From: Clostridiales bacterium
Lineage (GTDB): Bacteria; Bacillota; Clostridia; Oscillospirales; CAG-272
Length of the DNA: 64,000 nucleotides
Assembly: GCA_012840355.1 (NCBI GenBank)
Contig: DULN01000009.1
Location: forward strand, 1 to 64,000
Reading direction: 5' to 3'
Both the position numbers and the translations under genes were made by a program. Below are positions 1 to 64,000 of this stretch, piece after piece. Below the pieces are notes generated by a model. The model had not been told where the DNA came from. It did not search any database and worked only from the letters and a program-made list of their open reading frames with translations. Position 1 is the stretch's first letter. Each line of letters starts with the position of its first letter.

Positions 1-60
1 ACACCAACTCTCGAAGATTACTATCTTTATGTGTTTGAAGACATAGTTGTAGCAACGTAA
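1..60 (+). CDS. C-terminal end of a probable ABC transporter ATP-binding protein (cut by window edge)
   Basis: Frame 1 is open from the first base to TAA at 58-60 and encodes 19 residues beginning TPTLEDYYLYVFED. A Pro-Thr/Ser-Leu-Glu-Asp-x-aromatic-Leu pattern is common at the extreme C-terminus of ABC-2 type ATPases (seen: the peptide; known: the family habit; inferred: the identity). Too little is present to name a substrate, and a chance reading frame at the edge cannot be excluded. Confidence 0.4.
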   Translation, partial: TPTLEDYYLYVFEDIVVAT

Positions 61-101
61 GTCATTGGTTGATCGAGTTCGCCCATTTAATCATGTGTAA
101 A

Positions 102-181
102 CATCCAACCCGTACACTCACTCCCCCCCTGCCATCCAACCTGTACACTCAACGACCACCGACATCTTACCTGTACACTCA
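102..181. repeat. Three imperfect 19-bp direct repeats, about 30 bp apart
   Basis: Units at 102-120, 133-151 and 163-181 share the core CATCyaACCyGTACACTCA. They differ at one to three positions and are separated by 11-12 bp of unrelated sequence. Multiple short terminal repeats in this arrangement occur at the ends of IS21-family elements, so this may be a leftover element end, but no transposase is visible in the window. Too few and too irregular for a CRISPR array. Confidence 0.6.
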
Positions 182-183
182 CA

Positions 184-238
184 ATAAAAAATGCCTGATT
201 TGCTCAATTCCCTAAAAGCAAAAATCAGGCATTTTTTA
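184..238. terminator. Bidirectional intrinsic terminator downstream of rlmD
   Basis: ATGCCTGATT at 191-200 pairs with AATCAGGCAT further right, and the hairpin is flanked by an A-run on the left and a T-run on the right, so it can stop transcription in both directions. It lies just beyond the stop codon of the minus-strand rlmD gene and downstream of the plus-strand gene fragment at 1-60. Confidence 0.85.
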
Positions 239-303
239 TGTTATAGTATCGAGCAGTAAAATCAAAAATCCAGCCTATCTCAATGCTTTTTCAGCACCCT
301 GTT

Positions 304-1635
304 TTAAACCCTTGACATCAATACCACGCACTCCACGTGCCCCGTCCGTGGGAACATATCAAACGGCTCGATGGCCTCGAATCTGTATCCGCGCTGCGCA
401 AAAAGCGCTATATCTCGCGCGAGTGTATCTGGATTGCATGAAACATATACTACTTTTCTTACCTCCGCATCGGCAAGCGTATTAATAAGCCCGCCGGCAA
501 GCCCCTTGCGCGGAGGGTCTACTATAACAGCGTCAGCCGTATAAACCGCCTCTGGCAGCCTAAAATCGTCGCCTATCTCTGCGCATATAAAATCCGCATC
601 ATCTATACCGTTTTTCTTCGCATTATACGCGGCATTCTCCACAGCCTCGGGCGTGACCTCAACGCCGACGAGCTTAACTTCTTGCCTCATCGAGGCTGCG
701 CATATTCCTATAGTCCCCACACCGCAATAAAGGTCGGCAAGCACAAACCGGCCCTCACACGCGCCATCAAATGCAAGTTCGGCAGCGCGCCTGTAAAGCA
801 GCTCGGCGCAGCCACGGTTGACCTGATAAAATGCCTGCGGCGCTATCTTGAACCGGCAGCCGCACAGCAAATCTTCAATATATTCCCTTCCCCAAATCAG
901 TCGCCATTTTTCACCGAGTATCACGTTTGTGTCCTTTGGATTAATATTCTGCATCACGCTTACGACTGCCGGGAACCGCTTGACAAGCTCTGCCGCAAAC
1001 TCATCCGCATACGGAAAAGACTCCGCGCGCGTAACAACGCATACCATAACCTCGCCGGTACCCTCGCCGCAACGCAAGTATATATGTCGGGCCGGCAGCT
1101 TGTGCGCTTTCAGCCACTGCGCGACAAATGGAGCGATTCCGCGCAGCGGCGCTGCCTCAAGCCCGCAGTCGGCAATGCCCGATATCTCGTGCGTGTGTCT
1201 GCGATAATAACCAATCTCCCAGTTTTCGCCGACCGGATACTGCACTTTGTTGCGCCATCCCCATACGCGCCCGTCGGATACGACCGGCGCAACAAAAGCC
1301 TCAAGCCGGTGTTTGCGCATCGCGCCTTCAATATATCGCCGCTTGAGCTCGAGTTCATGTTCATACGAGACCAAGCCATAAACGCAGCCGCCGCATTTGC
1401 GCGTCGCCGGGCACTCGGGCGAAATTCGATACGGCGACGGCTCAATTATCTCCTCAGTGCGCGCCACCATATAGTCGCGCGCCGTTTTTATTATTTTTAT
1501 TTTCACTTTGTCGCCGTCTACAGCCCCGCCAACGAATGTCACAATTCCGTCTACCCGGCAAACCCCGTATCCCAAATTATTAAGGTCGGTTACTTCGACA
1601 GTAAAGATTTTATCCTTATATTTGCCCAAACTCAT
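304..1635 (-). CDS. rlmD: 23S rRNA (uracil-5-)-methyltransferase, RumA/RlmD/TrmA family
   Basis: 443 residues, the full family length. It transfers a methyl group from S-adenosylmethionine to C5 of a uracil in 23S rRNA. Seen: an N-terminal TRAM-type RNA-binding domain (about 4-62), a [4Fe-4S] ligand set C75, C81, C84 and C157, the SAM motif DLYCGVGTIG (around 300), VDPPRKG, and the catalytic-cysteine motif VSCNPDTLARD near 400. The family contains RlmC, RlmD and TrmA; the iron-sulfur cysteines favour the RlmD/RumA-like branch, but the target uridine is not provable from sequence. It lies 11 bp downstream of ychF on the same strand, probably co-transcribed. Confidence 0.93.
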   Translation of the reverse strand: MSLGKYKDKIFTVEVTDLNNLGYGVCRVDGIVTFVGGAVDGDKVKIKIIKTARDYMVARTEEIIEPSPYRISPECPATRKCGGCVYGLVSYEHELELKRRYIEGAMRKHRLEAFVAPVVSDGRVWGWRNKVQYPVGENWEIGYYRRHTHEISGIADCGLEAAPLRGIAPFVAQWLKAHKLPARHIYLRCGEGTGEVMVCVVTRAESFPYADEFAAELVKRFPAVVSVMQNINPKDTNVILGEKWRLIWGREYIEDLLCGCRFKIAPQAFYQVNRGCAELLYRRAAELAFDGACEGRFVLADLYCGVGTIGICAASMRQEVKLVGVEVTPEAVENAAYNAKKNGIDDADFICAEIGDDFRLPEAVYTADAVIVDPPRKGLAGGLINTLADAEVRKVVYVSCNPDTLARDIALFAQRGYRFEAIEPFDMFPRTGHVECVVLMSRV

Positions 1636-1646
1636 AGAATGCCAGC

Positions 1647-2738
1647 CTATACGTTGAATCTGAACAGCACAACGTCACCGTCGCACATTACATAATCTTT
1701 TCCCTCACTGCGCACAAGGCCTTTTTCCTTCGCCGCTGTCATCGAACCGCACGCAACAAGGTCCTCGTACTTTACTATCTCGGCGCGTATAAACCCGCGC
1801 TCAAAGTCGCTGTGGATTTTGCCTGCCGCCTGCGGCGCCTTTGTACCCTGCTTAATCGTCCAGGCGCGAACCTCTTTTGGCCCAGCAGTGAAATAGCTGA
1901 TAAGCCCAAGCAGCCTGTAGCTCGCGCGTATCAGCCTGTCAAGCCCCGACTCCTCAAGCCCGAGCTCGGCCAAAAACGCCTTCTTTTCTTCAGGATCAAG
2001 CTCGGCAATCTCCGCCTCGATCGCGGCTGATATCGGCATAATCTCAGCGCCTTGCTCCGCTGCGAGCTTTGAAAGAGTGTTAAAATGAGGGTTTGACGCC
2101 GGGTCGGCGATTTCATCCTCGCCGATGTTCGCGGCAAATATCACCGGCTTCATTGTCAGCAGCGGAGTGTCATACATTGAATCGAGCTCCTCTTTTGTAA
2201 AACCAAACGCCCTTGCTGGTTTTCCCAAATTCAGCCACTCGTGAAGCCTTGAAAACAGCGCGACATCGGCTTCGGCGGACTTGTCCCCTTTCGCCGCCTT
2301 TTTCGCTCGTTCGAGTCTTCGCTCGACCATTTCAATATCGGCAAGTATCAGCTCGGTTTCAATCGTCTCGACGTCGCGCGCCGGGTTTACACTGCCGTCG
2401 ACATGGATTATGTTTTCATTTTCAAAACAGCGCACGACGTGCACCACCGCGTCGACTTCCCGTATATGCGAAAGGAACTTGTTGCCAAGGCCCTCGCCTT
2501 TCGAAGCGCCTTTGACAAGCCCCGCTATATCAACAAACTCGATAACAGCCGGAGTAACCTTTTCAGGCTTATACATCTCAGCCAAAACATCTAGCCTTTT
2601 GTCCGGCACCGCAACCACGCCTACGTTCGGCTCTATCGTACAAAACGGATAATTCGCGGTCTCCGCGCCCGCTGCCGTGATCGCATTAAAAAGCGTGCTT
2701 TTTCCGACATTCGGAAGCCCAACTATACCAAGTTTCAT
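1647..2738 (-). CDS. ychF: Redox-regulated ATPase YchF (Obg-related)
   Basis: 363 residues, typical for YchF. A TRAFAC-class P-loop protein that prefers ATP over GTP and associates with ribosomes. Seen: Walker [10 protein letters not shown] near residue 6, the DxxG-type stretch [20 protein letters not shown] around 70-90, a coiled insertion (about 130-160), and a C-terminal TGS-like domain including the [21 protein letters not shown] stretch reported here only by its key residues (Trp, Thr, Ala-Ala-Gly, His). A sigma-A-like promoter lies just upstream and probably drives ychF-rlmD together. Confidence 0.95.
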
Positions 2739-2789
2739 AAAATATATGTTCTCCTATTTGTCATATAGTTTACTTTCATTATCCAAATT

Positions 2790-2818
2790 ATAATAGCAGT
2801 TTTTTATATCATTTTCAA
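2790..2818 (-). promoter_or_regulatory. Sigma-A-type promoter for ychF-rlmD
   Basis: Read on the minus strand: TTGAAA (2818-2813), a 17-bp spacer, then TATTAT (2795-2790). It sits about 50 bp upstream of the ychF start. Confidence 0.65.
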
Positions 2819-2943
2819 CCCGCGCGTTTGTTAACGTTTTGATTATACCGCGTTCATGATTTGTCCACCATTTCGCGCTTGGAATTAATTATAATGAACA
2901 TAGTCGAACAGTCGACAATTTTAATAATTGGAGGCTCGCTGTG

Positions 2944-3633
2944 ATGGGAACCAAGATACTCGTAGTTGACGACGAAGTCAGCATATGCGATTTGCTTCGC
3001 CTTTATCTTGAAAACGAAGGATATGAGGTAAAAACAGCCAACGACGGCGCAGAAGCTATAAATTTCTTTAAGATGTACGAGCCCGACCTTGTGCTGCTCG
3101 ATATAATGCTGCCCAAAAAGGACGGCTGGCAGGTATGCCGCGAGATCCGCGAAATATCCTCAAAGCCGATTATAATGATAACCGCTAAGGGCGACGTTTT
3201 CGACAAGGTGCTCGGGCTTGAGCTGGGCGCGGACGACTTCATCGTAAAGCCGTTCGATATGAAGGAAGTTTCCGCCCGCGTCAAAGCGGTACTGCGCCGC
3301 TACAACACGCACGACAAACAGCCCGACGACGAGGTTATAAAGTTTGACAACATCGAAATCAGCTTGCAGAAATACGAGCTGAAAATCAAAGGCAAACCCG
3401 TCGACATTCCTCCAAAAGAGCTCGAGCTGCTTTATTTCCTCGCTTCCAACTACAACCGCGTATTCACTCGCGACCAGCTGCTCGACAAGGTTTGGAGCTT
3501 CGATTACCTCGGCGACAGCCGTACCGTCGACGTGCACATCAAGCGTTTGCGCGAAAAGCTTGAGGGCGTATCGGACAAATGGTGCCTTAAGACAGTTTGG
3601 GGTGTGGGCTATAAGTTCGAAGTCCTCGAATAA
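2944..3633 (+). CDS. OmpR/PhoB-family two-component response regulator
   Basis: About 229 residues. The receiver domain (about 1-120) has the acidic pair VVDDE, phospho-acceptor Asp in LLDIMLP (around residue 53), the Thr of MITAKG and the Lys of VKPFD. The winged-helix C-terminal domain (about 130-228) carries the DSRTVDVHIKRLREKL recognition helix region. GGAGG at 2930-2934 serves either GTG 2941 or ATG 2944; I chose ATG. The partner kinase gene follows after 12 bp. Output genes are unknown; the pairing with a HAMP kinase resembles PhoPR/ResDE-type systems. Confidence 0.95.
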   Translation: MGTKILVVDDEVSICDLLRLYLENEGYEVKTANDGAEAINFFKMYEPDLVLLDIMLPKKDGWQVCREIREISSKPIIMITAKGDVFDKVLGLELGADDFIVKPFDMKEVSARVKAVLRRYNTHDKQPDDEVIKFDNIEISLQKYELKIKGKPVDIPPKELELLYFLASNYNRVFTRDQLLDKVWSFDYLGDSRTVDVHIKRLREKLEGVSDKWCLKTVWGVGYKFEVLE

Positions 3634-3645
3634 ATAGCAAACGCT

Positions 3646-5130
3646 ATGTTCAAAAGCGTATTTACAAAATATATAACCGCCTTTATGGTTATAATCGTCA
3701 TCAGCTTTTCGATCCTTGCGGGGATCATAAGCTCGCAGACGATTCAATACTCGATAAAAACCAAACAGGCGACGGTAATAAATACCGCAAACTTTCTAAA
3801 AGTAAAGTTTGAAAACGATATAGCAAGTCACCTTTCTTCGCTTAACAGCGAAGAGGCTGTGGAAGATTTCAGCTTCAGCGAGTTTATAAACACCGGCGAC
3901 AACAAGCAGAACATAATCAGGGAAATAACGACGCTAGCAAGGTATACGAAAGAATTTGTCTTTATGGTCACCGACGCCGCCGGGAATCTGCTATTGACCG
4001 ACGACTACACCGATCCCAAAACCTTTAGGCTAAGCAAGATTGACTCCGAGATTGTAAAAGAGCTTATAAACAAGCAGTCATATCTTGCCGAAACGACGCT
4101 GGGCGGCATGTTCACCGAGCCGTACCTGGTCCACGAAGTGCCGATCTTATGCGGACAGAACGTCGTCGGCATGGTGTTTGTATGCTCGTCGTCCGAGCTT
4201 ACCACGATGTATGTCGAAGTGATGATCAAAATCATCATCATGGGCAGCCTCTGGGTAATGCTCGCGGCGCTAATCGCAGTCTATTTTATAAGCGAAAAGA
4301 TCATCGGCCCGTTGAAAGAGATGAGCAAAGCTGCAAAAAGCTTTGCTCAAGGGCAGTTTGACGTGCGGGTTCCGGTCGTCGGCCACGACGAGGTCGCAGA
4401 ACTTGCGGTGGCTTTTAACAACATGGCTGCCTCACTCGAGCGGCTCGAGGATACCCGCCGCACCTTCCTCGCAAATGTCAGCCACGATTTGCGCACGCCG
4501 ATGACCTCAATCGGCGGGTTTATCGACGGCATACTCGACGGCACCATACCGCCCGAGAAACATACCGAGTACCTGCAACGCTGCTCAAACGAAGTAAAGC
4601 GGCTCTCGCGCCTTGTGCAGTCGCTTCTCGACATCACGCGCATACAAGCCGGCGAGCGCAAGTTCAACAAGACGTCGTTTGACATCTGCGAGATGGCTCG
4701 CGAGATTATAATTTCATTTGAAAAGCGCATCGAAGCGAAGAACCTTGACGTCGAGTTCGAGTGCGAAAGCGACAAAATGCTCGCATACGCCGACCGCGAC
4801 GCTATCTACCAGGTGCTTTACAACATCTGCGACAACGCGGTAAAATTCTCGCGCGAAGGCGGCAAATTCCGCATACGCATAACGACTAAGGATAAAAAGA
4901 TAAACGTCTCGGTTTATAACGAAGGGCAAGGCATTCCCGAGGAAGACCTCGCGATGGTGTTCGATAGGTTTTACAAGAGCGACAAGAGCCGCGGACTCGA
5001 CAAGACCGGCGCAGGGCTCGGCCTTTACATCGCGAAAACTATTATGGACGCGCACGGCGAGGAAATCAAAGTACGCAGCGTGTGGGGCAAAGACTGCGAG
5101 TTCATTTTCACGCTTGCAAAAGGCAAATAA
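3646..5130 (+). CDS. HAMP-domain sensor histidine kinase
   Basis: 494 residues. Membrane segments at about 10-30 and 193-215 flank an extracytoplasmic sensor region of about 160 residues. A HAMP linker (about 217-270) is followed by the HisKA dimerisation domain with phospho-acceptor His280 in SHDLRTPM, and by a HATPase_c domain with N box NICDNAVKF, G1 NEGQGIPEED, F box VFDRFYKSD and G2 GAGLGLYIAK. It autophosphorylates and donates phosphate to the regulator encoded immediately upstream. The ligand cannot be told from the sequence. An intrinsic terminator follows directly, closing a two-gene operon. Confidence 0.95.
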   Translation: MFKSVFTKYITAFMVIIVISFSILAGIISSQTIQYSIKTKQATVINTANFLKVKFENDIASHLSSLNSEEAVEDFSFSEFINTGDNKQNIIREITTLARYTKEFVFMVTDAAGNLLLTDDYTDPKTFRLSKIDSEIVKELINKQSYLAETTLGGMFTEPYLVHEVPILCGQNVVGMVFVCSSSELTTMYVEVMIKIIIMGSLWVMLAALIAVYFISEKIIGPLKEMSKAAKSFAQGQFDVRVPVVGHDEVAELAVAFNNMAASLERLEDTRRTFLANVSHDLRTPMTSIGGFIDGILDGTIPPEKHTEYLQRCSNEVKRLSRLVQSLLDITRIQAGERKFNKTSFDICEMAREIIISFEKRIEAKNLDVEFECESDKMLAYADRDAIYQVLYNICDNAVKFSREGGKFRIRITTKDKKINVSVYNEGQGIPEEDLAMVFDRFYKSDKSRGLDKTGAGLGLYIAKTIMDAHGEEIKVRSVWGKDCEFIFTLAKGK

Positions 5131-5135
5131 ATGCT

Positions 5136-5164
5136 GCCGGAGAGGCAAATCCTCTCCGGCTTTT
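5136..5164 (+). terminator. Intrinsic terminator after the two-component operon
   Basis: GCCGGAGAGG (5136-5145), loop CAAAT, CCTCTCCGGC (5151-5160), then TTTT. It lies 5 bp after the kinase stop codon and just before the convergent NUDIX gene. Confidence 0.88.
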
Positions 5165-5169
5165 GCATT

Positions 5170-5586
5170 TTATAACTTTTGCATCAGCTTTTCAAGCGCT
5201 ATTAGGTTGTGCTCCCACTTAAGTACCTCTTTCGCCTCGCTGTAGGAGCACCATCTATAAGCCTCGTGCTCAGTCGAAAGTTTAACCTCAACTTCACAGT
5301 CAACCTCAACGCCAAAGCAAAAATCCTGCATTGACATCAGTACGCCCGACTTGGTCTCTTTGTATGTAAAATTGTACTCCAGGTCGATTACCGCTTTTAC
5401 GTCTTTTATGCCGGTCTCCTCTTCGACTTCTCGCATTACGGCGTCAACTAGCTTTTCGCCGGGAGTCACGCCTCCGCATACCGGTTGCCAGTACCCGCTT
5501 CGCTCAGGCGTACGCTTCAATATCAATACCTTGAAAATAGGATTTCTACAAAAAACAAATGCCTGAACATTAGTCCTCTCTGCCAT
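5170..5586 (-). CDS. NUDIX hydrolase, NudB-like
   Basis: 138 residues. The Nudix box GX5EX7REUXEEXGU is complete, running from GGVTPGEK through REVEEETGI (about residues 39-60). NUDIX enzymes hydrolyse nucleoside diphosphates linked to another group. The WQPVCGGVTPGE context resembles dihydroneopterin-triphosphate pyrophosphatase (NudB), which would fit folate synthesis, but substrate assignment within this superfamily from sequence alone is unreliable. It stands alone, convergent with the two-component operon. Confidence 0.88.
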   Translation of the reverse strand: MAERTNVQAFVFCRNPIFKVLILKRTPERSGYWQPVCGGVTPGEKLVDAVMREVEEETGIKDVKAVIDLEYNFTYKETKSGVLMSMQDFCFGVEVDCEVEVKLSTEHEAYRWCSYSEAKEVLKWEHNLIALEKLMQKL

Positions 5587-5735
5587 AAAACCCCATCCTT
5601 ATAACAATAGCCGCTATATATTATATCATTTTCATATGCCGCATATATGCAAAATAAATAAGCGTTGGCTTGACAATTATTTGTTGCCAGCGTTACAATT
5701 ATGTGATACTTGTAGTTAAACCGTAGGTGCGCGAA

Positions 5736-6457
5736 ATGAACCAAGGAATGATTTTTGATATTCAGCGTTTTTCGGTACACGACGGGCCGGGATACGCACC
5801 TCGGTTTTTTGGAAAGGCTGCCCGATGAGCTGCGAGTGGTGCCATAACCCTGAAGGACGCAAAAGAGTGCCTTTCTTCCACACTCTAAACCGTAAAAAAT
5901 GCACCGTTTGTGGCAGCTGCGCTTCTGCTTGCATATATAGCGCGCTCACTAAAGCTTGAATGCTTTACAACCCATAAAAGGTAATTACCGAAGCGCAGCG
6001 CGACATGCCCTTTTATAAAACAGCGGCGGCGCGGTCACATTACCGGCGGCGAGCCTTTTTTGCAGTTTGATTTTCTCCTTGAAATGCATAAACTTGCAAA
6101 ATCCGGGGGACTGAGCATCTGCATAAATGCGCGCAAAGCGCTGAAGCTTTACACATCAAACACACTGGTGTGTCGAACAAACCGATAATCGAAAACCTTT
6201 TGTCGATCGATTCGGCGGGCGCGCATATCGAGCTGCGCTGCCCGCTTATTCCCGAACGCAATACCCGCGAGGACTACTATCGGGGCATCGCCGCGCTGGC
6301 AAACCGGTTGACGAACGTGGTGTCAATAACGCTTTTGCCCTATCATCCACTTGGTATTGCCAAATGCAAAAACTTTGGATACGACTCCCCTATCCACGAA
6401 GCAAGTTTATGGATAAATCCAATGCCTAAAATGCGGCGGGATTTATACAAGCCCTAA
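5736..6457 (+). pseudogene. Decayed glycyl-radical-enzyme activating protein (radical SAM, PflA-like)
   Basis: Fragments of one radical-SAM activase appear in order but in changing frames. ATG 5736 opens IFDIQRFSVHDGPG; one base is missing near 5790, after which frame +2 gives IRTSVFWKGC, the CxxxCxxC-like SCEWCHNPEG, and a ferredoxin-like CTVCGSCASAC ending at TGA 5957. SGGEP-like and LQFDFLLEMHKLAKSGG pieces follow around 6045-6110. An internal deletion joins IKH directly to TGVSN near 6155, and LRCPLIPERN...LLPYHPLGIAK runs to TAA 6457. No glycyl radical enzyme gene is nearby, so the system was probably lost. Confidence 0.88.
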
Positions 6458-6743
6458 CCGATATAAAAGTACGGATACAATACAATAACAAATATATTGT
6501 AACGCCCTATAGCTTTACAGTCGATTAGCCTCAACATTGCCTTACTTTGCCACGCATAAAATTGCCAAATCCCACGCCTTTAGTCGGTATTTTTGTATAT
6601 AAATAATCAAAAAATTTTAAGTTAAATCATTATACACACCAAAGACACCGGCGATTCACATTTTTGCGATATCATAAAATCTGATTGTTTAAAATGGGGG
6701 AAAAGTTTTTTTAATAGAATTTTTGGAGGTATTTCAGCGCTGT
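6458..6743. other. Intergenic leader before the decarboxylase operon
   Basis: AT-rich with no convincing ORF. A ribosome-binding GGAGGT lies at 6725-6730. No promoter with both good boxes was found; weak -10-like AT stretches occur around 6690-6700. Confidence 0.5.
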
Positions 6744-8195
6744 ATGGAAAAAGAAGCCCAAAAGTTAAAGTCAGCTTCGGAGCTACGCGCGCTGCGCGGG
6801 GTGTCTGGGCAAGCTGACGGCATCATCGCCGAGCTGTTCGACCCCGGGACGTTCGTCGAAACCGGAGTATATGTAAAGCGAACCTCGGAGCTCGTCCCGA
6901 CCGAGGGCGCAAGTGAGTTTGAAGGCGTTATAACCGGCTACGGCGCAATCGACGGGCGCCTCGTCTTTGCATTTGTGCAGGACGTAGACCGCTGCCGAGG
7001 AGCCGTAACGGCAGCGCACGCGGACAAAATCTGCGCGCTGTACGACCTCGCCGCATCGAGCCGCGCGCCCATTATCGGGGTATTTTCAAGCTCGGGCGCG
7101 GTAGTGCTTGAAGGCGTAGATGTTTTAGCCGGATACGGCCGTATTATGAAAAAATGCGCATCTCTTAAAGGCGTGGTGCCTCAGGTTGCGATTGTCGACG
7201 GCATTTGCTCCGGCCTTTCGGCAACGCTGTGCTCGATGTTTGACTTTATAATAGCAAACGAGCGCGACGCACGCCTTTATATCGCGCCTCCCGCCATTTT
7301 AAAGGCTAAATTCAGCGTGGCTGAAGCCGGCGCAGTCAAGCCCAAAGTGCCTATCGTCGCGGCAGTCGACCTTTTCGCGCCCGACACTTCCGCCGCGGTA
7401 AGCACCACCCGATCGCTGCTCGCTTACCTCCCCTCGAGCTGCTATGACGGCACCATCTGCGGCATGACCGGCGACGACCCCAACCGCTCTACCAACATCG
7501 ATGTCAAGTCTGAAGATTACGACATGCGGCACGTCATTGCCGAGCTTGCCGACAATGGCGAGTTCTTTGAGCTGCAGGCTGACGCGTCACCCGAGATTTT
7601 GACCGGTTTTATAACCCTCAACGGACGAGCCGTCGCGCTTGTGGCAAACCAACCGGCAGTTGGCGGAGGGCTTCTGACAGCGGGCGCAGCAAAAAAAGCT
7701 GCAAAGCTTGTGAGCTTTGCAGCCGACTATAAAATCCCGCTGCTTACGCTCGTCGACTGCGGCGGGTTTGAGTACGCACCCGACAGCGAGTTTGCGCCAT
7801 ACACAAACCAGCTTGCAGAGCTGGCGCTCGCATATTCTTCGGGCAACAACGCCAAAGTAACAATAACGCTCGGCCGCTCATACGGCGCGCCGTTTACTTT
7901 GCTTGGCTCGAAAGCCCTCGGCGCCGATATAGCTTTTGCGCTAGACAGCGCAAAAATAAGCATTATGCCGCCTGAGTCGGCAGTCGAGTTTGTGTTCGAT
8001 AAAGAAATCAAAGAGGCTGACGACCCTGCAGCGATGCGGGCAAAACTGCTTGCGGGCTGGAGCCACGTGCTTTCCTCGCCCGTGGCGGCGGCACGCAGCG
8101 GAGCGATTGACGACATCATAACTTCCGACGACCTCCGCCGCCGCGCCGCAGCAGCATTTGAGATGCTCGCGTTTAAGTCGGGAGGGAAAGCATGA
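6744..8195 (+). CDS. Carboxyltransferase subunit (MmdA/12S-like), divergent
   Basis: 483 residues from ATG 6744 (a TTG at 6723 overlaps the Shine-Dalgarno and is rejected). It shows the two crotonase-fold halves of the acyl-CoA carboxyltransferase family, with AELFDPGTFVE, the EGVDVLAGYGRI stretch and an AMRAKLLAGW tail. The glycine-rich oxyanion-hole segments are altered: the usual GPCAGGA is GICSGLSA, and the usual YGGAY is YGAPF. Family members move CO2 between acyl-CoA and biotin. First gene of a five-gene operon encoding the gamma, biotin-carrier, beta and OadA-type subunits. Substrate unknown; methylmalonyl-CoA is the default guess. Confidence 0.8.
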   Translation: MEKEAQKLKSASELRALRGVSGQADGIIAELFDPGTFVETGVYVKRTSELVPTEGASEFEGVITGYGAIDGRLVFAFVQDVDRCRGAVTAAHADKICALYDLAASSRAPIIGVFSSSGAVVLEGVDVLAGYGRIMKKCASLKGVVPQVAIVDGICSGLSATLCSMFDFIIANERDARLYIAPPAILKAKFSVAEAGAVKPKVPIVAAVDLFAPDTSAAVSTTRSLLAYLPSSCYDGTICGMTGDDPNRSTNIDVKSEDYDMRHVIAELADNGEFFELQADASPEILTGFITLNGRAVALVANQPAVGGGLLTAGAAKKAAKLVSFAADYKIPLLTLVDCGGFEYAPDSEFAPYTNQLAELALAYSSGNNAKVTITLGRSYGAPFTLLGSKALGADIAFALDSAKISIMPPESAVEFVFDKEIKEADDPAAMRAKLLAGWSHVLSSPVAAARSGAIDDIITSDDLRRRAAAAFEMLAFKSGGKA

Positions 8196-8533
8196 TTTCC
8201 CTATCCACAATTCTTTCTTTAGCCGCGAGCTCGGTCACGCAAAGCGACCTGCCGTTTGGCGAGCGCATGCTTATCGGCCTTGAGGTTTCCTTAATCGGGA
8301 TTTTGACGGTTTTTGTCGTGCTGATTGTAATTTGGGGCGTCCTAGAGCTTTCGAGAATTGTATTCTCAGTATCAAACAAGCCAAAACAGCCCAAAATCAG
8401 CGAATCAGGCAAAGCCCCTGAAGCCGATCCGGCAAGCGAGGCTGACATAGTCGCGGCTATAACCGCCGCCATCGCGGCATACGAAGGCACAAGCCCATCG
8501 TCCCTGCGCGTCGTTAGGTTTACTCGTAAATAA
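8192..8533 (+). CDS. Na+-pump decarboxylase gamma subunit (OadG/MmdD-like)
   Basis: 113 residues. One membrane helix (about 28-50, SLIGILTVFVVLIVIWGV) is followed by a charged linker and a short C-terminal region, the layout of OadG subunits that anchor the carboxyltransferase to the membrane beta subunit. Its ATG overlaps the TGA of the preceding gene (ATGA), implying translational coupling. Identification rests on topology and context, since OadG proteins are poorly conserved. Confidence 0.85.
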   Translation: MISLSTILSLAASSVTQSDLPFGERMLIGLEVSLIGILTVFVVLIVIWGVLELSRIVFSVSNKPKQPKISESGKAPEADPASEADIVAAITAAIAAYEGTSPSSLRVVRFTRK

Positions 8534-8562
8534 ATTTTTAGGCATGAAAGGACAAGACACCC

Positions 8563-8973
8563 ATGAAAAAATACATTGTCACTGTAAATGGCGTAAGGTA
8601 CGAAGTTGAGGTTGAAGAAGTTTCGGCAAGCGCACCCGCGGCGGCTCCCGCTCCAGCAGCAGCTCCTGCTGCCGCGCCTAAGCCCGCGGCGCCCGCAAAG
8701 CCTTCCGCCGAGGCTGCCCCTGCGGCTGCTCCCAAACCCGCGGCAGCCGGCACTACCGGCTCCGTCAAGATAACCGCGCCGATGCCGGGCACGATACTTA
8801 AAATCAACGTATCGGTCGGCGCAGCCGTTAAGCGCGGCGATGTGCTTTGCATACTAGAAGCCATGAAGATGGAGAACGAAATTTTCGCGCCGCAGGACGG
8901 CACCGTTGCCTCTATAAATGTATCACAGGGCGCTTCGGTCGGTACAGGCGATGTCATAATGACACTGTCCTGA
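8563..8973 (+). CDS. Biotin carboxyl carrier subunit (MmdC/1.3S-like)
   Basis: 136 residues. A short N-terminal domain precedes an Ala/Pro-rich flexible linker (about 22-62). The biotinyl domain (about 67-136) contains EAMKMENEI with biotin-accepting Lys102. It shuttles carboxybiotin between the carboxyltransferase(s) and the membrane beta subunit. The low-complexity linker is normal for the family. A biotin-protein ligase is not in the window, but the biotin importer gene bioY is at 42.2 kb. Confidence 0.95.
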   Translation: MKKYIVTVNGVRYEVEVEEVSASAPAAAPAPAAAPAAAPKPAAPAKPSAEAAPAAAPKPAAAGTTGSVKITAPMPGTILKINVSVGAAVKRGDVLCILEAMKMENEIFAPQDGTVASINVSQGASVGTGDVIMTLS

Positions 8974-9000
8974 TAAATCTCCGAGGGTGTAGTGCATATT

Positions 9001-10176
9001 ATGTTGGAAGCATTTGTTAACTTTCTAAAGACAACCGGGATATACGAAATGATTGCCGGCCCCAGCGGCTGGAAATACATTGTAATGTATATCCTCATAG
9101 GCATACTGTTTTACCTTGCGATTTGGAAGAAGTTTGAGCCCCTTTTGCTCCTTTCGATTGCATTCGGCATGCTTCTTGCCAACCTGCCGGGCGCCGAACT
9201 CTTCCACATGGAATATTTCATGGTCGATAAGCCCGACTATGGCTATATCCTAACCAACGGCGGGCTGCTTGACGTGCTTTATATAGGCGTTAAAGCCGGT
9301 CTTTACCCCTCGCTCATCTTTATGGGAGTCGGCGCGATGACCGACTTTACCCCGCTTATAGCAAACCCGAGCAGCCTGCTCCTCGGCGCAGCGGCTCAGC
9401 TTGGCATTTATGCCGCATTTTTGGGCGCGCTCGCGCTTGGCTTTACACCCGAAGCCGCCGCTTCGATCGGCATTATCGGCGGCGCAGACGGCCCGACGGC
9501 AATCCTTGTTACCAAAATACTCGCTCCGACGCTGCTTGGCGCGATTGCGATTGCGGCTTACTCATATATGGCGCTGATACCCATTATCCAGCCACCGTTT
9601 ATGAGGCTCCTGACGACTAAAAAAGAGCGCACGGTCCATATGGAAACCCTGCGCCCGGTATCATACGTTGAGAAAGTCGCATTCCCCATCATCGTTACGC
9701 TGGTAGTCGCGCTTATCGTGCCTTCGGCGACGCCGCTTGTCGGCGCGCTCATGCTCGGTAATCTATTTACCGTTTGCGGCGTCACTGAAAGGCTCTCCAA
9801 GACCGCGCAAAACGAGCTTATCAACATCGTCACCATCTTCCTTGCGGTATCGGTCGGCGGCACCGCCAACGCAGAAAACTTCTTAAGCCAGCAGACTATC
9901 TTTATCATCCTGCTCGGCTTGTGCGCCTTTATCTTTTCGACAATCGGTGGCATTTTGTTCGGCAAGATTATGTATCTTGTCACCGGCGGCAAAGTCAATC
10001 CGCTCATCGGCTCTGCCGGCGTGTCAGCCGTGCCAATGGCTGCGCGCGTGTCGCAGATGGTTGGCCAGCAGGAAGACCCGGCTAACTTCCTTTTGATGCA
10101 CGCTATGGGCCCCAACGTCGCCGGAGTTATCGGCTCCGCGGTTGCGGCTGGCGTGTTCCTTGCCAAATTCGCGTAA
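9001..10176 (+). CDS. Na+-translocating decarboxylase beta subunit (OadB/MmdB)
   Basis: 391 residues from ATG 9001; GTG 8992 is possible but too close to GAGGGTG at 8983-8989. About nine to eleven membrane segments. The signature GGADGPTAI near residue 160 contains the aspartate tied to Na+ and proton movement in OadB, and HAMGPNVAGVIGS occurs near the C-terminus. The protein decarboxylates carboxybiotin and exports Na+. It is membrane-embedded and forms a complex with the neighbouring subunits. Confidence 0.95.
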   Translation: MLEAFVNFLKTTGIYEMIAGPSGWKYIVMYILIGILFYLAIWKKFEPLLLLSIAFGMLLANLPGAELFHMEYFMVDKPDYGYILTNGGLLDVLYIGVKAGLYPSLIFMGVGAMTDFTPLIANPSSLLLGAAAQLGIYAAFLGALALGFTPEAAASIGIIGGADGPTAILVTKILAPTLLGAIAIAAYSYMALIPIIQPPFMRLLTTKKERTVHMETLRPVSYVEKVAFPIIVTLVVALIVPSATPLVGALMLGNLFTVCGVTERLSKTAQNELINIVTIFLAVSVGGTANAENFLSQQTIFIILLGLCAFIFSTIGGILFGKIMYLVTGGKVNPLIGSAGVSAVPMAARVSQMVGQQEDPANFLLMHAMGPNVAGVIGSAVAAGVFLAKFA

Positions 10177-10193
10177 TAAAATAGGAGTATACA

Positions 10194-11591
10194 ATGGCAA
10201 AAGTAAAAATTTGCGAAACCGTGCTGCGCGACTCGCATCAGTCGCTTATCGCGACTAGGATGACGACCGCGGATATGCTCCCGATACTCGAAGCGATGGA
10301 CGATGTCGGATACTATTCGCTTGAGTGCTGGGGCGGCGCCACTTTTGACGCCTGCATGCGCTTCCTCAATGAGGATCCGTGGGACAGATTGCGAAAAATC
10401 CGCGACAAAGTTAAAAAGACAAAGCTTCAGATGCTTTTCCGCGGGCAAAACATCCTTGGCTACAGGCATTACGCCGACGACGTGGTCGAGTATTTCGTAG
10501 AGAAATCGTTGGCTAACGGCATAGACATCATCCGCATTTTCGACGCACTTAACGACCCGCGCAACCTTGAGACAGCAGTCAAAGCGACAATCCGCGAAGG
10601 CGGCCATGTCCAGGCTGCGCTCTCTTATACAACAAGCCCCGTACATAGCATCGAGTATTTTGCGAAATTCGCAAAACAGCTCGAGGAGATGGGCGCGCAC
10701 TCTATCTGCATTAAGGATATGGCGGGCCTTCTGCGCCCGTACGACGCTTACGAGCTGGTAAAGGCGATTAAAGAAACCGTAAAGATACCTGTCGAGCTGC
10801 ATACGCACTATACGTCCGGCCTTGCGTCGATGACGGTACTTAAAGCTATCGAGGCAGGCTGCGATATAGTCGACACTGCGATATCGCCTTTCGCGCAGGG
10901 CACAAGCCAGCCTCCGACCGAGGCTATAGTCGCCGCGCTGCAAGGCACGCCATACGACACCGGGCTAGACCTTAATAAGCTCGATAAGATCAACAAATAC
11001 TTCACGCCCATCCGCGAGAAGTCCCTCGAGTCCGGCGTGCTCGACCCGAAAGTGCTCAAAGTCGACGTCAACGCGCTGCTTTACCAGATCCCGGGCGGAA
11101 TGCTTTCAAATCTCATCTCCCAGCTCAAACAGGCCGGTAAGCCCGAGCTTCTTAATGAGGTGCTTGAGGAAGTGCCGCGCGTGCGCGAGGACGCCGGCTA
11201 TCCGCCGCTCGTCACTCCGACCTCGCAGATCGTCGGCACGCAGGCAGTGTTCAACGTGCTCGCCGGCGAGCGCTACAAGATGGTTTCGAAGGAGTTCCGC
11301 GCGCTTATCAAGGGCGAGTACGGGCGCACTCCGGCGCCCATTGACCCCGAGTTCCAGAAGAAGATACTCGGCAAAGAGAAGCCCATTACCTATCGCCCTG
11401 CTGACGACCTGAAGCCCGAGCTCGACACTCTGCGCGAGAAGATCAAAGCATATACGATACAGGAAGAGGATGTGCTCTCTTACGCGCTGTTCGAACAGGT
11501 GGCTCTAAAGTTCTTCGAGTGGCGCCGTGCGCAGCAATATAACCTCGATTACGAAAACAGCGACGCAAAACTCGGAGTGCACACGGTATAA
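10194..11591 (+). CDS. Oxaloacetate decarboxylase alpha / transcarboxylase 5S-type carboxyltransferase
   Basis: 465 residues. A TIM-barrel (HMGL-like) domain has metal-site ETVLRDSHQSL at the N-terminus, the carboxylated-Lys region IKDMAGLL, and metal-binding HTHYTSG (around 203). The C-terminal conserved domain follows, but the biotinyl domain found on classical OadA is absent, so this is the 5S-like form using the separate carrier at 8563. It would exchange CO2 between carboxybiotin and oxaloacetate/pyruvate. Last gene of the operon, followed by a terminator. Confidence 0.93.
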   Translation: MAKVKICETVLRDSHQSLIATRMTTADMLPILEAMDDVGYYSLECWGGATFDACMRFLNEDPWDRLRKIRDKVKKTKLQMLFRGQNILGYRHYADDVVEYFVEKSLANGIDIIRIFDALNDPRNLETAVKATIREGGHVQAALSYTTSPVHSIEYFAKFAKQLEEMGAHSICIKDMAGLLRPYDAYELVKAIKETVKIPVELHTHYTSGLASMTVLKAIEAGCDIVDTAISPFAQGTSQPPTEAIVAALQGTPYDTGLDLNKLDKINKYFTPIREKSLESGVLDPKVLKVDVNALLYQIPGGMLSNLISQLKQAGKPELLNEVLEEVPRVREDAGYPPLVTPTSQIVGTQAVFNVLAGERYKMVSKEFRALIKGEYGRTPAPIDPEFQKKILGKEKPITYRPADDLKPELDTLREKIKAYTIQEEDVLSYALFEQVALKFFEWRRAQQYNLDYENSDAKLGVHTV

Positions 11592-11596
11592 ATTAG

Positions 11597-11630
11597 AAGG
11601 CCCAATAGGTTTTTAGCCTAATGGGCCTTT
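11597..11630 (+). terminator. Intrinsic terminator of the decarboxylase operon
   Basis: AAGGCCCAATAGG pairs imperfectly with CCTAATGGGCCTT around a short T-rich loop, ending in TTT. It lies 6 bp after the last stop codon of the operon. Confidence 0.8.
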
Positions 11631-11735
11631 ACATTTTGCGCCTTTTTCGTAATTATAACCTTCCCAAAGTGAACTTTTACAGATTTCGCCAAAATATAAT
11701 GCCTTACAGCGCAATTTTATTATTATGCCGTACAA

Positions 11736-11764
11736 TTGACAATATAAGATTATAATGCTATAAT
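11736..11764 (+). promoter_or_regulatory. Sigma-A promoter of the folT-folC operon
   Basis: TTGACA at 11736-11741, a 17-bp spacer, TATAAT at 11759-11764. The predicted start site, around 11771, is just upstream of the THF riboswitch. Confidence 0.9.
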
Positions 11765-11778
11765 TGCCGTATAAAAAT

Positions 11779-11885
11779 ACAGAGTAGGCTACGGCGCGTT
11801 TTAGTGCCGCGCGAACGGGGAGTTGTCGCGCGGACGAAGTAAACGGCAGCTGCCGTTTCGCGGTGCCGCAGCCGCATCCCGCTGT
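11779..11885 (+). ncRNA. Tetrahydrofolate (THF) riboswitch aptamer
   Basis: The conserved THF blocks occur in order: AGAGTAG (11781), CGCGTTTTAGTG (about 11794), a P3 arm CCGCGCGA/TCGCGCGG enclosing the GGGgaGTTGT loop, ACGAA (11834), CGCGGTG (11859) and GCATCC (11874). P1 is ACAG/CTGT at the two ends. P2 pairs 11787-11795 with 11865-11873. A small extra arm, ACGGCAGCTGCCGT, sits between ACGAA and CGCGGTG. The downstream genes, folate transporter and FolC, are classic THF-riboswitch targets. Identification is by pattern comparison with the published Firmicute class (THF-I). Confidence 0.92.
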
Positions 11886-11886
11886 T

Positions 11887-11963
11887 ACATATGGAAGCCG
11901 GAGGTATTTTGCGCCGAAATACCTAAGCTCTCCTTATGTGGCTGCAGATGCTCCCAAAGGAGG
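11887..11963 (+). promoter_or_regulatory. Expression platform of the THF riboswitch (SD sequestration)
   Basis: Two exclusive folds are visible. One long hairpin runs from ACATA (11887-11891) to TATGT (11935-11939), with AGGTATTT/AAATACCT inside, and hides CTCTCC. In the other, CTCCTT (11930-11935) pairs with AAGGAG (11957-11962), covering the Shine-Dalgarno of the next ORF. No U-tract follows, so control looks translational. Which fold the ligand favours is inference. Confidence 0.6.
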
Positions 11964-11973
11964 GTTTATTTTT

Positions 11974-12036
11974 ATGCTTAAAATGAAAAATTCCGCACTT
12001 TTGTGCCGCGCATGGGAGTGCAAAAGAGCATTATGA
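11974..12036 (+). CDS. Short leader ORF (20 codons) coupled to folT
   Basis: AAAGGAGG at 11956-11963 is the only strong Shine-Dalgarno downstream of the riboswitch, and it serves this ATG rather than folT. The ORF ends in TGA at 12034-12036, overlapping the folT ATG 12033 as ATGA. The peptide (starting MLKMKNSAL) matches nothing I recognise and is probably meaningful only as a coupling device. Alternatively folT starts at GTG 12003 or ATG 12012 and this ORF is incidental. Confidence 0.5.
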   Translation: MLKMKNSALLCRAWECKRAL

Positions 12037-12926
12037 CCAACGCATCGCCAAGGAAACTATCAAAAGCTCCCTTTTCCATACGGGTGCTCGCGCAGGTTTC
12101 GCTGCTTGTGGCACTCGAGATTGTGCTTTCAAGATTCCTTTCGATTAACACGCAAGTAGTAAAAATCGGGTTTGCTTTTGTCCCTGTTGTCATCTGCGCC
12201 GCCGCATACGGCCCGCTTTGGGCAGGCGCCTGCGCTGCGGTTGCGGATATTATCGGCGCGATTTTGTTCCCGGTCGGGCCATTTATGCCCGGCATAACGT
12301 TTACCGCATTGCTGCGCGGCGCCGCTTTAGGTTTTGCTTACTATGGTCTAGAAGTAAAGCCGAAATCACCGCTTTTCTGGATAAGGCATGCCGGCGTTGT
12401 CGTATTCAACGCCATAGTGTTTTCCCTGCTTTTAAACTCCTATTGGCTCAGCATTATTTATCCAAGAGGGTTTGTATACTTCGTTACCTCAAGGATTTTG
12501 CAAGAGGCAATTATAATCCCCGTCCAAATAGTCATAAACCCGCTTCTTATGAGCTTTGTCTGGAGGCTTCGCGCTTCCGGGCTCATTGAAAGCGAGTATG
12601 TAGGCGAAGAAGCTGTTTCATGGCGTAAAATCTCGGCTGCGGTGCTGCTCGGTTGCATGCTCATCTCGCTCACGGTGGCATTTACCGGGCTAATGCTCTA
12701 CAGGAAGATTTCCGATACCGTCGATAAAACGGCTGTGCTCGCCGATTTTCTGACCGAAGCCGAAGCAGCCGACTACCTCAAAATGACCGCCGAAAAGCTC
12801 TCGGAGCTTATCGCCGAAGGCGAGCTTGATGGAACCTTTGGCGAGATAAATGGCAAACGCATTTTCGACCGCGAGGCGCTCAGAAACTGGATAGCCGGAA
12901 GAATTGCAGCCAAGGCGGTGGACTAA
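12033..12926 (+). CDS. folT: Folate-family ECF transporter S component with C-terminal excisionase-type HTH domain
   Basis: 297 residues from ATG 12033; starts at 12003 or 12012 are possible. The first 185 or so residues form the multi-helix S component with LEIVLSRFLSI and the folate-family stretch PFMPGITFTALLRG; it binds folate and docks on a shared ECF energy module not in this window. Unusually, an extra membrane helix (about 200-222) leads to a soluble tail (about 238-290) with the HTH_17/excisionase pattern LTEAEAADYLKMT...GKRIFDREALRNWI. The tail would face the cytoplasm if the S core has the usual topology. folC follows immediately, in the operon under the THF riboswitch. Confidence 0.9.
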   Translation: MTNASPRKLSKAPFSIRVLAQVSLLVALEIVLSRFLSINTQVVKIGFAFVPVVICAAAYGPLWAGACAAVADIIGAILFPVGPFMPGITFTALLRGAALGFAYYGLEVKPKSPLFWIRHAGVVVFNAIVFSLLLNSYWLSIIYPRGFVYFVTSRILQEAIIIPVQIVINPLLMSFVWRLRASGLIESEYVGEEAVSWRKISAAVLLGCMLISLTVAFTGLMLYRKISDTVDKTAVLADFLTEAEAADYLKMTAEKLSELIAEGELDGTFGEINGKRIFDREALRNWIAGRIAAKAVD

Positions 12927-12927
12927 T

Positions 12928-14208
12928 TTGAAAGTCGATGAGGCAATAGATTATATACGCTCGGTAAATTGGCTCGGCTCAAAACTGGGCCTTTCGCGAA
13001 TACGCGAGTTGCTTGATAAGCTCGGCAATCCCCAAAAATCGCTGCGGTTCGTGCATGTCGCCGGCACAAATGGCAAAGGAAGCACCTGCGCGATGATAGC
13101 GTCGGTATTGCGCGCCTCGGGCTATCGTGTAGGTCTTTACACCTCGCCTTATATCAGCCGGTTCAATGAATATATGAGCGTCTCTGGCGAGGCAATTTCC
13201 GATGAGGAGCTATCCGAGCTTGTCGGGTTTGTGCAGCCTTTTGCCGATTCGATGGATGACCATCCGACCGAGTTTGAAATCATCACCGCGCTGGCTATGC
13301 TGTATTTTAAGCGGCATCAGTGCGACATCGTCGTACTTGAGGTAGGGCTCGGCGGCGAGCTTGACAGCACCAACGTCATCGATACTCCTGAGCTTGCCGT
13401 TATAACGGCAATAGGACTCGACCACACTGCGCAGCTGGGTAACAACATTGAAGAGATAGCCTTCGCCAAAGCGGGCATTATAAAACCCGGCGGCGACGTC
13501 GTAGTCTACGGCGCCGAGCCAGAAGCGATGCGCGTTTTTGAAGAGAAATGCAAATCTGTCGGCGCAAGGCTCCACCGCGTCGATTTTTCAAGGCTTTCAG
13601 TAAAGAAGCTCTCACTAGACGGCGCGGTTGCCGATTTTAAACCTTACTTTGACCTTTTTGTACCGCTTGCAGGCACATATCAACCTAAAAACATGGCTTT
13701 GGCTGTCACCGCGCTTGAGGTTTTGCGCGAGAAAGGCTGGCACATAACCGAGGGAAGCCTGCGGACCGGACTTGCAAATGTTAGCTGGCCGGGCAGGTTT
13801 GAGCTTTTATGCCGCGATCCCGTAGTAATTTTGGACGGCGCGCACAATGTGCACGGCGTAAAGGCGGCTACTGAAGGCTTTGTCTCCCTCTTCCCGGGGC
13901 AAAAGCTTGTAATTTTAATTGGCGTAATGGCTGACAAAGATGTAAAAAACATGGTCGAACTGCTCGCAAAACACGCCGCCGCGTTTGTTACTGTAACGCC
14001 CCAAAATCCGCGAGCGCTACCTGCCGAAAAGCTCGCCGAGCAAATTAGGGTTTTTGGCGTGCCTGCCACAGCATGCGGCAGCATCGACGAAGGAGCGCAT
14101 TTAGCCGTGAAGCTTGCGCGCGAGCGTGGCTGCCCCATAGCCGCGCTTGGCAGCCTATATTTTTCAGCCGACGTGCGGCGCGCATTTTCCAAGATATGTA
14201 ATAAATAA
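12928..14208 (+). CDS. folC: Bifunctional folylpolyglutamate/dihydrofolate synthase
   Basis: 426 residues from TTG 12928, one base after the folT stop, with AAGGCGGTG just upstream; an in-frame TTG at 12904 would overlap folT. A Mur-ligase-type enzyme that adds glutamate to dihydropteroate or folates, trapping folate in the cell. Seen: P-loop HVAGTNGKGST (about 44-54), the SPYISRFNEYMSV region, EVGLGGELDSTN, and the C-terminal-domain motif LDGAHNVHGV. Co-transcription with folT couples uptake to retention, both under the THF riboswitch. Confidence 0.95.
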   Translation: MKVDEAIDYIRSVNWLGSKLGLSRIRELLDKLGNPQKSLRFVHVAGTNGKGSTCAMIASVLRASGYRVGLYTSPYISRFNEYMSVSGEAISDEELSELVGFVQPFADSMDDHPTEFEIITALAMLYFKRHQCDIVVLEVGLGGELDSTNVIDTPELAVITAIGLDHTAQLGNNIEEIAFAKAGIIKPGGDVVVYGAEPEAMRVFEEKCKSVGARLHRVDFSRLSVKKLSLDGAVADFKPYFDLFVPLAGTYQPKNMALAVTALEVLREKGWHITEGSLRTGLANVSWPGRFELLCRDPVVILDGAHNVHGVKAATEGFVSLFPGQKLVILIGVMADKDVKNMVELLAKHAAAFVTVTPQNPRALPAEKLAEQIRVFGVPATACGSIDEGAHLAVKLARERGCPIAALGSLYFSADVRRAFSKICNK

Positions 14209-14234
14209 GCTAATATAACCCCCCGTAGCTATAT

Positions 14235-14268
14235 AAAAAGCCGCATTCTGATAGATTCAGGATGCGGC
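14235..14268 (-). terminator. Intrinsic terminator of the M23 peptidase gene
   Basis: GCCGCAT (14240-14246) pairs with ATGCGGC (14262-14268), extended by TCTGA/TCAGG, with loop TAGAT. On the minus strand the hairpin is followed by TTTTT, immediately downstream of the peptidase stop codon. Confidence 0.85.
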
Positions 14269-14273
14269 GATTA

Positions 14274-15761
14274 TTATTTTTCAAGATGTTTTAGCGGGTC
14301 TTGGTAAACCCCATTTTTCCGTATCTCAAAATGCAGGTGTGTACCCGTAGTCGTTCCGGTATCGCCGACATGCGCAATAAGCTGGCCTTTGTAGACCTTG
14401 TCGCCCACATCGAGGAGCAGTTTCGAGCAGTGGGCATATACAGTCGTCAACCCATTCCCATGGTCGATTTTTATCATCAGCCCATATGAAGGGGAGTAGC
14501 CGGCATAAACAACAGTCCCCCCGTCGGCTGCATATACCGGGTCGCCTTTTTTGCCGGCAAAATCAACGCCGAAATGGTAAGCGTCGCCGTCGAACTCTGC
14601 GCGCTTCACGCCAAAATCTGAGGTTATCGTATAGGGCAGCGCTACCGGAAAAGAGAAAGAACCGGTCGGCACTGCCGGCGGCAACGGGCGCGTCCCAACG
14701 ACTATAACCTCGTCCGTCGGCCTGACAATCGTCTCGCGCGAGGCAATCCTTCGCTCTATAACCTCACCATTTTCCATCACAAGGTCATATGTGACAAGCT
14801 GAAGCCCCGCACTACCTTTTGTTAGCACAAACGTTTCGCCAACATAATGCTCGTCCGACTCTACATACCGCGTTTTATAATCGATTGGGTAAGTTTCGGT
14901 CTCAATTATTATATTCTCCGTTTGAATCGCAGGTACAGAGCTTGCCATAACCGGCGTGCCGTTTACGGTTATCACTCGGTTTATGCCGTAATCAATAGCA
15001 TAGTTTACCGGGGTGGTATTTTTCGCCGCTACCGAGTATTCCGGGATATCGATGTCGAGCAGCCTTTCAAGCTTGCTGTACAACCCCTCCGGCGTGAGGA
15101 TTTTGGCACGCTCGCAAAGCCCGTACTGCACTTTTATTGACGAGCAGATCCGCACCTGGTCGACGTCCTCGCCGTTGCCAATCGTCGCATCGTCGAGCAG
15201 CCGCTCGACCTTTTCAACCGCCTCCTCTGCATCGCTATAGCGCTCAGTTGCGGCAACCGGCACGTCGTCCACAAATACTACAAACGCATACGCATAACTT
15301 TCGCGGACAATGTCAAACAGCTTTTCCGTGCATACCCGCACGGATGAAAGCCCCTGGGCACCAAACGCCCCAATAAGCGAAAACCTGTAGTCTAAATCAA
15401 AGTTAAACCTCGGCACTTTAACCATCGGCGGCAATTTCCCGTCGGCAAAATCTGCGCTGAGGTTTGTCGAGTCAAGCGTCAAGGTATAAACCGCCTCTCG
15501 TATTACGGCGGGGTTGGACACGGAGGCAATTTTATGGCCGTTGACATATGCCGTAACGGCAATATCGCTGCCCATTAAGGTATGGATATAAAGAGCAATC
15601 GCCGCCACCAGCGCCAGATGGAAAATTACATATGTCACAACGCGAAGGGCGGCGAAGTTCACTTTTATACGCCTTGACGGGCGGCGTCGGGCATAAGCTT
15701 TTAGTCTATATTGCCTATACGGCGGCAAAAGGATTTTGGGCTTGTCCGGTACTGTAACCAT
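14274..15761 (-). CDS. Membrane-anchored G5-domain / M23 (LytM) cell-wall metallopeptidase
   Basis: 495 residues. A basic N-terminal cytoplasmic tail is followed by one membrane helix (about 46-66). A long extracytoplasmic region contains a G5 domain (about 285-365, ending TDEVIVVGTR) and a C-terminal M23 domain (about 385-490). Zn-site signatures are YHFGVDFAG (His, Asp), AHCSKL and HLHFEI. Family members cleave peptidoglycan peptide bridges and are often active in cell separation or spore-cortex remodelling. Monocistronic with its own terminator. Confidence 0.93.
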   Translation of the reverse strand: MVTVPDKPKILLPPYRQYRLKAYARRRPSRRIKVNFAALRVVTYVIFHLALVAAIALYIHTLMGSDIAVTAYVNGHKIASVSNPAVIREAVYTLTLDSTNLSADFADGKLPPMVKVPRFNFDLDYRFSLIGAFGAQGLSSVRVCTEKLFDIVRESYAYAFVVFVDDVPVAATERYSDAEEAVEKVERLLDDATIGNGEDVDQVRICSSIKVQYGLCERAKILTPEGLYSKLERLLDIDIPEYSVAAKNTTPVNYAIDYGINRVITVNGTPVMASSVPAIQTENIIIETETYPIDYKTRYVESDEHYVGETFVLTKGSAGLQLVTYDLVMENGEVIERRIASRETIVRPTDEVIVVGTRPLPPAVPTGSFSFPVALPYTITSDFGVKRAEFDGDAYHFGVDFAGKKGDPVYAADGGTVVYAGYSPSYGLMIKIDHGNGLTTVYAHCSKLLLDVGDKVYKGQLIAHVGDTGTTTGTHLHFEIRKNGVYQDPLKHLEK

Positions 15762-15988
15762 GAGAAAGCCTTTTTTGCCTCCCGTCCGGTAGAAAACATA
15801 AAAATATCACACATATACCATTATATTATAACACGGCTTAAAATAAAATTTAATAAAATTTTGTCATATTGCTTATATATTGCCTCCCCTTCGTTTTTCT
15901 GCGGCGTTGACAGCGAATTTAGCGCATGATATAATGCACTTGCCATAAATTCCCGCAGGCAATGCGGGCAAATTTTGGAGGCTCCGCT
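15762..15988. other. Divergent intergenic region between the M23 peptidase and the esterase
   Basis: AT-rich stretches around 15800-15870 could hold the divergent promoters, but I cannot fix boxes with confidence. The only firm element is TGGAGG at 15976-15981, the ribosome site for the esterase. Confidence 0.4.
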
Positions 15989-16921
15989 ATGAACAGCACA
16001 CCGTTTGACTTTTACCCAAGCAAAGCCGAGCGTGACAAATGGATATCCGATATTTTAAATGAGGCGAAAGCCAATGCCTCCCACGCCGAAATCACTGCCG
16101 ACAGCGGCGTCCGCAACAATTTCGGGACTTTCCATATGGGAGGCAACAGGATTGTTAAATTTATGCCAGAAGGCAGGCGCCCGTTTTACGGAATCTGGCA
16201 GCCCGCGCTGTGCGGGCCCGCTCCGCTCGTAGTACACCTGCCCGGATACGGCGCCGAGCTATCGGTGCATCCTGACGTTAACGCCGAAGGCTATAATGTC
16301 CTCTGCCTCTCGCCGCTTGGATATTGGACGCCGCAAGGCTTTGACGACAGCTTGCGCGGCGAAAACGGCAACTGGCCGGTGCTGCCGGATACGATGCTCT
16401 CAGACGGCGAGAAAGGTTACCGCCAGTGGCTTGCCGATGCTGCTATGGCTGTTATGTGGGCTTGGACGCAGCCGCAGGTTATACCTGGACGCGTGTCATT
16501 CTATGGGACAAGCCAAGGTGGGGGCACCTCGCTTTTGCTCGGTGCAATTTTTGCGGGTGCCGGCACGCGCTGCGTCGCTGCTGACGAGCCGTACCTTACA
16601 AACTTCCCGCTCGGCATCACAAAGCCAAACAGCGGCTACTCGATGCTCGCGCGCGCGTTTGAGCCGGGGTTTGAGGTTCCGGCTGAAAAGCTCTGGCATG
16701 GGCTTGGATACTGCGACACGATGAATTATGCAGACAGGATGGATTTCCCTGTGCTTCTCACGGTAGGCACAAACGACGGCGTCTGCCCGCCCGATACTAT
16801 CGAAGAGCTTTACAAAGTGCTGCCCTCAACAAAAGCGATTTACTCGCTAGCAGGTCGCGGGCACGGATACAACTATGAATTTATAAGGCTAGCCTGCGCT
16901 TGGTTTAGGCTCTACGCATAA
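15989..16921 (+). CDS. Acetylxylan esterase / cephalosporin-C deacetylase-like alpha/beta hydrolase (CE7-type)
   Basis: 310 residues from ATG 15989; the upstream in-frame ATG 15962 precedes the Shine-Dalgarno and is rejected. Seen: nucleophile elbow YGTSQGGGTSLLLG (Ser about 172), acid residue in TVGTNDGVCPP, and catalytic His in GRGHGYNYE near the C-terminus, the CE7 arrangement. Such enzymes remove acetyl groups from xylo-oligosaccharides or small acetylated sugars. No signal peptide is visible, so the enzyme is probably cytoplasmic. Monocistronic. Confidence 0.85.
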   Translation: MNSTPFDFYPSKAERDKWISDILNEAKANASHAEITADSGVRNNFGTFHMGGNRIVKFMPEGRRPFYGIWQPALCGPAPLVVHLPGYGAELSVHPDVNAEGYNVLCLSPLGYWTPQGFDDSLRGENGNWPVLPDTMLSDGEKGYRQWLADAAMAVMWAWTQPQVIPGRVSFYGTSQGGGTSLLLGAIFAGAGTRCVAADEPYLTNFPLGITKPNSGYSMLARAFEPGFEVPAEKLWHGLGYCDTMNYADRMDFPVLLTVGTNDGVCPPDTIEELYKVLPSTKAIYSLAGRGHGYNYEFIRLACAWFRLYA

Positions 16922-16934
16922 AAGCAAATCAAAA

Positions 16935-16972
16935 AGCCGTCCGGTCGGCTCCCCCGACGGGCGGCTGTTTTT
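16935..16972. terminator. Bidirectional terminator between the esterase and asnB
   Basis: AGCCGTCCGGTCGG and CCGACGGGCGGCT form a long GC-rich stem (16935-16966) flanked by A5 on the left and T5 on the right. It serves the two convergent genes. Confidence 0.88.
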
Positions 16973-16988
16973 CGATTTTTTGCTGCTC

Positions 16989-18569
16989 TTATACCCCGCT
17001 TGCGCCGTAGTTCGACAAAACGCGGGCTGATGGGTCGTCTACATTGCAGCCTTCCCACGACCTGTTAGGCATCCAGAAATCGACTATCATGTGCGCTTGG
17101 CCGGGATAATACTTTTCAAAAATCTCGCGGTATAGCAGCGACTCGGGCGTATACGGCGGCACGTGCTCGTATCGTGCGCATTTTTTCTTTAGCTCATCCT
17201 CAGTATAAAGCTCCGCGGCATATTCCTTAATGTAATCGACCATCGAATGGCCGACGGCGTCGCTGAACGCCGCCTTCTCGCGCCATAGTATCCTCTCCGG
17301 CAAAATCCCATCCTCGGCAAACGCGCGGCGCAAGAGGTATTTTCCTTTGCCATACCTGTTCATTTTAAGCTCCGGGTTAAGGCTCATCACATACTCGGCA
17401 AACTCGAGGTCGCCGAAAGGCACGCGCGCCTCTAGCGAGTTGACCGCGATGCAACGGTCGGCGCGCAGCACGTCGTACATGTGTATTTCACGGATTCTCT
17501 TTTGTGCCTCGCGCTGAAACTCTTCCGCCGACGGCGCAAAGTCTGTGTATTTGTAGCCAAATAGCTCATCCGAAATCTCGCCGGTCAATAGCACCCTTAT
17601 ATCGGTATGCTCGTGTATGTATTTGCATACAAGATACATACCGATGCTCGCGCGCACGGTCGTTATATCGTACGACGCGAGCGCCTCTATAACCGGCTCG
17701 ATCGCGGCGATGACGTCGTTGCGCGTGATTAGAACTTCGGTATGCTCGCTTTCTATAAACTGCGCGACCTCTCGCGCGTATTTTAAGTCGATCGCGTCGT
17801 CGCTCATGCCGATAGAAAACGTGCGGATCGGCTTACCAAGCTCGTGCCGGGCAATCGCACATACAAGCGACGAGTCAAGCCCGCCGGAAAGCAAGAATCC
17901 CAGCGGTACGTCCGAGTCAAGCCTTTTTACAACCCCCGCAATGAGCTTATCGTGAATATTTTTGCACGCTGTGTCGATATCGTCATAGCATACTTCTTTA
18001 ACCGCCGCGACGTCGCGGTAGCAAACGAACTTTCCGTCGGCATAATAGTGTCCCGGCGGGAATGGCATTATTCGGTCACAGTACCCCACAAGGTTTTTCG
18101 GCTCACTGGCGAACGCGATGTCGCCGTTTTTCGCATAGCCATAATAAAGCGGCCTTATCCCAATAGGGTCGCGCGCGGCTACAAGCGAGCGCCGCCTTGC
18201 GTCCCAAATTATAAGCGCAAACTCCGCGTCGAGCATGCGGAACATGTCGGTGCCGTATTTTTCGTACAGCGGCAAAAGCACCTCGCAGTCTGAGCCGCTT
18301 TTAAAATCATACTCGCTCGAAAGCTGCTTTTTTATTGCGCGGAAGCCGTAAATTTCGCCGTTGCAAACCACATAGTTACCGCCAAGTTCAAAGGGCTGCA
18401 TCCCGCTCTCGTCAAGCCCCATAATCGAAAGCCGCCTAAAGCCCAGCAAAACGCCATCAACCGACACTATCCTTACAGCGTCGGGCCCGCGCGTTTTTGT
18501 TCTATCAAGGAGGCGTCCAAATTCTTCTTCTGAAATCGAGGCGCGCGAGGCGCCCATTATTGTGCACAT
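16989..18569 (-). CDS. asnB: Asparagine synthase (glutamine-hydrolysing)
   Basis: 526 residues. The class II amidotransferase domain begins with catalytic Cys2 (MCTIMG), with NGEIYGFRAIKK downstream. The synthase domain has the PP-loop LSGGLDSSLVCAIA (about 228-241) and the tail motifs expected for AsnB. It converts aspartate, glutamine and ATP to asparagine and glutamate. GGGGGT precedes the ATG. It opens the glutamine island, and asnS at 59.7 kb uses the product. Confidence 0.95.
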   Translation of the reverse strand: MCTIMGASRASISEEEFGRLLDRTKTRGPDAVRIVSVDGVLLGFRRLSIMGLDESGMQPFELGGNYVVCNGEIYGFRAIKKQLSSEYDFKSGSDCEVLLPLYEKYGTDMFRMLDAEFALIIWDARRRSLVAARDPIGIRPLYYGYAKNGDIAFASEPKNLVGYCDRIMPFPPGHYYADGKFVCYRDVAAVKEVCYDDIDTACKNIHDKLIAGVVKRLDSDVPLGFLLSGGLDSSLVCAIARHELGKPIRTFSIGMSDDAIDLKYAREVAQFIESEHTEVLITRNDVIAAIEPVIEALASYDITTVRASIGMYLVCKYIHEHTDIRVLLTGEISDELFGYKYTDFAPSAEEFQREAQKRIREIHMYDVLRADRCIAVNSLEARVPFGDLEFAEYVMSLNPELKMNRYGKGKYLLRRAFAEDGILPERILWREKAAFSDAVGHSMVDYIKEYAAELYTEDELKKKCARYEHVPPYTPESLLYREIFEKYYPGQAHMIVDFWMPNRSWEGCNVDDPSARVLSNYGASGV

Positions 18570-18683
18570 AAATTACCCCCAAAAAGATGCCGCGACCAAA
18601 TGCAGTCCGGTCTGCCGGCTGAGTATATGTTAAAATTTTAAATCATAGCCAATAAACCCCACACACGCCAGGAGAAGAGATGG

Positions 18684-18726
18684 CTGCATGCCGGCGCGAA
18701 AACCTTTCATTCGCCTCGGCATGCAG
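18684..18726. terminator. Strong hairpin downstream of the Amt/P-II gene
   Basis: CTGCATGCCG (18684-18693) and CGGCATGCAG (18717-18726) form a perfect 10-bp stem, with inner GGCG/CGCC pairing. The T-run (TTTTA) is on the plus-strand side, while the gene needing a terminator is on the minus strand, so termination there may be weak or need a factor. Confidence 0.5.
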
Positions 18727-18772
18727 TTTTATTGGGCTTTGGTTGCAAATTGTGTTCTATTTATTCAAAAGG

Positions 18773-20512
18773 TTATTCAACATCCTGCAGGGCGTCGTAG
18801 CCCTCTTCGCCGGTGCGCACCTTTATGACATTCTCGACGTCGTATACAAATATCTTGCCGTCGCCAATATGCCCGGTGTACAGCACTTTCTTTGCGGTTT
18901 CGATTACTTTTGAAACCGGGATCTTGCTTACCACAACCTCAACTTGCACTTTCGGCAAGAGGTTGGTTTCGACGGGCACGCCGCGGTAATACTCAGGCTG
19001 CCCTCTCTGCAGCCCGCACCCAAGCACATGGGTGACGGTCATGCCGGTTATGCCTATTTCGGTAAGCGCGTTCTTTAGCGCCTCGAGCTTCGAGTCTTTG
19101 CAGATAATCTCGACCTTAGTGATCTTGACGCCTGGCTTTGACGATGGCTTCGGCTCGGGCGGCGCTTCTGCGGCAACCGGCACATCGCCTGCAGCTTCAT
19201 CTGGAGCAGCTACTGCGGTCGCCGAGGTAACCGGCGGGGCAATCACAAAGTCCGGATACGCATGGTTGCCATGCTCACCAATGTCAAGTCCGTCAATTTC
19301 CTCTTCGGGAGAGACACGCAAGCCGAGCGTCTTGTCTATGATTATCCATACAAGCGTCGAGGTTACTAGGACAAACGCCGCGACACTTACCGTGCCAATC
19401 AGCTGGCTTACAAGCAGCCCGGCACCGCCTCCGTAGAAGATGCCGCTGTGCTGCGCGTATGAGGTGACGCCCTCTTTTGCGAACAACCCGACAAGCAGCG
19501 TGCCAAGCACTCCGCAGACAAGGTGGACGCTAGTCGCTCCGACCGGGTCGTCGATTTTGATTTTATCAAAGAAAAGCACCGCGAATACTACTACCACGCC
19601 GGCAATTGCGCCAATTATAAGAGAGCCAGCCACGGTCACATATGCGCATCCTGCGGTCACCGCGACAAGCCCCGCAAGGCAGCCGTTTATCGTCATCCCA
19701 AGATCTGGCTTGCCTATGAATAACCACGAGGTGGCGGTCGATGTGAGAATCGCGGCAATTGCCGAAGTGTTCGTCGTCAGGACGATGTGCGCGACGTCTG
19801 CGGGATTGTCAAGGCTCATCGTCGAGCCGGGGTTAAACCCGAACCAGCCGAGCCAAAGAATGAACAGCCCGATAACCGCAAGCGACATATTATGGCCTGG
19901 AATCGCTTTCGGCTTGCCATCGCTGCCGTACTTTCCGATACGCGGGCCTAGTAAAGCGGCGCCTGTCAGCGCAGCCCAGCCTCCGACCGAGTGCACGGCT
20001 GTGCTACCCGCAAAGTCGTGGAATGGGACCTTTAGCGTCGAGAGCCATCCTCCGCCCCATATCCAGTGCCCGGTTATCGGATATATGAGCAAAGTAAGGA
20101 TGAACGAGAATACTATAAACGATATATACTTGATGCGTTCGGCAACGGCGCCGGACACTATGGTCGCTGCGGTTCCGCAGAAGACAAGCATCCAGAAGAA
20201 GTTTGCCCAAAACGGGATTCCGTTGCCGGAGAGGTAATACGGGGTATTGTTAAGCTCTTCAGCCGTCTTGCCGAGTATCCATAGGTTTTCGGTGCCGACA
20301 AAGGGGTTTGTTCCCCCTTGCATCAGCCCCCAGCCAAGGAGCATAAAGCCAAGCGAAGAAACGGCAAAGACTATAAAGTTTTTCGACAGGATGTTGACGG
20401 CGTTTTTGCTTCTCGCAAATCCCGATTCGACTGCGGCGAAGCCTAAATTCATAAAGAACACTAGGAAACCTGCAACCAAAACCCATAGAGTATTGACTAT
20501 GCTATACTCCAT
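18773..20512 (-). CDS. Ammonium transporter fused to a P-II (GlnB/GlnK) domain
   Basis: 579 residues. The N-terminal 405 or so residues form an 11-helix Amt channel (FFMNLGFAAVESGF; pore region GGWAALTGAALLGPR; DDPVGATSVHLVCG). An Ala/Pro/Glu linker (about 410-460) leads to a complete P-II domain with T-loop GQPEYYRGVP, B-loop TGHIGDGKIFVYDVENVIKV. Free P-II trimers normally plug Amt trimers when nitrogen is ample; covalent fusion makes the gate part of the channel. It is 42 bp downstream of glnN, in the same operon. Confidence 0.95.
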   Translation of the reverse strand: MEYSIVNTLWVLVAGFLVFFMNLGFAAVESGFARSKNAVNILSKNFIVFAVSSLGFMLLGWGLMQGGTNPFVGTENLWILGKTAEELNNTPYYLSGNGIPFWANFFWMLVFCGTAATIVSGAVAERIKYISFIVFSFILTLLIYPITGHWIWGGGWLSTLKVPFHDFAGSTAVHSVGGWAALTGAALLGPRIGKYGSDGKPKAIPGHNMSLAVIGLFILWLGWFGFNPGSTMSLDNPADVAHIVLTTNTSAIAAILTSTATSWLFIGKPDLGMTINGCLAGLVAVTAGCAYVTVAGSLIIGAIAGVVVVFAVLFFDKIKIDDPVGATSVHLVCGVLGTLLVGLFAKEGVTSYAQHSGIFYGGGAGLLVSQLIGTVSVAAFVLVTSTLVWIIIDKTLGLRVSPEEEIDGLDIGEHGNHAYPDFVIAPPVTSATAVAAPDEAAGDVPVAAEAPPEPKPSSKPGVKITKVEIICKDSKLEALKNALTEIGITGMTVTHVLGCGLQRGQPEYYRGVPVETNLLPKVQVEVVVSKIPVSKVIETAKKVLYTGHIGDGKIFVYDVENVIKVRTGEEGYDALQDVE

Positions 20513-20554
20513 AATAGCCCTTCTCCTGTTTTATAGATTGGGGAACGGGTAAGC

Positions 20555-22651
20555 TTACCTAACGCTGAATAGCAGGTCGCCGTAAGTGGGGAATGGCCAG
20601 TATTTTGCCGCCACTATAAGCTCCGCCTCGTCTACCGCGGCGCGCAGCTCATTCATCTTTGGTATCACAAGGTCGCGATAGCCGCAGGCCTCCTCTGCTA
20701 CGTCTTTGATGCTGTGAACTTTTATAACCGCATCCTCAAGCGCGTCGGCCCTCGACGAGATAATGCTCATTAGAGTCGAAAGGCGTTCGAGCAAGCCCTT
20801 TTCATAGCTTATGTCGATGCTTTCAGATACCGCCTTCTTTGCTGCCGCGGTATTTGCAATATCGGATACATAAGCGGCGATTGCTGGAAGAATCTGCTTG
20901 CGCGTCATGTCGAGCATCGTCAAAGCTTCGATGTTTGTGACTTTGCAGTAATTCGACAGCAAGATTTCATATCTCGCGTGCAGTTCCTCCGCCGAGTACA
21001 CATTGTGGCTGGTCATAAGGTCGATATTCTTCTTGCTGATAAGGTGAGGAACCGCATCCGGCGTGGTCTTGAGGTTCAGCAGCCCGCGCTTTTCGACAGC
21101 TTCCTTCACCCATGCTTCGTCGTAGCCGTTGCCGTTGAAGATAATGCGCTTATGCTTGCTTATCGTCGTCTTTATAAGGTCGTTGAGCGTTGCTTTGAAG
21201 TCCGAGGCACCCTCAAGCACATCCGCAAACTGGCGTAGCGACTCAGCAACCGCGGTGTTAAGCATCGTGTTGGCGTCGGCTATGCTGCTTGACGAGCCGA
21301 CCATGCGGAACTCAAACTTGTTGCCGGTAAACGCGAACGGCGAGGTCCTGTTGCGGTCGGTCGTGTCTTTGGGCAGCTGTGGGAGAATAGACGTGCCAAG
21401 CAGTATCTTCTCTTTTGCCGCCGCATTATAGGGCTTGCCAGACTCAATCGACTCAAGGATCGCGGTAAGCTCGCTGCCAAGATAAACCGACACGATAGCC
21501 GGTGGAGCTTCGTTGGCGCCTAGCCGCAAATCGTTCGACGCCGTTGCGACCGAAAGGCGGAGCAGGTCCTGATAATCGTCCACCGCTTTGATTACCGCGA
21601 CAAGGAACAAGAGGAACTGCGCGTTTTCGTACGGCGTTTCGCCCGGCGAGAGCAGGTTTACCCCGGTGTTCGTCTCAAGCGACCAGTTGTTGTGCTTGCC
21701 GGAGCCGTTCACACCAGCAAAAGGCTTCTCGTGGAGCAGGCAAACAAGCCCATGGCGCAGCGCGACCTGCTGCATAATCTCCATTACCAGCTGGTTGTGG
21801 TCGGTCGCGACGTTGAGCGTCGTGTGGATAGGCGCAAGCTCGTGCTGGGAGGGCGCGACCTCGTTGTGCTCGGTCTTCGCGAGAACTCCAAGCTTCCAAA
21901 GTTCTTCGTTGAGGTCTTCCATAAACGCTGCAACGCGCGGCTTTATCGAGCCGAAGTAGTGGTCTTCAAGCTCCTGGCCTTTGGGCGGGCGTGCTCCAAA
22001 CAGCGTGCGGCCAGTAAAAATCAAGTCGGGCCGCCTTTCGTAAAGCGCGCGGTCTACAAGGAAGTATTCCTGCTCGGGTCCGACGGTGGGATAAACATAC
22101 GAAACATCTGTGTTCCCGAAAAGCCGCAGGATGCGCAGCGCCTGCTTGTTGAGCGCCTCCATCGAACGAAGCAGCGGCGTCTTTTTGTCGAGCGCGTGGC
22201 CGCCGTACGAACAGAACGCGGTCGGGATGCAAAGCGTCTTGCCCTTTATAAACGCGTAAGAGGTTGGGTCCCAAGCGGTGTAGCCGCGAGCTTCAAACGT
22301 GGCACGCAAGCCGCCCGACGGGAATGACGACGCGTCCGGCTCGCCGCGGACCAGCTGCTTGCCCGAAAACTCCATTATGACTTTGCCGTCGGGAGTCGGC
22401 GAGATGAAGCTGTCGTGCTTTTCGGCGGTGATACCGGTTAGCGGCTGGAACCAGTGCGTGTAATGTGTCGCCCCGTGCTCGATCGCCCAATCCTTCATCG
22501 CGTTAGCGACTACGTTCGCTACCTCGATGTCAAGGTCCTTGCCTTCCTTTATGGTACGCATCAGGGAATTGTAGGTCTCTGCGGGAAGGCGCTGTTTCAT
22601 TACTGTCGGGCCGAAGACGAGTGAGCCGAAATAATCGGGGAGCTTTTTCAT
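20555..22651 (-). CDS. glnN: Type III glutamine synthetase
   Basis: 698 residues, the length of GSIII. It makes glutamine from glutamate, ammonium and ATP. Seen: [20 protein letters not shown] near the N-terminus, [29 protein letters not shown] and [15 protein letters not shown] (catalytic barrel), [18 protein letters not shown]-type ribosome site just upstream. First gene of glnN-amt/P-II; its leader holds a promoter at 22743-22771 and an attenuator-like hairpin at 22696-22733. Confidence 0.96.
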
Positions 22652-22695
22652 ATGGAGCCTCCTGTTGCCTTCTCAAAGTTTTTTACAAAGATAAA

Positions 22696-22733
22696 GCGCC
22701 GCAGATACCAATCTGCGGCGCCTTTGCCGTATT
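22696..22733 (-). promoter_or_regulatory. glnN leader: terminator hairpin overlapped by an A1/G4 hexaloop hairpin
   Basis: On the minus-strand RNA, GCGCCGCAGAT-TGGT-ATCTGCGGCGC (22721-22696) forms a perfect 11-bp stem followed by TTTATCTTT. Just before and overlapping it, CGGC-AAAGGC-GCCG forms a small stem with a 6-nt loop having A at position 1 and G at position 4, as in ANTAR targets. The two cannot form together. The attenuator role is inference; the known ANTAR motif has two such hairpins and only one fits after the predicted start site. Confidence 0.55.
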
Positions 22734-22742
22734 GACACTAAC

Positions 22743-22771
22743 ATTATAATCGCGCTGTATCAATTTGTCAA
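22743..22771 (-). promoter_or_regulatory. Sigma-A consensus promoter of glnN
   Basis: Minus strand: TTGACA (22771-22766), 17-bp spacer, TATAAT (22748-22743), both perfect. The predicted start near 22736 gives a leader of about 85 nt containing the hairpins at 22696-22733. Confidence 0.92.
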
Positions 22772-22858
22772 TAGTTTTTTCAAAAATGCATGACATTTTA
22801 AAAGATTATGCATATTCGTCAATGCCGAGGCAATTAGCTGGGCAATTGCTTGTGTGTA

Positions 22859-22887
22859 TTGCAAGATTGTGTATTGTGTTCTTGCAA
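22859..22887. promoter_or_regulatory. Dyad TTGCAAGA-N13-TCTTGCAA between the divergent nitrogen promoters
   Basis: Perfect 8-bp inverted repeat with 13 bp between arms, inside a run of TGTGTATTG-like direct repeats (22850-22880). It ends 5 bp before the -35 box of the glutamate synthase promoter. It does not match the GlnR/TnrA consensus TGTNA-N7-TNACA. A regulator-binding site is inferred from position and symmetry. Confidence 0.45.
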
Positions 22888-22892
22888 ATCCA

Positions 22893-22922
22893 TTGACAAA
22901 ATAGCAACCTACCGATTATAAT
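22893..22922 (+). promoter_or_regulatory. Sigma-A promoter of the glutamate synthase operon
   Basis: TTGACA at 22893-22898, an 18-bp spacer, TATAAT at 22917-22922. The predicted start near 22929 is directly upstream of the leader hairpins at 22932-22990. Confidence 0.88.
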
Positions 22923-22931
22923 AATACTACC

Positions 22932-22990
22932 GTGAACAATGGCGTTCATCAGCGGGCAAGCTATGCCCGCGCGATGAGCGCCTTTTTCTT
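22932..22990 (+). promoter_or_regulatory. Glutamate synthase leader: attenuator with A1/G4 hexaloop hairpin
   Basis: GGCGTTCATC (22941-22950) pairs with GATGAGCGCC, enclosing a second stem GCGGGC/GCCCGC, and is followed by TTTTT: a terminator about 50 bp before the first gene. An alternative hairpin, TGAAC-AATGGC-GTTCA (22933-22948), uses the 5' arm of that terminator and presents a 6-nt loop with A1 and G4. This is the geometry by which ANTAR proteins prevent termination; the operon itself encodes an ANTAR protein at 29348. Confidence 0.62.
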
Positions 22991-23042
22991 TCCTTATTAA
23001 TATTTGTGCGTTTATTCTGAAAATTACGGACGGTGATCACTG

Positions 23043-24143
23043 ATGAAGCTTGTCGAAGGCCGGGTGCGCATCCCGTCGGGTTGCGCGATTTCCGGAATCA
23101 TATCGCGCGACAGAAGAAAATTTACCGGCGAGCGCATTGTCGAGTCTATGAAAGTCATGCGCGAGCGATCTAACGGGCTTGGCGGGGGTTTTGCGGCATA
23201 TGGCATTTATCCCAAATACAAAGACAGCTACGCGCTGCATATATTTTATAACGATTCAAACGCCAAGCGCGAGTGCGAAGCATTTTTGAACGAACATTTT
23301 GAAATCGACGAAGCGTCGGAGCTGCCGACGCGCAAAATCCCCGAAATCACCGACGAGCCGCTTATCTGGCGCTATTTTGCGCTACCCCGCCCGTCAAGGC
23401 TCGCGGCAAGCCAGCTCGACGAGCGAGAATACACCGCGCGCTGCGTGTTCGCCATTAACGCGCGAATCGACGGCGCTTATGTTTTCTCAAGCGGCAAGAA
23501 TATGGGCGTGTTTAAAGCGGTTGGATACCCAGAGGACGTCGGAAGGTTTTACATGCTCGACGAGTACGAAGGCTATATGTTCATCGGCCACGGCCGCTAT
23601 CCTACAAATACCCCCGGTTGGTGGGGAGGCGCACACCCATTCTCGCTTTTGGACTTTGCCGTAGTGCACAACGGCGAAATCTCGTCCTATGACGCAAACC
23701 GAAGGTTTATTGAGATGTTCGGCTACCGGTGCGCGCTGATGACCGATACCGAGGTTATCACTTATATTCTCGATTATCTCATACGCCACGTGGGGCTGAC
23801 GCTTGAAGAGAGCGCTTCGGTTATTGCGGCGCCTTTCTGGAGCTCGATTGCAAAAAAGCCGCCCGAAGAGCGCGAGCGGCTGACGTACCTGCGCACAATG
23901 TTCCCGAGCCTGCTTGTCACCGGACCGTTTTCGATTATTTTCTGCTTTGAAGGCGGCATGATGGCGCTTAACGACCGGCTAAAGCTGCGCTCGATGGTCA
24001 CCGCCGAAAAAGGCGACATGGTCTATGTCGCAAGCGAAGAATGCGCTATACGCGCGGTAGAGCCCGACGCAGAAAACCTGCGATATCCTTCTGGCGGCGA
24101 GCCGGTAATCGTAACACTAAACGGAGGCAAAGACAATGCCTAA
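23043..24143 (+). CDS. Glutamate synthase amidotransferase subunit (class II GATase, GlxB/MgsA-like)
   Basis: 366 residues. An N-terminal-nucleophile amidotransferase with GCAISGIISRD, GHGRYPTNTPGW (substrate Arg region) and VVHNGEISSYDANRRFIE, as in split, archaeal-type glutamate synthases. The presumed catalytic Cys is residue 14, so a 13-residue propeptide must be removed, or a start codon is missed; no in-frame start abuts the Cys. It releases ammonia from glutamine for the FMN subunit encoded next, whose ATG overlaps its stop by 8 bp. The same fold occurs in N-methylglutamate synthase. Confidence 0.88.
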   Translation: MKLVEGRVRIPSGCAISGIISRDRRKFTGERIVESMKVMRERSNGLGGGFAAYGIYPKYKDSYALHIFYNDSNAKRECEAFLNEHFEIDEASELPTRKIPEITDEPLIWRYFALPRPSRLAASQLDEREYTARCVFAINARIDGAYVFSSGKNMGVFKAVGYPEDVGRFYMLDEYEGYMFIGHGRYPTNTPGWWGGAHPFSLLDFAVVHNGEISSYDANRRFIEMFGYRCALMTDTEVITYILDYLIRHVGLTLEESASVIAAPFWSSIAKKPPEERERLTYLRTMFPSLLVTGPFSIIFCFEGGMMALNDRLKLRSMVTAEKGDMVYVASEECAIRAVEPDAENLRYPSGGEPVIVTLNGGKDNA

Positions 24144-25638
24144 TTATATCTTACCGGATTTTGAAGTTGAGCGAAGAGACGACAGATGCATCCGTTGCCG
24201 TGTTTGCGAACGGCAATGCGCCAACGAGGTGCACTCATACGATGAAGAAAATGATGTCATGCTTGCCGATGAGTTGAAATGCGTCGGCTGCCACCGCTGT
24301 GTTGCGCTCTGCCCTACGCGTGCACTGAAAATTGTAAAATATAGCGGCACTTTCCGTGAAAACGCTAACTGGTCAAACCAGTCGATACTGGAGATTTACA
24401 AGCAGGCTGAAAGCGGCGGCGTGCTTTTGTCTTCCATGGGCACGCCAAACCCATGTCCCGTTTATTTCGATAAAATCCTCATCAACGCCTCTCAGGTTAC
24501 AAACCCCTCGATCGACCCACTACGCGAGCCGATGGAAACGCGCGTCTTCCTCGGCAAAAGACCCCAAAATATAGAGCGCGACGAGACAGGCAAGCTCAAT
24601 AACAACCTGCCGCCCCAGCTTGAACTTTCGGTTCCGATCATGTTTTCGGCGATGTCGTACGGCTCGATAAGCTACAACGCGCACGAGAGCCTCGCGCGCG
24701 CGGCGACCGAGCTTGGCATCTACTACAATACCGGCGAAGGCGGCTTGCACGAGGACTTCTACAAATATGGCCCGAACACGATTGTTCAGGTCGCATCCGG
24801 ACGATTCGGCGTGCATAAGGGTTACCTCGACGTCGCCGCAGCGATTGAAATCAAGATGGGCCAAGGCGCAAAGCCGGGCATCGGCGGGCACCTTCCCGGC
24901 GAAAAAATCACAGAAGACGTCTCACGTGCCCGCATGATCCCCGTCGGCACCGACGCAATCTCGCCGGCGCCGCACCACGATATATATTCAATTGAAGATT
25001 TGCGCCAGCTTGTCTACTCGCTCAAAGAAGCGACCGAGTACAAAAAGCCGGTCATTGTAAAAGTCGCGGCGGTACACAACATCGCGGCGATAGCCAGCGG
25101 CATAGCGCGCAGCGGCGCGGACATAATCGCAATCGACGGCTTCCGCGGCGGAACTGGCGCGGCGCCGACCCGCATACGCGACAACGTCGGCATCCCCATC
25201 GAGCTTGCGCTCGCAAGCGTCGACAAGCGGCTGCGCGACGAGGGCATCCGCGGCAATGTCTCGCTTGTCGTGGCGGGTAGCATCCGCAACTCGGCCGACG
25301 TCGTCAAAGCCATCGCGCTCGGCGCGGACGCCTGCTACATAGGCACGGCGGCTCTCATCGCGCTCGGCTGCCATCTTTGCAGGACCTGCCACCTTGGCAA
25401 ATGCAATTGGGGCATCGCGACCCAGCGCCCCGACCTTGTAAAGCGGCTTAATCCCGAAATCGGTTACAAGAGGCTTGTCAACCTCGTCACCGCATGGCAG
25501 CACGAAATCAAAGAGCTACTCGGCGGCATGGGCATCAACTCAATCGAGGCGCTGCGCGGAAACCGGCTTATGCTGCGAGGCGTCGGCCTCAACGAAAAAG
25601 AGCTTGAGATTTTAGGAATTAAACATGCGGGCGAGTAA
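24136..25638 (+). CDS. Glutamate synthase FMN subunit with N-terminal 2[4Fe-4S] ferredoxin domain (archaeal-type GltB)
   Basis: 500 residues. The N-terminal ferredoxin has CIRCRVCERQC (about 19-29) and CVGCHRCVALCP (about 52-63). The (beta/alpha)8 glutamate synthase domain follows with GGFRGGTGAAPTRIRDNVG (FMN and 2-oxoglutarate site) and the [3Fe-4S] ligand run CHLCRTCHLGKC. The protein reductively aminates 2-oxoglutarate with ammonia delivered from the GATase. The layout is that of split, archaeal-type enzymes rather than the large NADPH-GOGAT alpha chain. Electrons presumably arrive through the ferredoxin and FAD subunits encoded downstream. Confidence 0.94.
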   Translation: MPNYILPDFEVERRDDRCIRCRVCERQCANEVHSYDEENDVMLADELKCVGCHRCVALCPTRALKIVKYSGTFRENANWSNQSILEIYKQAESGGVLLSSMGTPNPCPVYFDKILINASQVTNPSIDPLREPMETRVFLGKRPQNIERDETGKLNNNLPPQLELSVPIMFSAMSYGSISYNAHESLARAATELGIYYNTGEGGLHEDFYKYGPNTIVQVASGRFGVHKGYLDVAAAIEIKMGQGAKPGIGGHLPGEKITEDVSRARMIPVGTDAISPAPHHDIYSIEDLRQLVYSLKEATEYKKPVIVKVAAVHNIAAIASGIARSGADIIAIDGFRGGTGAAPTRIRDNVGIPIELALASVDKRLRDEGIRGNVSLVVAGSIRNSADVVKAIALGADACYIGTAALIALGCHLCRTCHLGKCNWGIATQRPDLVKRLNPEIGYKRLVNLVTAWQHEIKELLGGMGINSIEALRGNRLMLRGVGLNEKELEILGIKHAGE

Positions 25639-25672
25639 TCCTTGCAAATCCCACAGGCTAAGGGGAGTAGTT

Positions 25673-26107
25673 ATGAAAAGAGTATACGTTAATGAAAAAT
25701 GGTGCCTCGGCTGCCGGCTCTGCGAGTACAACTGCGCCTTCGCCAACTCGGGTGAAAAAGATATGGTAAAGGCGCTGAAAGGCAAAAAAATTTACCCGCG
25801 TATCAGGGTCGACGAGCATGACGGCATTACTTTTGCGGTATCCTGCCGCCACTGCGAGGATCCGATCTGCGTCAAAAGCTGCATCGCGGGCGCACTATCA
25901 AAAGAAGGCGATGGCATGGTAAAGCTCGACCGCACAAAGTGCGTCGGCTGCCTTACCTGCGTGCTCGTCTGCCCATATGGGGCGGTCGTCCAGGACGAGA
26001 GGGGCGCGGCGTTAAAATGCGAACTGTGCCTTACCAATACCGCCGGATACCCCGCATGCGTTAAAGGCTGCCCAAACGCTGCCATCGTTTACGAAGAGAG
26101 GGATTGA
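25673..26107 (+). CDS. Four-cluster [4Fe-4S] ferredoxin-type electron carrier subunit
   Basis: 144 residues from ATG 25673, preceded by AGGGGAG; an upstream in-frame ATG at 25625 overlaps the previous gene. Four cysteine groups are visible: CLGCRLCEYNC, CRHCEDPICVKSC, CVGCLTCVLVCP and CELC...CVKGCP, the HycB/DmsB-like pattern for four cubane clusters. It probably wires the FAD subunit (26110) to the FMN subunit (24136). Confidence 0.92.
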   Translation: MKRVYVNEKWCLGCRLCEYNCAFANSGEKDMVKALKGKKIYPRIRVDEHDGITFAVSCRHCEDPICVKSCIAGALSKEGDGMVKLDRTKCVGCLTCVLVCPYGAVVQDERGAALKCELCLTNTAGYPACVKGCPNAAIVYEERD

Positions 26108-26109
26108 AA

Positions 26110-27345
26110 ATGATATCAAAATATGTTATAATAGGCGGAGGCGTTGCTTCAACCGGTTGCATTGAGGGCATCCGCAAAGTAGACCCGTCAGGCGGGATAA
26201 CGCTTATCACCGCCGAACCATACCTTACCTATTGCCGCCCGCTTATCTCATACCTGCTCGAGGGCAAAACGACGCTGGAGAAGATGCTATACCGGCCCGA
26301 GAGCTTCTATGAGAAAAACGGCGTGCGGGTTATGCTCGCCACAAAATCTGAGCGCATTGACCCAGAGCGCAAAACCGTTATGCTCTCGGACGGCACAAGC
26401 ATAGGCTATGAGAAACTCCTATGCGCGACGGGATCGGTGCCTTTTGTGCCGCCGTTTGAAGGGCTCGATACAGTAAAAAGTAAATTTTCGTTTTTGACAC
26501 TTGACGACGCGCTTGAACTCGAGAGAGCCATCACCCCCGAGTCGCGCGTCTTTATAGTAGGCGCGGGGCTTATCGGCCTCAAATGCGCCGAAGGCATCCA
26601 CGGCCGGGTCGGCAGCATCACAGTCTGCGACCTTGCGCCGCAGGTGCTGGCAAGCATACTCGATTCTGACAGCGCCAATATTGTCGAGGAAACCCTCCAA
26701 AGCCATGGCATAAATCTTATCCTCGGCGACACTGTGGCAAAATTCGAGGAGAATGTGGCGATCCTGCAAAGCGGCGCGAGTGTCGAGTTTGACGTTCTCG
26801 TGCTTGCGGTCGGCGTCCGCCCAAACGTCGCGCTCGTGCGCGACGCGGGCGGGAAGATCGGGCGCGGCATAATCGTCGACGACACGATGCTCACCTCGCT
26901 GCCCGACGTCTATGCCGCAGGGGATTGCACTGAAAGCTTCGATATAACCTCGTCCTCAAGCCGCGTGCTAGCCATCTTGCCAAACGCATATATGCAGGGC
27001 GAGTGCGCCGGCATAAACATGGCGGAGGGATACTCCAGCTATGCAAACGCCGTCCCGATGAACTCGGTCGGGTTTTTCGGCCTTCACATCGCGACTGCCG
27101 GCACCTATACCGGAGAGCTGCACGAAATACGCACCCTGGGCTGCCTGAAAAAGCTATATGTAAATGAAGGCAGGCTCGTCGGATTTATCATCATCGGCGA
27201 CACGACTCGCGCTGGTATTTATACCTCCTTGATACGAAACAAAACGCCGCTTGATGAGATCGATTTCGAGCTTATAAAAAATTATCCTTCCCTTATGGCT
27301 TTTTCGGGAAATTCTCGATTGAAAATGCTCGGAGGTGTGGTATAA
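26110..27345 (+). CDS. FAD-dependent NAD(P)H oxidoreductase subunit (pyridine-nucleotide disulfide reductase fold)
   Basis: 411 residues from ATG 26110; TTG 26104 is an alternative. FAD-binding GGGVASTGCIEGI at the N-terminus, NAD(P)-binding VGAGLIGLKCAEGI near 155-170, and the second FAD motif VYAAGDCTE near 265-275. It resembles NirB/rubredoxin reductase-type flavoproteins. In this operon it most likely supplies electrons from NAD(P)H to the glutamate synthase ferredoxin. Its TAA overlaps the next ATG by one base. Confidence 0.92.
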   Translation: MISKYVIIGGGVASTGCIEGIRKVDPSGGITLITAEPYLTYCRPLISYLLEGKTTLEKMLYRPESFYEKNGVRVMLATKSERIDPERKTVMLSDGTSIGYEKLLCATGSVPFVPPFEGLDTVKSKFSFLTLDDALELERAITPESRVFIVGAGLIGLKCAEGIHGRVGSITVCDLAPQVLASILDSDSANIVEETLQSHGINLILGDTVAKFEENVAILQSGASVEFDVLVLAVGVRPNVALVRDAGGKIGRGIIVDDTMLTSLPDVYAAGDCTESFDITSSSSRVLAILPNAYMQGECAGINMAEGYSSYANAVPMNSVGFFGLHIATAGTYTGELHEIRTLGCLKKLYVNEGRLVGFIIIGDTTRAGIYTSLIRNKTPLDEIDFELIKNYPSLMAFSGNSRLKMLGGVV

Positions 27346-28073
27346 TGGTTATAAATGCGTACGGCCTCGATTTTAAGGAGCTTAACGCGAAAATTCGCGC
27401 CGTGGGATCCGATTGCGTTGTGGAAGGCTGCATCGGGCAGCGCTATATCGGCGAAGGGCTTGACGGAGTGACGCTGAAGCTGTACGGCACCCCGGGCAAC
27501 ACGCTCGGCGGCTATCTCAACGGCGCCACCATTGAAGTGTTCGGCAACGCGCAAGACGAGGTCGGCGACACGATGAACGCCGGCCGCATCATTGTACATG
27601 GCAATATCGGCGATGCGGCAGGCTACGCGATGCGCGGAGGAGTAATCTGCGTTCGCGGCAACGCCGGTTACCGAACCGGCATCCACATGAAAGAGTACAA
27701 AGACAAGCGCCCGGTGATTATAATCGGCGGCTATACAGGCAGCTTTCTCGGCGAATACCAAGCCGGCGGCGTTATAATAGTACTGGGGCTTGGCGGCCCA
27801 AGCCCTTATACCGGCAACATCGTCGGCGAGTTCCCCTGCACGGGAATGCATGGCGGAAAGCTCTTTTTGCGCGGTAGGGCGGAAGGCGTGGATTTCCCCG
27901 CCCAAGTAAACGTCCGCCTAGCCGGCGAAGAAGACAGGGCTGAGCTTGCGGGGCACCTTGAGATTTTCGCATACTCGTTTGGATACCCGCTCGGCTGGCT
28001 GCTTGACAGCGACTACACGGTCGTGACGCCGAACACCAAAAGACCGTACAAACAGCTTTATGTACAGAACTGA
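27345..28073 (+). CDS. Glutamate synthase GXGXG-domain subunit (GltB C-terminal-like / GlxC, MgsB-like)
   Basis: 242 residues forming a right-handed beta-helix with repeated G-x-G turns (GTPGNTLGGYLNGA, GNAQDEVGDTMNAG, GNIGDAAGYAMRGG, GNAGYRTGIHM). In one-chain GOGAT this domain is the C-terminal end of the alpha subunit and holds the ammonia tunnel together; here it is a separate gene, completing the five-part enzyme. Confidence 0.93.
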   Translation: MVINAYGLDFKELNAKIRAVGSDCVVEGCIGQRYIGEGLDGVTLKLYGTPGNTLGGYLNGATIEVFGNAQDEVGDTMNAGRIIVHGNIGDAAGYAMRGGVICVRGNAGYRTGIHMKEYKDKRPVIIIGGYTGSFLGEYQAGGVIIVLGLGGPSPYTGNIVGEFPCTGMHGGKLFLRGRAEGVDFPAQVNVRLAGEEDRAELAGHLEIFAYSFGYPLGWLLDSDYTVVTPNTKRPYKQLYVQN

Positions 28074-28087
28074 GGAGGCCGTGGGGC

Positions 28088-29302
28088 ATGGGATACACAA
28101 TTGACGAGGTTATGCAATATGTCGCGGAAGAGGACGTAAAGTTCATCCGGCTCGCCTTTTGCGACATATTCGGCAAACCGATGAATATTTCCATCATGCC
28201 GACGGAGCTGGAACGCGCATTTTTGCATGGTATAGCGTTCGATGCTTCCGCCGTCCGCGGCTTCGGCGAGGAATCCGGCTCCGATTTGATTCTGTGCCCC
28301 GACCCGTCGACCCTGGCGCTTTTGCCCTGGCGTCCCGAGCACGGCAGGGTCGTGCGCATGTACTGCAATATCACCTATCCCGACGGCAGCCCATTCGAGC
28401 TTGACACCCGCAGCCTCCTTGCCGCCGCCGATGAGAAGGCGAAAGCCGCCGGTTACAGCTTCAAGTTCGGCACCGAGTATGAATTTTACCTTTTCAAAAC
28501 CGACGAGCACGGCCTGCCCACGCGCGAACCTTACGACCGGGCAGGCTATATGGATATAGCCCCCGAAGACAAGGGGGAAAACATCCGCAGGGAAATCTGC
28601 CTCACGCTCGAACAGATGGGAATAATCCCCGAGTCTTCCCATCACGAGGAAGGCCCGGGTCAAAATACAATTGCGTTCCGCTACTCCGATCCGCTTTCTG
28701 CCGCGGATAACGCAATCACATTTAAGTCTGTGGTCCGCACGATAACAGCCCGCAGCGGGCTTTTCGCGGACTTTTCGCCCAAACCGCTTGATGACGCGCC
28801 GGGGAACGCCCTGCACGTCCATATCTCCGCCACCGCTGACGACAGCCGCGACTGTATCCCCGGCATCGTCGCCGGAGTGCTAACCCGCGCGCGCGAGCTT
28901 ACGGCGTTTTTCAACCCCTCCGAGGAATCTTACAAGAGGCTCGGCAAAATGAAAGCGCCGGCATATGTTTCGTGGTCGCACGGCAACCGCTCCCAGCTTG
29001 TCAGAGTACCTGTAGCGCAATGGGGAAACCGCCGCGTCGAGCTGCGCTCGCCCGATCCGCTAGCAAATCCCTACCTTATAATACTCTTGCTTATTTACGC
29101 GTGCCTTGAGGGATTCGAGAGCGGCGCTATGCTGCCGGAGCCGATAAATATAGATTTGAACGCTTCCGGCGCAGTGGAAGGCATGTGCCTTCAGCAGCTT
29201 CCAAAAACATACCAAGACGCGAAAAAGCTCGCGCTCGAGAGCGATTTTGTTCGCGCGCATTTGCCGAAAAGGCTTCTTGACTCCTTTTTCGGCAAGCAGT
29301 GA
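28088..29302 (+). CDS. Glutamine-synthetase-like protein (GSI fold) lacking the flap glutamate
   Basis: 404 residues, about 40 shorter than B. subtilis GlnA, mainly at the C-terminus. Metal and substrate residues are present: GTEYEF (E130, E132), HHEEGPGQNTIAFRYSD (E187/188), HVHIS (H243), NRSQLVR and RRVELRSPDPLANPYL. The flap containing catalytic Glu327 of Salmonella GS (YKRLVPGYEAP) is YKRLGKMKAP: one residue shorter with Lys289 where Glu is expected. Glu327 takes the proton from ammonium, so normal activity is doubtful. Options are a ligase for another amine, or a glutamine/ATP sensor. It sits between glutamate synthase and an ANTAR gene. Confidence 0.85.
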   Translation: MGYTIDEVMQYVAEEDVKFIRLAFCDIFGKPMNISIMPTELERAFLHGIAFDASAVRGFGEESGSDLILCPDPSTLALLPWRPEHGRVVRMYCNITYPDGSPFELDTRSLLAAADEKAKAAGYSFKFGTEYEFYLFKTDEHGLPTREPYDRAGYMDIAPEDKGENIRREICLTLEQMGIIPESSHHEEGPGQNTIAFRYSDPLSAADNAITFKSVVRTITARSGLFADFSPKPLDDAPGNALHVHISATADDSRDCIPGIVAGVLTRARELTAFFNPSEESYKRLGKMKAPAYVSWSHGNRSQLVRVPVAQWGNRRVELRSPDPLANPYLIILLLIYACLEGFESGAMLPEPINIDLNASGAVEGMCLQQLPKTYQDAKKLALESDFVRAHLPKRLLDSFFGKQ

Positions 29303-29347
29303 CACCTGCTCGCAGCGGGGCACCTCGGACGAAAGGCGGTAAAGCGC

Positions 29348-29938
29348 ATGACATTCGACGAACGTACTTACAATACGCTCGTTGTCTCTGCGTCCGCGAA
29401 ACTGACGGAGTTTTTGGAGCCGCTGCTCCCTAAATCCGAGTTTTGGCCTGTCACTGTCGTGCGCGATATAGGCAGCGCCAAACGCGCGACACTGGAGTCG
29501 GAGTTTGATATTGTTATTGTCAACACACCTCTTCCGGACGAATTCGGCTGCGATTTCGCGATCGAAATCTGCCAATCCAGCGATGCGGGCGTGCTTATGT
29601 TTGTCAAAAGCGAGCTCGCCGAAGATATAACCGAGCGGGTAAGCGGCTTTGGCGTTTATGTGCTAGCAAAGCCCGTCACGAAGCCCGCGGTGGCATCTGC
29701 GCTAAAGCTGCTCTGCGCGACGCGGGAACGCCTGCGCCGGATTGAAAAGAAGTTTGAGACGCTTGAGAATAAAATGGAAGAAATCCGTTTGGTCAACCGC
29801 GCCAAATGGATACTAATAGACCAGTTTAAAATGACAGAAGCCGAAGCCCACCGTTTTATTGAAAAGCAAGCAATGGATATGCGTATTACAAAACGGGCGG
29901 CTGCGGAAAATATAATAAAGACGTACCAATCTCAATAA
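29348..29938 (+). CDS. ANTAR-domain RNA-binding antiterminator with a pseudo-receiver domain
   Basis: 196 residues. The N-terminal domain (about 8-120) has the receiver fold, but the phospho-acceptor Asp is Asn59 (IVIVNTPLP) and the N-terminal acidic pair is missing, while the Lys108 of LAKPV is kept: phosphorylation is unlikely. A coiled coil (about 122-145) leads to an ANTAR domain (about 146-193) with the typical RAKWILIDQFKMTEAEAH...A.NIIKTY pattern. ANTAR proteins bind paired hexaloop hairpins in leader RNA and block terminators. Its likely targets are the leaders at 22696-22733 and 22932-22990. Confidence 0.9.
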   Translation: MTFDERTYNTLVVSASAKLTEFLEPLLPKSEFWPVTVVRDIGSAKRATLESEFDIVIVNTPLPDEFGCDFAIEICQSSDAGVLMFVKSELAEDITERVSGFGVYVLAKPVTKPAVASALKLLCATRERLRRIEKKFETLENKMEEIRLVNRAKWILIDQFKMTEAEAHRFIEKQAMDMRITKRAAAENIIKTYQSQ

Positions 29939-29957
29939 CTCGGGGGAAACCTTTAAT

Positions 29958-31370
29958 ATGCAGTATTTTTGCAGTCGCAGGCACTGCACAACAAACGAAG
30001 ACAAGCCTCATGAGGAGTGCGCGGTTTTCGGCATAAGCCTTCATGGCAGCGACGAAGCCGCGGGCCTTACATACAATGCCCTTCTCTCGCTCCAGCACCG
30101 GGGGCAGGAGGGTAGCGGCATCGCCGTAACCGTCGACAACCAGATAGTCGTTCACAAAGGCATGGGGCTTGTCGGCGACGTGTTCGGTGGCGGCGCGCTG
30201 GCTGAGCTACCAAAAAGCTCGTCGGCTCTTGGCCATAACCGATACTCAACGGCAGGTGGCAGCAGCGAACAGAACGTCCAGCCTTTCGTCACCGAGTATC
30301 TGACCGGGCGGCATGCCGCGGCGCATAATGGAAACGTGACGAATGCCGACGAACTGCGCGAGTGGCTCCGCAAACTCGGCGTCCGCTTTGAAGCGACAAG
30401 CGACAGCGAGGTAATCTCTGCGCTGGTGGCTTACTATACCGTCACTCTCGGCGATATAAAAGCAGGCGTTAAAAAAGCGGTGTCCGAGCTCCGCGGCGCG
30501 TTTTCGCTTGTCATACTGTGCGGCGACGGCAGGATTGTCGCTGTCCGTGACGCCGACGGTTTCAGGCCGCTTTGCATCGGCGTCGGCGAAAGCGGCATAG
30601 CGGTTGCGTCCGAAAGCTGCGCGCTCGATGCGATAGACTATAAGTTCCTACGCGATGTCGAGCCGGGTGAGCTTGTCGTCTTTGAGGGCGGAGAGCTCGT
30701 TTACTCGGAAAAAGTACTCACACATCGCACTCCCGACAATGGCCTTTGCATCTTTGAATACGTATACTTTGCCCGCCCCGACTCGGTAATCGACGGCGTG
30801 TCTGTATACGAGGCAAGATTTAATATGGGGCGCACGCTCGCGCGCGAGCATCCGGCCGAAGCCGATGTCGTTTGCGGAGTTCCTGACTCCGGACTCGAGG
30901 CTGCGGCCGGATTTGCTGCGGAAAGCGGTCTTCCGCTGGTTACCGGTTTTGTCAAAAACCGCTATCTCGGCAGGAGCTTCATATATCCGACCCAAGCCCA
31001 GCGCAAAAAAATCGTCAAGCTCAAGCTCAACCCGCTGCGCGCGAACATAGAAGGCAAAAGGGTGGTGCTTGTCGACGATTCGATCGTGCGCGGCACGACA
31101 AGCGAGAAGATAGTCGCGTCCCTGCGCGAAGCCGGGGCTAAAGAAGTGCACCTACGCATTTCGTCGCCGCCGTTTAGGCATGTCTGCCGATACGGCACCG
31201 ACATCGCAAGCGAGGACGCGCTTATCGCGAACCATATGACTGTCGACCAGATTTGTAAGAAACTTGGAGCGGACAGCCTCGGTTATATCAGCGTGGAAGG
31301 GCTTGTTGCGGCTTGCGGTAAGCCTGCCGAGTATTTCTGCAAGCAGTGCTTTGTCGGTCGCCGCGGATAA
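29958..31370 (+). CDS. purF: Amidophosphoribosyltransferase
   Basis: 470 residues. The class II GATase nucleophile is Cys21 (HEECAVFGI) behind a propeptide, as in B. subtilis PurF. The PRPP-binding motif VVLVDDSIVRGTTS is at about 370. Cysteines matching the iron-sulfur cluster of the Bacillus-type enzyme are present (HVCRYG and FCKQC near the C-terminus). It catalyses the first step of purine synthesis with glutamine as nitrogen donor. Its placement behind the nitrogen genes, away from other pur genes, is unusual. Confidence 0.96.
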   Translation: MQYFCSRRHCTTNEDKPHEECAVFGISLHGSDEAAGLTYNALLSLQHRGQEGSGIAVTVDNQIVVHKGMGLVGDVFGGGALAELPKSSSALGHNRYSTAGGSSEQNVQPFVTEYLTGRHAAAHNGNVTNADELREWLRKLGVRFEATSDSEVISALVAYYTVTLGDIKAGVKKAVSELRGAFSLVILCGDGRIVAVRDADGFRPLCIGVGESGIAVASESCALDAIDYKFLRDVEPGELVVFEGGELVYSEKVLTHRTPDNGLCIFEYVYFARPDSVIDGVSVYEARFNMGRTLAREHPAEADVVCGVPDSGLEAAAGFAAESGLPLVTGFVKNRYLGRSFIYPTQAQRKKIVKLKLNPLRANIEGKRVVLVDDSIVRGTTSEKIVASLREAGAKEVHLRISSPPFRHVCRYGTDIASEDALIANHMTVDQICKKLGADSLGYISVEGLVAACGKPAEYFCKQCFVGRRG

Positions 31371-31413
31371 TTCGGGAATTCTAGTAAGGAGAGTTACGGT
31401 AAACCCGGCATTT

Positions 31414-32496
31414 ATGGCTGAAAAGAAAGCGTATTTAATACTCGAAGACGGGCAGTGCTTTGAAGGATACGCCTTCGGAGCGGAAAAAGAAGTGACCGGC
31501 GAAGTGGTATTCACCACCGCGATGACAGGCTATCTTGAAACACTGACCGACAAAAGCTACTACGGACAGATTATAACCCAGACATTCCCGCTTATAGGCA
31601 ACTATGGGGTTATTCCGGAAGATTTCGAGGGCAAAAGCATCCGTGCGTTCGGTTATATCGTAAACGACCTCTGCACGGCGCCCTCAAACTTCCGTTGCCA
31701 AGGCACGCTCGACAAATTCCTGCGCGAGCAGGGCGTGCCGGGGATTTTCGGCATCGACACAAGGAAGCTTACGCTTATCCTTCGCTCACGCGGGACGATG
31801 AACGGGAGAATTGCATATGCTCCCGAGTATTCGCCCGATATCGCAGCGTATAAAATAAAGGACGCCGTCAAAAACGTTTCGGTCGCCTCGCCGGTTTCCG
31901 GACGGGGCGGCAATTTTAAAGTGGCGATGCTCGACTACGGCTACAAAGAAAACATACGCCGCGAGCTTGAGCAGCGGGGTTGCAGCGTCACGATATTCCC
32001 ATACAACACCTCCGCGAAAGAAATTGCGGACTTTAGCCCCGACGGCATAATGCTTTCAAACGGCCCCGGCAACCCCGCGGATAATACCGAATCAATCGCC
32101 ACATTGCGAGAGCTTTTCAAAAGTACCGAAATACCGATGTTCGGAATCTGCCTCGGGCACCAACTTCTCGCGCTCGCCGCGGGATTTTCGACAGAAAAGC
32201 TCAAGTTCGGCCATCGCGGCTCCAACCAGCCGGCAAAAGACGTTGTCACCGGCAGGACATACATCACCACGCAAAACCACGGCTACGTGGTTACCAGCGA
32301 AAGCGTGGATCCCGAAATAGCGCAAACTCGTTTCGTAAATATGAACGACGGTACAAACGAAGGACTGCAGTACAAAAGGAAATGGACGTTCTCAGTCCAG
32401 TTCCATCCTGAAGGCTGCGGGGGTCCGCGCGACACCGCGTTCCTTTTCGACGAGTTTGTAAAGCTCATGGGGGAGTATAGACGTGCCAAAGGATAA
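31414..32496 (+). CDS. carA: Carbamoyl-phosphate synthase small (glutaminase) subunit
   Basis: 360 residues from ATG 31414. The class I GATase triad is visible: Cys in GICLGHQ, His in FHPEG and the following Glu. The N-terminal CPSase_sm domain starts KAYLILEDGQCFEG. AAGGAGAG at 31386-31393 is 20 nt from this ATG, rather far, and no better in-frame start is nearer. It feeds ammonia to CarB; the carB GTG overlaps its 3' end by 14 bp. Confidence 0.95.
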   Translation: MAEKKAYLILEDGQCFEGYAFGAEKEVTGEVVFTTAMTGYLETLTDKSYYGQIITQTFPLIGNYGVIPEDFEGKSIRAFGYIVNDLCTAPSNFRCQGTLDKFLREQGVPGIFGIDTRKLTLILRSRGTMNGRIAYAPEYSPDIAAYKIKDAVKNVSVASPVSGRGGNFKVAMLDYGYKENIRRELEQRGCSVTIFPYNTSAKEIADFSPDGIMLSNGPGNPADNTESIATLRELFKSTEIPMFGICLGHQLLALAAGFSTEKLKFGHRGSNQPAKDVVTGRTYITTQNHGYVVTSESVDPEIAQTRFVNMNDGTNEGLQYKRKWTFSVQFHPEGCGGPRDTAFLFDEFVKLMGEYRRAKG

Positions 32497-35400
32497 TTCC
32501 ATAAAGAAGGTAATGCTCATCGGCTCCGGCCCGATCGCCATCGGGCAGGCTGCCGAGTTTGACTATGCGGGAACGCAAGCTTGCCGCGTGCTGCGCGAAG
32601 AAGGCGTGGAGATAGTGCTTGTCAACTCAAACCCGGCGACAATCATGACCGACAGCGTTATGGCCGATAAAATATATATAGAGCCGCTGACGCTGACTAC
32701 CGTGCGCCGGATTATCGAAAAAGAGCGTCCGGACAGCATACTCTCAGGAATGGGTGGGCAGACGGGGCTTACGCTCTGTATGCAGCTCGCGCGCACCGGC
32801 GTGCTTGAAAAATACGGCGTGCGGTTGCTCGGCAGCTCGCCTGAAACCATCGACAAAGCCGAGGACAGAAAGCTCTTCAAAGAGACGATGCAGTCCATTG
32901 GGCAACCTGTCATCCCCTCGGCTATCGCGACGAGCATGGAGGAAGCATATGCGTTCGCCGAGGAAAACGGCTACCCGGTAATAATCCGCCCAGCGTTCAC
33001 GCTCGGCGGCAGCGGCGGCGGCATCGCGCATAACCGCGCCGAGCTGACCGAAGTCGCGTCGACCGGACTTGCCGCGTCGCCTATCGGGCAGATTCTCGTC
33101 GAACGCTGCGTCGCCGGCTGGAAGGAAATCGAGTTTGAGGTAATGCGCGACAAGATCGGCAACGTCATCGCGGTATGTTCAATGGAAAATATCGATCCGG
33201 TAGGGATACATACCGGTGACAGCATTGTCGTCGCGCCCGCTTTGACTCTCGCCGACCGCGAGTATCAGATGCTGCGCTCAGCAGCGCTCGACATCATCCA
33301 GGCGCTCGGTGTCGAAGGTGGCTGCAACGTGCAGTTCGCGCTCAACCCAAACAGCTTTGAGTATGCGGTCATTGAGGTCAACCCGCGCGTTTCGCGTTCG
33401 TCTGCGCTCGCATCGAAGGCGACCGGCTATCCCATCGCAAAAGTCGCGACGAGGATCGCGCTCGGCTACACGCTCGATGAGATTAAGAACGTCGTCACCG
33501 GTAAAACCTGCGCCGCATTTGAGCCTTCGCTCGACTATGTTGCCGTCAAGATGCCAAAATGGCCCTTCGACAAGTTCGTCTATGCCAGCCGCGAGCTTGG
33601 CACGCAGATGAAGGCGACCGGCGAGGTAATGAGCATTTCCGACACATTTGAGGACGCGCTGCTTAAAGCCATCCGCGGCGCAGAGATCGGGCGCAAGACG
33701 CTCGAGGCACCTGAATACCGCGATTTGCCTGACAAAAAACTCAGGGAGCTTCTTGTCCACGCTACCGACGACCGGCTTTTCGTCATCGGCGAGGCGATAC
33801 GCCGCGGCTACTCGGACGATGAGCTTTACGAGCTTACTAAAATCGACCGGTTCTTTATCGACAAGTTCCGCAACATTGTGGAAGGTAAAGTGCGTACCGG
33901 CAAACCGGTGTATCGCATGGTCGACACTTGCGCGGGCGAGTTTGAGGCCCAGACCCCGTATTTTTATGCGGTGCCAAACGGCGACGGAAAATTTGCTGAC
34001 GAGGCAGGCGAGTTTGTCGCGCGCAGCACGAAGCCGCGCGTAGTCGTCATCGGATCAGGCCCCATCAGGATCGGCCAAGGCATCGAGTTCGACTATGCCT
34101 GCGTGCGGTGCGTCTTCGCGCTCAAGGAGATGGGCTATGAAGCGATTGTCATAAACAACAACCCCGAGACCGTCTCGACAGACTTTGACATCTCCGACAG
34201 GCTATACTTTGAGCCACTGACAATCGACGACGTGATGCGGGTCATCGAGATTGAAAAGCCGCTCGGCGTTATTGTCGCGTTCGGCGGAGGCACCTCAGTG
34301 AAGCTCGCAAAGCAGCTTGACGAGCGCGGCGTTAAAATCCTTGGCACCGGCGCCGAGGCGATTGACATCTGCGAGGACCGCAAGCGTTTTGACGCGCTGC
34401 TCGAGTCGCTCGGCATAAAGCGGCCGAAAGGCTACTCGGTCACCAGCGAAGAGGAAGCGATCCATGCCGCCGAGGAGCTAGGCTATCCCGTGCTCATGCG
34501 CCCCTCGTATGTGCTCGGCGGTCAGAATATGATTATAGCGTATGGCGAGGACGACGTCGTCGAGTATGCTCGCATCATTTTCTCGCACCGCCAAGACCGC
34601 CCGGTGCTTATCGACAAATATATAAGCGGGCTTGAAGTCGAGGTCGACGCAATTTCCGACGGCAAAGAAGTGCTTCTGCCCGGTATTATGGAGCATGTCG
34701 AGCGGTCGGGCATTCACTCGGGCGACAGCATAGCCATTTACCCCGCCATCCACGTCAGCGAGGAGATGGCAAACCGCATCTTCGAGGAAACAAAGAAAAT
34801 CTGCCTTGCGCTAAATGTGCGCGGGCTTATAAACGTGCAGTACCTCATCAGTGGCGGCGAGCTGTATGTTATAGAGGTTAACCCGCGCGCGTCGCGCACG
34901 GTTCCATATCTCAGTAAGGTGACCGGTATCCCGATGTGCACAGTCGCAACGCGCATTATGATGGGCGAGTCGCTCGCAGATTGTGGATATTCCGACGGCA
35001 TCGCGCCAATCACGCCGTATTTCGCGGTTAAAGTGCCGGTCTTCTCGTTTGAAAAGCTCTCGGGCGTCGACACCCAGCTTGGCCCGGAGATGAAGTCGAC
35101 TGGCGAGGTTCTCGGCATCGGGCGCGATATGCGGGAGGCGCTTTATAAGGGCCTTGTCGCGGCCGGGTATAAAATGAAGCGCAAAGGCGGGGTTATTTTC
35201 ACGGTACGCGACTCCGACAAAAGCGAGATCGCCGCAATCGCGAGGAAATTCCGCGTGATGGGCTTTAGGCTATACGCCACCTCGGGTACAGCGGTAGAAA
35301 TCCGCGCGGGCGGCATGCCTGTGACGGTTTTAAACAAAATCAGCGAAAATCCGCGCGATAACCCCATAACGGCACTTGACAGCGGCGAAATTTCTTATAT

Positions 35401-35611
35401 AATTTCTACATCGGCAAAAGGAAGAAATCCCGCATTTGACGACGTAAAGATACGCCGGCGCGCGGTATCGCTCGGCATCCCGTGCCTTACTTCTATTGAC
35501 ACCGCCAATGCGCTGGCCGACAGCTTGCAAAGCGGGTATAACGAGGAGAATGTCAGCTTGATAGACATCAATGAATACATCCAATCGATAAAAGCGGATA
35601 GGGGCGTTTAA
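32483..35611 (+). CDS. carB: Carbamoyl-phosphate synthase large subunit
   Basis: 1042 residues from GTG 32483, with GGGGGAG 7 nt upstream. Two homologous ATP-grasp halves are evident: N-terminal [17 protein letters not shown] and C-terminal [17 protein letters not shown], each followed by INVQ/CNVQ...EVNPR substrate motifs. The MGS-like allosteric domain occupies about 920-1042. It makes carbamoyl phosphate for pyrimidines and arginine. Continuous with carA and pyrG. Confidence 0.97.
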
Positions 35612-35615
35612 GATT

Positions 35616-37238
35616 ATGAAAAGGACAAAATATGTATTTGTAACCGGCGGCGTGGTTTCTGGGCTCGGCAAAGGAATAACCGCCGCCTCGCTGGGCAGAT
35701 TGCTCAAGCAGCGCGGACTTAAAGTCGCGGCACAGAAACTTGACCCATATATGAACGTCGACCCGGGCACGATGAGCCCTTATCAGCACGGCGAGGTTTT
35801 CGTTACCGACGACGGTGCGGAGACCGACTTGGATCTGGGCCATTACGAGCGGTTTATTAACGAGAACCTTAATAAATACTCCAACCTGACCTCCGGACGC
35901 GTTTACTGGAACGTGCTGCAGCGCGAGCGCGAGGGCGGGTACCTCGGACAAACCGTCCAAATTATACCTCACATTACGAATGAAATTAAAGACTTCATCC
36001 GCGCGGGTGCAAAGGCGACATGCGCAGACGTGCTTATAACCGAGATCGGCGGAACGATTGGTGACATCGAAAGCCAAGCGTTCCTTGAGGCTATCCGCCA
36101 AATATCCATTGAGGAAGGCCGCGAAAACTGCCTTTTCATACACGTCACCCTTGTCCCGTACCTGCGCGCGACCCAGGAGCATAAATCCAAGCCCACGCAG
36201 CACTCCGTAAAGGAGCTACAGGCATCGGGAATCACCCCTAACATCATTATCACGCGCTCGGACGAGCATCTCGACGACGAAATCAAGGAAAAAATCGCGC
36301 TGTTCTGCAACGTCAGGCGCGACTGCGTGATCGAAAACGTCACGCTCCCCTGCCTATACGAGGCGCCGCTCATGCTGCATGAGAACGGGCTTGACCGGGT
36401 TGTCTGCCGCGAGCTTGGGCTCGATTGCCCCGAACCCGATCTCACGAGCTGGCGCGCAATGGTCGAGAAGATCAAAAACCTCGACAAAACCGTTAAAATC
36501 GCAATCTGCGGCAAGTATACGAAACTGCACGACGCATACCTCTCAATCAACGAGGCTTTGCGCCATGCGGGCTATGTATACGGCGCCGATGTAGATATAA
36601 TGTGGGTCGACAGCGAAAACGTCACCGACGAGAACGCTGCCCGCATATTTAAGGAAGCCAAAGGTATCCTTATCCCCGGCGGGTTCGGCGACAGGGGTAT
36701 AGAGGGCATGATCTCGGCAGCAAAATACGCGCGCGAGAATAACGTGCCGCTGTTCGGCATTTGCCTTGGCATGCAGATTATGACCATCGAGTTTGCGCGA
36801 AATGTCTGCGGCATGAAGGACGCAAACTCGACCGAATTTAACCCCGCCACGCCTTACCCTGTCATCGCCCTGATGGAAGGTCAGCAGAATATAACGAGGA
36901 AAGGCGGCACAATGCGCCTCGGCTCGTATCCTTGCGTTATTAAGAGCGGCACGCTCATGGCGTCGGCTTATGGCACCTCGCTGGTCCACGAACGCCACCG
37001 CCACCGCTACGAGTTCAACAACGATTTCCGCCGAGTTTTCATGGATCATGGCATCACGCTTTGCGGCACCTCGCCCGACGGCAGCCTGATTGAAGCCATC
37101 GAGCTTGACGCTAACCGCTTCTATATCGGCGTACAGTTCCATCCCGAATTCCTCAGCCGTCCGGACAAAGCCCACCCGCTGTTCCGCGAGTTTGTCGGCG
37201 CGGCACTCGGCGTTGCAGGAAACGGCTGCAAAAAATAA
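35616..37238 (+). CDS. pyrG: CTP synthase (glutamine-hydrolysing)
   Basis: 540 residues. N-terminal synthetase domain with [13 protein letters not shown] (P-loop) and a C-terminal class I GATase domain with GICLGMQ (Cys about 380) and FHPEFLSRP. It converts UTP to CTP with glutamine nitrogen. It starts 4 bp after carB, so purF-carA-carB-pyrG look like one transcript. No leader with the PyrG reiterative-GGG element would be expected inside an operon, and none is seen. Confidence 0.97.
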
Positions 37239-37265
37239 AAGCGGGATATAGGCCCACTTATTGGG

Positions 37266-37294
37266 TTGCCTTTTCGCCGCTAATTGTGTATAAT
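37266..37294 (+). promoter_or_regulatory. Sigma-A-type promoter of nadE
   Basis: TTGCCT at 37266-37271, a 17-bp spacer and TATAAT at 37289-37294. This places a start site near 37301, just before the hairpin at 37311-37346. Confidence 0.75.
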
Positions 37295-37310
37295 ATTTGT
37301 AAAATCAAAC

Positions 37311-37346
37311 GGGAAACCGGTTTATGGGATATATCCACGGTTTCCC
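37311..37346 (+). promoter_or_regulatory. Hairpin in the nadE leader
   Basis: GGGAAACCG (37311-37319) pairs with CGGTTTCCC (37338-37346), and GGATATATCC forms an inner stem. The hairpin is followed by ATTTTGCC, a poor U-tract. It sits at the 5' end of the predicted transcript, so it may stabilise the mRNA or bind a regulator; at DNA level the dyad could also be an operator. I could not match it to a known NAD riboswitch. Confidence 0.45.
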
Positions 37347-37372
37347 ATTTTGCCGATTAATAGGTTTGCTTT

Positions 37373-39277
37373 ATGAAAGACGGATTTGTAAAGCTTGCGC
37401 TGGCGTCACCGCCACTTCGCGTCGCCGATTGCGAGTATAACATAGGCGAGATTGTAAGGCTCGCCCTCGCCGCATCCGAAGGCGGAGCGGTGGTGGCGCT
37501 TTTCCCGGAGCTATGCGTTACCGGGTACAGCTGCTCGGATTTGTTTTTCCACTCCGCGCTGCTTGACGCCGCCGAGCGCGCTGTGGAAGTGTTTGCAAAA
37601 AAGACCGCCGAGCTTGCCACGCTGTATTTCCTCGGCGTGCCGGTGCGGCTGTTCGGAAAGCTCTACAACTGCTGCGCGGCGATTTTCCGCGGCAAGCTGC
37701 TGGCACTTATTCCTAAGACTTTTCTCCCTAACTACAACGAGTTTTACGAAGCGCGGCAGTTTACGCCCGCGCCCCACATGACAGCGGAGGTAAGCTACGC
37801 CGGCCAGCTCTGCCCGTTTGGGACGAAAATACTTTTTGAGCATGCCGCGCTGCGCGAGCTTATAGTCGGCGCCGAAATCTGTGAGGACCTTTGGTGCCAA
37901 ACCCCGCCTTCGACCAGACACTGTATGGCGGGAGCGACGCTTATATGCAACATTTCCGCCTCGCCCGAATCGGTCGGCAAGCCCGAGTACCGGCGCGACC
38001 TCGCCCGCATGCACTCGGCAAGGCATGTCTGCGCATACGCCTACACCTCGTCGGGACCGGACGAGTCGACAACAGACCTTATATACTCAGGCCATGCGTT
38101 TATCTGCGAGTACGGCACGACGGTCGCAGAATGCCCACCGTTCGGCGGCGCCGAGATTACATTCGGCGAGATAGACGTCAAGCGCCTCGATTACGAGCGC
38201 CGCAGGCTCTCGGACTTCGTATGCGAGCGTAATCCCGACTATATCTATATACCATTTGAAACCGAGCTGAGCGAGACAATGCTCACCCGCCGTTTTGCCA
38301 AAAGGCCTTTTGTGCCAGAAGACCGAGGCGACCGCGACAAGCGCTGTAGCCTGATACTCGATATGCAGGCGGCTGCGCTTGCCAAACGCCTGCGCCATAC
38401 CGGCGCGAAAACCGCGGTGGTGGGAGTTTCAGGCGGGCTCGACTCGACTCTGGCGCTTATCGTCGCCTCGCGCGCTCTCGACCGGCTCGGAAGGCCACGC
38501 ACCGATGCGATAGGCGTTACCATGCCCTGCTTCGGCACCGGCTCGCGTACGAAAAGCAATGCCGAAAAGCTCTGCCGGCTGCTCGGGGTGACCTTCCGCG
38601 AGATTCCGATAGCAAAATCAGTCGCACAGCACCTTATGGACATCGGCCACGACGGCATAACGCCAGACGTGACGTTCGAAAACGCGCAAGCTCGCGAGCG
38701 CACACAGGTGCTGATGGACATCGCGAACCAAACAGGCGGGCTTGTTGTCGGCACAGGCGACCTCTCAGAAATGGCGCTCGGCTGGTCGACTTATAACGGC
38801 GACCATATGTCGATGTACGCCGTCAACTGCTCGGTGCCTAAAACGCTTGTGCGCTACCTTATCGCTTATTTTGCCGACACCTGCGACAGCCCCGAGCTTT
38901 CAGGTGTGCTGCTTGACATCCTTGACACCCCTATCTCTCCAGAGCTTATTCCATCAAAAGACGGCGAGATTTCGCAGCGTACCGAGGAGATATTGGGCGA
39001 GTACGAGCTGCATGACTTTTTCCTCTATTATATAATCCGCTGGGGCTATGACCCTGCAAAAACGCTTCGCATCGCGAAACTGGCATTTGCCGGCGACTAT
39101 GACGAAAAACATATAGAAAATACGCTGAAGCTTTTTATAAGGCGCTTTTTCAGCCAGCAGTTCAAGCGCTCCTGCACGCCCGACGGCGTAAAGCTCGGCA
39201 CCGTATCGCTATCGCCGCGCGGGGACTGGCGAATGCCGTCCGACGCGTCGGCTGCAGCGTGGCTGTCGATGCTTTAG
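37373..39277 (+). CDS. nadE: Glutamine-dependent NAD+ synthetase
   Basis: 634 residues. The N-terminal nitrilase-type glutaminase domain has the Glu of PELCVTGYSC, the Lys of KTFLPNYNEFYE and the Cys of VGAEICEDLW. The C-terminal synthetase domain (from about 320) has PP-loop GVSGGLDSTLAL. It amidates deamido-NAD+ with glutamine nitrogen. It closes the glutamine island and has its own promoter and terminator. Confidence 0.97.
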   Translation: MKDGFVKLALASPPLRVADCEYNIGEIVRLALAASEGGAVVALFPELCVTGYSCSDLFFHSALLDAAERAVEVFAKKTAELATLYFLGVPVRLFGKLYNCCAAIFRGKLLALIPKTFLPNYNEFYEARQFTPAPHMTAEVSYAGQLCPFGTKILFEHAALRELIVGAEICEDLWCQTPPSTRHCMAGATLICNISASPESVGKPEYRRDLARMHSARHVCAYAYTSSGPDESTTDLIYSGHAFICEYGTTVAECPPFGGAEITFGEIDVKRLDYERRRLSDFVCERNPDYIYIPFETELSETMLTRRFAKRPFVPEDRGDRDKRCSLILDMQAAALAKRLRHTGAKTAVVGVSGGLDSTLALIVASRALDRLGRPRTDAIGVTMPCFGTGSRTKSNAEKLCRLLGVTFREIPIAKSVAQHLMDIGHDGITPDVTFENAQARERTQVLMDIANQTGGLVVGTGDLSEMALGWSTYNGDHMSMYAVNCSVPKTLVRYLIAYFADTCDSPELSGVLLDILDTPISPELIPSKDGEISQRTEEILGEYELHDFFLYYIIRWGYDPAKTLRIAKLAFAGDYDEKHIENTLKLFIRRFFSQQFKRSCTPDGVKLGTVSLSPRGDWRMPSDASAAAWLSML

Positions 39278-39295
39278 ACTTTGCATGACTTTGTC

Positions 39296-39330
39296 CGCAG
39301 AGGGCAACATACCTACCCTCTGCGTTTTTT
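39296..39330 (+). terminator. Intrinsic terminator of nadE
   Basis: CGCAGAGGG (39296-39304) and CCCTCTGCG (39316-39324) form a 9-bp stem with an 11-nt loop, followed by TTTTTT. Confidence 0.92.
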
Positions 39331-39375
39331 ATAACTGCGAAATCGCCAAAAATACCCCATGAAAGGATACCGGTA

Positions 39376-40530
39376 ATGAAACGCACTGTTTCCCTACTTT
39401 TAGCGGCATCTATTATCTTTGGCTCCCTTTTGGCTTCAGGCTGCGCTGACAGCGACGGCACTGCCGCTCCTGAGACTACGGAGGCCGAAACCACTGCCCC
39501 GGTTGAAACTGCAGCTGAAACCGAGCCGGCGGTTGACACCGACCTTGAGCGCGCCGAAACAGTCTTCGACGCATTTATAAAGTATTATTACAACAAAGGC
39601 AAGTTCAGAAACGCCGACTTTTGGGACAATGCCGAGATTTTCGAGACCGTCATCGACGCCTATGAAGTCACACGCAATGAAAAATATCTTAACTATATAA
39701 AAGAAATTGCGGAGGCAACGCTTAAGCAATACGGCAAAAAGTGGACTTGGAACGAGTACAATGACGATATAATGTGGCTTTGTATCGCCTTTTTGCGCGC
39801 ATACTTTTTGACCGGCGAAGACGACTATTTGCGCTATGCAAAGATAAATTTCGACCCGGTTTGGGAGCGCGCGTATAGCGAGGACCTCGGCGGCGGGCTT
39901 TGGTGGCGAACCGACAACAAAAGCAAAAACTCCTGCGTCTGCGGGCCGGGCGCTATAGCCGCGTGCCTGCTTGGCAAAGCTACCGGAAATGAGGAATATT
40001 ACGAGAAAGCAAAGCTTGTGCTCGACTGGCAAATCGCCAACCTTTATGAGATAGGCCTTGGCAAAGTTTACGACGCCATTGACATAAAGGGCAACATTAA
40101 CAAGTGGTCATCAACATACAACCAAGGCACATTTATCGGCGCCTGCATGCTTTATTACGAGTACAGCGGCGATGAGTCGTATTTAACCAAAGCCAAGAAA
40201 GCCGCCGAGTTTGCAATGCGGTTCATGTATAATTACGGCGTCATGAACAATGAAACCGAAGGGGGCGACCTTATCGGCTTTAAAGGGATACTCACGCGCT
40301 GGATTTCAAGATACGCCGTTATGGTAGAAAACAAGGAGGTTTTTGATTGGCTCAGGCGTAATGCCGACGCCGCTTGGAAAAACCGCAACTCGAAAAACCT
40401 TATTTGGACTGCATGGGGGACAAAGACCTCCGAGAAATACATCCAGTACGACGTGTTCGGCATGAGCACAGCCGTGGCGCTTATGTTCAACCTCATGCTT
40501 GAAAGGCAACTACCGGAAAAAGCCGAATAA
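39376..40530 (+). CDS. Lipoprotein glycoside hydrolase, GH76-like (alpha-1,6-mannanase family)
   Basis: 384 residues. A signal peptide ends in lipobox LASGC (Cys about 24), followed by a Thr/Glu/Pro-rich spacer (about 25-56). The (alpha/alpha)6 barrel shows the paired catalytic Asp motif YNDDIMW (about 132-138), WWRTDN, TYNQGTFIGA and FKGILTRW, all typical of GH76. Predicted to be anchored outside the membrane and to cut alpha-1,6-mannan backbones such as fungal or glycolipid mannans. It stands alone with no transporter beside it. Confidence 0.88.
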   Translation: MKRTVSLLLAASIIFGSLLASGCADSDGTAAPETTEAETTAPVETAAETEPAVDTDLERAETVFDAFIKYYYNKGKFRNADFWDNAEIFETVIDAYEVTRNEKYLNYIKEIAEATLKQYGKKWTWNEYNDDIMWLCIAFLRAYFLTGEDDYLRYAKINFDPVWERAYSEDLGGGLWWRTDNKSKNSCVCGPGAIAACLLGKATGNEEYYEKAKLVLDWQIANLYEIGLGKVYDAIDIKGNINKWSSTYNQGTFIGACMLYYEYSGDESYLTKAKKAAEFAMRFMYNYGVMNNETEGGDLIGFKGILTRWISRYAVMVENKEVFDWLRRNADAAWKNRNSKNLIWTAWGTKTSEKYIQYDVFGMSTAVALMFNLMLERQLPEKAE

Positions 40531-40536
40531 GCGCGA

Positions 40537-40839
40537 TTATAACAGCAGCTCCATGCGCTTCATCAATTCTCGCAAATTTGCTCGTGCGCCGGCGTTAAAC
40601 GAGTACACATTTAAAAACAGATTGTAACAGCCATGCATGAGGGCGACCTCGACGCAGTGGCATACATAGCTCCCCTCTTTAAGTGCCTATCAGAAAATGA
40701 TTCCTCCCTCAGTATAAAAGCAAGCCTCGGTGCGGAATAAAACAGGCCGACCTTCGTGATGCAGGTCGGCTATTTCTTTTTGCAGCGGTCGAATCTTTTC
40801 GCAGTCGGAAGGCTCCGCCGGGCGTATTGTAAACTCCAC
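40537..40839 (-). pseudogene. Broken GNAT N-acetyltransferase gene
   Basis: GTG 40839 has an AGAGGTGAT ribosome site and opens FTIRPAEPSDCEKIRPLQKEI, a standard GNAT N-terminus, but the frame stops after about 47 codons. A second stretch in another frame ends LFLNVYSFNAGARANLRELM...MELLL at TAA 40537, the usual GNAT C-terminus. The acetyl-CoA-binding middle of about 50 residues is missing. It begins 4 bp after the methyltransferase stop codon, so it was the second gene of that operon. Confidence 0.87.
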
Positions 40840-40843
40840 TATA

Positions 40844-41632
40844 TCACCTCTTTTTTAAAATATCGAGCGTGTGATGCGAGATGCCCGTCATGTCGGGCCG
40901 CTCGCAAATGTTAAAGTGGTATTTTAGGTACCATTCAAAAGTGCCGTCGTCGAGGCTATCGATATACTCTTTGAAATAATTTGTATACATATCGGTACCG
41001 ACGAAATGCAGCCGCTTAACGTCAAGCCGAGCAGCCAGCGCGTCAATTTCCTCGCGGCGGTAAAGCTCGAAAACCTCTGCCGGCGTCGATGTGGTCAAAA
41101 AAGTTTTTGGGTCAATCAGCCCCGCATCAAGCACTTTTTTAAGGTTTCCTTTTAAAAAACAATACCCAATTATCGAAGGGTCGCTCATGAAGTAGGAAAC
41201 AAACATCACACCGCCGCGCTTTGTCACGCGGAATGCCTCGTCCATCGCTGCGTGTTTGCTTTTTTCGTCCATAAGGTGATACATCGGCCCCAAAAGCAGC
41301 GTGACATCATATGATTCGGACATAATAAAATCAAGCGATACTGCATTGCCCTGCCAAATCGTTACGCGCTCGCCGGGCTGCGTGTTTGCGCGGAACTTTT
41401 TAATGTTGTGCTCTATAAGCTCTACGGCATCGACCTCATACCCTTGCCTTGCGTAGTGGTGCGAATATATCCCCGTGCCCGCGCCGATGTCGAGGATTTT
41501 CATGCCGGGCCGCAGGTATTTGTCTATATACCTCACCGTGGTCAAAAACTCGACGCATCCGTGCCTCGATCGCAGCCTTGAATCCTCGTCGTGGGATTGG
41601 TAATAGCCGTTCAGTACCTCAGATAGGTCCAT
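40844..41632 (-). CDS. Class I SAM-dependent methyltransferase
   Basis: 262 residues from ATG 41632, behind a GAGGTGGAGGG ribosome site; the frame extends upstream to 41764 but without support. Motif I is ILDIGAGTGIYSHHYA (about 47-62), with VDAVELIEHNI (motif post-I) and LLLGPMYHL. Substrate unknown; similar proteins are annotated as ubiquinone/menaquinone- or tRNA-type methyltransferases without proof. Transcription probably comes from the promoter at 41850-41878 through a small gene and a leaky terminator. Confidence 0.87.
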   Translation of the reverse strand: MDLSEVLNGYYQSHDEDSRLRSRHGCVEFLTTVRYIDKYLRPGMKILDIGAGTGIYSHHYARQGYEVDAVELIEHNIKKFRANTQPGERVTIWQGNAVSLDFIMSESYDVTLLLGPMYHLMDEKSKHAAMDEAFRVTKRGGVMFVSYFMSDPSIIGYCFLKGNLKKVLDAGLIDPKTFLTTSTPAEVFELYRREEIDALAARLDVKRLHFVGTDMYTNYFKEYIDSLDDGTFEWYLKYHFNICERPDMTGISHHTLDILKKR

Positions 41633-41650
41633 TTTCCCTCCACCTCTCAT

Positions 41651-41686
41651 AAAAACGGCACGGCTCCGTTGCGGTGAAGCCGTGCC
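41651..41686 (-). terminator. Terminator between the small gene and the methyltransferase
   Basis: GGCACGGCT (41657-41665) and AGCCGTGCC (41678-41686) make a perfect 9-bp stem. On the minus strand it is followed by GTTTTT, about 10 bp before the methyltransferase ribosome site. It may act as an attenuator for the methyltransferase. Confidence 0.8.
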
Positions 41687-41706
41687 TATTTTCACCCAAT
41701 GTCTCC

Positions 41707-41823
41707 CTAATCTTTTAAAAACGAACATGGGGAGGCAAGCCCGCCGCAGTTGGTATAATACCAATAGCCGGCACGCTCATAATATCCGTCGAAATGTATT
41801 CTGCTATTGCATATGCATCTCAT
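41707..41823 (-). CDS. 38-codon Cys- and Tyr-rich small protein, unknown function
   Basis: ATG 41823, preceded 8 nt upstream by CGGGAGG, opens a 38-codon frame ending at TAG 41707. It lies between a perfect-spacing promoter and a strong terminator, the layout of an independent small gene. The peptide starts MRCICNS and contains four Cys in the order C-x-C ... C ... C plus six Tyr (YYERAGYWYY). A CxC..C..C set could bind a metal. I recognise no family. Alternatives: a leader peptide controlling the downstream methyltransferase, or the remnant of a longer gene. Confidence 0.6.
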   Translation of the reverse strand: MRCICNSRIHFDGYYERAGYWYYTNCGGLASPCSFLKD

Positions 41824-41849
41824 CCGACAGTCCTCCCGAAATTTTTCCC

Positions 41850-41878
41850 AGTATAGCACTGCCCCTATTGTTTGTCAA
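41850..41878 (-). promoter_or_regulatory. Sigma-A promoter of the small gene and methyltransferase
   Basis: Minus strand: TTGACA (41878-41873), 17-bp spacer, TATACT (41855-41850). Confidence 0.85.
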
Positions 41879-41910
41879 GCGCCCCGGCCCCGATAATTTT
41901 TGAAATTTGC

Positions 41911-41940
41911 TTGACATGCCCAGCTTTAGCGCGTTAAAAT
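41911..41940 (+). promoter_or_regulatory. Probable promoter upstream of bioY
   Basis: TTGACA at 41911-41916, an 18-bp spacer and TAAAAT at 41935-41940. It leaves a leader of about 240 nt before bioY. No BirA-type operator dyad was seen in it. Confidence 0.6.
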
Positions 41941-42008
41941 ATCAGAGTAGTGAATATATTTTTCGCCGAAAAACTTGTAACCGGCGCGCTCCTATTTGAT
42001 ATATACAA

Positions 42009-42137
42009 TTGAAAGGGCCCTGTTATGCCGACCGTTTTTACCGCGATAAAATCGTTGTGTGGGGAATTACCGGCGACGGCTCAAAGACCGGTGAGCTGGC
42101 AGTGCCTTTCAAAATAGTACGAGGCACAACCGTTTGA
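42009..42137 (+). pseudogene. Possible gene remnant in the bioY leader
   Basis: An open stretch of 42 codons from TTG 42009 to TGA 42137 reads like a folded beta-rich protein end (DKIVVWGITGDGSKTGELAVP). No ribosome site precedes it. Another frame (ATG 42024) gives 31 codons. Origin unknown; it could be the C-terminal scrap of a deleted gene. Confidence 0.3.
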
Positions 42138-42188
42138 TCGTGACGACTCGTGAGCATACTATTGACATCTTAAAAGATAGGACATTTT

Positions 42189-42728
42189 ATGCCGACCAAA
42201 AAACTTGTTTTGTCTTCACTTTTTGCCGCGCTTATCGCGGTGGGAGCATGGATTTCTATACCAACCGCCGTGCCGTTTACACTGCAGACTCTAATGATTT
42301 TCCTTGCGCTCGGCTTGCTCGGCGGCAAATATGGAACCGTTTCGGTCGCGCTTTATATCGCGCTCGGCGCGTTTGGGCTGCCGGTATTCTCAGGCTTTAA
42401 GTCGGGTGTCAGCGCGCTGCTCGGGAGCACCGGAGGTTATATAATCGGGTTTGTGCTCGCCTCGCTTTTATACTGGCTTATTACCCGCGCATTTGGGGAA
42501 AAAACGCTGGTCATGGCGCTCGCAATGACGGCAGGCCTGCTTTTGTGCTACATATTCGGCACACTCTGGTTTGCAACCGTATACTCAGCCACGACCGGGC
42601 AGGTTTCGCTGCTGACGGTGCTTTCATGGTGCGTTTTCCCATTTGTTTTGCCGGACGCTGCAAAAATCGCGCTCGCGGTATTTTTGTCGCTAAAACTGAA
42701 AAGGTATTTAAAACTTCTCCAAGAATAA
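42189..42728 (+). CDS. bioY: Biotin ECF transporter S component BioY
   Basis: 179 residues, all membrane-embedded (about six helices). BioY patterns are clear: ISIPTAVPFTLQTLMIFLALGLLGGKYG and LYIALGAFGLPVFSGFKSGVSALLGSTGGYIIGF. It binds biotin outside and delivers it with an ECF energy module. Biotin is required by the carrier subunit at 8563-8973. The start is ATG 42189; the ribosome site is weak (GATAGGA). Confidence 0.95.
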   Translation: MPTKKLVLSSLFAALIAVGAWISIPTAVPFTLQTLMIFLALGLLGGKYGTVSVALYIALGAFGLPVFSGFKSGVSALLGSTGGYIIGFVLASLLYWLITRAFGEKTLVMALAMTAGLLLCYIFGTLWFATVYSATTGQVSLLTVLSWCVFPFVLPDAAKIALAVFLSLKLKRYLKLLQE

Positions 42729-42753
42729 AGCGCCTCCTTCCGGAAGGCGCTTT
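42728..42753. terminator. Bidirectional terminator between bioY and the DUF503 gene
   Basis: AAAGCGCCT...AGGCGCTTT, with a TTCCGGAA core, lies between the two convergent stop codons. Confidence 0.75.
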
Positions 42754-42755
42754 CA

Positions 42756-43034
42756 TTATCTATACTCAAACGTAACTTCGTATAGTTCCGCGTCGGTCGC
42801 GCCTAGCACGCATGATTCAAGCAGCTGGGCAGTCGAGTCGCCCTGGGCATGATTTTTCACCAGCGCAGCGACAGTAAGCTCTATAAACTGAGATGCGTCA
42901 TGCGCTCCAGACTCGCAAACCGAAGCGTTGTGCTTTTTCAGCTCGGCAATCAGCGACTTTACGACCGAGCGCTTGTCTTTTAATGACCTGCACCATGGGG
43001 CGCGCAGCCTAAACGTGGCGTATAGGACTTCCAT
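42756..43034 (-). CDS. DUF503 / YlxP-family protein
   Basis: 92 residues with the family signature RLRAPWCRSLKDKRSVVKSLIAEL near the N-terminus and a ferredoxin-like alpha/beta fold pattern. B. subtilis YlxP is encoded in the nusA-infB region and has no proven role. Here it is only 1 bp downstream of the YjbQ-type gene, so the pair is co-transcribed. Confidence 0.85.
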   Translation of the reverse strand: MEVLYATFRLRAPWCRSLKDKRSVVKSLIAELKKHNASVCESGAHDASQFIELTVAALVKNHAQGDSTAQLLESCVLGATDAELYEVTFEYR

Positions 43035-43035
43035 G

Positions 43036-43431
43036 TCAGCATTTTATAATCTTTACGTAAAACGTCCTTGTTCTTGGGCCGTCGAACTCGCAAAAATATA
43101 TATCCTGCCAGGTGCCGAGGAGCATCCTGCCGTTTTCAACCGGAACAGTGACCGAGCTGCCCACGACGCTTGCTTTTATATGCGCCGTCGAGTTGCCCTC
43201 TGAGTGACGGTACTCCGGCAGGTGCGGGAACGCGCGGGCAAGCCCAAGAAGCATATCCCGCACGACATCCGGGTCGCTGTTTTCATTTATCGTAATCCCC
43301 GCGGTCGTATGCGGGCAGTATACAATGCACAGGCCTTCTGCGACCCCGCTTTTTTCAAGCGCATCTTTTACCTGTCTTGTGATGCTAACCATAGCCTCGG
43401 CGGGTGTTTTTAGCGTATACTCGTATATCAT
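43036..43431 (-). CDS. YjbQ/UPF0047-family protein (secondary thiamine-phosphate synthase-like)
   Basis: 131 residues. Conserved blocks are CPHTTAGITINENSDPDV, YRHSEGNSTAHIKASVVGSS and LGTWQDIYFCEFDGPRTRT. The family has been reported to have weak thiamine-phosphate synthase activity, but its main physiological role is unsettled. GGAGG precedes the ATG. First gene of a two-gene operon with the DUF503 gene. Confidence 0.9.
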   Translation of the reverse strand: MIYEYTLKTPAEAMVSITRQVKDALEKSGVAEGLCIVYCPHTTAGITINENSDPDVVRDMLLGLARAFPHLPEYRHSEGNSTAHIKASVVGSSVTVPVENGRMLLGTWQDIYFCEFDGPRTRTFYVKIIKC

Positions 43432-43516
43432 GCCAAAATCCTCCGAAACTTTTTAGCGATTATAACATGCCAAAAGGGATATTTCAATACTTATGTTAAG
43501 CAGCCGGCTGTTAGAA

Positions 43517-43546
43517 CAAAAAACGGACAGGCAAAAAGCCTGTCCG
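43517..43546 (-). terminator. Intrinsic terminator of spoVT
   Basis: CGGACAGGC (43524-43532), a 5-nt loop and GCCTGTCCG (43538-43546). On the minus strand it is followed by TTTTTT, 17 bp after the spoVT stop codon. Confidence 0.92.
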
Positions 43547-43563
43547 ATTCCGATATATTCTGT

Positions 43564-44118
43564 TTAGCTCTCAAGCTGTTTGCCGAGAAAGTTTGCGGCG
43601 GTTTGTATAAGCTTTATTTCGGTTTCGTGGTTACGGGACGTGTCGTTTTCGGTACCCATAGGCGCCAGAGATACGACGCATCCAATAACATCGCCTTCAG
43701 TAATGATAGGCATCGCGCAAGATATATAATACGAGGTGGAATCTTCGACGGCAATTTGCGTACGATCGCCCGGATTATGGACATAAAGCGACCGCGCTTC
43801 AATTATGCCTTCAAGGTCAGTCGATATACGACGGTCGGCAAATTCCTTTTTCGGCACGCCCGCGCACGCGACAACGCTGTCGCGGTCGGTTATCAGCACC
43901 GAAAGCTCGCAGGTCTTGTAAAGAGTTTCGGCATATTGCGACGCAAAAGAAGTCAGCTCGCCAATTGGCGAGTATTTTTTGAATATAACCTCGCCGTCAC
44001 GGTCTATATATATCTCAAGCGGGTCGCCGTCGCGTATTCGCATTGTACGGCGAATCTCTTTGGGTATAACGACGCGCCCCAGATCGTCTATCCTTCTGAC
44101 AATACCGGTTGCTTTCAT
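43564..44118 (-). CDS. spoVT: Stage V sporulation protein T (AbrB-type regulator with GAF-like domain)
   Basis: 184 residues from ATG 44118, behind GAGGGGA. N-terminal AbrB swapped-hairpin DNA-binding domain (MKATGIVRRIDDLGRVVIPKEIRRTMRI, about 1-50, given only by its start and end) and a GAF-like C-terminal domain (about 60-180) match B. subtilis SpoVT in length and order. It tunes forespore sigma-G-dependent genes, so its presence suggests a spore former or a recent descendant of one. Monocistronic. Confidence 0.93.
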   Translation of the reverse strand: MKATGIVRRIDDLGRVVIPKEIRRTMRIRDGDPLEIYIDRDGEVIFKKYSPIGELTSFASQYAETLYKTCELSVLITDRDSVVACAGVPKKEFADRRISTDLEGIIEARSLYVHNPGDRTQIAVEDSTSYYISCAMPIITEGDVIGCVVSLAPMGTENDTSRNHETEIKLIQTAANFLGKQLES

Positions 44119-44284
44119 TATATTTTCCCCTCTGTTCGAAACATTGACCGACGGAAACAAGCTTTATTCCCGCCGATTCTAGTTTTTACATTGACGTGTA
44201 GTTTTATACCGAAACGAGCAATAAAGCTGAAATTTGGATAGCGGCTAATTTAATTTGTTATTTCAACAAATTGTTCGCAAAATG

Positions 44285-44313
44285 TTGACAATTTCACTCG
44301 GTAATGATAGCAT
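44285..44313 (+). promoter_or_regulatory. Promoter of the solute-binding lipoprotein gene
   Basis: TTGACA at 44285-44290, a 17-bp spacer and TAGCAT at 44308-44313; the ribosome site GGGAGGA follows at about 44335. Confidence 0.65.
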
Positions 44314-44348
44314 CGTTATAAACATAAACTATTGCGGGAGGATAACTA

Positions 44349-45815
44349 ATGGGCAAATTTAGACTTTGGACGCTGATTTTAGCATTTTTTACGTTTGCCG
44401 CTTTGTTTGCCTGCTCTAATAACCCGGCGCCAAGCGATGGCTACGTATCCACATCAGAAACTATGCCCGAAGAAAGCACAGGTTATACCCTCAACCTTCC
44501 CGAAACCGACATGGAAGGCAAAGTTTTCACTTTTCTCACCACAAACTGGCCTGGCGAAGCTATTTGGACTTTTGACGAGATCACAATCGAGGAGCAAGAC
44601 GGCAGCGCGGTCAACGACGCGATGTACCTGCGCAACGTAAACGTGCAAACCCGCTTCAACTGCAAGATTGGGGAGCGAAACATCGACTCATATGTAGACG
44701 CCGTAAACGAGCTGAACAAATCTATCCATGCAGGCGACAACGCCTACGATATCTTTATACCCCGCATGCAGGCGCTCACTACGTTGGTTGTCAACGATAT
44801 GATTATTGACTTAAAAAAGCTCGGTTATATAGACTTTTCAAAGCCGTGGTGGGACGCAAGGGCGGTTGACGACCTTTCGCTTGCCAGCAAAAATTTCGGC
44901 GCCAACAGCTATATGACAACGATGGACAAAGGCGCGATCTCAACGTTTGTCTTCAACAAAGAGCTGATGCGCGACTACAACATCGAGATGCCTTACGGCT
45001 ATATCCTTGATGGCTCATGGACGCTTGACAAAATGGCCGAGCAAATCAAGGCGGTTTCATCCGACCTTAATGCGGACGGCAAGATGGACTCAAACGACCT
45101 CTATGGGCTGCTATACCAGCGCGACACGCTACACGACATGCTTATTGCATCCGGCGAGTCGGTAGCGAAGAAAGACGAAAAAGGCTTGCCCTATGTTTCG
45201 CTGAACTCCGAAAGTGCGATTTCCAAAATACAACACATGTTCGAAATCCTCTACGACACCAATACCTGCTTCAACGTTATGACCCTGCCCGGCGACTTTA
45301 ACGTCGGGATGAACAGCATGTTCCAAAGCAACCAGGGCCTTTACATGTGGATACGCATGGTCAATATCGTGCCGCTGCGCACCATGGAAGCTGACTTTGG
45401 AATCGCAGTCGTGCCCAAATTTGAAGAGTTGCAGAAAGAATACTACAGCACAGTCAACCCCTATACCGGCATTTTCATCTGCGTGCCGGTTACAAATATT
45501 GAAACCGACCACACCGGAATGTTCCTTGAGGCAATGGCATACGAGGGCTACATGCACGTTCGCCCCGCATATTACGACGTGCTTTTAAACGGAATAATCG
45601 CGCGCGACAACGAGTCGTCGCAGATGCTCGACATACTGTTTGCAAACCGCCGCTATGACCTTGGCGTCATCCTCGACATGGGCGACTTACGCAGCTTTAT
45701 ATACATGGTGATGAATTATGACACCAACATTGTGTCGTATGTAGAAAAGCGCCTGCGGCTTGCAAACAAAGACATCGAAAAGCTCACCGACGCGCTTTTG
45801 AAAAACGATGGATAA
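44349..45815 (+). CDS. Extracellular solute-binding lipoprotein (ABC-type, family 1-like)
   Basis: 488 residues. A signal peptide ends at a lipobox-like FACS (Cys about 22). The overall pattern, including FNKELMRDYNIEMPYGYILDGSWTLDKMAEQIKAV given here only in part (FNKELM; WTLDKMAEQ), is that of sugar-type binding proteins. Residues about 238-249 contain DLNADGKMDSND, an EF-hand-like calcium loop seen in several clostridial binding proteins. No permease or ATPase gene is adjacent, so it is an orphan: perhaps served by permeases elsewhere, or used as a surface receptor. Confidence 0.8.
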   Translation: MGKFRLWTLILAFFTFAALFACSNNPAPSDGYVSTSETMPEESTGYTLNLPETDMEGKVFTFLTTNWPGEAIWTFDEITIEEQDGSAVNDAMYLRNVNVQTRFNCKIGERNIDSYVDAVNELNKSIHAGDNAYDIFIPRMQALTTLVVNDMIIDLKKLGYIDFSKPWWDARAVDDLSLASKNFGANSYMTTMDKGAISTFVFNKELMRDYNIEMPYGYILDGSWTLDKMAEQIKAVSSDLNADGKMDSNDLYGLLYQRDTLHDMLIASGESVAKKDEKGLPYVSLNSESAISKIQHMFEILYDTNTCFNVMTLPGDFNVGMNSMFQSNQGLYMWIRMVNIVPLRTMEADFGIAVVPKFEELQKEYYSTVNPYTGIFICVPVTNIETDHTGMFLEAMAYEGYMHVRPAYYDVLLNGIIARDNESSQMLDILFANRRYDLGVILDMGDLRSFIYMVMNYDTNIVSYVEKRLRLANKDIEKLTDALLKNDG

Positions 45816-45843
45816 AATAGCGCCGAGCATTTCGGCAGACATA

Positions 45844-45882
45844 CCGCCCCCGATAGGCGCCATTTTCGGGGGCGGAAGTTTT
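45844..45882 (+). terminator. Intrinsic terminator of the lipoprotein gene
   Basis: CCGCCCCCGA (45844-45853) pairs with TCGGGGGCGG (45866-45875), followed by AAGTTTT. Confidence 0.82.
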
Positions 45883-45909
45883 ACACACATTGTAAAAACA
45901 GTATAAGGG

Positions 45910-45938
45910 TTGACAATATAATATAAGTATGGTATGAT
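45910..45938 (+). promoter_or_regulatory. Sigma-A promoter upstream of the GNAT gene
   Basis: TTGACA at 45910-45915, 17-bp spacer, TATGAT at 45933-45938. Confidence 0.82.
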
Positions 45939-46014
45939 ACTTGTAATCAAATAAAGAACCGTCGATGCTTTGCATGGAAGGGCTTTATAGTATTATTACT
46001 TAAAAGGTAGCGAT

Positions 46015-46560
46015 ATGAAAAAAGCCGCTTCCGTTTTTTTGCGCGCTGAAATAACCCAAAACGATGTTGAAAACCTAATATGTTGGCTTGAAAACGACAT
46101 AGTGACCCAATATATGGAAGATGGGCTTGACACAGTCCAAATGTTACGCGAGATGGTAATTGAGCTGCCAGAGCATCTTTACTCGCTAAAGCTCAGTGAT
46201 GGCGGCATGTTTTTTATTATAGACGGGGCGCTGGAAAAAGACGAGCCGCTTGAGCCGGTCGGCTTTTTAAGGCTCGACGAGTATGCATACCGCAGATATG
46301 AGCTAGTATTCGCGATAGGGCGCGAGGACCTCTGGGGTAATGGCTTCGGCAAGGCGGCGGTCCGCAAAGCGCTTGACATAGCATTTTTCGAGCATCGTGC
46401 CGACAGCGTGCGGGCCTTGGTTAGGCGTGAAAACATACGTTCGGCGCGCGTGCTTCTGGGAAGCGGATTTCTCCCGGGCTATGGTGGACAAAAGCTTATG
46501 GAATACTCTTTAACTTTCAGGGATTACCTTTCTCACCTTCGGAAGCTTCAGTCGATGTAA
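46015..46560 (+). CDS. GNAT-family N-acetyltransferase
   Basis: 181 residues. The acetyl-CoA loop is degenerate but present (GREDLWGNGFGKAAV, about 102-116), followed by RALVRRENIRSARVLLGSGF, the usual motif B helix. The N-terminal half (LICWLENDIVTQYME) resembles acetyltransferases that modify small amines or ribosomal proteins. Substrate unknown. Likely co-transcribed with comF, 26 bp downstream. Confidence 0.87.
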   Translation: MKKAASVFLRAEITQNDVENLICWLENDIVTQYMEDGLDTVQMLREMVIELPEHLYSLKLSDGGMFFIIDGALEKDEPLEPVGFLRLDEYAYRRYELVFAIGREDLWGNGFGKAAVRKALDIAFFEHRADSVRALVRRENIRSARVLLGSGFLPGYGGQKLMEYSLTFRDYLSHLRKLQSM

Positions 46561-46586
46561 TCTTTTTTAGGCGGTGATTCTGTGCG

Positions 46587-47288
46587 GTGACTCTCCCTTC
46601 CCCTCTTTTGGTCCTAAAAAAAGTCATAATCTTTATATATCCGCCGCGCTGCCTTTGCTGCGGCAGGCTGCTGTCCGGCGAGTCCCCGCTGTGTCCCGCC
46701 TGCTTGGATAAATGGCATGCCGAGCGGCAAGGCGCCGCATCCCCACGCGAGGACGGCATTTTGTACTTAGCGTATTATACTAAAACCCACAGCGTCGCAC
46801 GCAGGCTTGTGCTGCGCGCCAAAAACTCAAACGAGCGCAGGCTTTACCTCTTCCTGGCCGGCGAGCTTTCAAAGCTCCTAGCCCAGCATAATATAACAGC
46901 CGATTACGTCGTCAACGTGCCGCGCTCGCCCGCTGCAGTCCGCAACACAGGCGTCGACCAGTCGGGCCTGCTTGCGCGTGCGCTCGCGCATATTATGGGT
47001 ACAAAATATCTAAACGCCCTCAGGCACAAAAGGCGTACCCGCGCGCAAAAGACACTTGACGCCTCCCAAAGGGCTGCGAATGCCTCCTCGTCGTTTAGGC
47101 TTGCGCGTAAAGCCAAAAAATCACTTGCCGGCTGCACGGTCGTGCTCGTCGACGACGTCGCGACCACCGGCACGACTTTTGCCGCCTGCGAAAAGCTGCT
47201 GCTTTCCGCAGGCGTCTCGAGCGTGGTAAAAATAGCGGTTGCATCGAGCGAGCGCGGCGGGCAAAAGCAGCCTAAGAATATGGCATAA
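46587..47288 (+). CDS. ComF-family protein (phosphoribosyltransferase fold)
   Basis: 233 residues from GTG 46587. An N-terminal zinc finger, CLCC...CPAC (about 22-40), and the PRTase signature VVLVDDVATTGTTF (about 188-201) define ComF proteins. In competent bacteria ComF takes part in DNA uptake, but homologues occur widely without competence. The start is uncertain because the ribosome site TAGGCGGTG is about 12 nt away. Confidence 0.9.
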   Translation: MTLPSPLLVLKKVIIFIYPPRCLCCGRLLSGESPLCPACLDKWHAERQGAASPREDGILYLAYYTKTHSVARRLVLRAKNSNERRLYLFLAGELSKLLAQHNITADYVVNVPRSPAAVRNTGVDQSGLLARALAHIMGTKYLNALRHKRRTRAQKTLDASQRAANASSSFRLARKAKKSLAGCTVVLVDDVATTGTTFAACEKLLLSAGVSSVVKIAVASSERGGQKQPKNMA

Positions 47289-47294
47289 AAAATA

Positions 47295-47322
47295 GAGCCG
47301 GTTCTATACCGGCCCTTTTTTA
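47295..47322. terminator. Bidirectional terminator between comF and the phosphodiesterase gene
   Basis: GCCGGT-TCTAT-ACCGGC, followed by a T-run on the plus strand and preceded by an A-run, sits between the two convergent genes. Confidence 0.82.
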
Positions 47323-47349
47323 TGCTGCAAAAAGCGTGGCGGTGCCATT

Positions 47350-47889
47350 TTAAATTATCAAGGTATCATAAACCTCGCCGTTCGGGAGCTTTTTCCACTC
47401 AAAAGTCCTGCCGTCGAACGTCATATATGAAAAGCTTGAGCCTTCTTTTGGAATTGACGTCGAGCCAGGGTTTAGCAGCCATACTCCGCCACGCCGCTCC
47501 TTTGCCGGTATGTGGGTATGACCATACAGAACGGCGTCGACGCCGTCAAAACTTTGCTCATCCAGATGATGGTGGCCATGCACAAGCTTTAGCGTGAAAC
47601 CGTTTATGCAAATATCTTTTGACTCAACCAGCACGTCGAACGCGAGCACCATTCCGTCCACTTCGGCGTCGCAGTTGCCGCGCACGCTGTCGATTTTACC
47701 GGCAATGCTATTCAGCATTTCAATCACGCGCTTTGGGGCATAGCCGGGTGGCAAATCGTTCCGTGGGCCGTGGTAAAGGATGTCGCCAAGTAAAAACAGC
47801 CGGTCTGCACGCTCTGCCTCAAAACGCGCCATAATCTCTTCGCAGCGCTTAGCATCGCCATGAATGTCTGAAGCTATAAGGATTTTCAT
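47350..47889 (-). CDS. YfcE/MJ0936-family phosphodiesterase (calcineurin-like)
   Basis: 179 residues from ATG 47889; TTG 47895 is an alternative. Metal-site motifs appear in order: ASDIHGD, LLGDILYHG, VRGNCD, HGHHH and YGHTH. The family hydrolyses phosphodiester bonds in vitro with Mn2+; physiological substrate unknown. AAGGGA lies 8 nt before the ATG. Confidence 0.92.
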   Translation of the reverse strand: MKILIASDIHGDAKRCEEIMARFEAERADRLFLLGDILYHGPRNDLPPGYAPKRVIEMLNSIAGKIDSVRGNCDAEVDGMVLAFDVLVESKDICINGFTLKLVHGHHHLDEQSFDGVDAVLYGHTHIPAKERRGGVWLLNPGSTSIPKEGSSFSYMTFDGRTFEWKKLPNGEVYDTLII

Positions 47890-48056
47890 TTTCAATTTCC
47901 CTTAGAATGCGTTACATATTTATGGTATAATGGGCTTAAGGAAGCAACTTCCTTGCTTTCACTTTATTATACCACAACTTGCGTGGTTTTCCCAGCGTTT
48001 ACTTACAGCGCGACTAGGGAATATTAATCTTGCACCATTTTAAGGGGTTGAAAACA
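47890..48056. other. Intergenic region with AAGGAAG-CAA-CTTCCTT dyad
   Basis: A perfect 7-bp inverted repeat with a 3-nt loop lies at 47938-47954. TATAAT-like boxes occur on both strands around 47926-47975, consistent with divergent promoters, but no good -35 partner was found. The dyad might be an operator for the dehydrogenase or phosphodiesterase gene. Confidence 0.4.
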
Positions 48057-49109
48057 GTGGAAAAGGCTGAAAAAACTAGGACGTTAGCGTTTTTTGATAC
48101 AAAGCCGTACGACCGCGAGAAATTTGACGAACTTTCGCCAAAGTACGGTTTTAACCTTAAATATATCGAAAGCAAGCTCGGCCCGCAGAGCGCCGTTATG
48201 GCTGAGGGCTGCGACGGAGTTATAGCGTTTGTCAACGATACCATAAATGCCGAGACAATCGAACGGCTCTACAACATGGGCATCCGCGTCATTGCTTTGC
48301 GTAGCGCGGGATACAACAACGTCGATTTCAAAGCCGCGTACGGCAAAATCCATGTTTTGCACGTCCCGGCTTACTCGCCCTACGCGGTTGCTGAGCATGC
48401 GATGGCGCTTCTGCTTGCACTAAACCGCAAAATCCACCGCGCATATACCCGCACGCGCGACCACAACTTCTCGATTGTCGGGTTCACCGGCTTCGACATG
48501 TACGGCAAAACGGTCGGCGTTATCGGTACCGGCCGAATTGGGAGGGTGTTTGTTGACATCTGCCGCGGCTTCGGTATGAAGGTTATCGCATACGACCCAT
48601 ACCCGTCGCCTGACAGCGGAATAGAATTTGTCGAGCTTGACAAGCTGTTTAGAGAATCCGACATAATCTCGCTGCACTGCCCGCTGACAAAAGAAACCCA
48701 CCATATCATCGACGAGCGCGCGCTTTCGATGATGAAAGACGGCGTTTATATTATTAACACCTCGCGCGGCGCGCTTATCGACACCGAAGCGCTGCTAGAG
48801 GCCATAAAAAGCCGCAAGGTCGGCGCGGTGGGACTTGACGTTTACGAGGAAGAAGCGGACTTCTTCTATGAAGACGTCTCGGGCGACATACTTGAAGACG
48901 ATAAGCTCGCGCGCCTTCTCACGATGCCGAACGTGCTTGTAACCGCCCACCAGGCGTTTTTGACCCGCGAAGCGCTCGACAACATAGCGCAGACTACGAT
49001 GGAAAACCTTAGGGCATTCTTCGCCGGCGAGCCGCTGCCCAACGAAGTGTGCTACTATTGCGGCAAAATCTCGACCTGCGACCGGCTTCACAAAGAGCGT
49101 TGCTTTTAG
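48057..49109 (+). CDS. D-lactate dehydrogenase-type D-2-hydroxyacid dehydrogenase
   Basis: 350 residues from GTG 48057, with AAGGGG 9 nt upstream; TTG 48030 precedes the ribosome site. Rossmann motif VGVIGTGRIGRVF (about 143-155) and the catalytic set are complete: Arg in NTSRGALID, Glu in GLDVYEEE and His in VTAHQAF. LRSAGYNNVD and the overall length match fermentative LdhA. It reduces pyruvate to D-lactate with NADH. A Cys-rich C-terminal end (CYYCGKISTCDRLHKERC) is unusual for the family. Confidence 0.9.
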   Translation: MEKAEKTRTLAFFDTKPYDREKFDELSPKYGFNLKYIESKLGPQSAVMAEGCDGVIAFVNDTINAETIERLYNMGIRVIALRSAGYNNVDFKAAYGKIHVLHVPAYSPYAVAEHAMALLLALNRKIHRAYTRTRDHNFSIVGFTGFDMYGKTVGVIGTGRIGRVFVDICRGFGMKVIAYDPYPSPDSGIEFVELDKLFRESDIISLHCPLTKETHHIIDERALSMMKDGVYIINTSRGALIDTEALLEAIKSRKVGAVGLDVYEEEADFFYEDVSGDILEDDKLARLLTMPNVLVTAHQAFLTREALDNIAQTTMENLRAFFAGEPLPNEVCYYCGKISTCDRLHKERCF

Positions 49110-49161
49110 CGTTTTGCCGCATAGCGTAGCCATGAGCGAAGCTGCCCTTCAGATGAAAAAA

Positions 49162-49188
49162 AATAAGGGGGGCTTTGTCCCCCTTATT
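49162..49188. terminator. Bidirectional terminator between the dehydrogenase and ferritin-like genes
   Basis: AATAAGGGGG, loop GCTTTGT, CCCCCTTATT, with A8 on the left side and ATTTT on the right. Serves both convergent genes. Confidence 0.9.
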
Positions 49189-49205
49189 GATTTTCCTATG
49201 CCGCG

Positions 49206-50468
49206 TTAAACCTGTGCGGGCTGACGCACGCAGCGCGCGATTTCGGTATTGTCGCAGTGCCTGTCACGCAACTGTGCAACGGGGTTCTCTTTCGACTCGG
49301 CGCGGTAATCTTGGCCGAGCTTGTTGATGTGAAGCTGAATTACATTGTGGCTTGCCACGCTGCTGACGTCGCGGTTGACCTGCATCTGGTACCTGAAGAA
49401 CTCGGAGTCGGAAGGCAGCTCGTCGACCTGCTTGTAGTTTTCGCGGTAAGCAGTCAGCGTTATCTGGCTGCCGAGCACCTGGCGCACATAGTCGCGCGTG
49501 TCGTGGAAGAAGAGCAGCTCGGGGAACTCGCCTCCATTAGGTATAACCTCTTGCCACTCCTTGCCCTCGTAGGTCTTAAGCAGCTCCGCGACCTTGTGCA
49601 GGTGCGAGATCTCCTGCATCAAGTGCATTTCCCAAATCGAGCGGATGTTAGGGCACACCTCGTCCTTGTAGAACGAGTAGTAGAGATAGCATTCGACATA
49701 CTCGTGGAGGAGCAAGTTCTCAAGCCATGTGCAGCGCGGGTCAAGCAGCGAGCCATAGTGCGTCACATGTTGCTCCTCGATCATCGCTATCTCCATATAA
49801 AGCTGGCGCCCGAGGTCATAGCCATAGTAGTTGCCGAGATTCATATAGAAGTTCATCGTCTGCTGCTCGCCGGCGGTGATTATAAGCGTGTTGAGCAGCG
49901 TGCGGATGTCGGCTTTCTTGGCGTCAATCGAGTACCTTATCGAGTCATACGGATGGCGGTGCTCGGCAATTGTCGGCCGTCCCGGGGTGATGTCGACATA
50001 GCTTTGGACAATCTGGTGGGCGGGAATGCCCATGTCGAAGTCGAGCAGGTTAGCATAGCGGTAAAGGTGGTCGAAGTCTTCAAGCAGCGCAAAGTCCAGC
50101 GCCTGCTTTACATACGGGTCGGGTTCATGCTGCGCGAGCCACGCGGTGAGGTCGACCGCGACATGCTCGTACCCTATCGTGGTCTCGAGCACCGACTCGT
50201 TTAGCGGCTTGAGCCAGTTTATATGCTTTTGCTGCTGCTGCTCGACGCGGCGGGTCAAAGCCACCTCCCGGCGCAGGTTGTTGTCGTCAACATTACGGTT
50301 GAACTGGTGTTTGAAAATAGCGGCCTCGACTTCGATGCCGTTCATGAGTATTACGCGAAGACGGGTATAAGGGTCGACGGTGTTTTTGTCGTAGGGCTTG
50401 GGATACATTGTATTCCAATCCATTATCCCGTCTTCGACTTTCATCGGCGTTTGCTCAAACGGGTTCAT
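49206..50468 (-). CDS. Double ferritin-like (di-iron carboxylate) domain protein, unknown function
   Basis: 420 residues, almost all helical. Many E/H pairs spaced as in di-iron four-helix bundles are visible: EVEAAIFKH, EQQQQKH, LLEDFDHLYRY, TAGEQQTM, MIEEQHVTHYG, HEYVECYLYYSF and MQEISHLHKVAE. Two bundles (about 35-150 and 195-330) seem likely. The family is related to rubrerythrin/ferritin-like proteins but lacks a rubredoxin domain. AAGGAGA precedes ATG 50468. Monocistronic; role in oxygen or peroxide defence, or iron handling, is inference. Confidence 0.7.
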   Translation of the reverse strand: MNPFEQTPMKVEDGIMDWNTMYPKPYDKNTVDPYTRLRVILMNGIEVEAAIFKHQFNRNVDDNNLRREVALTRRVEQQQQKHINWLKPLNESVLETTIGYEHVAVDLTAWLAQHEPDPYVKQALDFALLEDFDHLYRYANLLDFDMGIPAHQIVQSYVDITPGRPTIAEHRHPYDSIRYSIDAKKADIRTLLNTLIITAGEQQTMNFYMNLGNYYGYDLGRQLYMEIAMIEEQHVTHYGSLLDPRCTWLENLLLHEYVECYLYYSFYKDEVCPNIRSIWEMHLMQEISHLHKVAELLKTYEGKEWQEVIPNGGEFPELLFFHDTRDYVRQVLGSQITLTAYRENYKQVDELPSDSEFFRYQMQVNRDVSSVASHNVIQLHINKLGQDYRAESKENPVAQLRDRHCDNTEIARCVRQPAQV

Positions 50469-50606
50469 ATCTGTCTCCTTTTTATATAAAGGATTCAGAA
50501 AATATTATTCTCCCGCCCGACGCGCAAGATACGCAAATATAAAAGTGAAAACATGCGCCATATTCCTCATTTTGGCGCGCGAGCACCATGTAATGCGGCT
50601 TAACGC

Positions 50607-50635
50607 TTGCATTTTCGCCAAAATTGTTATATAAT
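50607..50635 (+). promoter_or_regulatory. Sigma-A promoter of the HD-S66-GNAT operon
   Basis: TTGCAT at 50607-50612, 17-bp spacer, TATAAT at 50630-50635; the first ATG is 30 bp further on. Confidence 0.8.
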
Positions 50636-50664
50636 GGCTACACTTTATCACGCTTTGGGACGGT

Positions 50665-51324
50665 ATGCCGATGGAGCTTGAAAAAATCAAGCGGATTGCG
50701 TTTGAGCAGATGGGTGAGCGCAGCAGCCACCCATGGAAGGAAAAAGGCAACAAATACTACCACGGCGAGCGCGTCGCAAAACTCGCGCTGACGCTGCGCA
50801 AGGCTTTATTCCCTGACGACGACTCATACGACATGATTTTGACTGTCGCCGCGTGGCTGCACGATATCGAAAACGGCAGCGAAAACCACTGCGAAAGGGG
50901 CGCGGTCAAAGCCCGGAAACTTCTCGAGGGCTGCTGCACGCCGGATGAAATTGACGAGATATGCGCCATCATCGCCGTGCACGACAAAAGGTGGGATGAC
51001 AAATCCGGCTTTTCAAATGCATTAAAAATCCTTCAGGATGCCGACTTGCTCGACCATTTCGGCACATACGACGTGCTTATGAATTTCCTCTATATGGTCT
51101 CGCACGGGTGTACGCTCGCCGAACAGATCGATTACATGCTTAATTTGCGCCCGATTGACGCCGAGCATTTCCGAAGCGGGCTAAATTTCGAGCTTAGCCG
51201 CATTATTTTCGATGAAAAAGAAAGGTTCATGAAAGCATTTTGCGAGCGTTTTGCAATCGAGGCCAGCGGCGAAATTTTCGATTATGACGCACTTTTAAAG
51301 GAGTACAGGCAAAAGGAGGTATAA
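50665..51324 (+). CDS. HD-domain phosphohydrolase
   Basis: 219 residues. The HD metal motif is spread as HGERVAKLA (about 33), WLHDIENG (about 71-78) and VHDKRWDD (about 111). Such proteins hydrolyse phosphate esters of nucleotides or second messengers; substrate not predictable. ATG 50665 or 50671 may be used. First gene of a tight three-gene operon. Confidence 0.88.
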   Translation: MPMELEKIKRIAFEQMGERSSHPWKEKGNKYYHGERVAKLALTLRKALFPDDDSYDMILTVAAWLHDIENGSENHCERGAVKARKLLEGCCTPDEIDEICAIIAVHDKRWDDKSGFSNALKILQDADLLDHFGTYDVLMNFLYMVSHGCTLAEQIDYMLNLRPIDAEHFRSGLNFELSRIIFDEKERFMKAFCERFAIEASGEIFDYDALLKEYRQKEV

Positions 51325-51325
51325 A

Positions 51326-52363
51326 ATGAAAAAACTCAAAGTGCCGCCGGCGCTAAAACCCGGCGACAAAATTGCTGCGGTCAGCCTTTCATGGGGCGGC
51401 GCCGGCGATCCGAAAATCCGCTGGCGATACGAGCAGGGCAAAAATCGGATAAAGGAGCTTCTCGGCCTCGAAGTCGTCGAGATGCCACACACGCTCGCAT
51501 CTCCAGAGTATGTTTACAGCCACCCTCAGGCGCGAGCCGAGGATCTCATGCAGGCGTTCGCCGACCCGTCCATCCGCGGTATATTCTCCTGCATCGGCGG
51601 CGAGGACACGATTCGGATTTTGCCCTATATAGATTTCAATGTCATCGCAAACAACCCCAAAGTTTTTATGGGCTATTCCGACACGACGGTAAACCATTTC
51701 ATGTGCTTTAATGCGGGGCTCTCGAGCATATACGGGCCCGCAATACTCATGGATTTCGCCGAAAACGTGGCTGTGCCGGAGTATACGATAAAATACGTGA
51801 AAAAAACGCTGTTTTCGGCAGAGCCGATAGGGCAAATCGAGCCGCCGCCTGTCTGGACCTCGCAGCGGCTTGAGTGGATCATAGAAAACAAAGATATCCC
51901 ACGCAAATTTGAGCCGAACGGAGGCTATGAGCTTCTTTCGGGGCGCGGGGTCGTTCGCGGCAGGCTAATCGGCGGCTGCATCGAGGTTTTCGACTGGCTG
52001 CGCGGGACCGTGCTTTTCCCTGACCGCGAGGATTTCGAGGGCGCGATACTCTTTTTTGAAACAAGCGAGGAGAAAATCTCCCCGGATTTCCTACGATACA
52101 CTTTGCGCGCGCTTGCGGCTTCCGGGGTGATAGGCAACGCAGCCGGCATAATATTCGGCAAACCTTACGGCAACTGCTATTATGAAGAGTACAAGGCTGA
52201 AATCAAAACAGTCCTTTCCGAGCTTGGCAGGGACGACATGCCGGTGCTCTACAACGTGGGTTTTGGCCATTGCGAGCCTAAATGCTGCCTGCCTTATGGG
52301 GCGCTCGCAGAAATCGACTGCGATAACCTCACTTTTTCGATACTTGAAAGTGGTGTAAAATGA
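51326..52363 (+). CDS. S66-family peptidase (LD-carboxypeptidase / MccF-like)
   Basis: 345 residues with an AAAGGAGGT site. The Ser nucleophile lies in FMGYSDTT (about 117), and the Glu and His of the triad are in the C-terminal half (LIGGCIEVF; GHCEPKCC near 314). The family removes terminal D-residues from murein tetrapeptides or inactivates microcin-C-like peptide nucleotides (MccF). The DNA context (HD hydrolase, GNAT) suggests a detoxification or immunity role as readily as murein recycling; that is inference. Confidence 0.87.
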   Translation: MKKLKVPPALKPGDKIAAVSLSWGGAGDPKIRWRYEQGKNRIKELLGLEVVEMPHTLASPEYVYSHPQARAEDLMQAFADPSIRGIFSCIGGEDTIRILPYIDFNVIANNPKVFMGYSDTTVNHFMCFNAGLSSIYGPAILMDFAENVAVPEYTIKYVKKTLFSAEPIGQIEPPPVWTSQRLEWIIENKDIPRKFEPNGGYELLSGRGVVRGRLIGGCIEVFDWLRGTVLFPDREDFEGAILFFETSEEKISPDFLRYTLRALAASGVIGNAAGIIFGKPYGNCYYEEYKAEIKTVLSELGRDDMPVLYNVGFGHCEPKCCLPYGALAEIDCDNLTFSILESGVK

Positions 52364-52890
52364 ACCTTTTTATAAAGCCGGCCTCTGTAGACGACGCACA
52401 ATTTATAGCCGAAGTCATTTGCAGCTCATGGCAGTCTGCTTATAAAGATATAATACCGACTGACGTGCTCGCGCGGTATACCGATATCGGCGCGCGCCGC
52501 GCGCTTTTTGAGCGGCTCATCTCAACCGGCACCGACAACTTCCTTTTAGCATTTGACGGCAAGAAGCCCTGCGGAATCTGCTCATACCGCAGCAGCCGCG
52601 ACGCGGACATGGACGGTTGGGGCGAGATTGTCGCAATTTACACTCTTGAGGAGTATTGGGGCAAAGGCGTAGGGCTTGCGCTTTTGAACGCGGGGATTGA
52701 GGGGCTTCGCGGGCTTGGCTTTTGCCGCGTTATGCTCTGGACGCTTGCGGACAACGCGCGGGCGAGAAAGTTTTATGAAAAATATGGTTTTCGGTTTGAC
52801 GGCACTGTAAAGGAAAGCGCCATCTGCGGACTCGCCGAGGTAAGGTACACGCTGGATGCCAATGCGGCAAATGTTAGCGTTGCTCATTAA
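52360..52890 (+). CDS. GNAT-family N-acetyltransferase
   Basis: 176 residues; the ATG overlaps the S66 stop codon (ATGA), so translation is coupled. The acetyl-CoA loop is EYWGKGVGLALLNAGIEGL (about 104-122), and NARARKFYEKYGFRFDGT is the classic motif B end. It resembles acetyltransferases acting on amino-sugars, aminoacyl-nucleotides or antibiotics. Together with the S66 peptidase this recalls MccE/MccF pairs that inactivate aminoacyl-nucleotide toxins, but similarity at that level cannot be judged here. Confidence 0.88.
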   Translation: MNLFIKPASVDDAQFIAEVICSSWQSAYKDIIPTDVLARYTDIGARRALFERLISTGTDNFLLAFDGKKPCGICSYRSSRDADMDGWGEIVAIYTLEEYWGKGVGLALLNAGIEGLRGLGFCRVMLWTLADNARARKFYEKYGFRFDGTVKESAICGLAEVRYTLDANAANVSVAH

Positions 52891-52908
52891 GCCGTTAGGC
52901 AAAATTAT

Positions 52909-52940
52909 AGCGCGCCCGATCTGCCGGACGCGCGCTTTTT
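52909..52940. terminator. Terminator between the GNAT gene and the rhodanese gene
   Basis: AGCGCGC (52909-52915) pairs with GCGCGCT (52930-52936), followed by TTTTT, between convergent genes. Confidence 0.75.
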
Positions 52941-53391
52941 AGTCCTTTATTATTTCATACGGCCAGTCAATTATACCGCCGAACTCTTTTACGTTTGTAT
53001 ATCCAAGCTCTGCCAGCGCCTGAGCGGCTATTTTGCTTCGCCGCCCGCTGCGGCAATAAACAAGTATTAGCATATCTTTGTCAGGTAGCACCTCATCCGC
53101 CCGATCTTTTATTTCATCGTAGGGGATGAGCACGGCTCCCGCTATGTGGCCTTCTTTGTACTCCTCTGGCGTGCGCACGTCGAGGACCATGTAGTTTTCC
53201 TCGCTGTCCATGAGCGCTTTCGCCGCTTCTGCTGTAATGCTCACGTAAACCGCATCCCCTCTCCTAGGCACAAATGTTTCGCCAGTCGTGTCGGCAGGCA
53301 TGACTGGCATTTCTGCCGCAGCGCTGCCCGCGCAGCCCGTAAGCGCCAGCATTGCTAAAATAATTGCCGCGAGTCGTAATTTTATACCCAC
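52939..53391 (-). CDS. Rhodanese-domain lipoprotein
   Basis: 150 residues. Signal peptide with lipobox LTGC (Cys20), then a single rhodanese domain (about 50-148) whose active-site loop is CRSGRRS (Cys about 114). The domain binds sulfane sulfur as a persulfide. Membrane-anchored on the outside. Only 21 bp downstream of the CoA-disulfide reductase gene on the same strand, so the two are co-transcribed. Confidence 0.93.
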   Translation of the reverse strand: MGIKLRLAAIILAMLALTGCAGSAAAEMPVMPADTTGETFVPRRGDAVYVSITAEAAKALMDSEENYMVLDVRTPEEYKEGHIAGAVLIPYDEIKDRADEVLPDKDMLILVYCRSGRRSKIAAQALAELGYTNVKEFGGIIDWPYEIIKD

Positions 53392-53412
53392 TTTGCCGGG
53401 GTTTCGCCTCCT

Positions 53413-55071
53413 TTATTTTTTCAGCTCCTTTTCAATTCTTGCAGCCTCGTAGAGCCGCCATCCGCCGGCAAGGTTATAGCACTCGTAGCCGTAGCCCTCG
53501 AGCAGCCGGCAGGCTATATAGCTCCGTAAGCCGCTGTGGCAATGTACATATACAGGTTTGCCAGCCGGGATTTCATCTATACGCACGCGCAGCGAGTCGA
53601 GGGGGATATTTATAAAACCTTCTATCCTCCCGCGGCGGACTTCAGCCGGCGTGCGCACGTCAAGCAGCGTAACGCTTCCGTCGCGAGGCAGGCTGTCGGC
53701 TTCGTCCCAGAAAAACTGCTTAAGCTTGCCGCTTATCACATTTTCAGCCACAAATCCTAGCATATTAACCGGATCTTTCGCGCTACCATATGGCGGGGCA
53801 TAGCAAAGCTCAAGCTTTGCAAGATCTGTAACTTTCGCGCCCAGCCTCATCGCTGTAGCAATGACGTCCATGCGCTTGTCGACGCCGTCGAACCCGACAA
53901 TTTGTGCGCCAAGCAGCCGGTGCGTCTTTTTATCCCAGATCGCCTTTATCGACATGCTTTTCGCGCCGGGATAATATGTGGCGTGCGACGCCGCGTATAT
54001 ATATGTTTTGTCATAATCGATGCAGGCGCTTTTCGCCGCGCGCTCGTTAATGCCGGTTGTGGCGACAGTCATATCGAAAATTTTAAGCACAGCCGAACCC
54101 TGCGTGCCTTCGTACTGGCTGTCAATACCCGCGATGTTGTCGGCGGCGATTCTGCCCTGGCGGTTCGCCGGCCCGGCGAGTGGTAAAAATGCCGGCTTGC
54201 CGGTGACATAATCGACGACCTCAACAGCGTCGCCGACAGCATAAACGTCTGGCACGTTTGTGCGCATATGCGCGTCGACGATTATCTGCCCGCGGGTGTT
54301 TGTTGTGATGCCCGAGCCGGCAAGAAAATCGGTATCGGGCTTGACGCCGACGGCCACAACCGCAAAGTCGGCGGCTATCTCCCCGCGCCCGAGCTTTAGC
54401 ACAAGGCCATCTGCGGTTTCGTCAATTGCCGTTATGCCGTTGTTTAGTATGAGCTTAATCCCTTTGCTCCTTATATAGGCATGAACGTCTGCAGCCATCT
54501 CAAAATCAAGCGGCGGGATAAGGTGGTCGGCAAGCTCTATAATAATGACGTCAAGCCCGGCTTTAACCAAATTCTCGGCAATCTCAACCCCAATATATCC
54601 TCCGCCTACAACAGCCGCCGATTTCGGGCGCGCTTCGTTTACATAATCCTTTATTTTTTGCGCGTCGGGGATGTTTCTGAGGGTAAACACCTTTTTTGAG
54701 CTTATGCCGGGTATGTTTGGCAACACGGGCTTAGCGCCGGGCGCAAGGATAAGCGCGTCGTAGCTATCCTTGTACGCTTCGCCCGCAGCATTTTTAATTG
54801 TTATTGCCTTTTCTTTCGTATCAATGGCAACAGCTTCGCTTTTGGTGCGTACATCTATATTAAAGCGGGCTTTTAGGCTTTCCGGCGTTTGCAGCGTCAG
54901 ATCCTCCATGTCCTCGATAACGCCGCCTATATAGTATGGCAGCCCGCAATTAGCAAATGAAACGTATTCTCCCCGCTCAATTATGATTATTTCCGCATGC
55001 TCGTCAAGCCTTCTAAGCCGTGCCGCCGCCGAAGCGCCGCCGGCAACTCCGCCTACAATAACCGTTTTCAA
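53413..55071 (-). CDS. CoA-disulfide reductase fused to rhodanese (CoADR-RHD type)
   Basis: 552 residues. The N-terminal flavoprotein starts VGGVAGGASAAARLRRL, with single active-site Cys43 (FANCGLPYYIGG) as in CoA-disulfide reductases, NAD-binding VGGGYIGVEIAENL (about 155-168) and the FAD motif VYAVGDAVE. The C-terminal rhodanese domain (about 460-550) has CHSGLRS. Known homologues reduce CoA disulfide, persulfide or polysulfide with NAD(P)H. A divergent Crp/Fnr regulator gene begins 41 bp away. Confidence 0.94.
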   Translation of the reverse strand: MKTVIVGGVAGGASAAARLRRLDEHAEIIIIERGEYVSFANCGLPYYIGGVIEDMEDLTLQTPESLKARFNIDVRTKSEAVAIDTKEKAITIKNAAGEAYKDSYDALILAPGAKPVLPNIPGISSKKVFTLRNIPDAQKIKDYVNEARPKSAAVVGGGYIGVEIAENLVKAGLDVIIIELADHLIPPLDFEMAADVHAYIRSKGIKLILNNGITAIDETADGLVLKLGRGEIAADFAVVAVGVKPDTDFLAGSGITTNTRGQIIVDAHMRTNVPDVYAVGDAVEVVDYVTGKPAFLPLAGPANRQGRIAADNIAGIDSQYEGTQGSAVLKIFDMTVATTGINERAAKSACIDYDKTYIYAASHATYYPGAKSMSIKAIWDKKTHRLLGAQIVGFDGVDKRMDVIATAMRLGAKVTDLAKLELCYAPPYGSAKDPVNMLGFVAENVISGKLKQFFWDEADSLPRDGSVTLLDVRTPAEVRRGRIEGFINIPLDSLRVRIDEIPAGKPVYVHCHSGLRSYIACRLLEGYGYECYNLAGGWRLYEAARIEKELKK

Positions 55072-55112
55072 TTTTTATACCCCCAATTAAAGCTGTAAAG
55101 GAGTGCGGGTGC

Positions 55113-55793
55113 ATGGAAATTAACGAATGCGCTCTAACATTTAGAAAATATCTGCCTTTTTGGGATAAACTTGAGGACTCTGATAAAAGCTTGCTTTGCG
55201 ATAACTCGTCGCTTTTAAAATACCCTAAAGGCACAAATGTACATGGCGGGAGCGGGGAGTGTACCGGCGCGGTTTTGGTCAAATCCGGCTGCCTGCGCAC
55301 CTACATTATGTCGGAGACAGGCAAAGAAGTGACGCTCTACAGGCTCTACCCCGGCGACTTATGCATGCTTTCGGCGTCCTGTGTGCTCAAAGCTATAACT
55401 TTCGACGTTTTCGTCGACGCCGAAGATGACAGCGAGTGCTATGTAATCGGCGGGCGTGTCCTCGCCGAAATAACCGATCGCAATATATACGCTGAAAACT
55501 TCGCGCTGCAGGTTGCAGTCGAACGGTTTTCCGACGTGATGTGGGTGATGCAGCAGATACTATTTATGAGCTTCGACCGCAGGCTTGCGATTTTCCTCTG
55601 GGACGAGATAAGCAAAACCGGCCAAAATACGGTGCACCTTACCCACGAGCAGATCGCAAAATACATGGGCTCGGCGCGCGAGGTCGTCTCGCGCATGCTA
55701 AAGTATTTCGCAGCCGAAGGGGTTACCGAAAACACGCGCGGCGGCGTCACCGTGCTTGACAAAGAAAAGCTCCGCGCTCTCGCCATGGGCTAA
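55113..55793 (+). CDS. Crp/Fnr-family transcriptional regulator
   Basis: 226 residues. Cyclic-nucleotide-binding-type beta barrel (about 20-125, SGCLRTYIMSETGKEVTLYRLYPGD shown only in part: LYRLYPGDLCML), a dimerisation helix and a winged HTH (about 155-220) with recognition helix SAREVVSRMLKYF. The E-x-x-S-R pattern is FNR-like and suits TGA-containing half-sites. No FNR [4Fe-4S] ligand set is evident. Divergent from the CoA-disulfide reductase operon, which it probably controls; a candidate site lies upstream of trxA at 56281. Confidence 0.92.
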   Translation: MEINECALTFRKYLPFWDKLEDSDKSLLCDNSSLLKYPKGTNVHGGSGECTGAVLVKSGCLRTYIMSETGKEVTLYRLYPGDLCMLSASCVLKAITFDVFVDAEDDSECYVIGGRVLAEITDRNIYAENFALQVAVERFSDVMWVMQQILFMSFDRRLAIFLWDEISKTGQNTVHLTHEQIAKYMGSAREVVSRMLKYFAAEGVTENTRGGVTVLDKEKLRALAMG

Positions 55794-55800
55794 AAAACCT

Positions 55801-55828
55801 ATGCTCCCGTGCTAGCGGGAGCATTTTT
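55801..55828. terminator. Bidirectional terminator between the Crp/Fnr gene and trxA
   Basis: ATGCTCCCG-TGCTAG-CGGGAGCAT followed by TTTT on the plus strand; on the minus strand AGGTTTTTT follows. Confidence 0.9.
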
Positions 55829-55867
55829 CATCCGCCGGCAAAAAGCTGCTGGCGGCTATTGGCGCGT

Positions 55868-56191
55868 TTATACCGACAGCTGCTGCTCGAGCATTGCCTT
55901 TATCGCCGCTTTGGGGCGCGCGCCGACAGAGCGGTTTACTACCTTTCCTTCCTTAATTACAACAAGCGTCGGGATGCTCATCACGCCGAACGCCTGCGCA
56001 AGCTCCGGCTGCTCGTCGACATTGACCTTGACAATCTTTACGTTGTCAGCCTCCTCGGCCAGCTCGTCGATAACCGGAGCAAGCATTCGGCAAGGCCCGC
56101 ACCAAGATGCGTAGAAATCTATCAAAACGGGCATCTCAGACTCCATAACTTCAGTCTGGAAATTATCTTTCGTCACATGCAATACTGACAT
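55868..56191 (-). CDS. trxA: Thioredoxin
   Basis: 107 residues, the standard length. Active site WCGPC (about 30-34), cis-Pro in SIPTLVVIK and the usual FYASWCGPCRMLAP context. It reduces protein disulfides, fed by thioredoxin reductase (not in the window). Its promoter region has a -10 box TATAAT (56258-56253) with no good -35 but a palindrome centred near -41, suggesting activator-dependent transcription. Confidence 0.96.
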   Translation of the reverse strand: MSVLHVTKDNFQTEVMESEMPVLIDFYASWCGPCRMLAPVIDELAEEADNVKIVKVNVDEQPELAQAFGVMSIPTLVVIKEGKVVNRSVGARPKAAIKAMLEQQLSV

Positions 56192-56252
56192 TCTTGTTCC
56201 CCCACCCTATATTTTTTATTTGGGCTAAACCCTTTTGTCTTTTTGCACTTTT

Positions 56253-56293
56253 ATTATAACCGAAAATCCATAAAAATAAAGTGACCGGGTCAC
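56253..56293 (-). promoter_or_regulatory. trxA promoter with Crp/Fnr-like palindrome near -41
   Basis: On the minus strand, TATAAT occupies 56258-56253, giving a start near 56246. GTGACC-G-GGTCAC (56281-56293) is a 13-bp palindrome centred at 56287, about position -41, where class II Crp/Fnr activators bind. The -35 hexamer is poor, as expected for activated promoters. The binding protein is inferred to be the neighbouring Crp/Fnr regulator. Confidence 0.6.
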
Positions 56294-56322
56294 ATATTAA
56301 ATATTAGCCGGACGCGCTATTA

Positions 56323-56351
56323 TTGAAAAAGCCGTGTTCGTTTGCTATAAT
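56323..56351 (+). promoter_or_regulatory. Sigma-A promoter of pepF
   Basis: TTGAAA at 56323-56328, 17-bp spacer, TATAAT at 56346-56351; AAGGAGCT precedes the ATG. Confidence 0.85.
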
Positions 56352-56386
56352 AACAAAAACTAACTAAATAAGGAGCTACCCGCCAT

Positions 56387-58180
56387 ATGGACAAACCTAT
56401 AAAGCGTAGCGAGCAAAAAGCAGAGTATACATGGGACACATCTCATATCTTCCCCAGCGACGAGGCATGGCTTGCCGCATACAGCAGCCTTGAGTCTGAA
56501 ATCGAAAAAACGGTAGGGTTTTCAGGCAAGCTCGGCTCGTCGGCAAAAAAGCTTTATGAGTTTTTGCTTTTTGACGAGAAGCTGTCGATTGAGCTAAACA
56601 AAGTTTACTCATATGCGATGCTAAAAAGCGACGAGGATAAAGGCAACTCGAAATATGCCGATTACTATGGGCGCGCGGTTTCGCTGTACACAAAGTACGG
56701 AGAAAAAATCGCGTTTGCGCGCCCTGAAATTGTCGCTATACCGGACGAGGTGCTTGAGCGGTTCTACGCCGAGCTGCCCGAGCTTTCCGAGTTTAAGCTC
56801 TGCATCGACCGAATCCGCAGGATGAAAGCACACACGCTCTCGCCGGCGGAGGAGGCGTTGCTTGCCGCAGCCGGCGAGCTTGCAAACGCTCCCGACAACA
56901 TCGCCTCGCAATTCCGAAACGCCGACTTGCGATTCCCAGACATCAAAGATAAGGATGGGAACCCAATCCCCGTTACCCAAGGCAGCTTCATACCGCTCAT
57001 GGAGTCGCCGGACGTTAATATTAGAAAGCAAGCGTTCGAGTCGGTATACCACACCTATGACAAGTTCAAAAATACCGTCGCCGCGATGCTCGACGCACAA
57101 ATAAAACAGCTGACATTCTTCCGCAAAGCGCGAAAATTCAACTCTAACCTTGAGAAAGCGCTGTTTGGAAATGAAGTGCCGGTTGAAGTGTACGAAAACC
57201 TCATCAAAGCCGTGGGCGACCGACTTTCTGTACTCCACAAGTATGTAGAGCTGCGCAAAAAGCTGTTGGGCGTAGACGAGCTTCACATGTACGACCTTTA
57301 TGTACCGATTGTGCCCGACGTCGACGACAAATACCCGTACGAGAAATCCTGCGAAATCTGCCGCAAAGCGCTTGCCCCGCTTGGCGAGCGCTACATCGCC
57401 GCGCTGGACGAAGGGTTTTCCAGCCGCTGGATAGACGTTTACGAGAATGAAGGCAAACGCGGCGGAGCTTATTCGATGGGCACCCGCCCGCACCCATATG
57501 TGCTTCTCAACTACAAAGACACGCTCGACAACATGTTCACTCTCGCGCATGAGATGGGGCATGCCTTGCACTCGTATTTTTCGGCAAAGGCGCAGCGACC
57601 GGTCTACTCGGATTATGCCATCTTCGTCGCCGAAGTTGCCTCAACTTTCAACGAGGCGCTGCTCATGCAGTACCTTCTTGATAACACCGACGATAAAAAG
57701 CAGCGCGCGTATTTTATAAACCACTTCCTCGAGCAGTTTAGGACGACGCTATACCGGCAGACGATGTTCGCCGAGTTCGAGCTTGAGATAAACCGCATGT
57801 CCGAGTCGGGCGCAACGCTGACGGCTGACGCGCTCTGCGATATTTACTATAAGCTCAACCAAAAGTACTACGGCAGCAGCATTGTGGTAGACCGCGAAAT
57901 CGCTGTCGAATGGGCGCGAATCCCTCACTTTTTCATGGACTTCTACGTCTACCAGTACGCAACCGGCTATTCTGCCGCGATTGCGCTTGCTGAAAAAGTG
58001 CTGCGCGAAGGGGAGCCGGCTGTCGGCGCATACCTCGAGTTCCTCTCAAGCGGCTCAACTGCCGACCCGATAACGCTGCTACGCCGCGCCGGCGTAGACA
58101 TGACCACGCCGCAGCCGATATACGACGCGCTCGGATTGTTCGACAGGCTTATCAACGAGCTTGACAGCCTGATGGGATGA
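56387..58180 (+). CDS. pepF: Oligoendopeptidase F (M3B family)
   Basis: 597 residues, normal length. Zinc-binding HEMGHALHSYF (about 384-394) and the downstream Glu region FVAEVASTFNEALL match PepF; the N-terminal oligo_F domain is intact (WDTSHIFPSDEAWLAAY). A cytoplasmic metallopeptidase that cuts peptides of moderate length. Own promoter; monocistronic. Confidence 0.97.
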   Translation: MDKPIKRSEQKAEYTWDTSHIFPSDEAWLAAYSSLESEIEKTVGFSGKLGSSAKKLYEFLLFDEKLSIELNKVYSYAMLKSDEDKGNSKYADYYGRAVSLYTKYGEKIAFARPEIVAIPDEVLERFYAELPELSEFKLCIDRIRRMKAHTLSPAEEALLAAAGELANAPDNIASQFRNADLRFPDIKDKDGNPIPVTQGSFIPLMESPDVNIRKQAFESVYHTYDKFKNTVAAMLDAQIKQLTFFRKARKFNSNLEKALFGNEVPVEVYENLIKAVGDRLSVLHKYVELRKKLLGVDELHMYDLYVPIVPDVDDKYPYEKSCEICRKALAPLGERYIAALDEGFSSRWIDVYENEGKRGGAYSMGTRPHPYVLLNYKDTLDNMFTLAHEMGHALHSYFSAKAQRPVYSDYAIFVAEVASTFNEALLMQYLLDNTDDKKQRAYFINHFLEQFRTTLYRQTMFAEFELEINRMSESGATLTADALCDIYYKLNQKYYGSSIVVDREIAVEWARIPHFFMDFYVYQYATGYSAAIALAEKVLREGEPAVGAYLEFLSSGSTADPITLLRRAGVDMTTPQPIYDALGLFDRLINELDSLMG

Positions 58181-58283
58181 AAATGGGGGATTAGCCTCAC
58201 GGTCTTTAGCCGCAAGCTTGCGAAAATAATCCGCCGCTTTTTCGCCTATAAATGGCAAAAGTGGCGGAGCTTATTATTTTAAT

Positions 58284-59564
58284 TTACTTTTCAGCTAAAA
58301 TCTTTTCAATGCAAGCGATTTTTACACAAACGCAAAGAGCGTCCACGGCTTTCTTAAGCTCTTCAATCGGCGGATAGGTCGGCGCGATGCGGAGGTTTCG
58401 GTCGCGCGGGTCGCGCCTGTACGGGAAAGTCGCGCCTGCCGGCGTGAGCTTTATGCCGAGCTCTTCCATAAGGCTATACACCTTTTTTGCGCAGCCGTCG
58501 CAGACGTTAAGGCTGATAAAATACCCTCCGCGAGGAGTGTTCCACTCGGCAACACCCGTGCCGCCGAGCTCGCGCTCGAGCGTGTCGCAAACAGTTTTAA
58601 ATTTCGGGCGCAGCAGCGCCGCGTGCTTTTTCATATGCTCGAGGATTTTATCGCGCGAGGATAAAAACTTTGCGTGCCGCAGCTGGTTGAGCTTGTCATG
58701 GCATATCGTCTGCATCGCCATGACCGACTTTATGTACTCGACATTGGAGCGGCTTGCGATTATTGCGGCGACGCCGGCGCCCGGGAACGTGATCTTTGAG
58801 GTCGACACGAACATATAAACCATGTCCGTGCTGCCGTATTTTTCGCACTCGGCAAAAATATCAAGCAACTTGTCGCCTTCGTCATAAAGGTCGTGCACGA
58901 TATAGGCGTTGTCCCAAAAGATGCGGAAGTCCGGCGCTGCTGGCTTGAGTGCCGCAAACCTTTTCACCGTTTCGTCGGAGTATGTAATGCCGTCGGGATT
59001 GCTGTATTTCGGCACGCACCATATGCCTTTCACCAACGGGTCGCGCACCGCGGCTTCCACCGCGTCCATATCAGGCCCCTCCGTCGTCATCGGGATGTTT
59101 ATCATCTCGATGCCGAAGGTCTCGCAGATTGAAAAATGCCTATCATAGCCCGGAACAGGACACAAAAACTTTATATTGCCCTGTCTCGACCACGGCTCAG
59201 AGTCTTTTGAGACGCCGAGCAACATATTCCGAGCCACGGTGTCGAACATAACATTGAGGCTCGAGTTGCCGCATACTATGATGTTTTCGGCCGGCGCGCC
59301 GGTTAGATACGAGAACATGCGTTTTGCTTCCGGCGTGCCGTCGGGCAAGCCGTAACTGCGATAGTCGCGCCCGTCCTCTCCCGCGCAGTCTTCAGGTGTC
59401 ACGAGGATGCTCAGCATCTCTTGCGAGAGGTCGAGCTGGTCGCGCCCGGGCACACCCCTCGACATGTCAAGAGTTAGGCCAGCGCTTTTTAGTGCGGCAT
59501 ACTTCTCCTTCTCTTCGGCGAGCAGGGTCTCAAGCTCGCCGCGCGTCATGTTCCGGTATTCCAT
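58284..59564 (-). CDS. Class I pyridoxal-phosphate aminotransferase, type Ic aspartate aminotransferase-like
   Basis: 426 residues. The Schiff-base lysine lies in STSKITFPGAG (about 261), with NPDGITYS and FWDNAYIVHDL (cofactor pocket), and the C-terminal RIAPTYPP Arg motif. The wording of these motifs follows the Ic subgroup of aspartate aminotransferases rather than AspC. It interconverts aspartate and 2-oxoglutarate with oxaloacetate and glutamate. It shares the strand with asnS but is separated from it by a strong hairpin. Confidence 0.88.
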   Translation of the reverse strand: MEYRNMTRGELETLLAEEKEKYAALKSAGLTLDMSRGVPGRDQLDLSQEMLSILVTPEDCAGEDGRDYRSYGLPDGTPEAKRMFSYLTGAPAENIIVCGNSSLNVMFDTVARNMLLGVSKDSEPWSRQGNIKFLCPVPGYDRHFSICETFGIEMINIPMTTEGPDMDAVEAAVRDPLVKGIWCVPKYSNPDGITYSDETVKRFAALKPAAPDFRIFWDNAYIVHDLYDEGDKLLDIFAECEKYGSTDMVYMFVSTSKITFPGAGVAAIIASRSNVEYIKSVMAMQTICHDKLNQLRHAKFLSSRDKILEHMKKHAALLRPKFKTVCDTLERELGGTGVAEWNTPRGGYFISLNVCDGCAKKVYSLMEELGIKLTPAGATFPYRRDPRDRNLRIAPTYPPIEELKKAVDALCVCVKIACIEKILAEK

Positions 59565-59621
59565 ACGCTTTTTTGTCCTTTGGGTTTGTAGTTTTGCTAT
59601 ATATATATATTAGGCACAAAG

Positions 59622-59655
59622 CCGGCGGTGTGCGGGGACTTTTGCACACCGCCGG
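59622..59655. terminator. Strong hairpin between asnS and the aminotransferase gene
   Basis: CCGGCGGTGTGC (59622-59633) and GCACACCGCCGG (59644-59655): perfect 12-bp stem with a 10-nt loop. On the minus strand, where it follows asnS, the tail is only CTTTGT; the better T-run is on the plus strand side. Probably a partial terminator. Confidence 0.65.
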
Positions 59656-59668
59656 AACTTCTTTTTTA

Positions 59669-61063
59669 TTAAAATTCTGCAGTACCGGTGGTACGTGGGA
59701 AAGGAATGACGTCGCGGATATTTGTCATACCCGTGACATACATTATCAGGCGCTCAAATCCGAGACCGAAGCCCGAATGTATGCATCCGCCGTATTTGCG
59801 CAGCTCGGTGTACCACCAATAGTCTTTGGGGTCAAGACCGAAACGCCTATATGCTTCCTCAAGCTTATCAAGACGCTCTTCGCGCTGCGAGCCACCGCAT
59901 AGCTCTCCGACGCCAGGGACAAGCAGGTCGGCAGCCGCGACGGTCTTGCCGTCGTCGTTTTGGCGCATGTAAAACGCCTTGATCTCCCGCGGCCAGTCAT
60001 ACACGAACACCGGGCGCTTGAAATACTCCTCCGTAAGATACCGCTCGTGTTCGGTCTGAAGATCCTGCCCCCATCCGACAGGGTAATCGAATTTTTTGCC
60101 GCTTGTCTCAAGCAGTTTTATAGCGTCAGTATAGCTTACTCGAGCAAACTCGTTGTCAAGTATGTTTGTAAGCCGCTCAAGCAGGGTGTTGTCGATGAAT
60201 TTGTTGAAAAACTCCATTTCTGCCGGGCATCTGTCGAGCAGGTGGCGGATGATGTATTTCAGCATCGCCTCCTGGACGTCCATGTTGTCGGACAAATCGG
60301 CGAAAGCCATTTCGGGCTCAACCATCCAGAATTCGGCGGCATGCCTTGGAGTGTACGATTTCTCAGCGCGGAACGTGGGACCGAATGTGTAGACCTTGCC
60401 GAACGCCATCGCAAAGCACTCGACGTTGAGCTGCCCCGACACCGTCAGGTTCACCTGCCTGCCGAAGAAGTCCTGCGCGTAGTCGACCGCGCCACCTTCA
60501 GCCCTCGGGACATTCTCGAGGTCCAGCGTGGTGACGCGGAACATTTCGCCCGCCCCTTCGCAGTCACTGGTCGTGATTATCGGCGTATGCACGTACACGA
60601 ACCCGCGCTCATGGAAGAAGCTGTGGATGGCGAACGCCGCCTCGCTGCGAACTCGGAAGACCGCTCCGTATGTGTTCGTGCGCGGGCGCAGGTGCGCTAT
60701 TGTGCGCAAAAACTCGTGGGAATGCCTTTTCTTCTGCAGCGGATAATCGGGGGTGGACGGCCCTTCGACTTCAATCGTCTTTGCGCGCAGCTCAAACGGC
60801 TGCTTCGCCTCGGGTGTGAGCACCAGCTCGCCCGTCGCTATGACCGCCGCGCCCACATTTTGCGAGGCTATCTCCTCGTAGTTTTCGAGCGATTCGCTTT
60901 CAAAAACAATTTGCAGGGTTGGAAAACAACTTCCGTCATTTAAATCGATAAATCCGAACCTATTCGAGGCGCGGATCGAACGGCACCAACCCGCAACCGT
61001 TATTGTCTTGCCGCCAAAATCATCGGGTGAAGCGTAAATATCTCTGATTTGAGTTCTTTCCAT
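59669..61063 (-). CDS. asnS: Asparaginyl-tRNA synthetase
   Basis: 464 residues from ATG 61063; a TTG at 61069 is less likely. OB-fold anticodon-binding domain (about 15-105, [23 protein letters not shown] shown in part: CRSIRAS, FIDLNDG) and class II catalytic domain with motif 2 [21 protein letters not shown] (FRAEKS) and motif 3 GFGLGFERL. The length and AsnRS-type details separate it from AspRS. It charges tRNA-Asn directly. Confidence 0.96.
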
Positions 61064-61092
61064 TAACAACGTCCCAAACTTTCTATAAGGCT

Positions 61093-61121
61093 ATTATAAT
61101 TTATATTTGTTAACGATTCAA
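61093..61121 (-). promoter_or_regulatory. Sigma-A promoter of asnS
   Basis: Minus strand: TTGAAT (61121-61116), 17-bp spacer, TATAAT (61098-61093). The start is about 25 nt before the ATG, leaving no room for a T-box. Confidence 0.85.
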
Positions 61122-61124
61122 GAC

Positions 61125-61160
61125 AAAAATGCAAAATCGCAAAAACAATCTTGCATTTTT
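61125..61160. terminator. Bidirectional terminator after the DUF4838 gene
   Basis: AAAAATGCAA (61125-61134) and TTGCATTTTT (61151-61160) form a stem whose A/T ends supply U-tracts in both directions; the last base overlaps the DUF4838 gene stop codon. Confidence 0.75.
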
Positions 61161-62791
61161 TACGACCACTTATCCGCCGGCGCATATGGGTCGGCGTCCT
61201 CGCGCAAATGCGTCGCCTCTCGCATGCGGGTGATGCCGAATGCGCGGATGTCGGAAAGCAGCTTTGCGTTTTCTTCGGGGGTACTAAATCCGCAGATGCT
61301 CTTATAAACCCGCAACTGTATTCGCGAGCGGCGGACATGTGAGAGTGTAAGCTCGTCATCAGCCTCCGCCTCGGCAGCATCCCACAGCTCGTCGAATTTT
61401 TTAACAAGCTCGGGATCCGGCGGGATTATCTCCGACGGGTGCATATAAATCCCCATATGGATGCGCTCGGCGATGTCGCAGGTGAGGTTTATGTACTCGT
61501 CAATATGCCGCCAGCCTTTGCCGTAGTATGCCTCCATAAACTCGCGGTAGCACTGTTTCCAGTCAATATAAGGGTTCCACATAGCCTCGGCGTGCAGGTA
61601 CGCGCGCAGCTCTGCAAACTCGCCCGAAATTGTCTGGTAGCAGCCCTCGTCGAACAAGCCTACCACGTTGTTTTCGTACATAAAGCGGATATTCGGCACA
61701 AGCGTGCGGATGTTCGGGAACGGCGCCTGGTAATACGCAAAGTTTGTGGTATAGTTCCACACGTAAAGGCGCTTTGAGATTGCCTTCCATTCTTTGAGGT
61801 CGCTGACAAACGACTTCTTCTTAGTATACGCCCAGCGCGTTCCCGACTCGGGGCATTCCTCGAATGTATGCGAGAAGCAGCACTCGATCGAGCAGAGCCT
61901 TATGATCACGTTGTCGCGCGGTACAATGCCCACCGGAGGCTGGCGCGTGTACTGATACGCGAGGGTATCGATCGCAACATCCGGGAACTCGTCACGTATC
62001 GCGTCGGCGATTGCGTTTACAAACGGGAGCAGCGTGCCCATATGCGAGCCGGCGCGCTCGTCTGCCGCGCGGCAAGCGTCGCATTCGCAGAATCCGAAAC
62101 AGTCGTTTTGCGACACCGATATTATGCGGCAGTCGGGGTTCCGGCGCAAAATCTCTTTTATTCGTTCGATTACGATATTAAGCACGTCGGGGTGCGAGAG
62201 GCAAAGCTGCGTGGGCTTTCTTTCGCCTTCGGTCAGCGAGTAGTACTCGGGGTGCTCCTTAAAGTATTTGTCCGGCGGCACAAGATTGTTAAAAGTATGT
62301 ACAAACATCGCGTATTTGATGCCGCCGCCGTACTTTTCGCCAAGGGCACGGCTTACACAGCTGTTGACGCGGTTTTTCGCCGCCCACTCGGGGTCGAATG
62401 CACAGGTCCAGTAAACGTCGCGGTACTCAAACGCGGGCTTGTCAAAAAGCTCAAAGCCGTCTTTCAGCCCAAGCTTGTCGAGCGACGGCACCTTTTCGGT
62501 GTCCTTCGCATAAAAGCGGCATCCGCAGACGTCGCGTAAAAGCGCGTATGCGCCATAAAGCGTGCCGCGTGGCGACCCGCCGGAAATAAAAAGATTATTT
62601 CCCTGCACGCGGAGCTTGTAACCCTCTTCAGGCAGCGTCCCGTCGACGCCAAGAGTTATGATTACCTCATCCTCGGCGCGGTTTTCGCCGAAGATTTTCG
62701 CGAGGTATTTCTCAAGCTCATCTTTTGCATAAACGAGCGCAGGATGCGGATTTTCGGGCAGCATTATGCGATAATTTGCGGACAGCAGCAT
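61160..62791 (-). CDS. DUF4838-domain protein (alpha-glucuronidase-like fold), cytoplasmic
   Basis: 543 residues. The N-terminal domain (about 1-110) resembles the hexosaminidase/glucuronidase-type domain with GSPRGTLYGAYALLRDVCGCRFYA. The central DUF4838 barrel contains PTQLCLSHPDVLN, SVSQNDCFGFCECDACRAADE and LFDEGCYQT. Members cluster with polysaccharide utilisation genes and are thought to be glycosidases; no activity is firmly proven. No signal peptide seen. Divergent from the ThuA-like and Gfo/Idh/MocA genes, suggesting one carbohydrate locus. Confidence 0.85.
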   Translation of the reverse strand: MLLSANYRIMLPENPHPALVYAKDELEKYLAKIFGENRAEDEVIITLGVDGTLPEEGYKLRVQGNNLFISGGSPRGTLYGAYALLRDVCGCRFYAKDTEKVPSLDKLGLKDGFELFDKPAFEYRDVYWTCAFDPEWAAKNRVNSCVSRALGEKYGGGIKYAMFVHTFNNLVPPDKYFKEHPEYYSLTEGERKPTQLCLSHPDVLNIVIERIKEILRRNPDCRIISVSQNDCFGFCECDACRAADERAGSHMGTLLPFVNAIADAIRDEFPDVAIDTLAYQYTRQPPVGIVPRDNVIIRLCSIECCFSHTFEECPESGTRWAYTKKKSFVSDLKEWKAISKRLYVWNYTTNFAYYQAPFPNIRTLVPNIRFMYENNVVGLFDEGCYQTISGEFAELRAYLHAEAMWNPYIDWKQCYREFMEAYYGKGWRHIDEYINLTCDIAERIHMGIYMHPSEIIPPDPELVKKFDELWDAAEAEADDELTLSHVRRSRIQLRVYKSICGFSTPEENAKLLSDIRAFGITRMREATHLREDADPYAPADKWS

Positions 62792-62823
62792 AATTATTAC
62801 CCCCGTGATACCTGGTTTGTATT

Positions 62824-62852
62824 ATTTTAACCCTATAGCTTCCCTATGTCAA
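62824..62852 (-). promoter_or_regulatory. Sigma-A promoter of the DUF4838 gene
   Basis: Minus strand: TTGACA (62852-62847), 17-bp spacer, TAAAAT (62829-62824); GGGGGT precedes the ATG. Confidence 0.82.
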
Positions 62853-62908
62853 GGTTTACCTTTAAAAGGCGTTAAAATTCTTATTTTCCTATATTTGCCC
62901 TAAACTGC

Positions 62909-62937
62909 TTGACGCTTTAACAAATATGGTATATAAT
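62909..62937 (+). promoter_or_regulatory. Sigma-A promoter of the ThuA-like gene
   Basis: TTGACG at 62909-62914, 17-bp spacer, TATAAT at 62932-62937. Confidence 0.87.
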
Positions 62938-62981
62938 CATTTTGAAAAAGCGGCAAGCTTTATACAAAGTGAGGGATACAT

Positions 62982-63707
62982 ATGAAAAAGAAAGCGCTGA
63001 TTTTCTGGGGCGGATGGGACGGACATACGCCCGAGCTCGTGTCAAAACGCTTCGCGCGCATCCTTGAAAACGAAGGGTTTGAGGTGCGCGTCGAAAACAA
63101 CATGGATTGCCTCGACGATTTTGACTACCTGCTGTCTCTTGACCTCATTATCCCCTGCTGGACCGGCGGCATGATCAAATGGCATCATACCCGCAATATA
63201 GCGCGCGCGGTCGGCAAGGGCGTCGGCATGGCCGGATGCCACGGCGGCATGTGCGACGCTTTCCGCACCGATACCGAGTGGCAGTTTATGACCGGCGGCC
63301 AGTGGGTCAGCCATCCCGGCGGTGACGGCGTGGAGTATACCGTTCATATTGTCCCTAGCTCGAGCCCGATTACCGAGGGGCTTAGCGATTTTGTCGTCCG
63401 CTCTGAGCAATATTATATGCACGTCGACCCTGCGGTAGAGGTGCTCGCGACGACCCGCTTCCCCACAGTGAACTACTATCATATTTCCAACAAACCCGTC
63501 GATATGCCTGTCGCATGGACCAAATACTGGGGCCTCGGCCGCATCTTCTACCTCTCGCTCGGTCATCAGGACAGCGTTTTCGACCAGGCTCCGACCGCTC
63601 AGGAGCTCATGCGCCGCGGGATGCTCTGGGCTGCCGAAGGCAAGCAGTGGGCTATGGAGCGCGGCCTGACCGACGAACCGTTCCTAAACGACGCGAAGAT
63701 GTATTAA
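62982..63707 (+). CDS. ThuA-like protein (trehalose utilisation family)
   Basis: 241 residues with a class I glutamine-amidotransferase-like fold: ALIFWGGWDGHTPE, DLIIPCWTGG, GVGMAGCHGGMCDAF (nucleophile-elbow position, Cys) and GRIFYLSLGHQDSVF near the C-terminus. ThuA proteins commonly sit beside Gfo/Idh/MocA oxidoreductases in disaccharide oxidation pathways, exactly as here. The first gene of a plus-strand operon that runs out of the window. Confidence 0.92.
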   Translation: MKKKALIFWGGWDGHTPELVSKRFARILENEGFEVRVENNMDCLDDFDYLLSLDLIIPCWTGGMIKWHHTRNIARAVGKGVGMAGCHGGMCDAFRTDTEWQFMTGGQWVSHPGGDGVEYTVHIVPSSSPITEGLSDFVVRSEQYYMHVDPAVEVLATTRFPTVNYYHISNKPVDMPVAWTKYWGLGRIFYLSLGHQDSVFDQAPTAQELMRRGMLWAAEGKQWAMERGLTDEPFLNDAKMY

Positions 63708-63732
63708 AATCTACATATAATGGGGTATCTTT

Positions 63733-64000
63733 ATGGCGACTAAAATCGGCATTATAGGAATCGGCAACATAAGCGGCATTTATCTTGAAAATATTACAAA
63801 AGTCTTCAACCAAGAGCTTGAAATTGTCGGAGTTTGCGACCTTATTCGCGAACGCGCCGAAAATGCCGCCAAAAAGTATAATATCCGCAAAATTTACGAA
63901 ACAATGTACGACTGCTTCGCCGATCCGGAAGTCGAAGTAGTGCTCAACCTGACCCGCCCGTATGAGCACTACGGCGTCAGCAAGCCGGCGCTTGAAGCAG
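63733..64000 (+). CDS. Gfo/Idh/MocA-family oxidoreductase, N-terminal part (cut by window edge)
   Basis: 89 codons visible. The NAD(P)-binding Rossmann motif IGIIGIGNISGIYL is at the N-terminus, followed by ELEIVGVCDLIRERAENAAKKYN and PEVEVVLNLTRPYEHYGVSKPALEA, all typical of the family. It starts 25 bp after the ThuA-like gene. Probably a sugar or sugar-derivative dehydrogenase; the catalytic EKP motif is beyond the edge. Confidence 0.93.
   Translation, partial: MATKIGIIGIGNISGIYLENITKVFNQELEIVGVCDLIRERAENAAKKYNIRKIYETMYDCFADPEVEVVLNLTRPYEHYGVSKPALEA

Follow-up and report, generated by a model that had tools for sequence, protein, structure and literature searches.

The window analysed here is the stretch of 64,000 nucleotides at positions 1 to 64,000 (forward strand) of contig DULN01000009.1, assembly GCA_012840355.1, from a Clostridiales bacterium of the order Oscillospirales. 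In it the glutamine synthetase gene glnN and an operon for a split glutamate synthase (glt) diverge from an intergenic spacer of 391 bp, and two divergent transcription units lie inside this spacer, so that glnN stands downstream of the first putative switch and the glutamate synthase genes downstream of the second (Table 1). The genes for the ammonium transporter (amt/PII) and for AsnB are presumably co-transcribed with glnN, and likewise the purF-carA-carB-pyrG-NAD synthetase genes with the glt-ANTAR genes. Elsewhere in the window, a tetrahydrofolate riboswitch is found at 11778-11886 (Rfam THF, 78.4 bits).

Table 1. Coordinates of the genes and regulatory features of the glnN-glt region within the window
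Feature	Position	Strand	Basis
asnB, asparagine synthase (glutamine-hydrolysing), third gene	16989..18569	-	annotation
Ammonium transporter fused to P-II, next after glnN	18773..20512	-	Pfam
glnN, type III glutamine synthetase	20555..22651	-	Pfam GSIII_N
glnN leader intrinsic terminator	22693..22724	-	stem with 14 pairs, 4-nt loop (computed)
Single A1/G4 hexaloop, putative antiterminator hairpin CGGC-AAAGGC-GCCG, glnN leader	22716..22729	-	sequence and covariance model
glnN promoter TTGACA-17-TATAAT	22743..22771	-	12/12 sigma-70 consensus
glt operon promoter TTGACA-18-TATAAT	22893..22922	+	12/12 sigma-70 consensus
Single A1/G4 hexaloop, putative antiterminator hairpin GTGAAC-AATGGC-GTTCAT, glt leader	22932..22949	+	sequence and covariance model
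glt leader intrinsic terminator and TTTTT tract	22941..22987	+	sequence, folding
Split glutamate synthase genes: glutaminase domain, FMN domain, ferredoxin, oxidoreductase, GXGXG	23043..28073	+	Pfam
Glutamine synthetase homologue, proposed sensor	28088..29302	+	NCBIfam GlnA 299.6 bits, below 429 cut-off
ANTAR protein (pseudo-receiver and ANTAR domain), proposed regulator	29348..29938	+	Pfam PF03861, E=3.5e-16
purF, carA, carB, pyrG, NAD synthetase, same direction	29958..39277	+	annotation

The first-pass annotation had proposed that both leaders carry a matching hexaloop hairpin, with A at the first and G at the fourth loop position, laid over a terminator. This is confirmed: the loops read AAAGGC in the glnN leader and AATGGC in the glt leader, and both are closed by a C-G pair. 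In both leaders part of the loop and the 3' arm of the hairpin also build the 5' arm of the terminator. For the glnN terminator an energy of -24.4 kcal/mol was calculated against -5.2 for the hairpin; in the glt leader the hairpin overlaps a terminator with a 10-bp base (22941-22982, followed by TTTTT), and the respective values are -31.6 kcal/mol for the terminator and -4.6 for the hairpin. Hexaloop hairpin and intrinsic terminator are mutually exclusive on folding, and when growing transcripts were folded the hairpin appeared at about nucleotide 24 and the terminator took over some 20-30 nt further on, from about nucleotides 40-52.

The organism clearly uses sigma-70 promoters with all twelve consensus bases, which occur 122 times genome-wide against 0 for a reversed control pattern. 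Of the shuffled leaders, 0.9% had a T-run together with a C-A..G..-G hexaloop on a stem of 4 bp or more, and the paired occurrence of hexaloop and terminator is far above chance. A covariance model of the hairpin only, searched against the whole 2.16-Mb genome, placed the glnN leader first (22713-22732) and the glt leader second (22931-22950); nine further matches scored lower, and promoter and terminator are missing around the eight of these that were looked at. The E-values of this model are rough, with many chance matches in coding regions at E<0.3, and the counts given below therefore rest on promoter and terminator context. Rfam searches of the window and leaders gave no match in the leader region at the gathering threshold, and chance matches only at relaxed E-values; a glutamine riboswitch or other aptamer was set aside, since Rfam lends it no support and conservation is confined to about 20 nt.

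Leaders of glnN and glt were then compared among 97 related genomes and 80 additional named loci, from the class Clostridia and mainly from Oscillospiraceae/Ruminococcaceae and unplaced Clostridia MAGs of gut and rumen, but including the isolate Merdimmobilis hominis. A glnN paralog of less than 64% identity was kept apart, because the switch is nearly absent there (1/18 and 0/24). Since selecting for the answer had to be avoided, any hairpin after the promoter was taken for the loop counts, without a condition on the loop; among the hexaloops so found in ANTAR-positive genomes, A1 is conserved in 95/96, G4 in 94/96 and A2 in 93/96, and loops of seemingly different length mostly proved to be this element, A1 having been taken as paired with a U at position 6. 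The stems beneath these loops are diverse (ATGAGC/GTTCAT, AAGGC/GTCTT, CAGC/GCTG, CGGC/GCCG and GAGAC/GTCTC are examples), and their covariation score of 0.57 compares with 0.24 for shuffled and at most 0.17 for slid partners. The four inner pairs of the stem served as a selection criterion; the next pair outward, which was not selected on, is formed in 47/57, with A-U and U-A forms both present. The two comparative tests proposed with the first-pass annotation, for covariation in the small stems and for conservation of A1 and G4, thus both came out in favour of the element, and a terminator overlapped by such a hairpin was found in dozens of genera. A C-G closing pair is common in the relatives; it was a selection condition in one set, and most loops collected without condition have it too. 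The next pair is mostly G-U or A-U, also G-C. This pattern fits the requirement of EutV, the ANTAR protein of Enterococcus faecalis, for closing pairs of specific sequence (PMC3369931).

The element also keeps company with ANTAR genes. It is present in 37/46 ANTAR-positive and 2/39 ANTAR-negative related genomes; given this relatedness, significance values are nominal. Of the nine ANTAR-positive genomes counted as lacking it, at least five have units outside the leaders sampled for this count. In ANTAR-negative genomes only one of 14 glnN leaders has a hexaloop. Within the same genus, neither ANTAR gene nor hexaloop is present in genome G001, which speaks for a link between the two; genome G002, in which the glt-ANTAR genes have been deleted and the glnN hexaloop kept, speaks against it, as does G048, a second exception. 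At the G002 locus (L292, G002:C32:1-7000) the whole glt-GS-like-ANTAR block is gone, and short collinear remnants are left between glnN and purF.

Taken together, it appears highly likely that both leaders are single-hexaloop antitermination switches read by the ANTAR protein encoded in the glt operon, and, as judged from sequence comparison, that the hairpin before the ammonia-assimilation genes of these gut and rumen Clostridia is very probably held open by such a protein. Transcription would start a few bases 5' of the small A1/G4 hairpin. Left unbound, the hairpin would lose its 3' half to the stronger terminator hairpin, and transcription would stop; when active, the ANTAR protein would bind the hexaloop and the top base pairs, and would keep the hairpin in place until RNA polymerase is past the U-tract. 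Read-through would then allow transcription of glnN-amt/PII-asnB on one side, and on the other of glt-GS-like-ANTAR with the genes that follow; since the ANTAR gene lies behind one of the switches, its product would activate its own expression. The upstream recruitment hairpin (P1) known from other ANTAR targets would not be used, a single hexaloop at the very 5' end being sufficient. The signal would be nitrogen status, perhaps conveyed by the neighbouring GS-like protein and not by phosphorylation.

A different account would be that the leaders are attenuators governed by folding kinetics or by some other RNA-binding protein, with A1 and G4 incidental. The competing pair of structures does already arise from folding alone, and the retention of the element in G002 would be readily understood; yet conservation extends to A1 and A2, which mostly have no need to pair in either structure, and presence of the switch tracks the ANTAR gene across the whole order, so that such an attenuator is considered improbable. 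Conservation of G4-G5-C6 alone would be weaker evidence on this point, because the 3' half of the loop pairs in the terminator. It is harder still to believe that there is no switch at all, the terminators acting constitutively or on behalf of the divergent gene, as might be expected of such strong ones in so short a spacer between divergent genes: each of them stands downstream of a perfect promoter and upstream of the gene that it would silence, the hairpin overlapping it covaries across many genera, and the element precedes other genes also, pyrG, guaA and gdhA among them.

A further alternative is that these are ordinary dual-hexaloop ANTAR leaders in which the second hairpin has been overlooked, either upstream of a misplaced start or inside the terminator. 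All characterised ANTAR targets (eut, nasF, amiE) do have two hairpins (PMC3369931, PMC8934654), and EutV needs both of them in vivo (PMC3369931), which counts against a single-hairpin reading. Nevertheless, the first-pass annotation had noted room for only one hairpin after each predicted start, and this is borne out: the distance from the +1 position, as predicted from promoter sequence, to the stem is at most 6 nt in 54/57 promoter-proximal units, and that from the -10 box to A1 of the loop is 14-16 nt in 42/57. An upstream A1/G4 hexaloop was seen within the order in 4/96 switches against 2.5 expected, which is not above chance, and a second hexaloop downstream or inside the terminator in 8/57 against 4.7 expected, not clearly above chance. 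As a positive control the same scanner was applied to 40 ANTAR loci from the wider phylum, and there it found P1 in 26/52 switches outside the order, where 1.7 were expected (Fisher p 8e-11 for the difference, a nominal value); the dual motif is evidently detectable where it is present. An overlooked hairpin is accordingly very unlikely, and the single-hairpin variant suggested earlier is a real form, P1 being near chance here and common outside the order. The paired hairpins P1 and P2 with a short linker that define the dual-hexaloop class were not found in these RNAs, which are on that account not members of it, but very probably they work like its members. At the loci outside the order (L326-L365), both single and dual switches are found, upstream of glnA, of amt, of glutamate synthase and also of the ANTAR genes; the single ones sometimes share a locus with dual ones, and lie farther from the promoter.

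The proposed regulator is encoded by the only ANTAR gene of the genome (one match over the cut-off). Its receiver domain scores below the Pfam cut-off, and the phospho-acceptor position, occupied in EutV by the phosphorylated Asp54, is Asn59, with Asn in 29/29 orthologs. The structure model has a mean pLDDT of 91.5, and the nearest folds are Rv1626, EutV and AmiR; EutV was matched in both its RNA-free and its RNA-bound form, the latter with a TM of 0.72. Several of the residues through which EutV contacts RNA differ. Lys149, Glu160 and Met172 are kept, Met172 being essential for RNA binding by EutV, whereas Arg142 is changed to Ile, Tyr164 to His and Arg168 to Glu in the clade, and Arg177 is not kept, which must be counted against the proposed reading. 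Arg142 is nearly invariant in ANTAR proteins outside the order, and this is at most suggestive of a change in contact residues that accompanied a change of RNA target. Directly upstream of the ANTAR gene, in 74/74 loci, lies the glutamine synthetase homologue. Its catalytic flap Glu is replaced by Lys in 77/78 orthologs, and it also lacks the Asn of the NGSG motif and the Arg of PASRG; it is probably catalytically dead and kept as a sensor. By analogy with the control of TnrA by glutamine synthetase (reviewed in PMC6316151), the homologue may control the ANTAR protein.

ANTAR control of GS/GOGAT genes is already known. In Clostridium saccharobutylicum the gene for the ANTAR protein NitR is linked with glnA. 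NitR induces the GS/GOGAT genes under nitrogen limitation by antitermination (PMC6316151), as is predicted here; the differences are that the neighbouring glutamine synthetase homologue in the present case looks catalytically dead and that the regulon seems larger. Ramesh et al. reported in 2012 ANTAR motifs before genes for glutamate synthase, glutamine synthetase, P-II and ammonium transporters (PMC3369931), but their search would miss the present leaders because it required two hairpins. With EutV and the eut leaders the system described here has in common a response-regulator-like protein with an ANTAR domain, A1/G4 hexaloops with conserved closing pairs, and overlap with the 5' arm of the terminator (PMC3369931, PMC8934654); it differs in having one hairpin at the start of the transcript in place of two joined by a short linker. 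NasR/nasF and AmiR/amiE likewise exemplify ANTAR antitermination of nitrogen-related operons, but with dual hexaloops, and NasR senses nitrate through a NIT domain while AmiR is restrained by AmiC.

The open-access literature yielded no description of antitermination by a single hexaloop. The EutV structure paper, in which a dimer was found to bind one hexaloop, asks why antitermination needs two and urges that targets with a single hexaloop be looked for (PMC8934654); the present leaders are natural candidates. Because this natural set of one-hairpin leaders from many genera contrasts with the dual-hairpin leaders outside the order, the role of P1 becomes directly testable.

Units of the same kind in relatives precede pyrG, guaA, purA and gdhA, whose products are recognised from sequence as CTP synthase, GMP synthase, adenylosuccinate synthetase and glutamate dehydrogenase, respectively; with the operons of the window these genes make up what is, by their predicted functions, a coherent ammonia/glutamine regulon. 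The switch is likely to be a master switch of nitrogen assimilation in abundant and poorly studied bacteria of gut and rumen, and it points to an unusual predicted sensor pair, a dead glutamine synthetase and an ANTAR protein blind to phosphorylation. It is tempting to go further and to suggest, tentatively, a self-contained system of nitrogen sensing by antitermination, in which the ANTAR protein would act independently of phosphorylation and would be gated by a dedicated, catalytically dead glutamine synthetase as the sensor of glutamine or ammonium. By reading single 5'-end hexaloops, the ANTAR protein might then control ammonia assimilation together with the biosynthetic pathways that use glutamine (glnN, glt, asnB, purF, carAB, pyrG, guaA, gdhA) throughout an order of gut Clostridia; this fuller scheme is possible, but rather doubtful as a whole. 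Of the 34 glnN leaders with a hexaloop, 10 have two or three hexaloop-terminator units one after another, as at L043, L046 and L053; such an arrangement was not seen in any glt leader of the 97-genome set.
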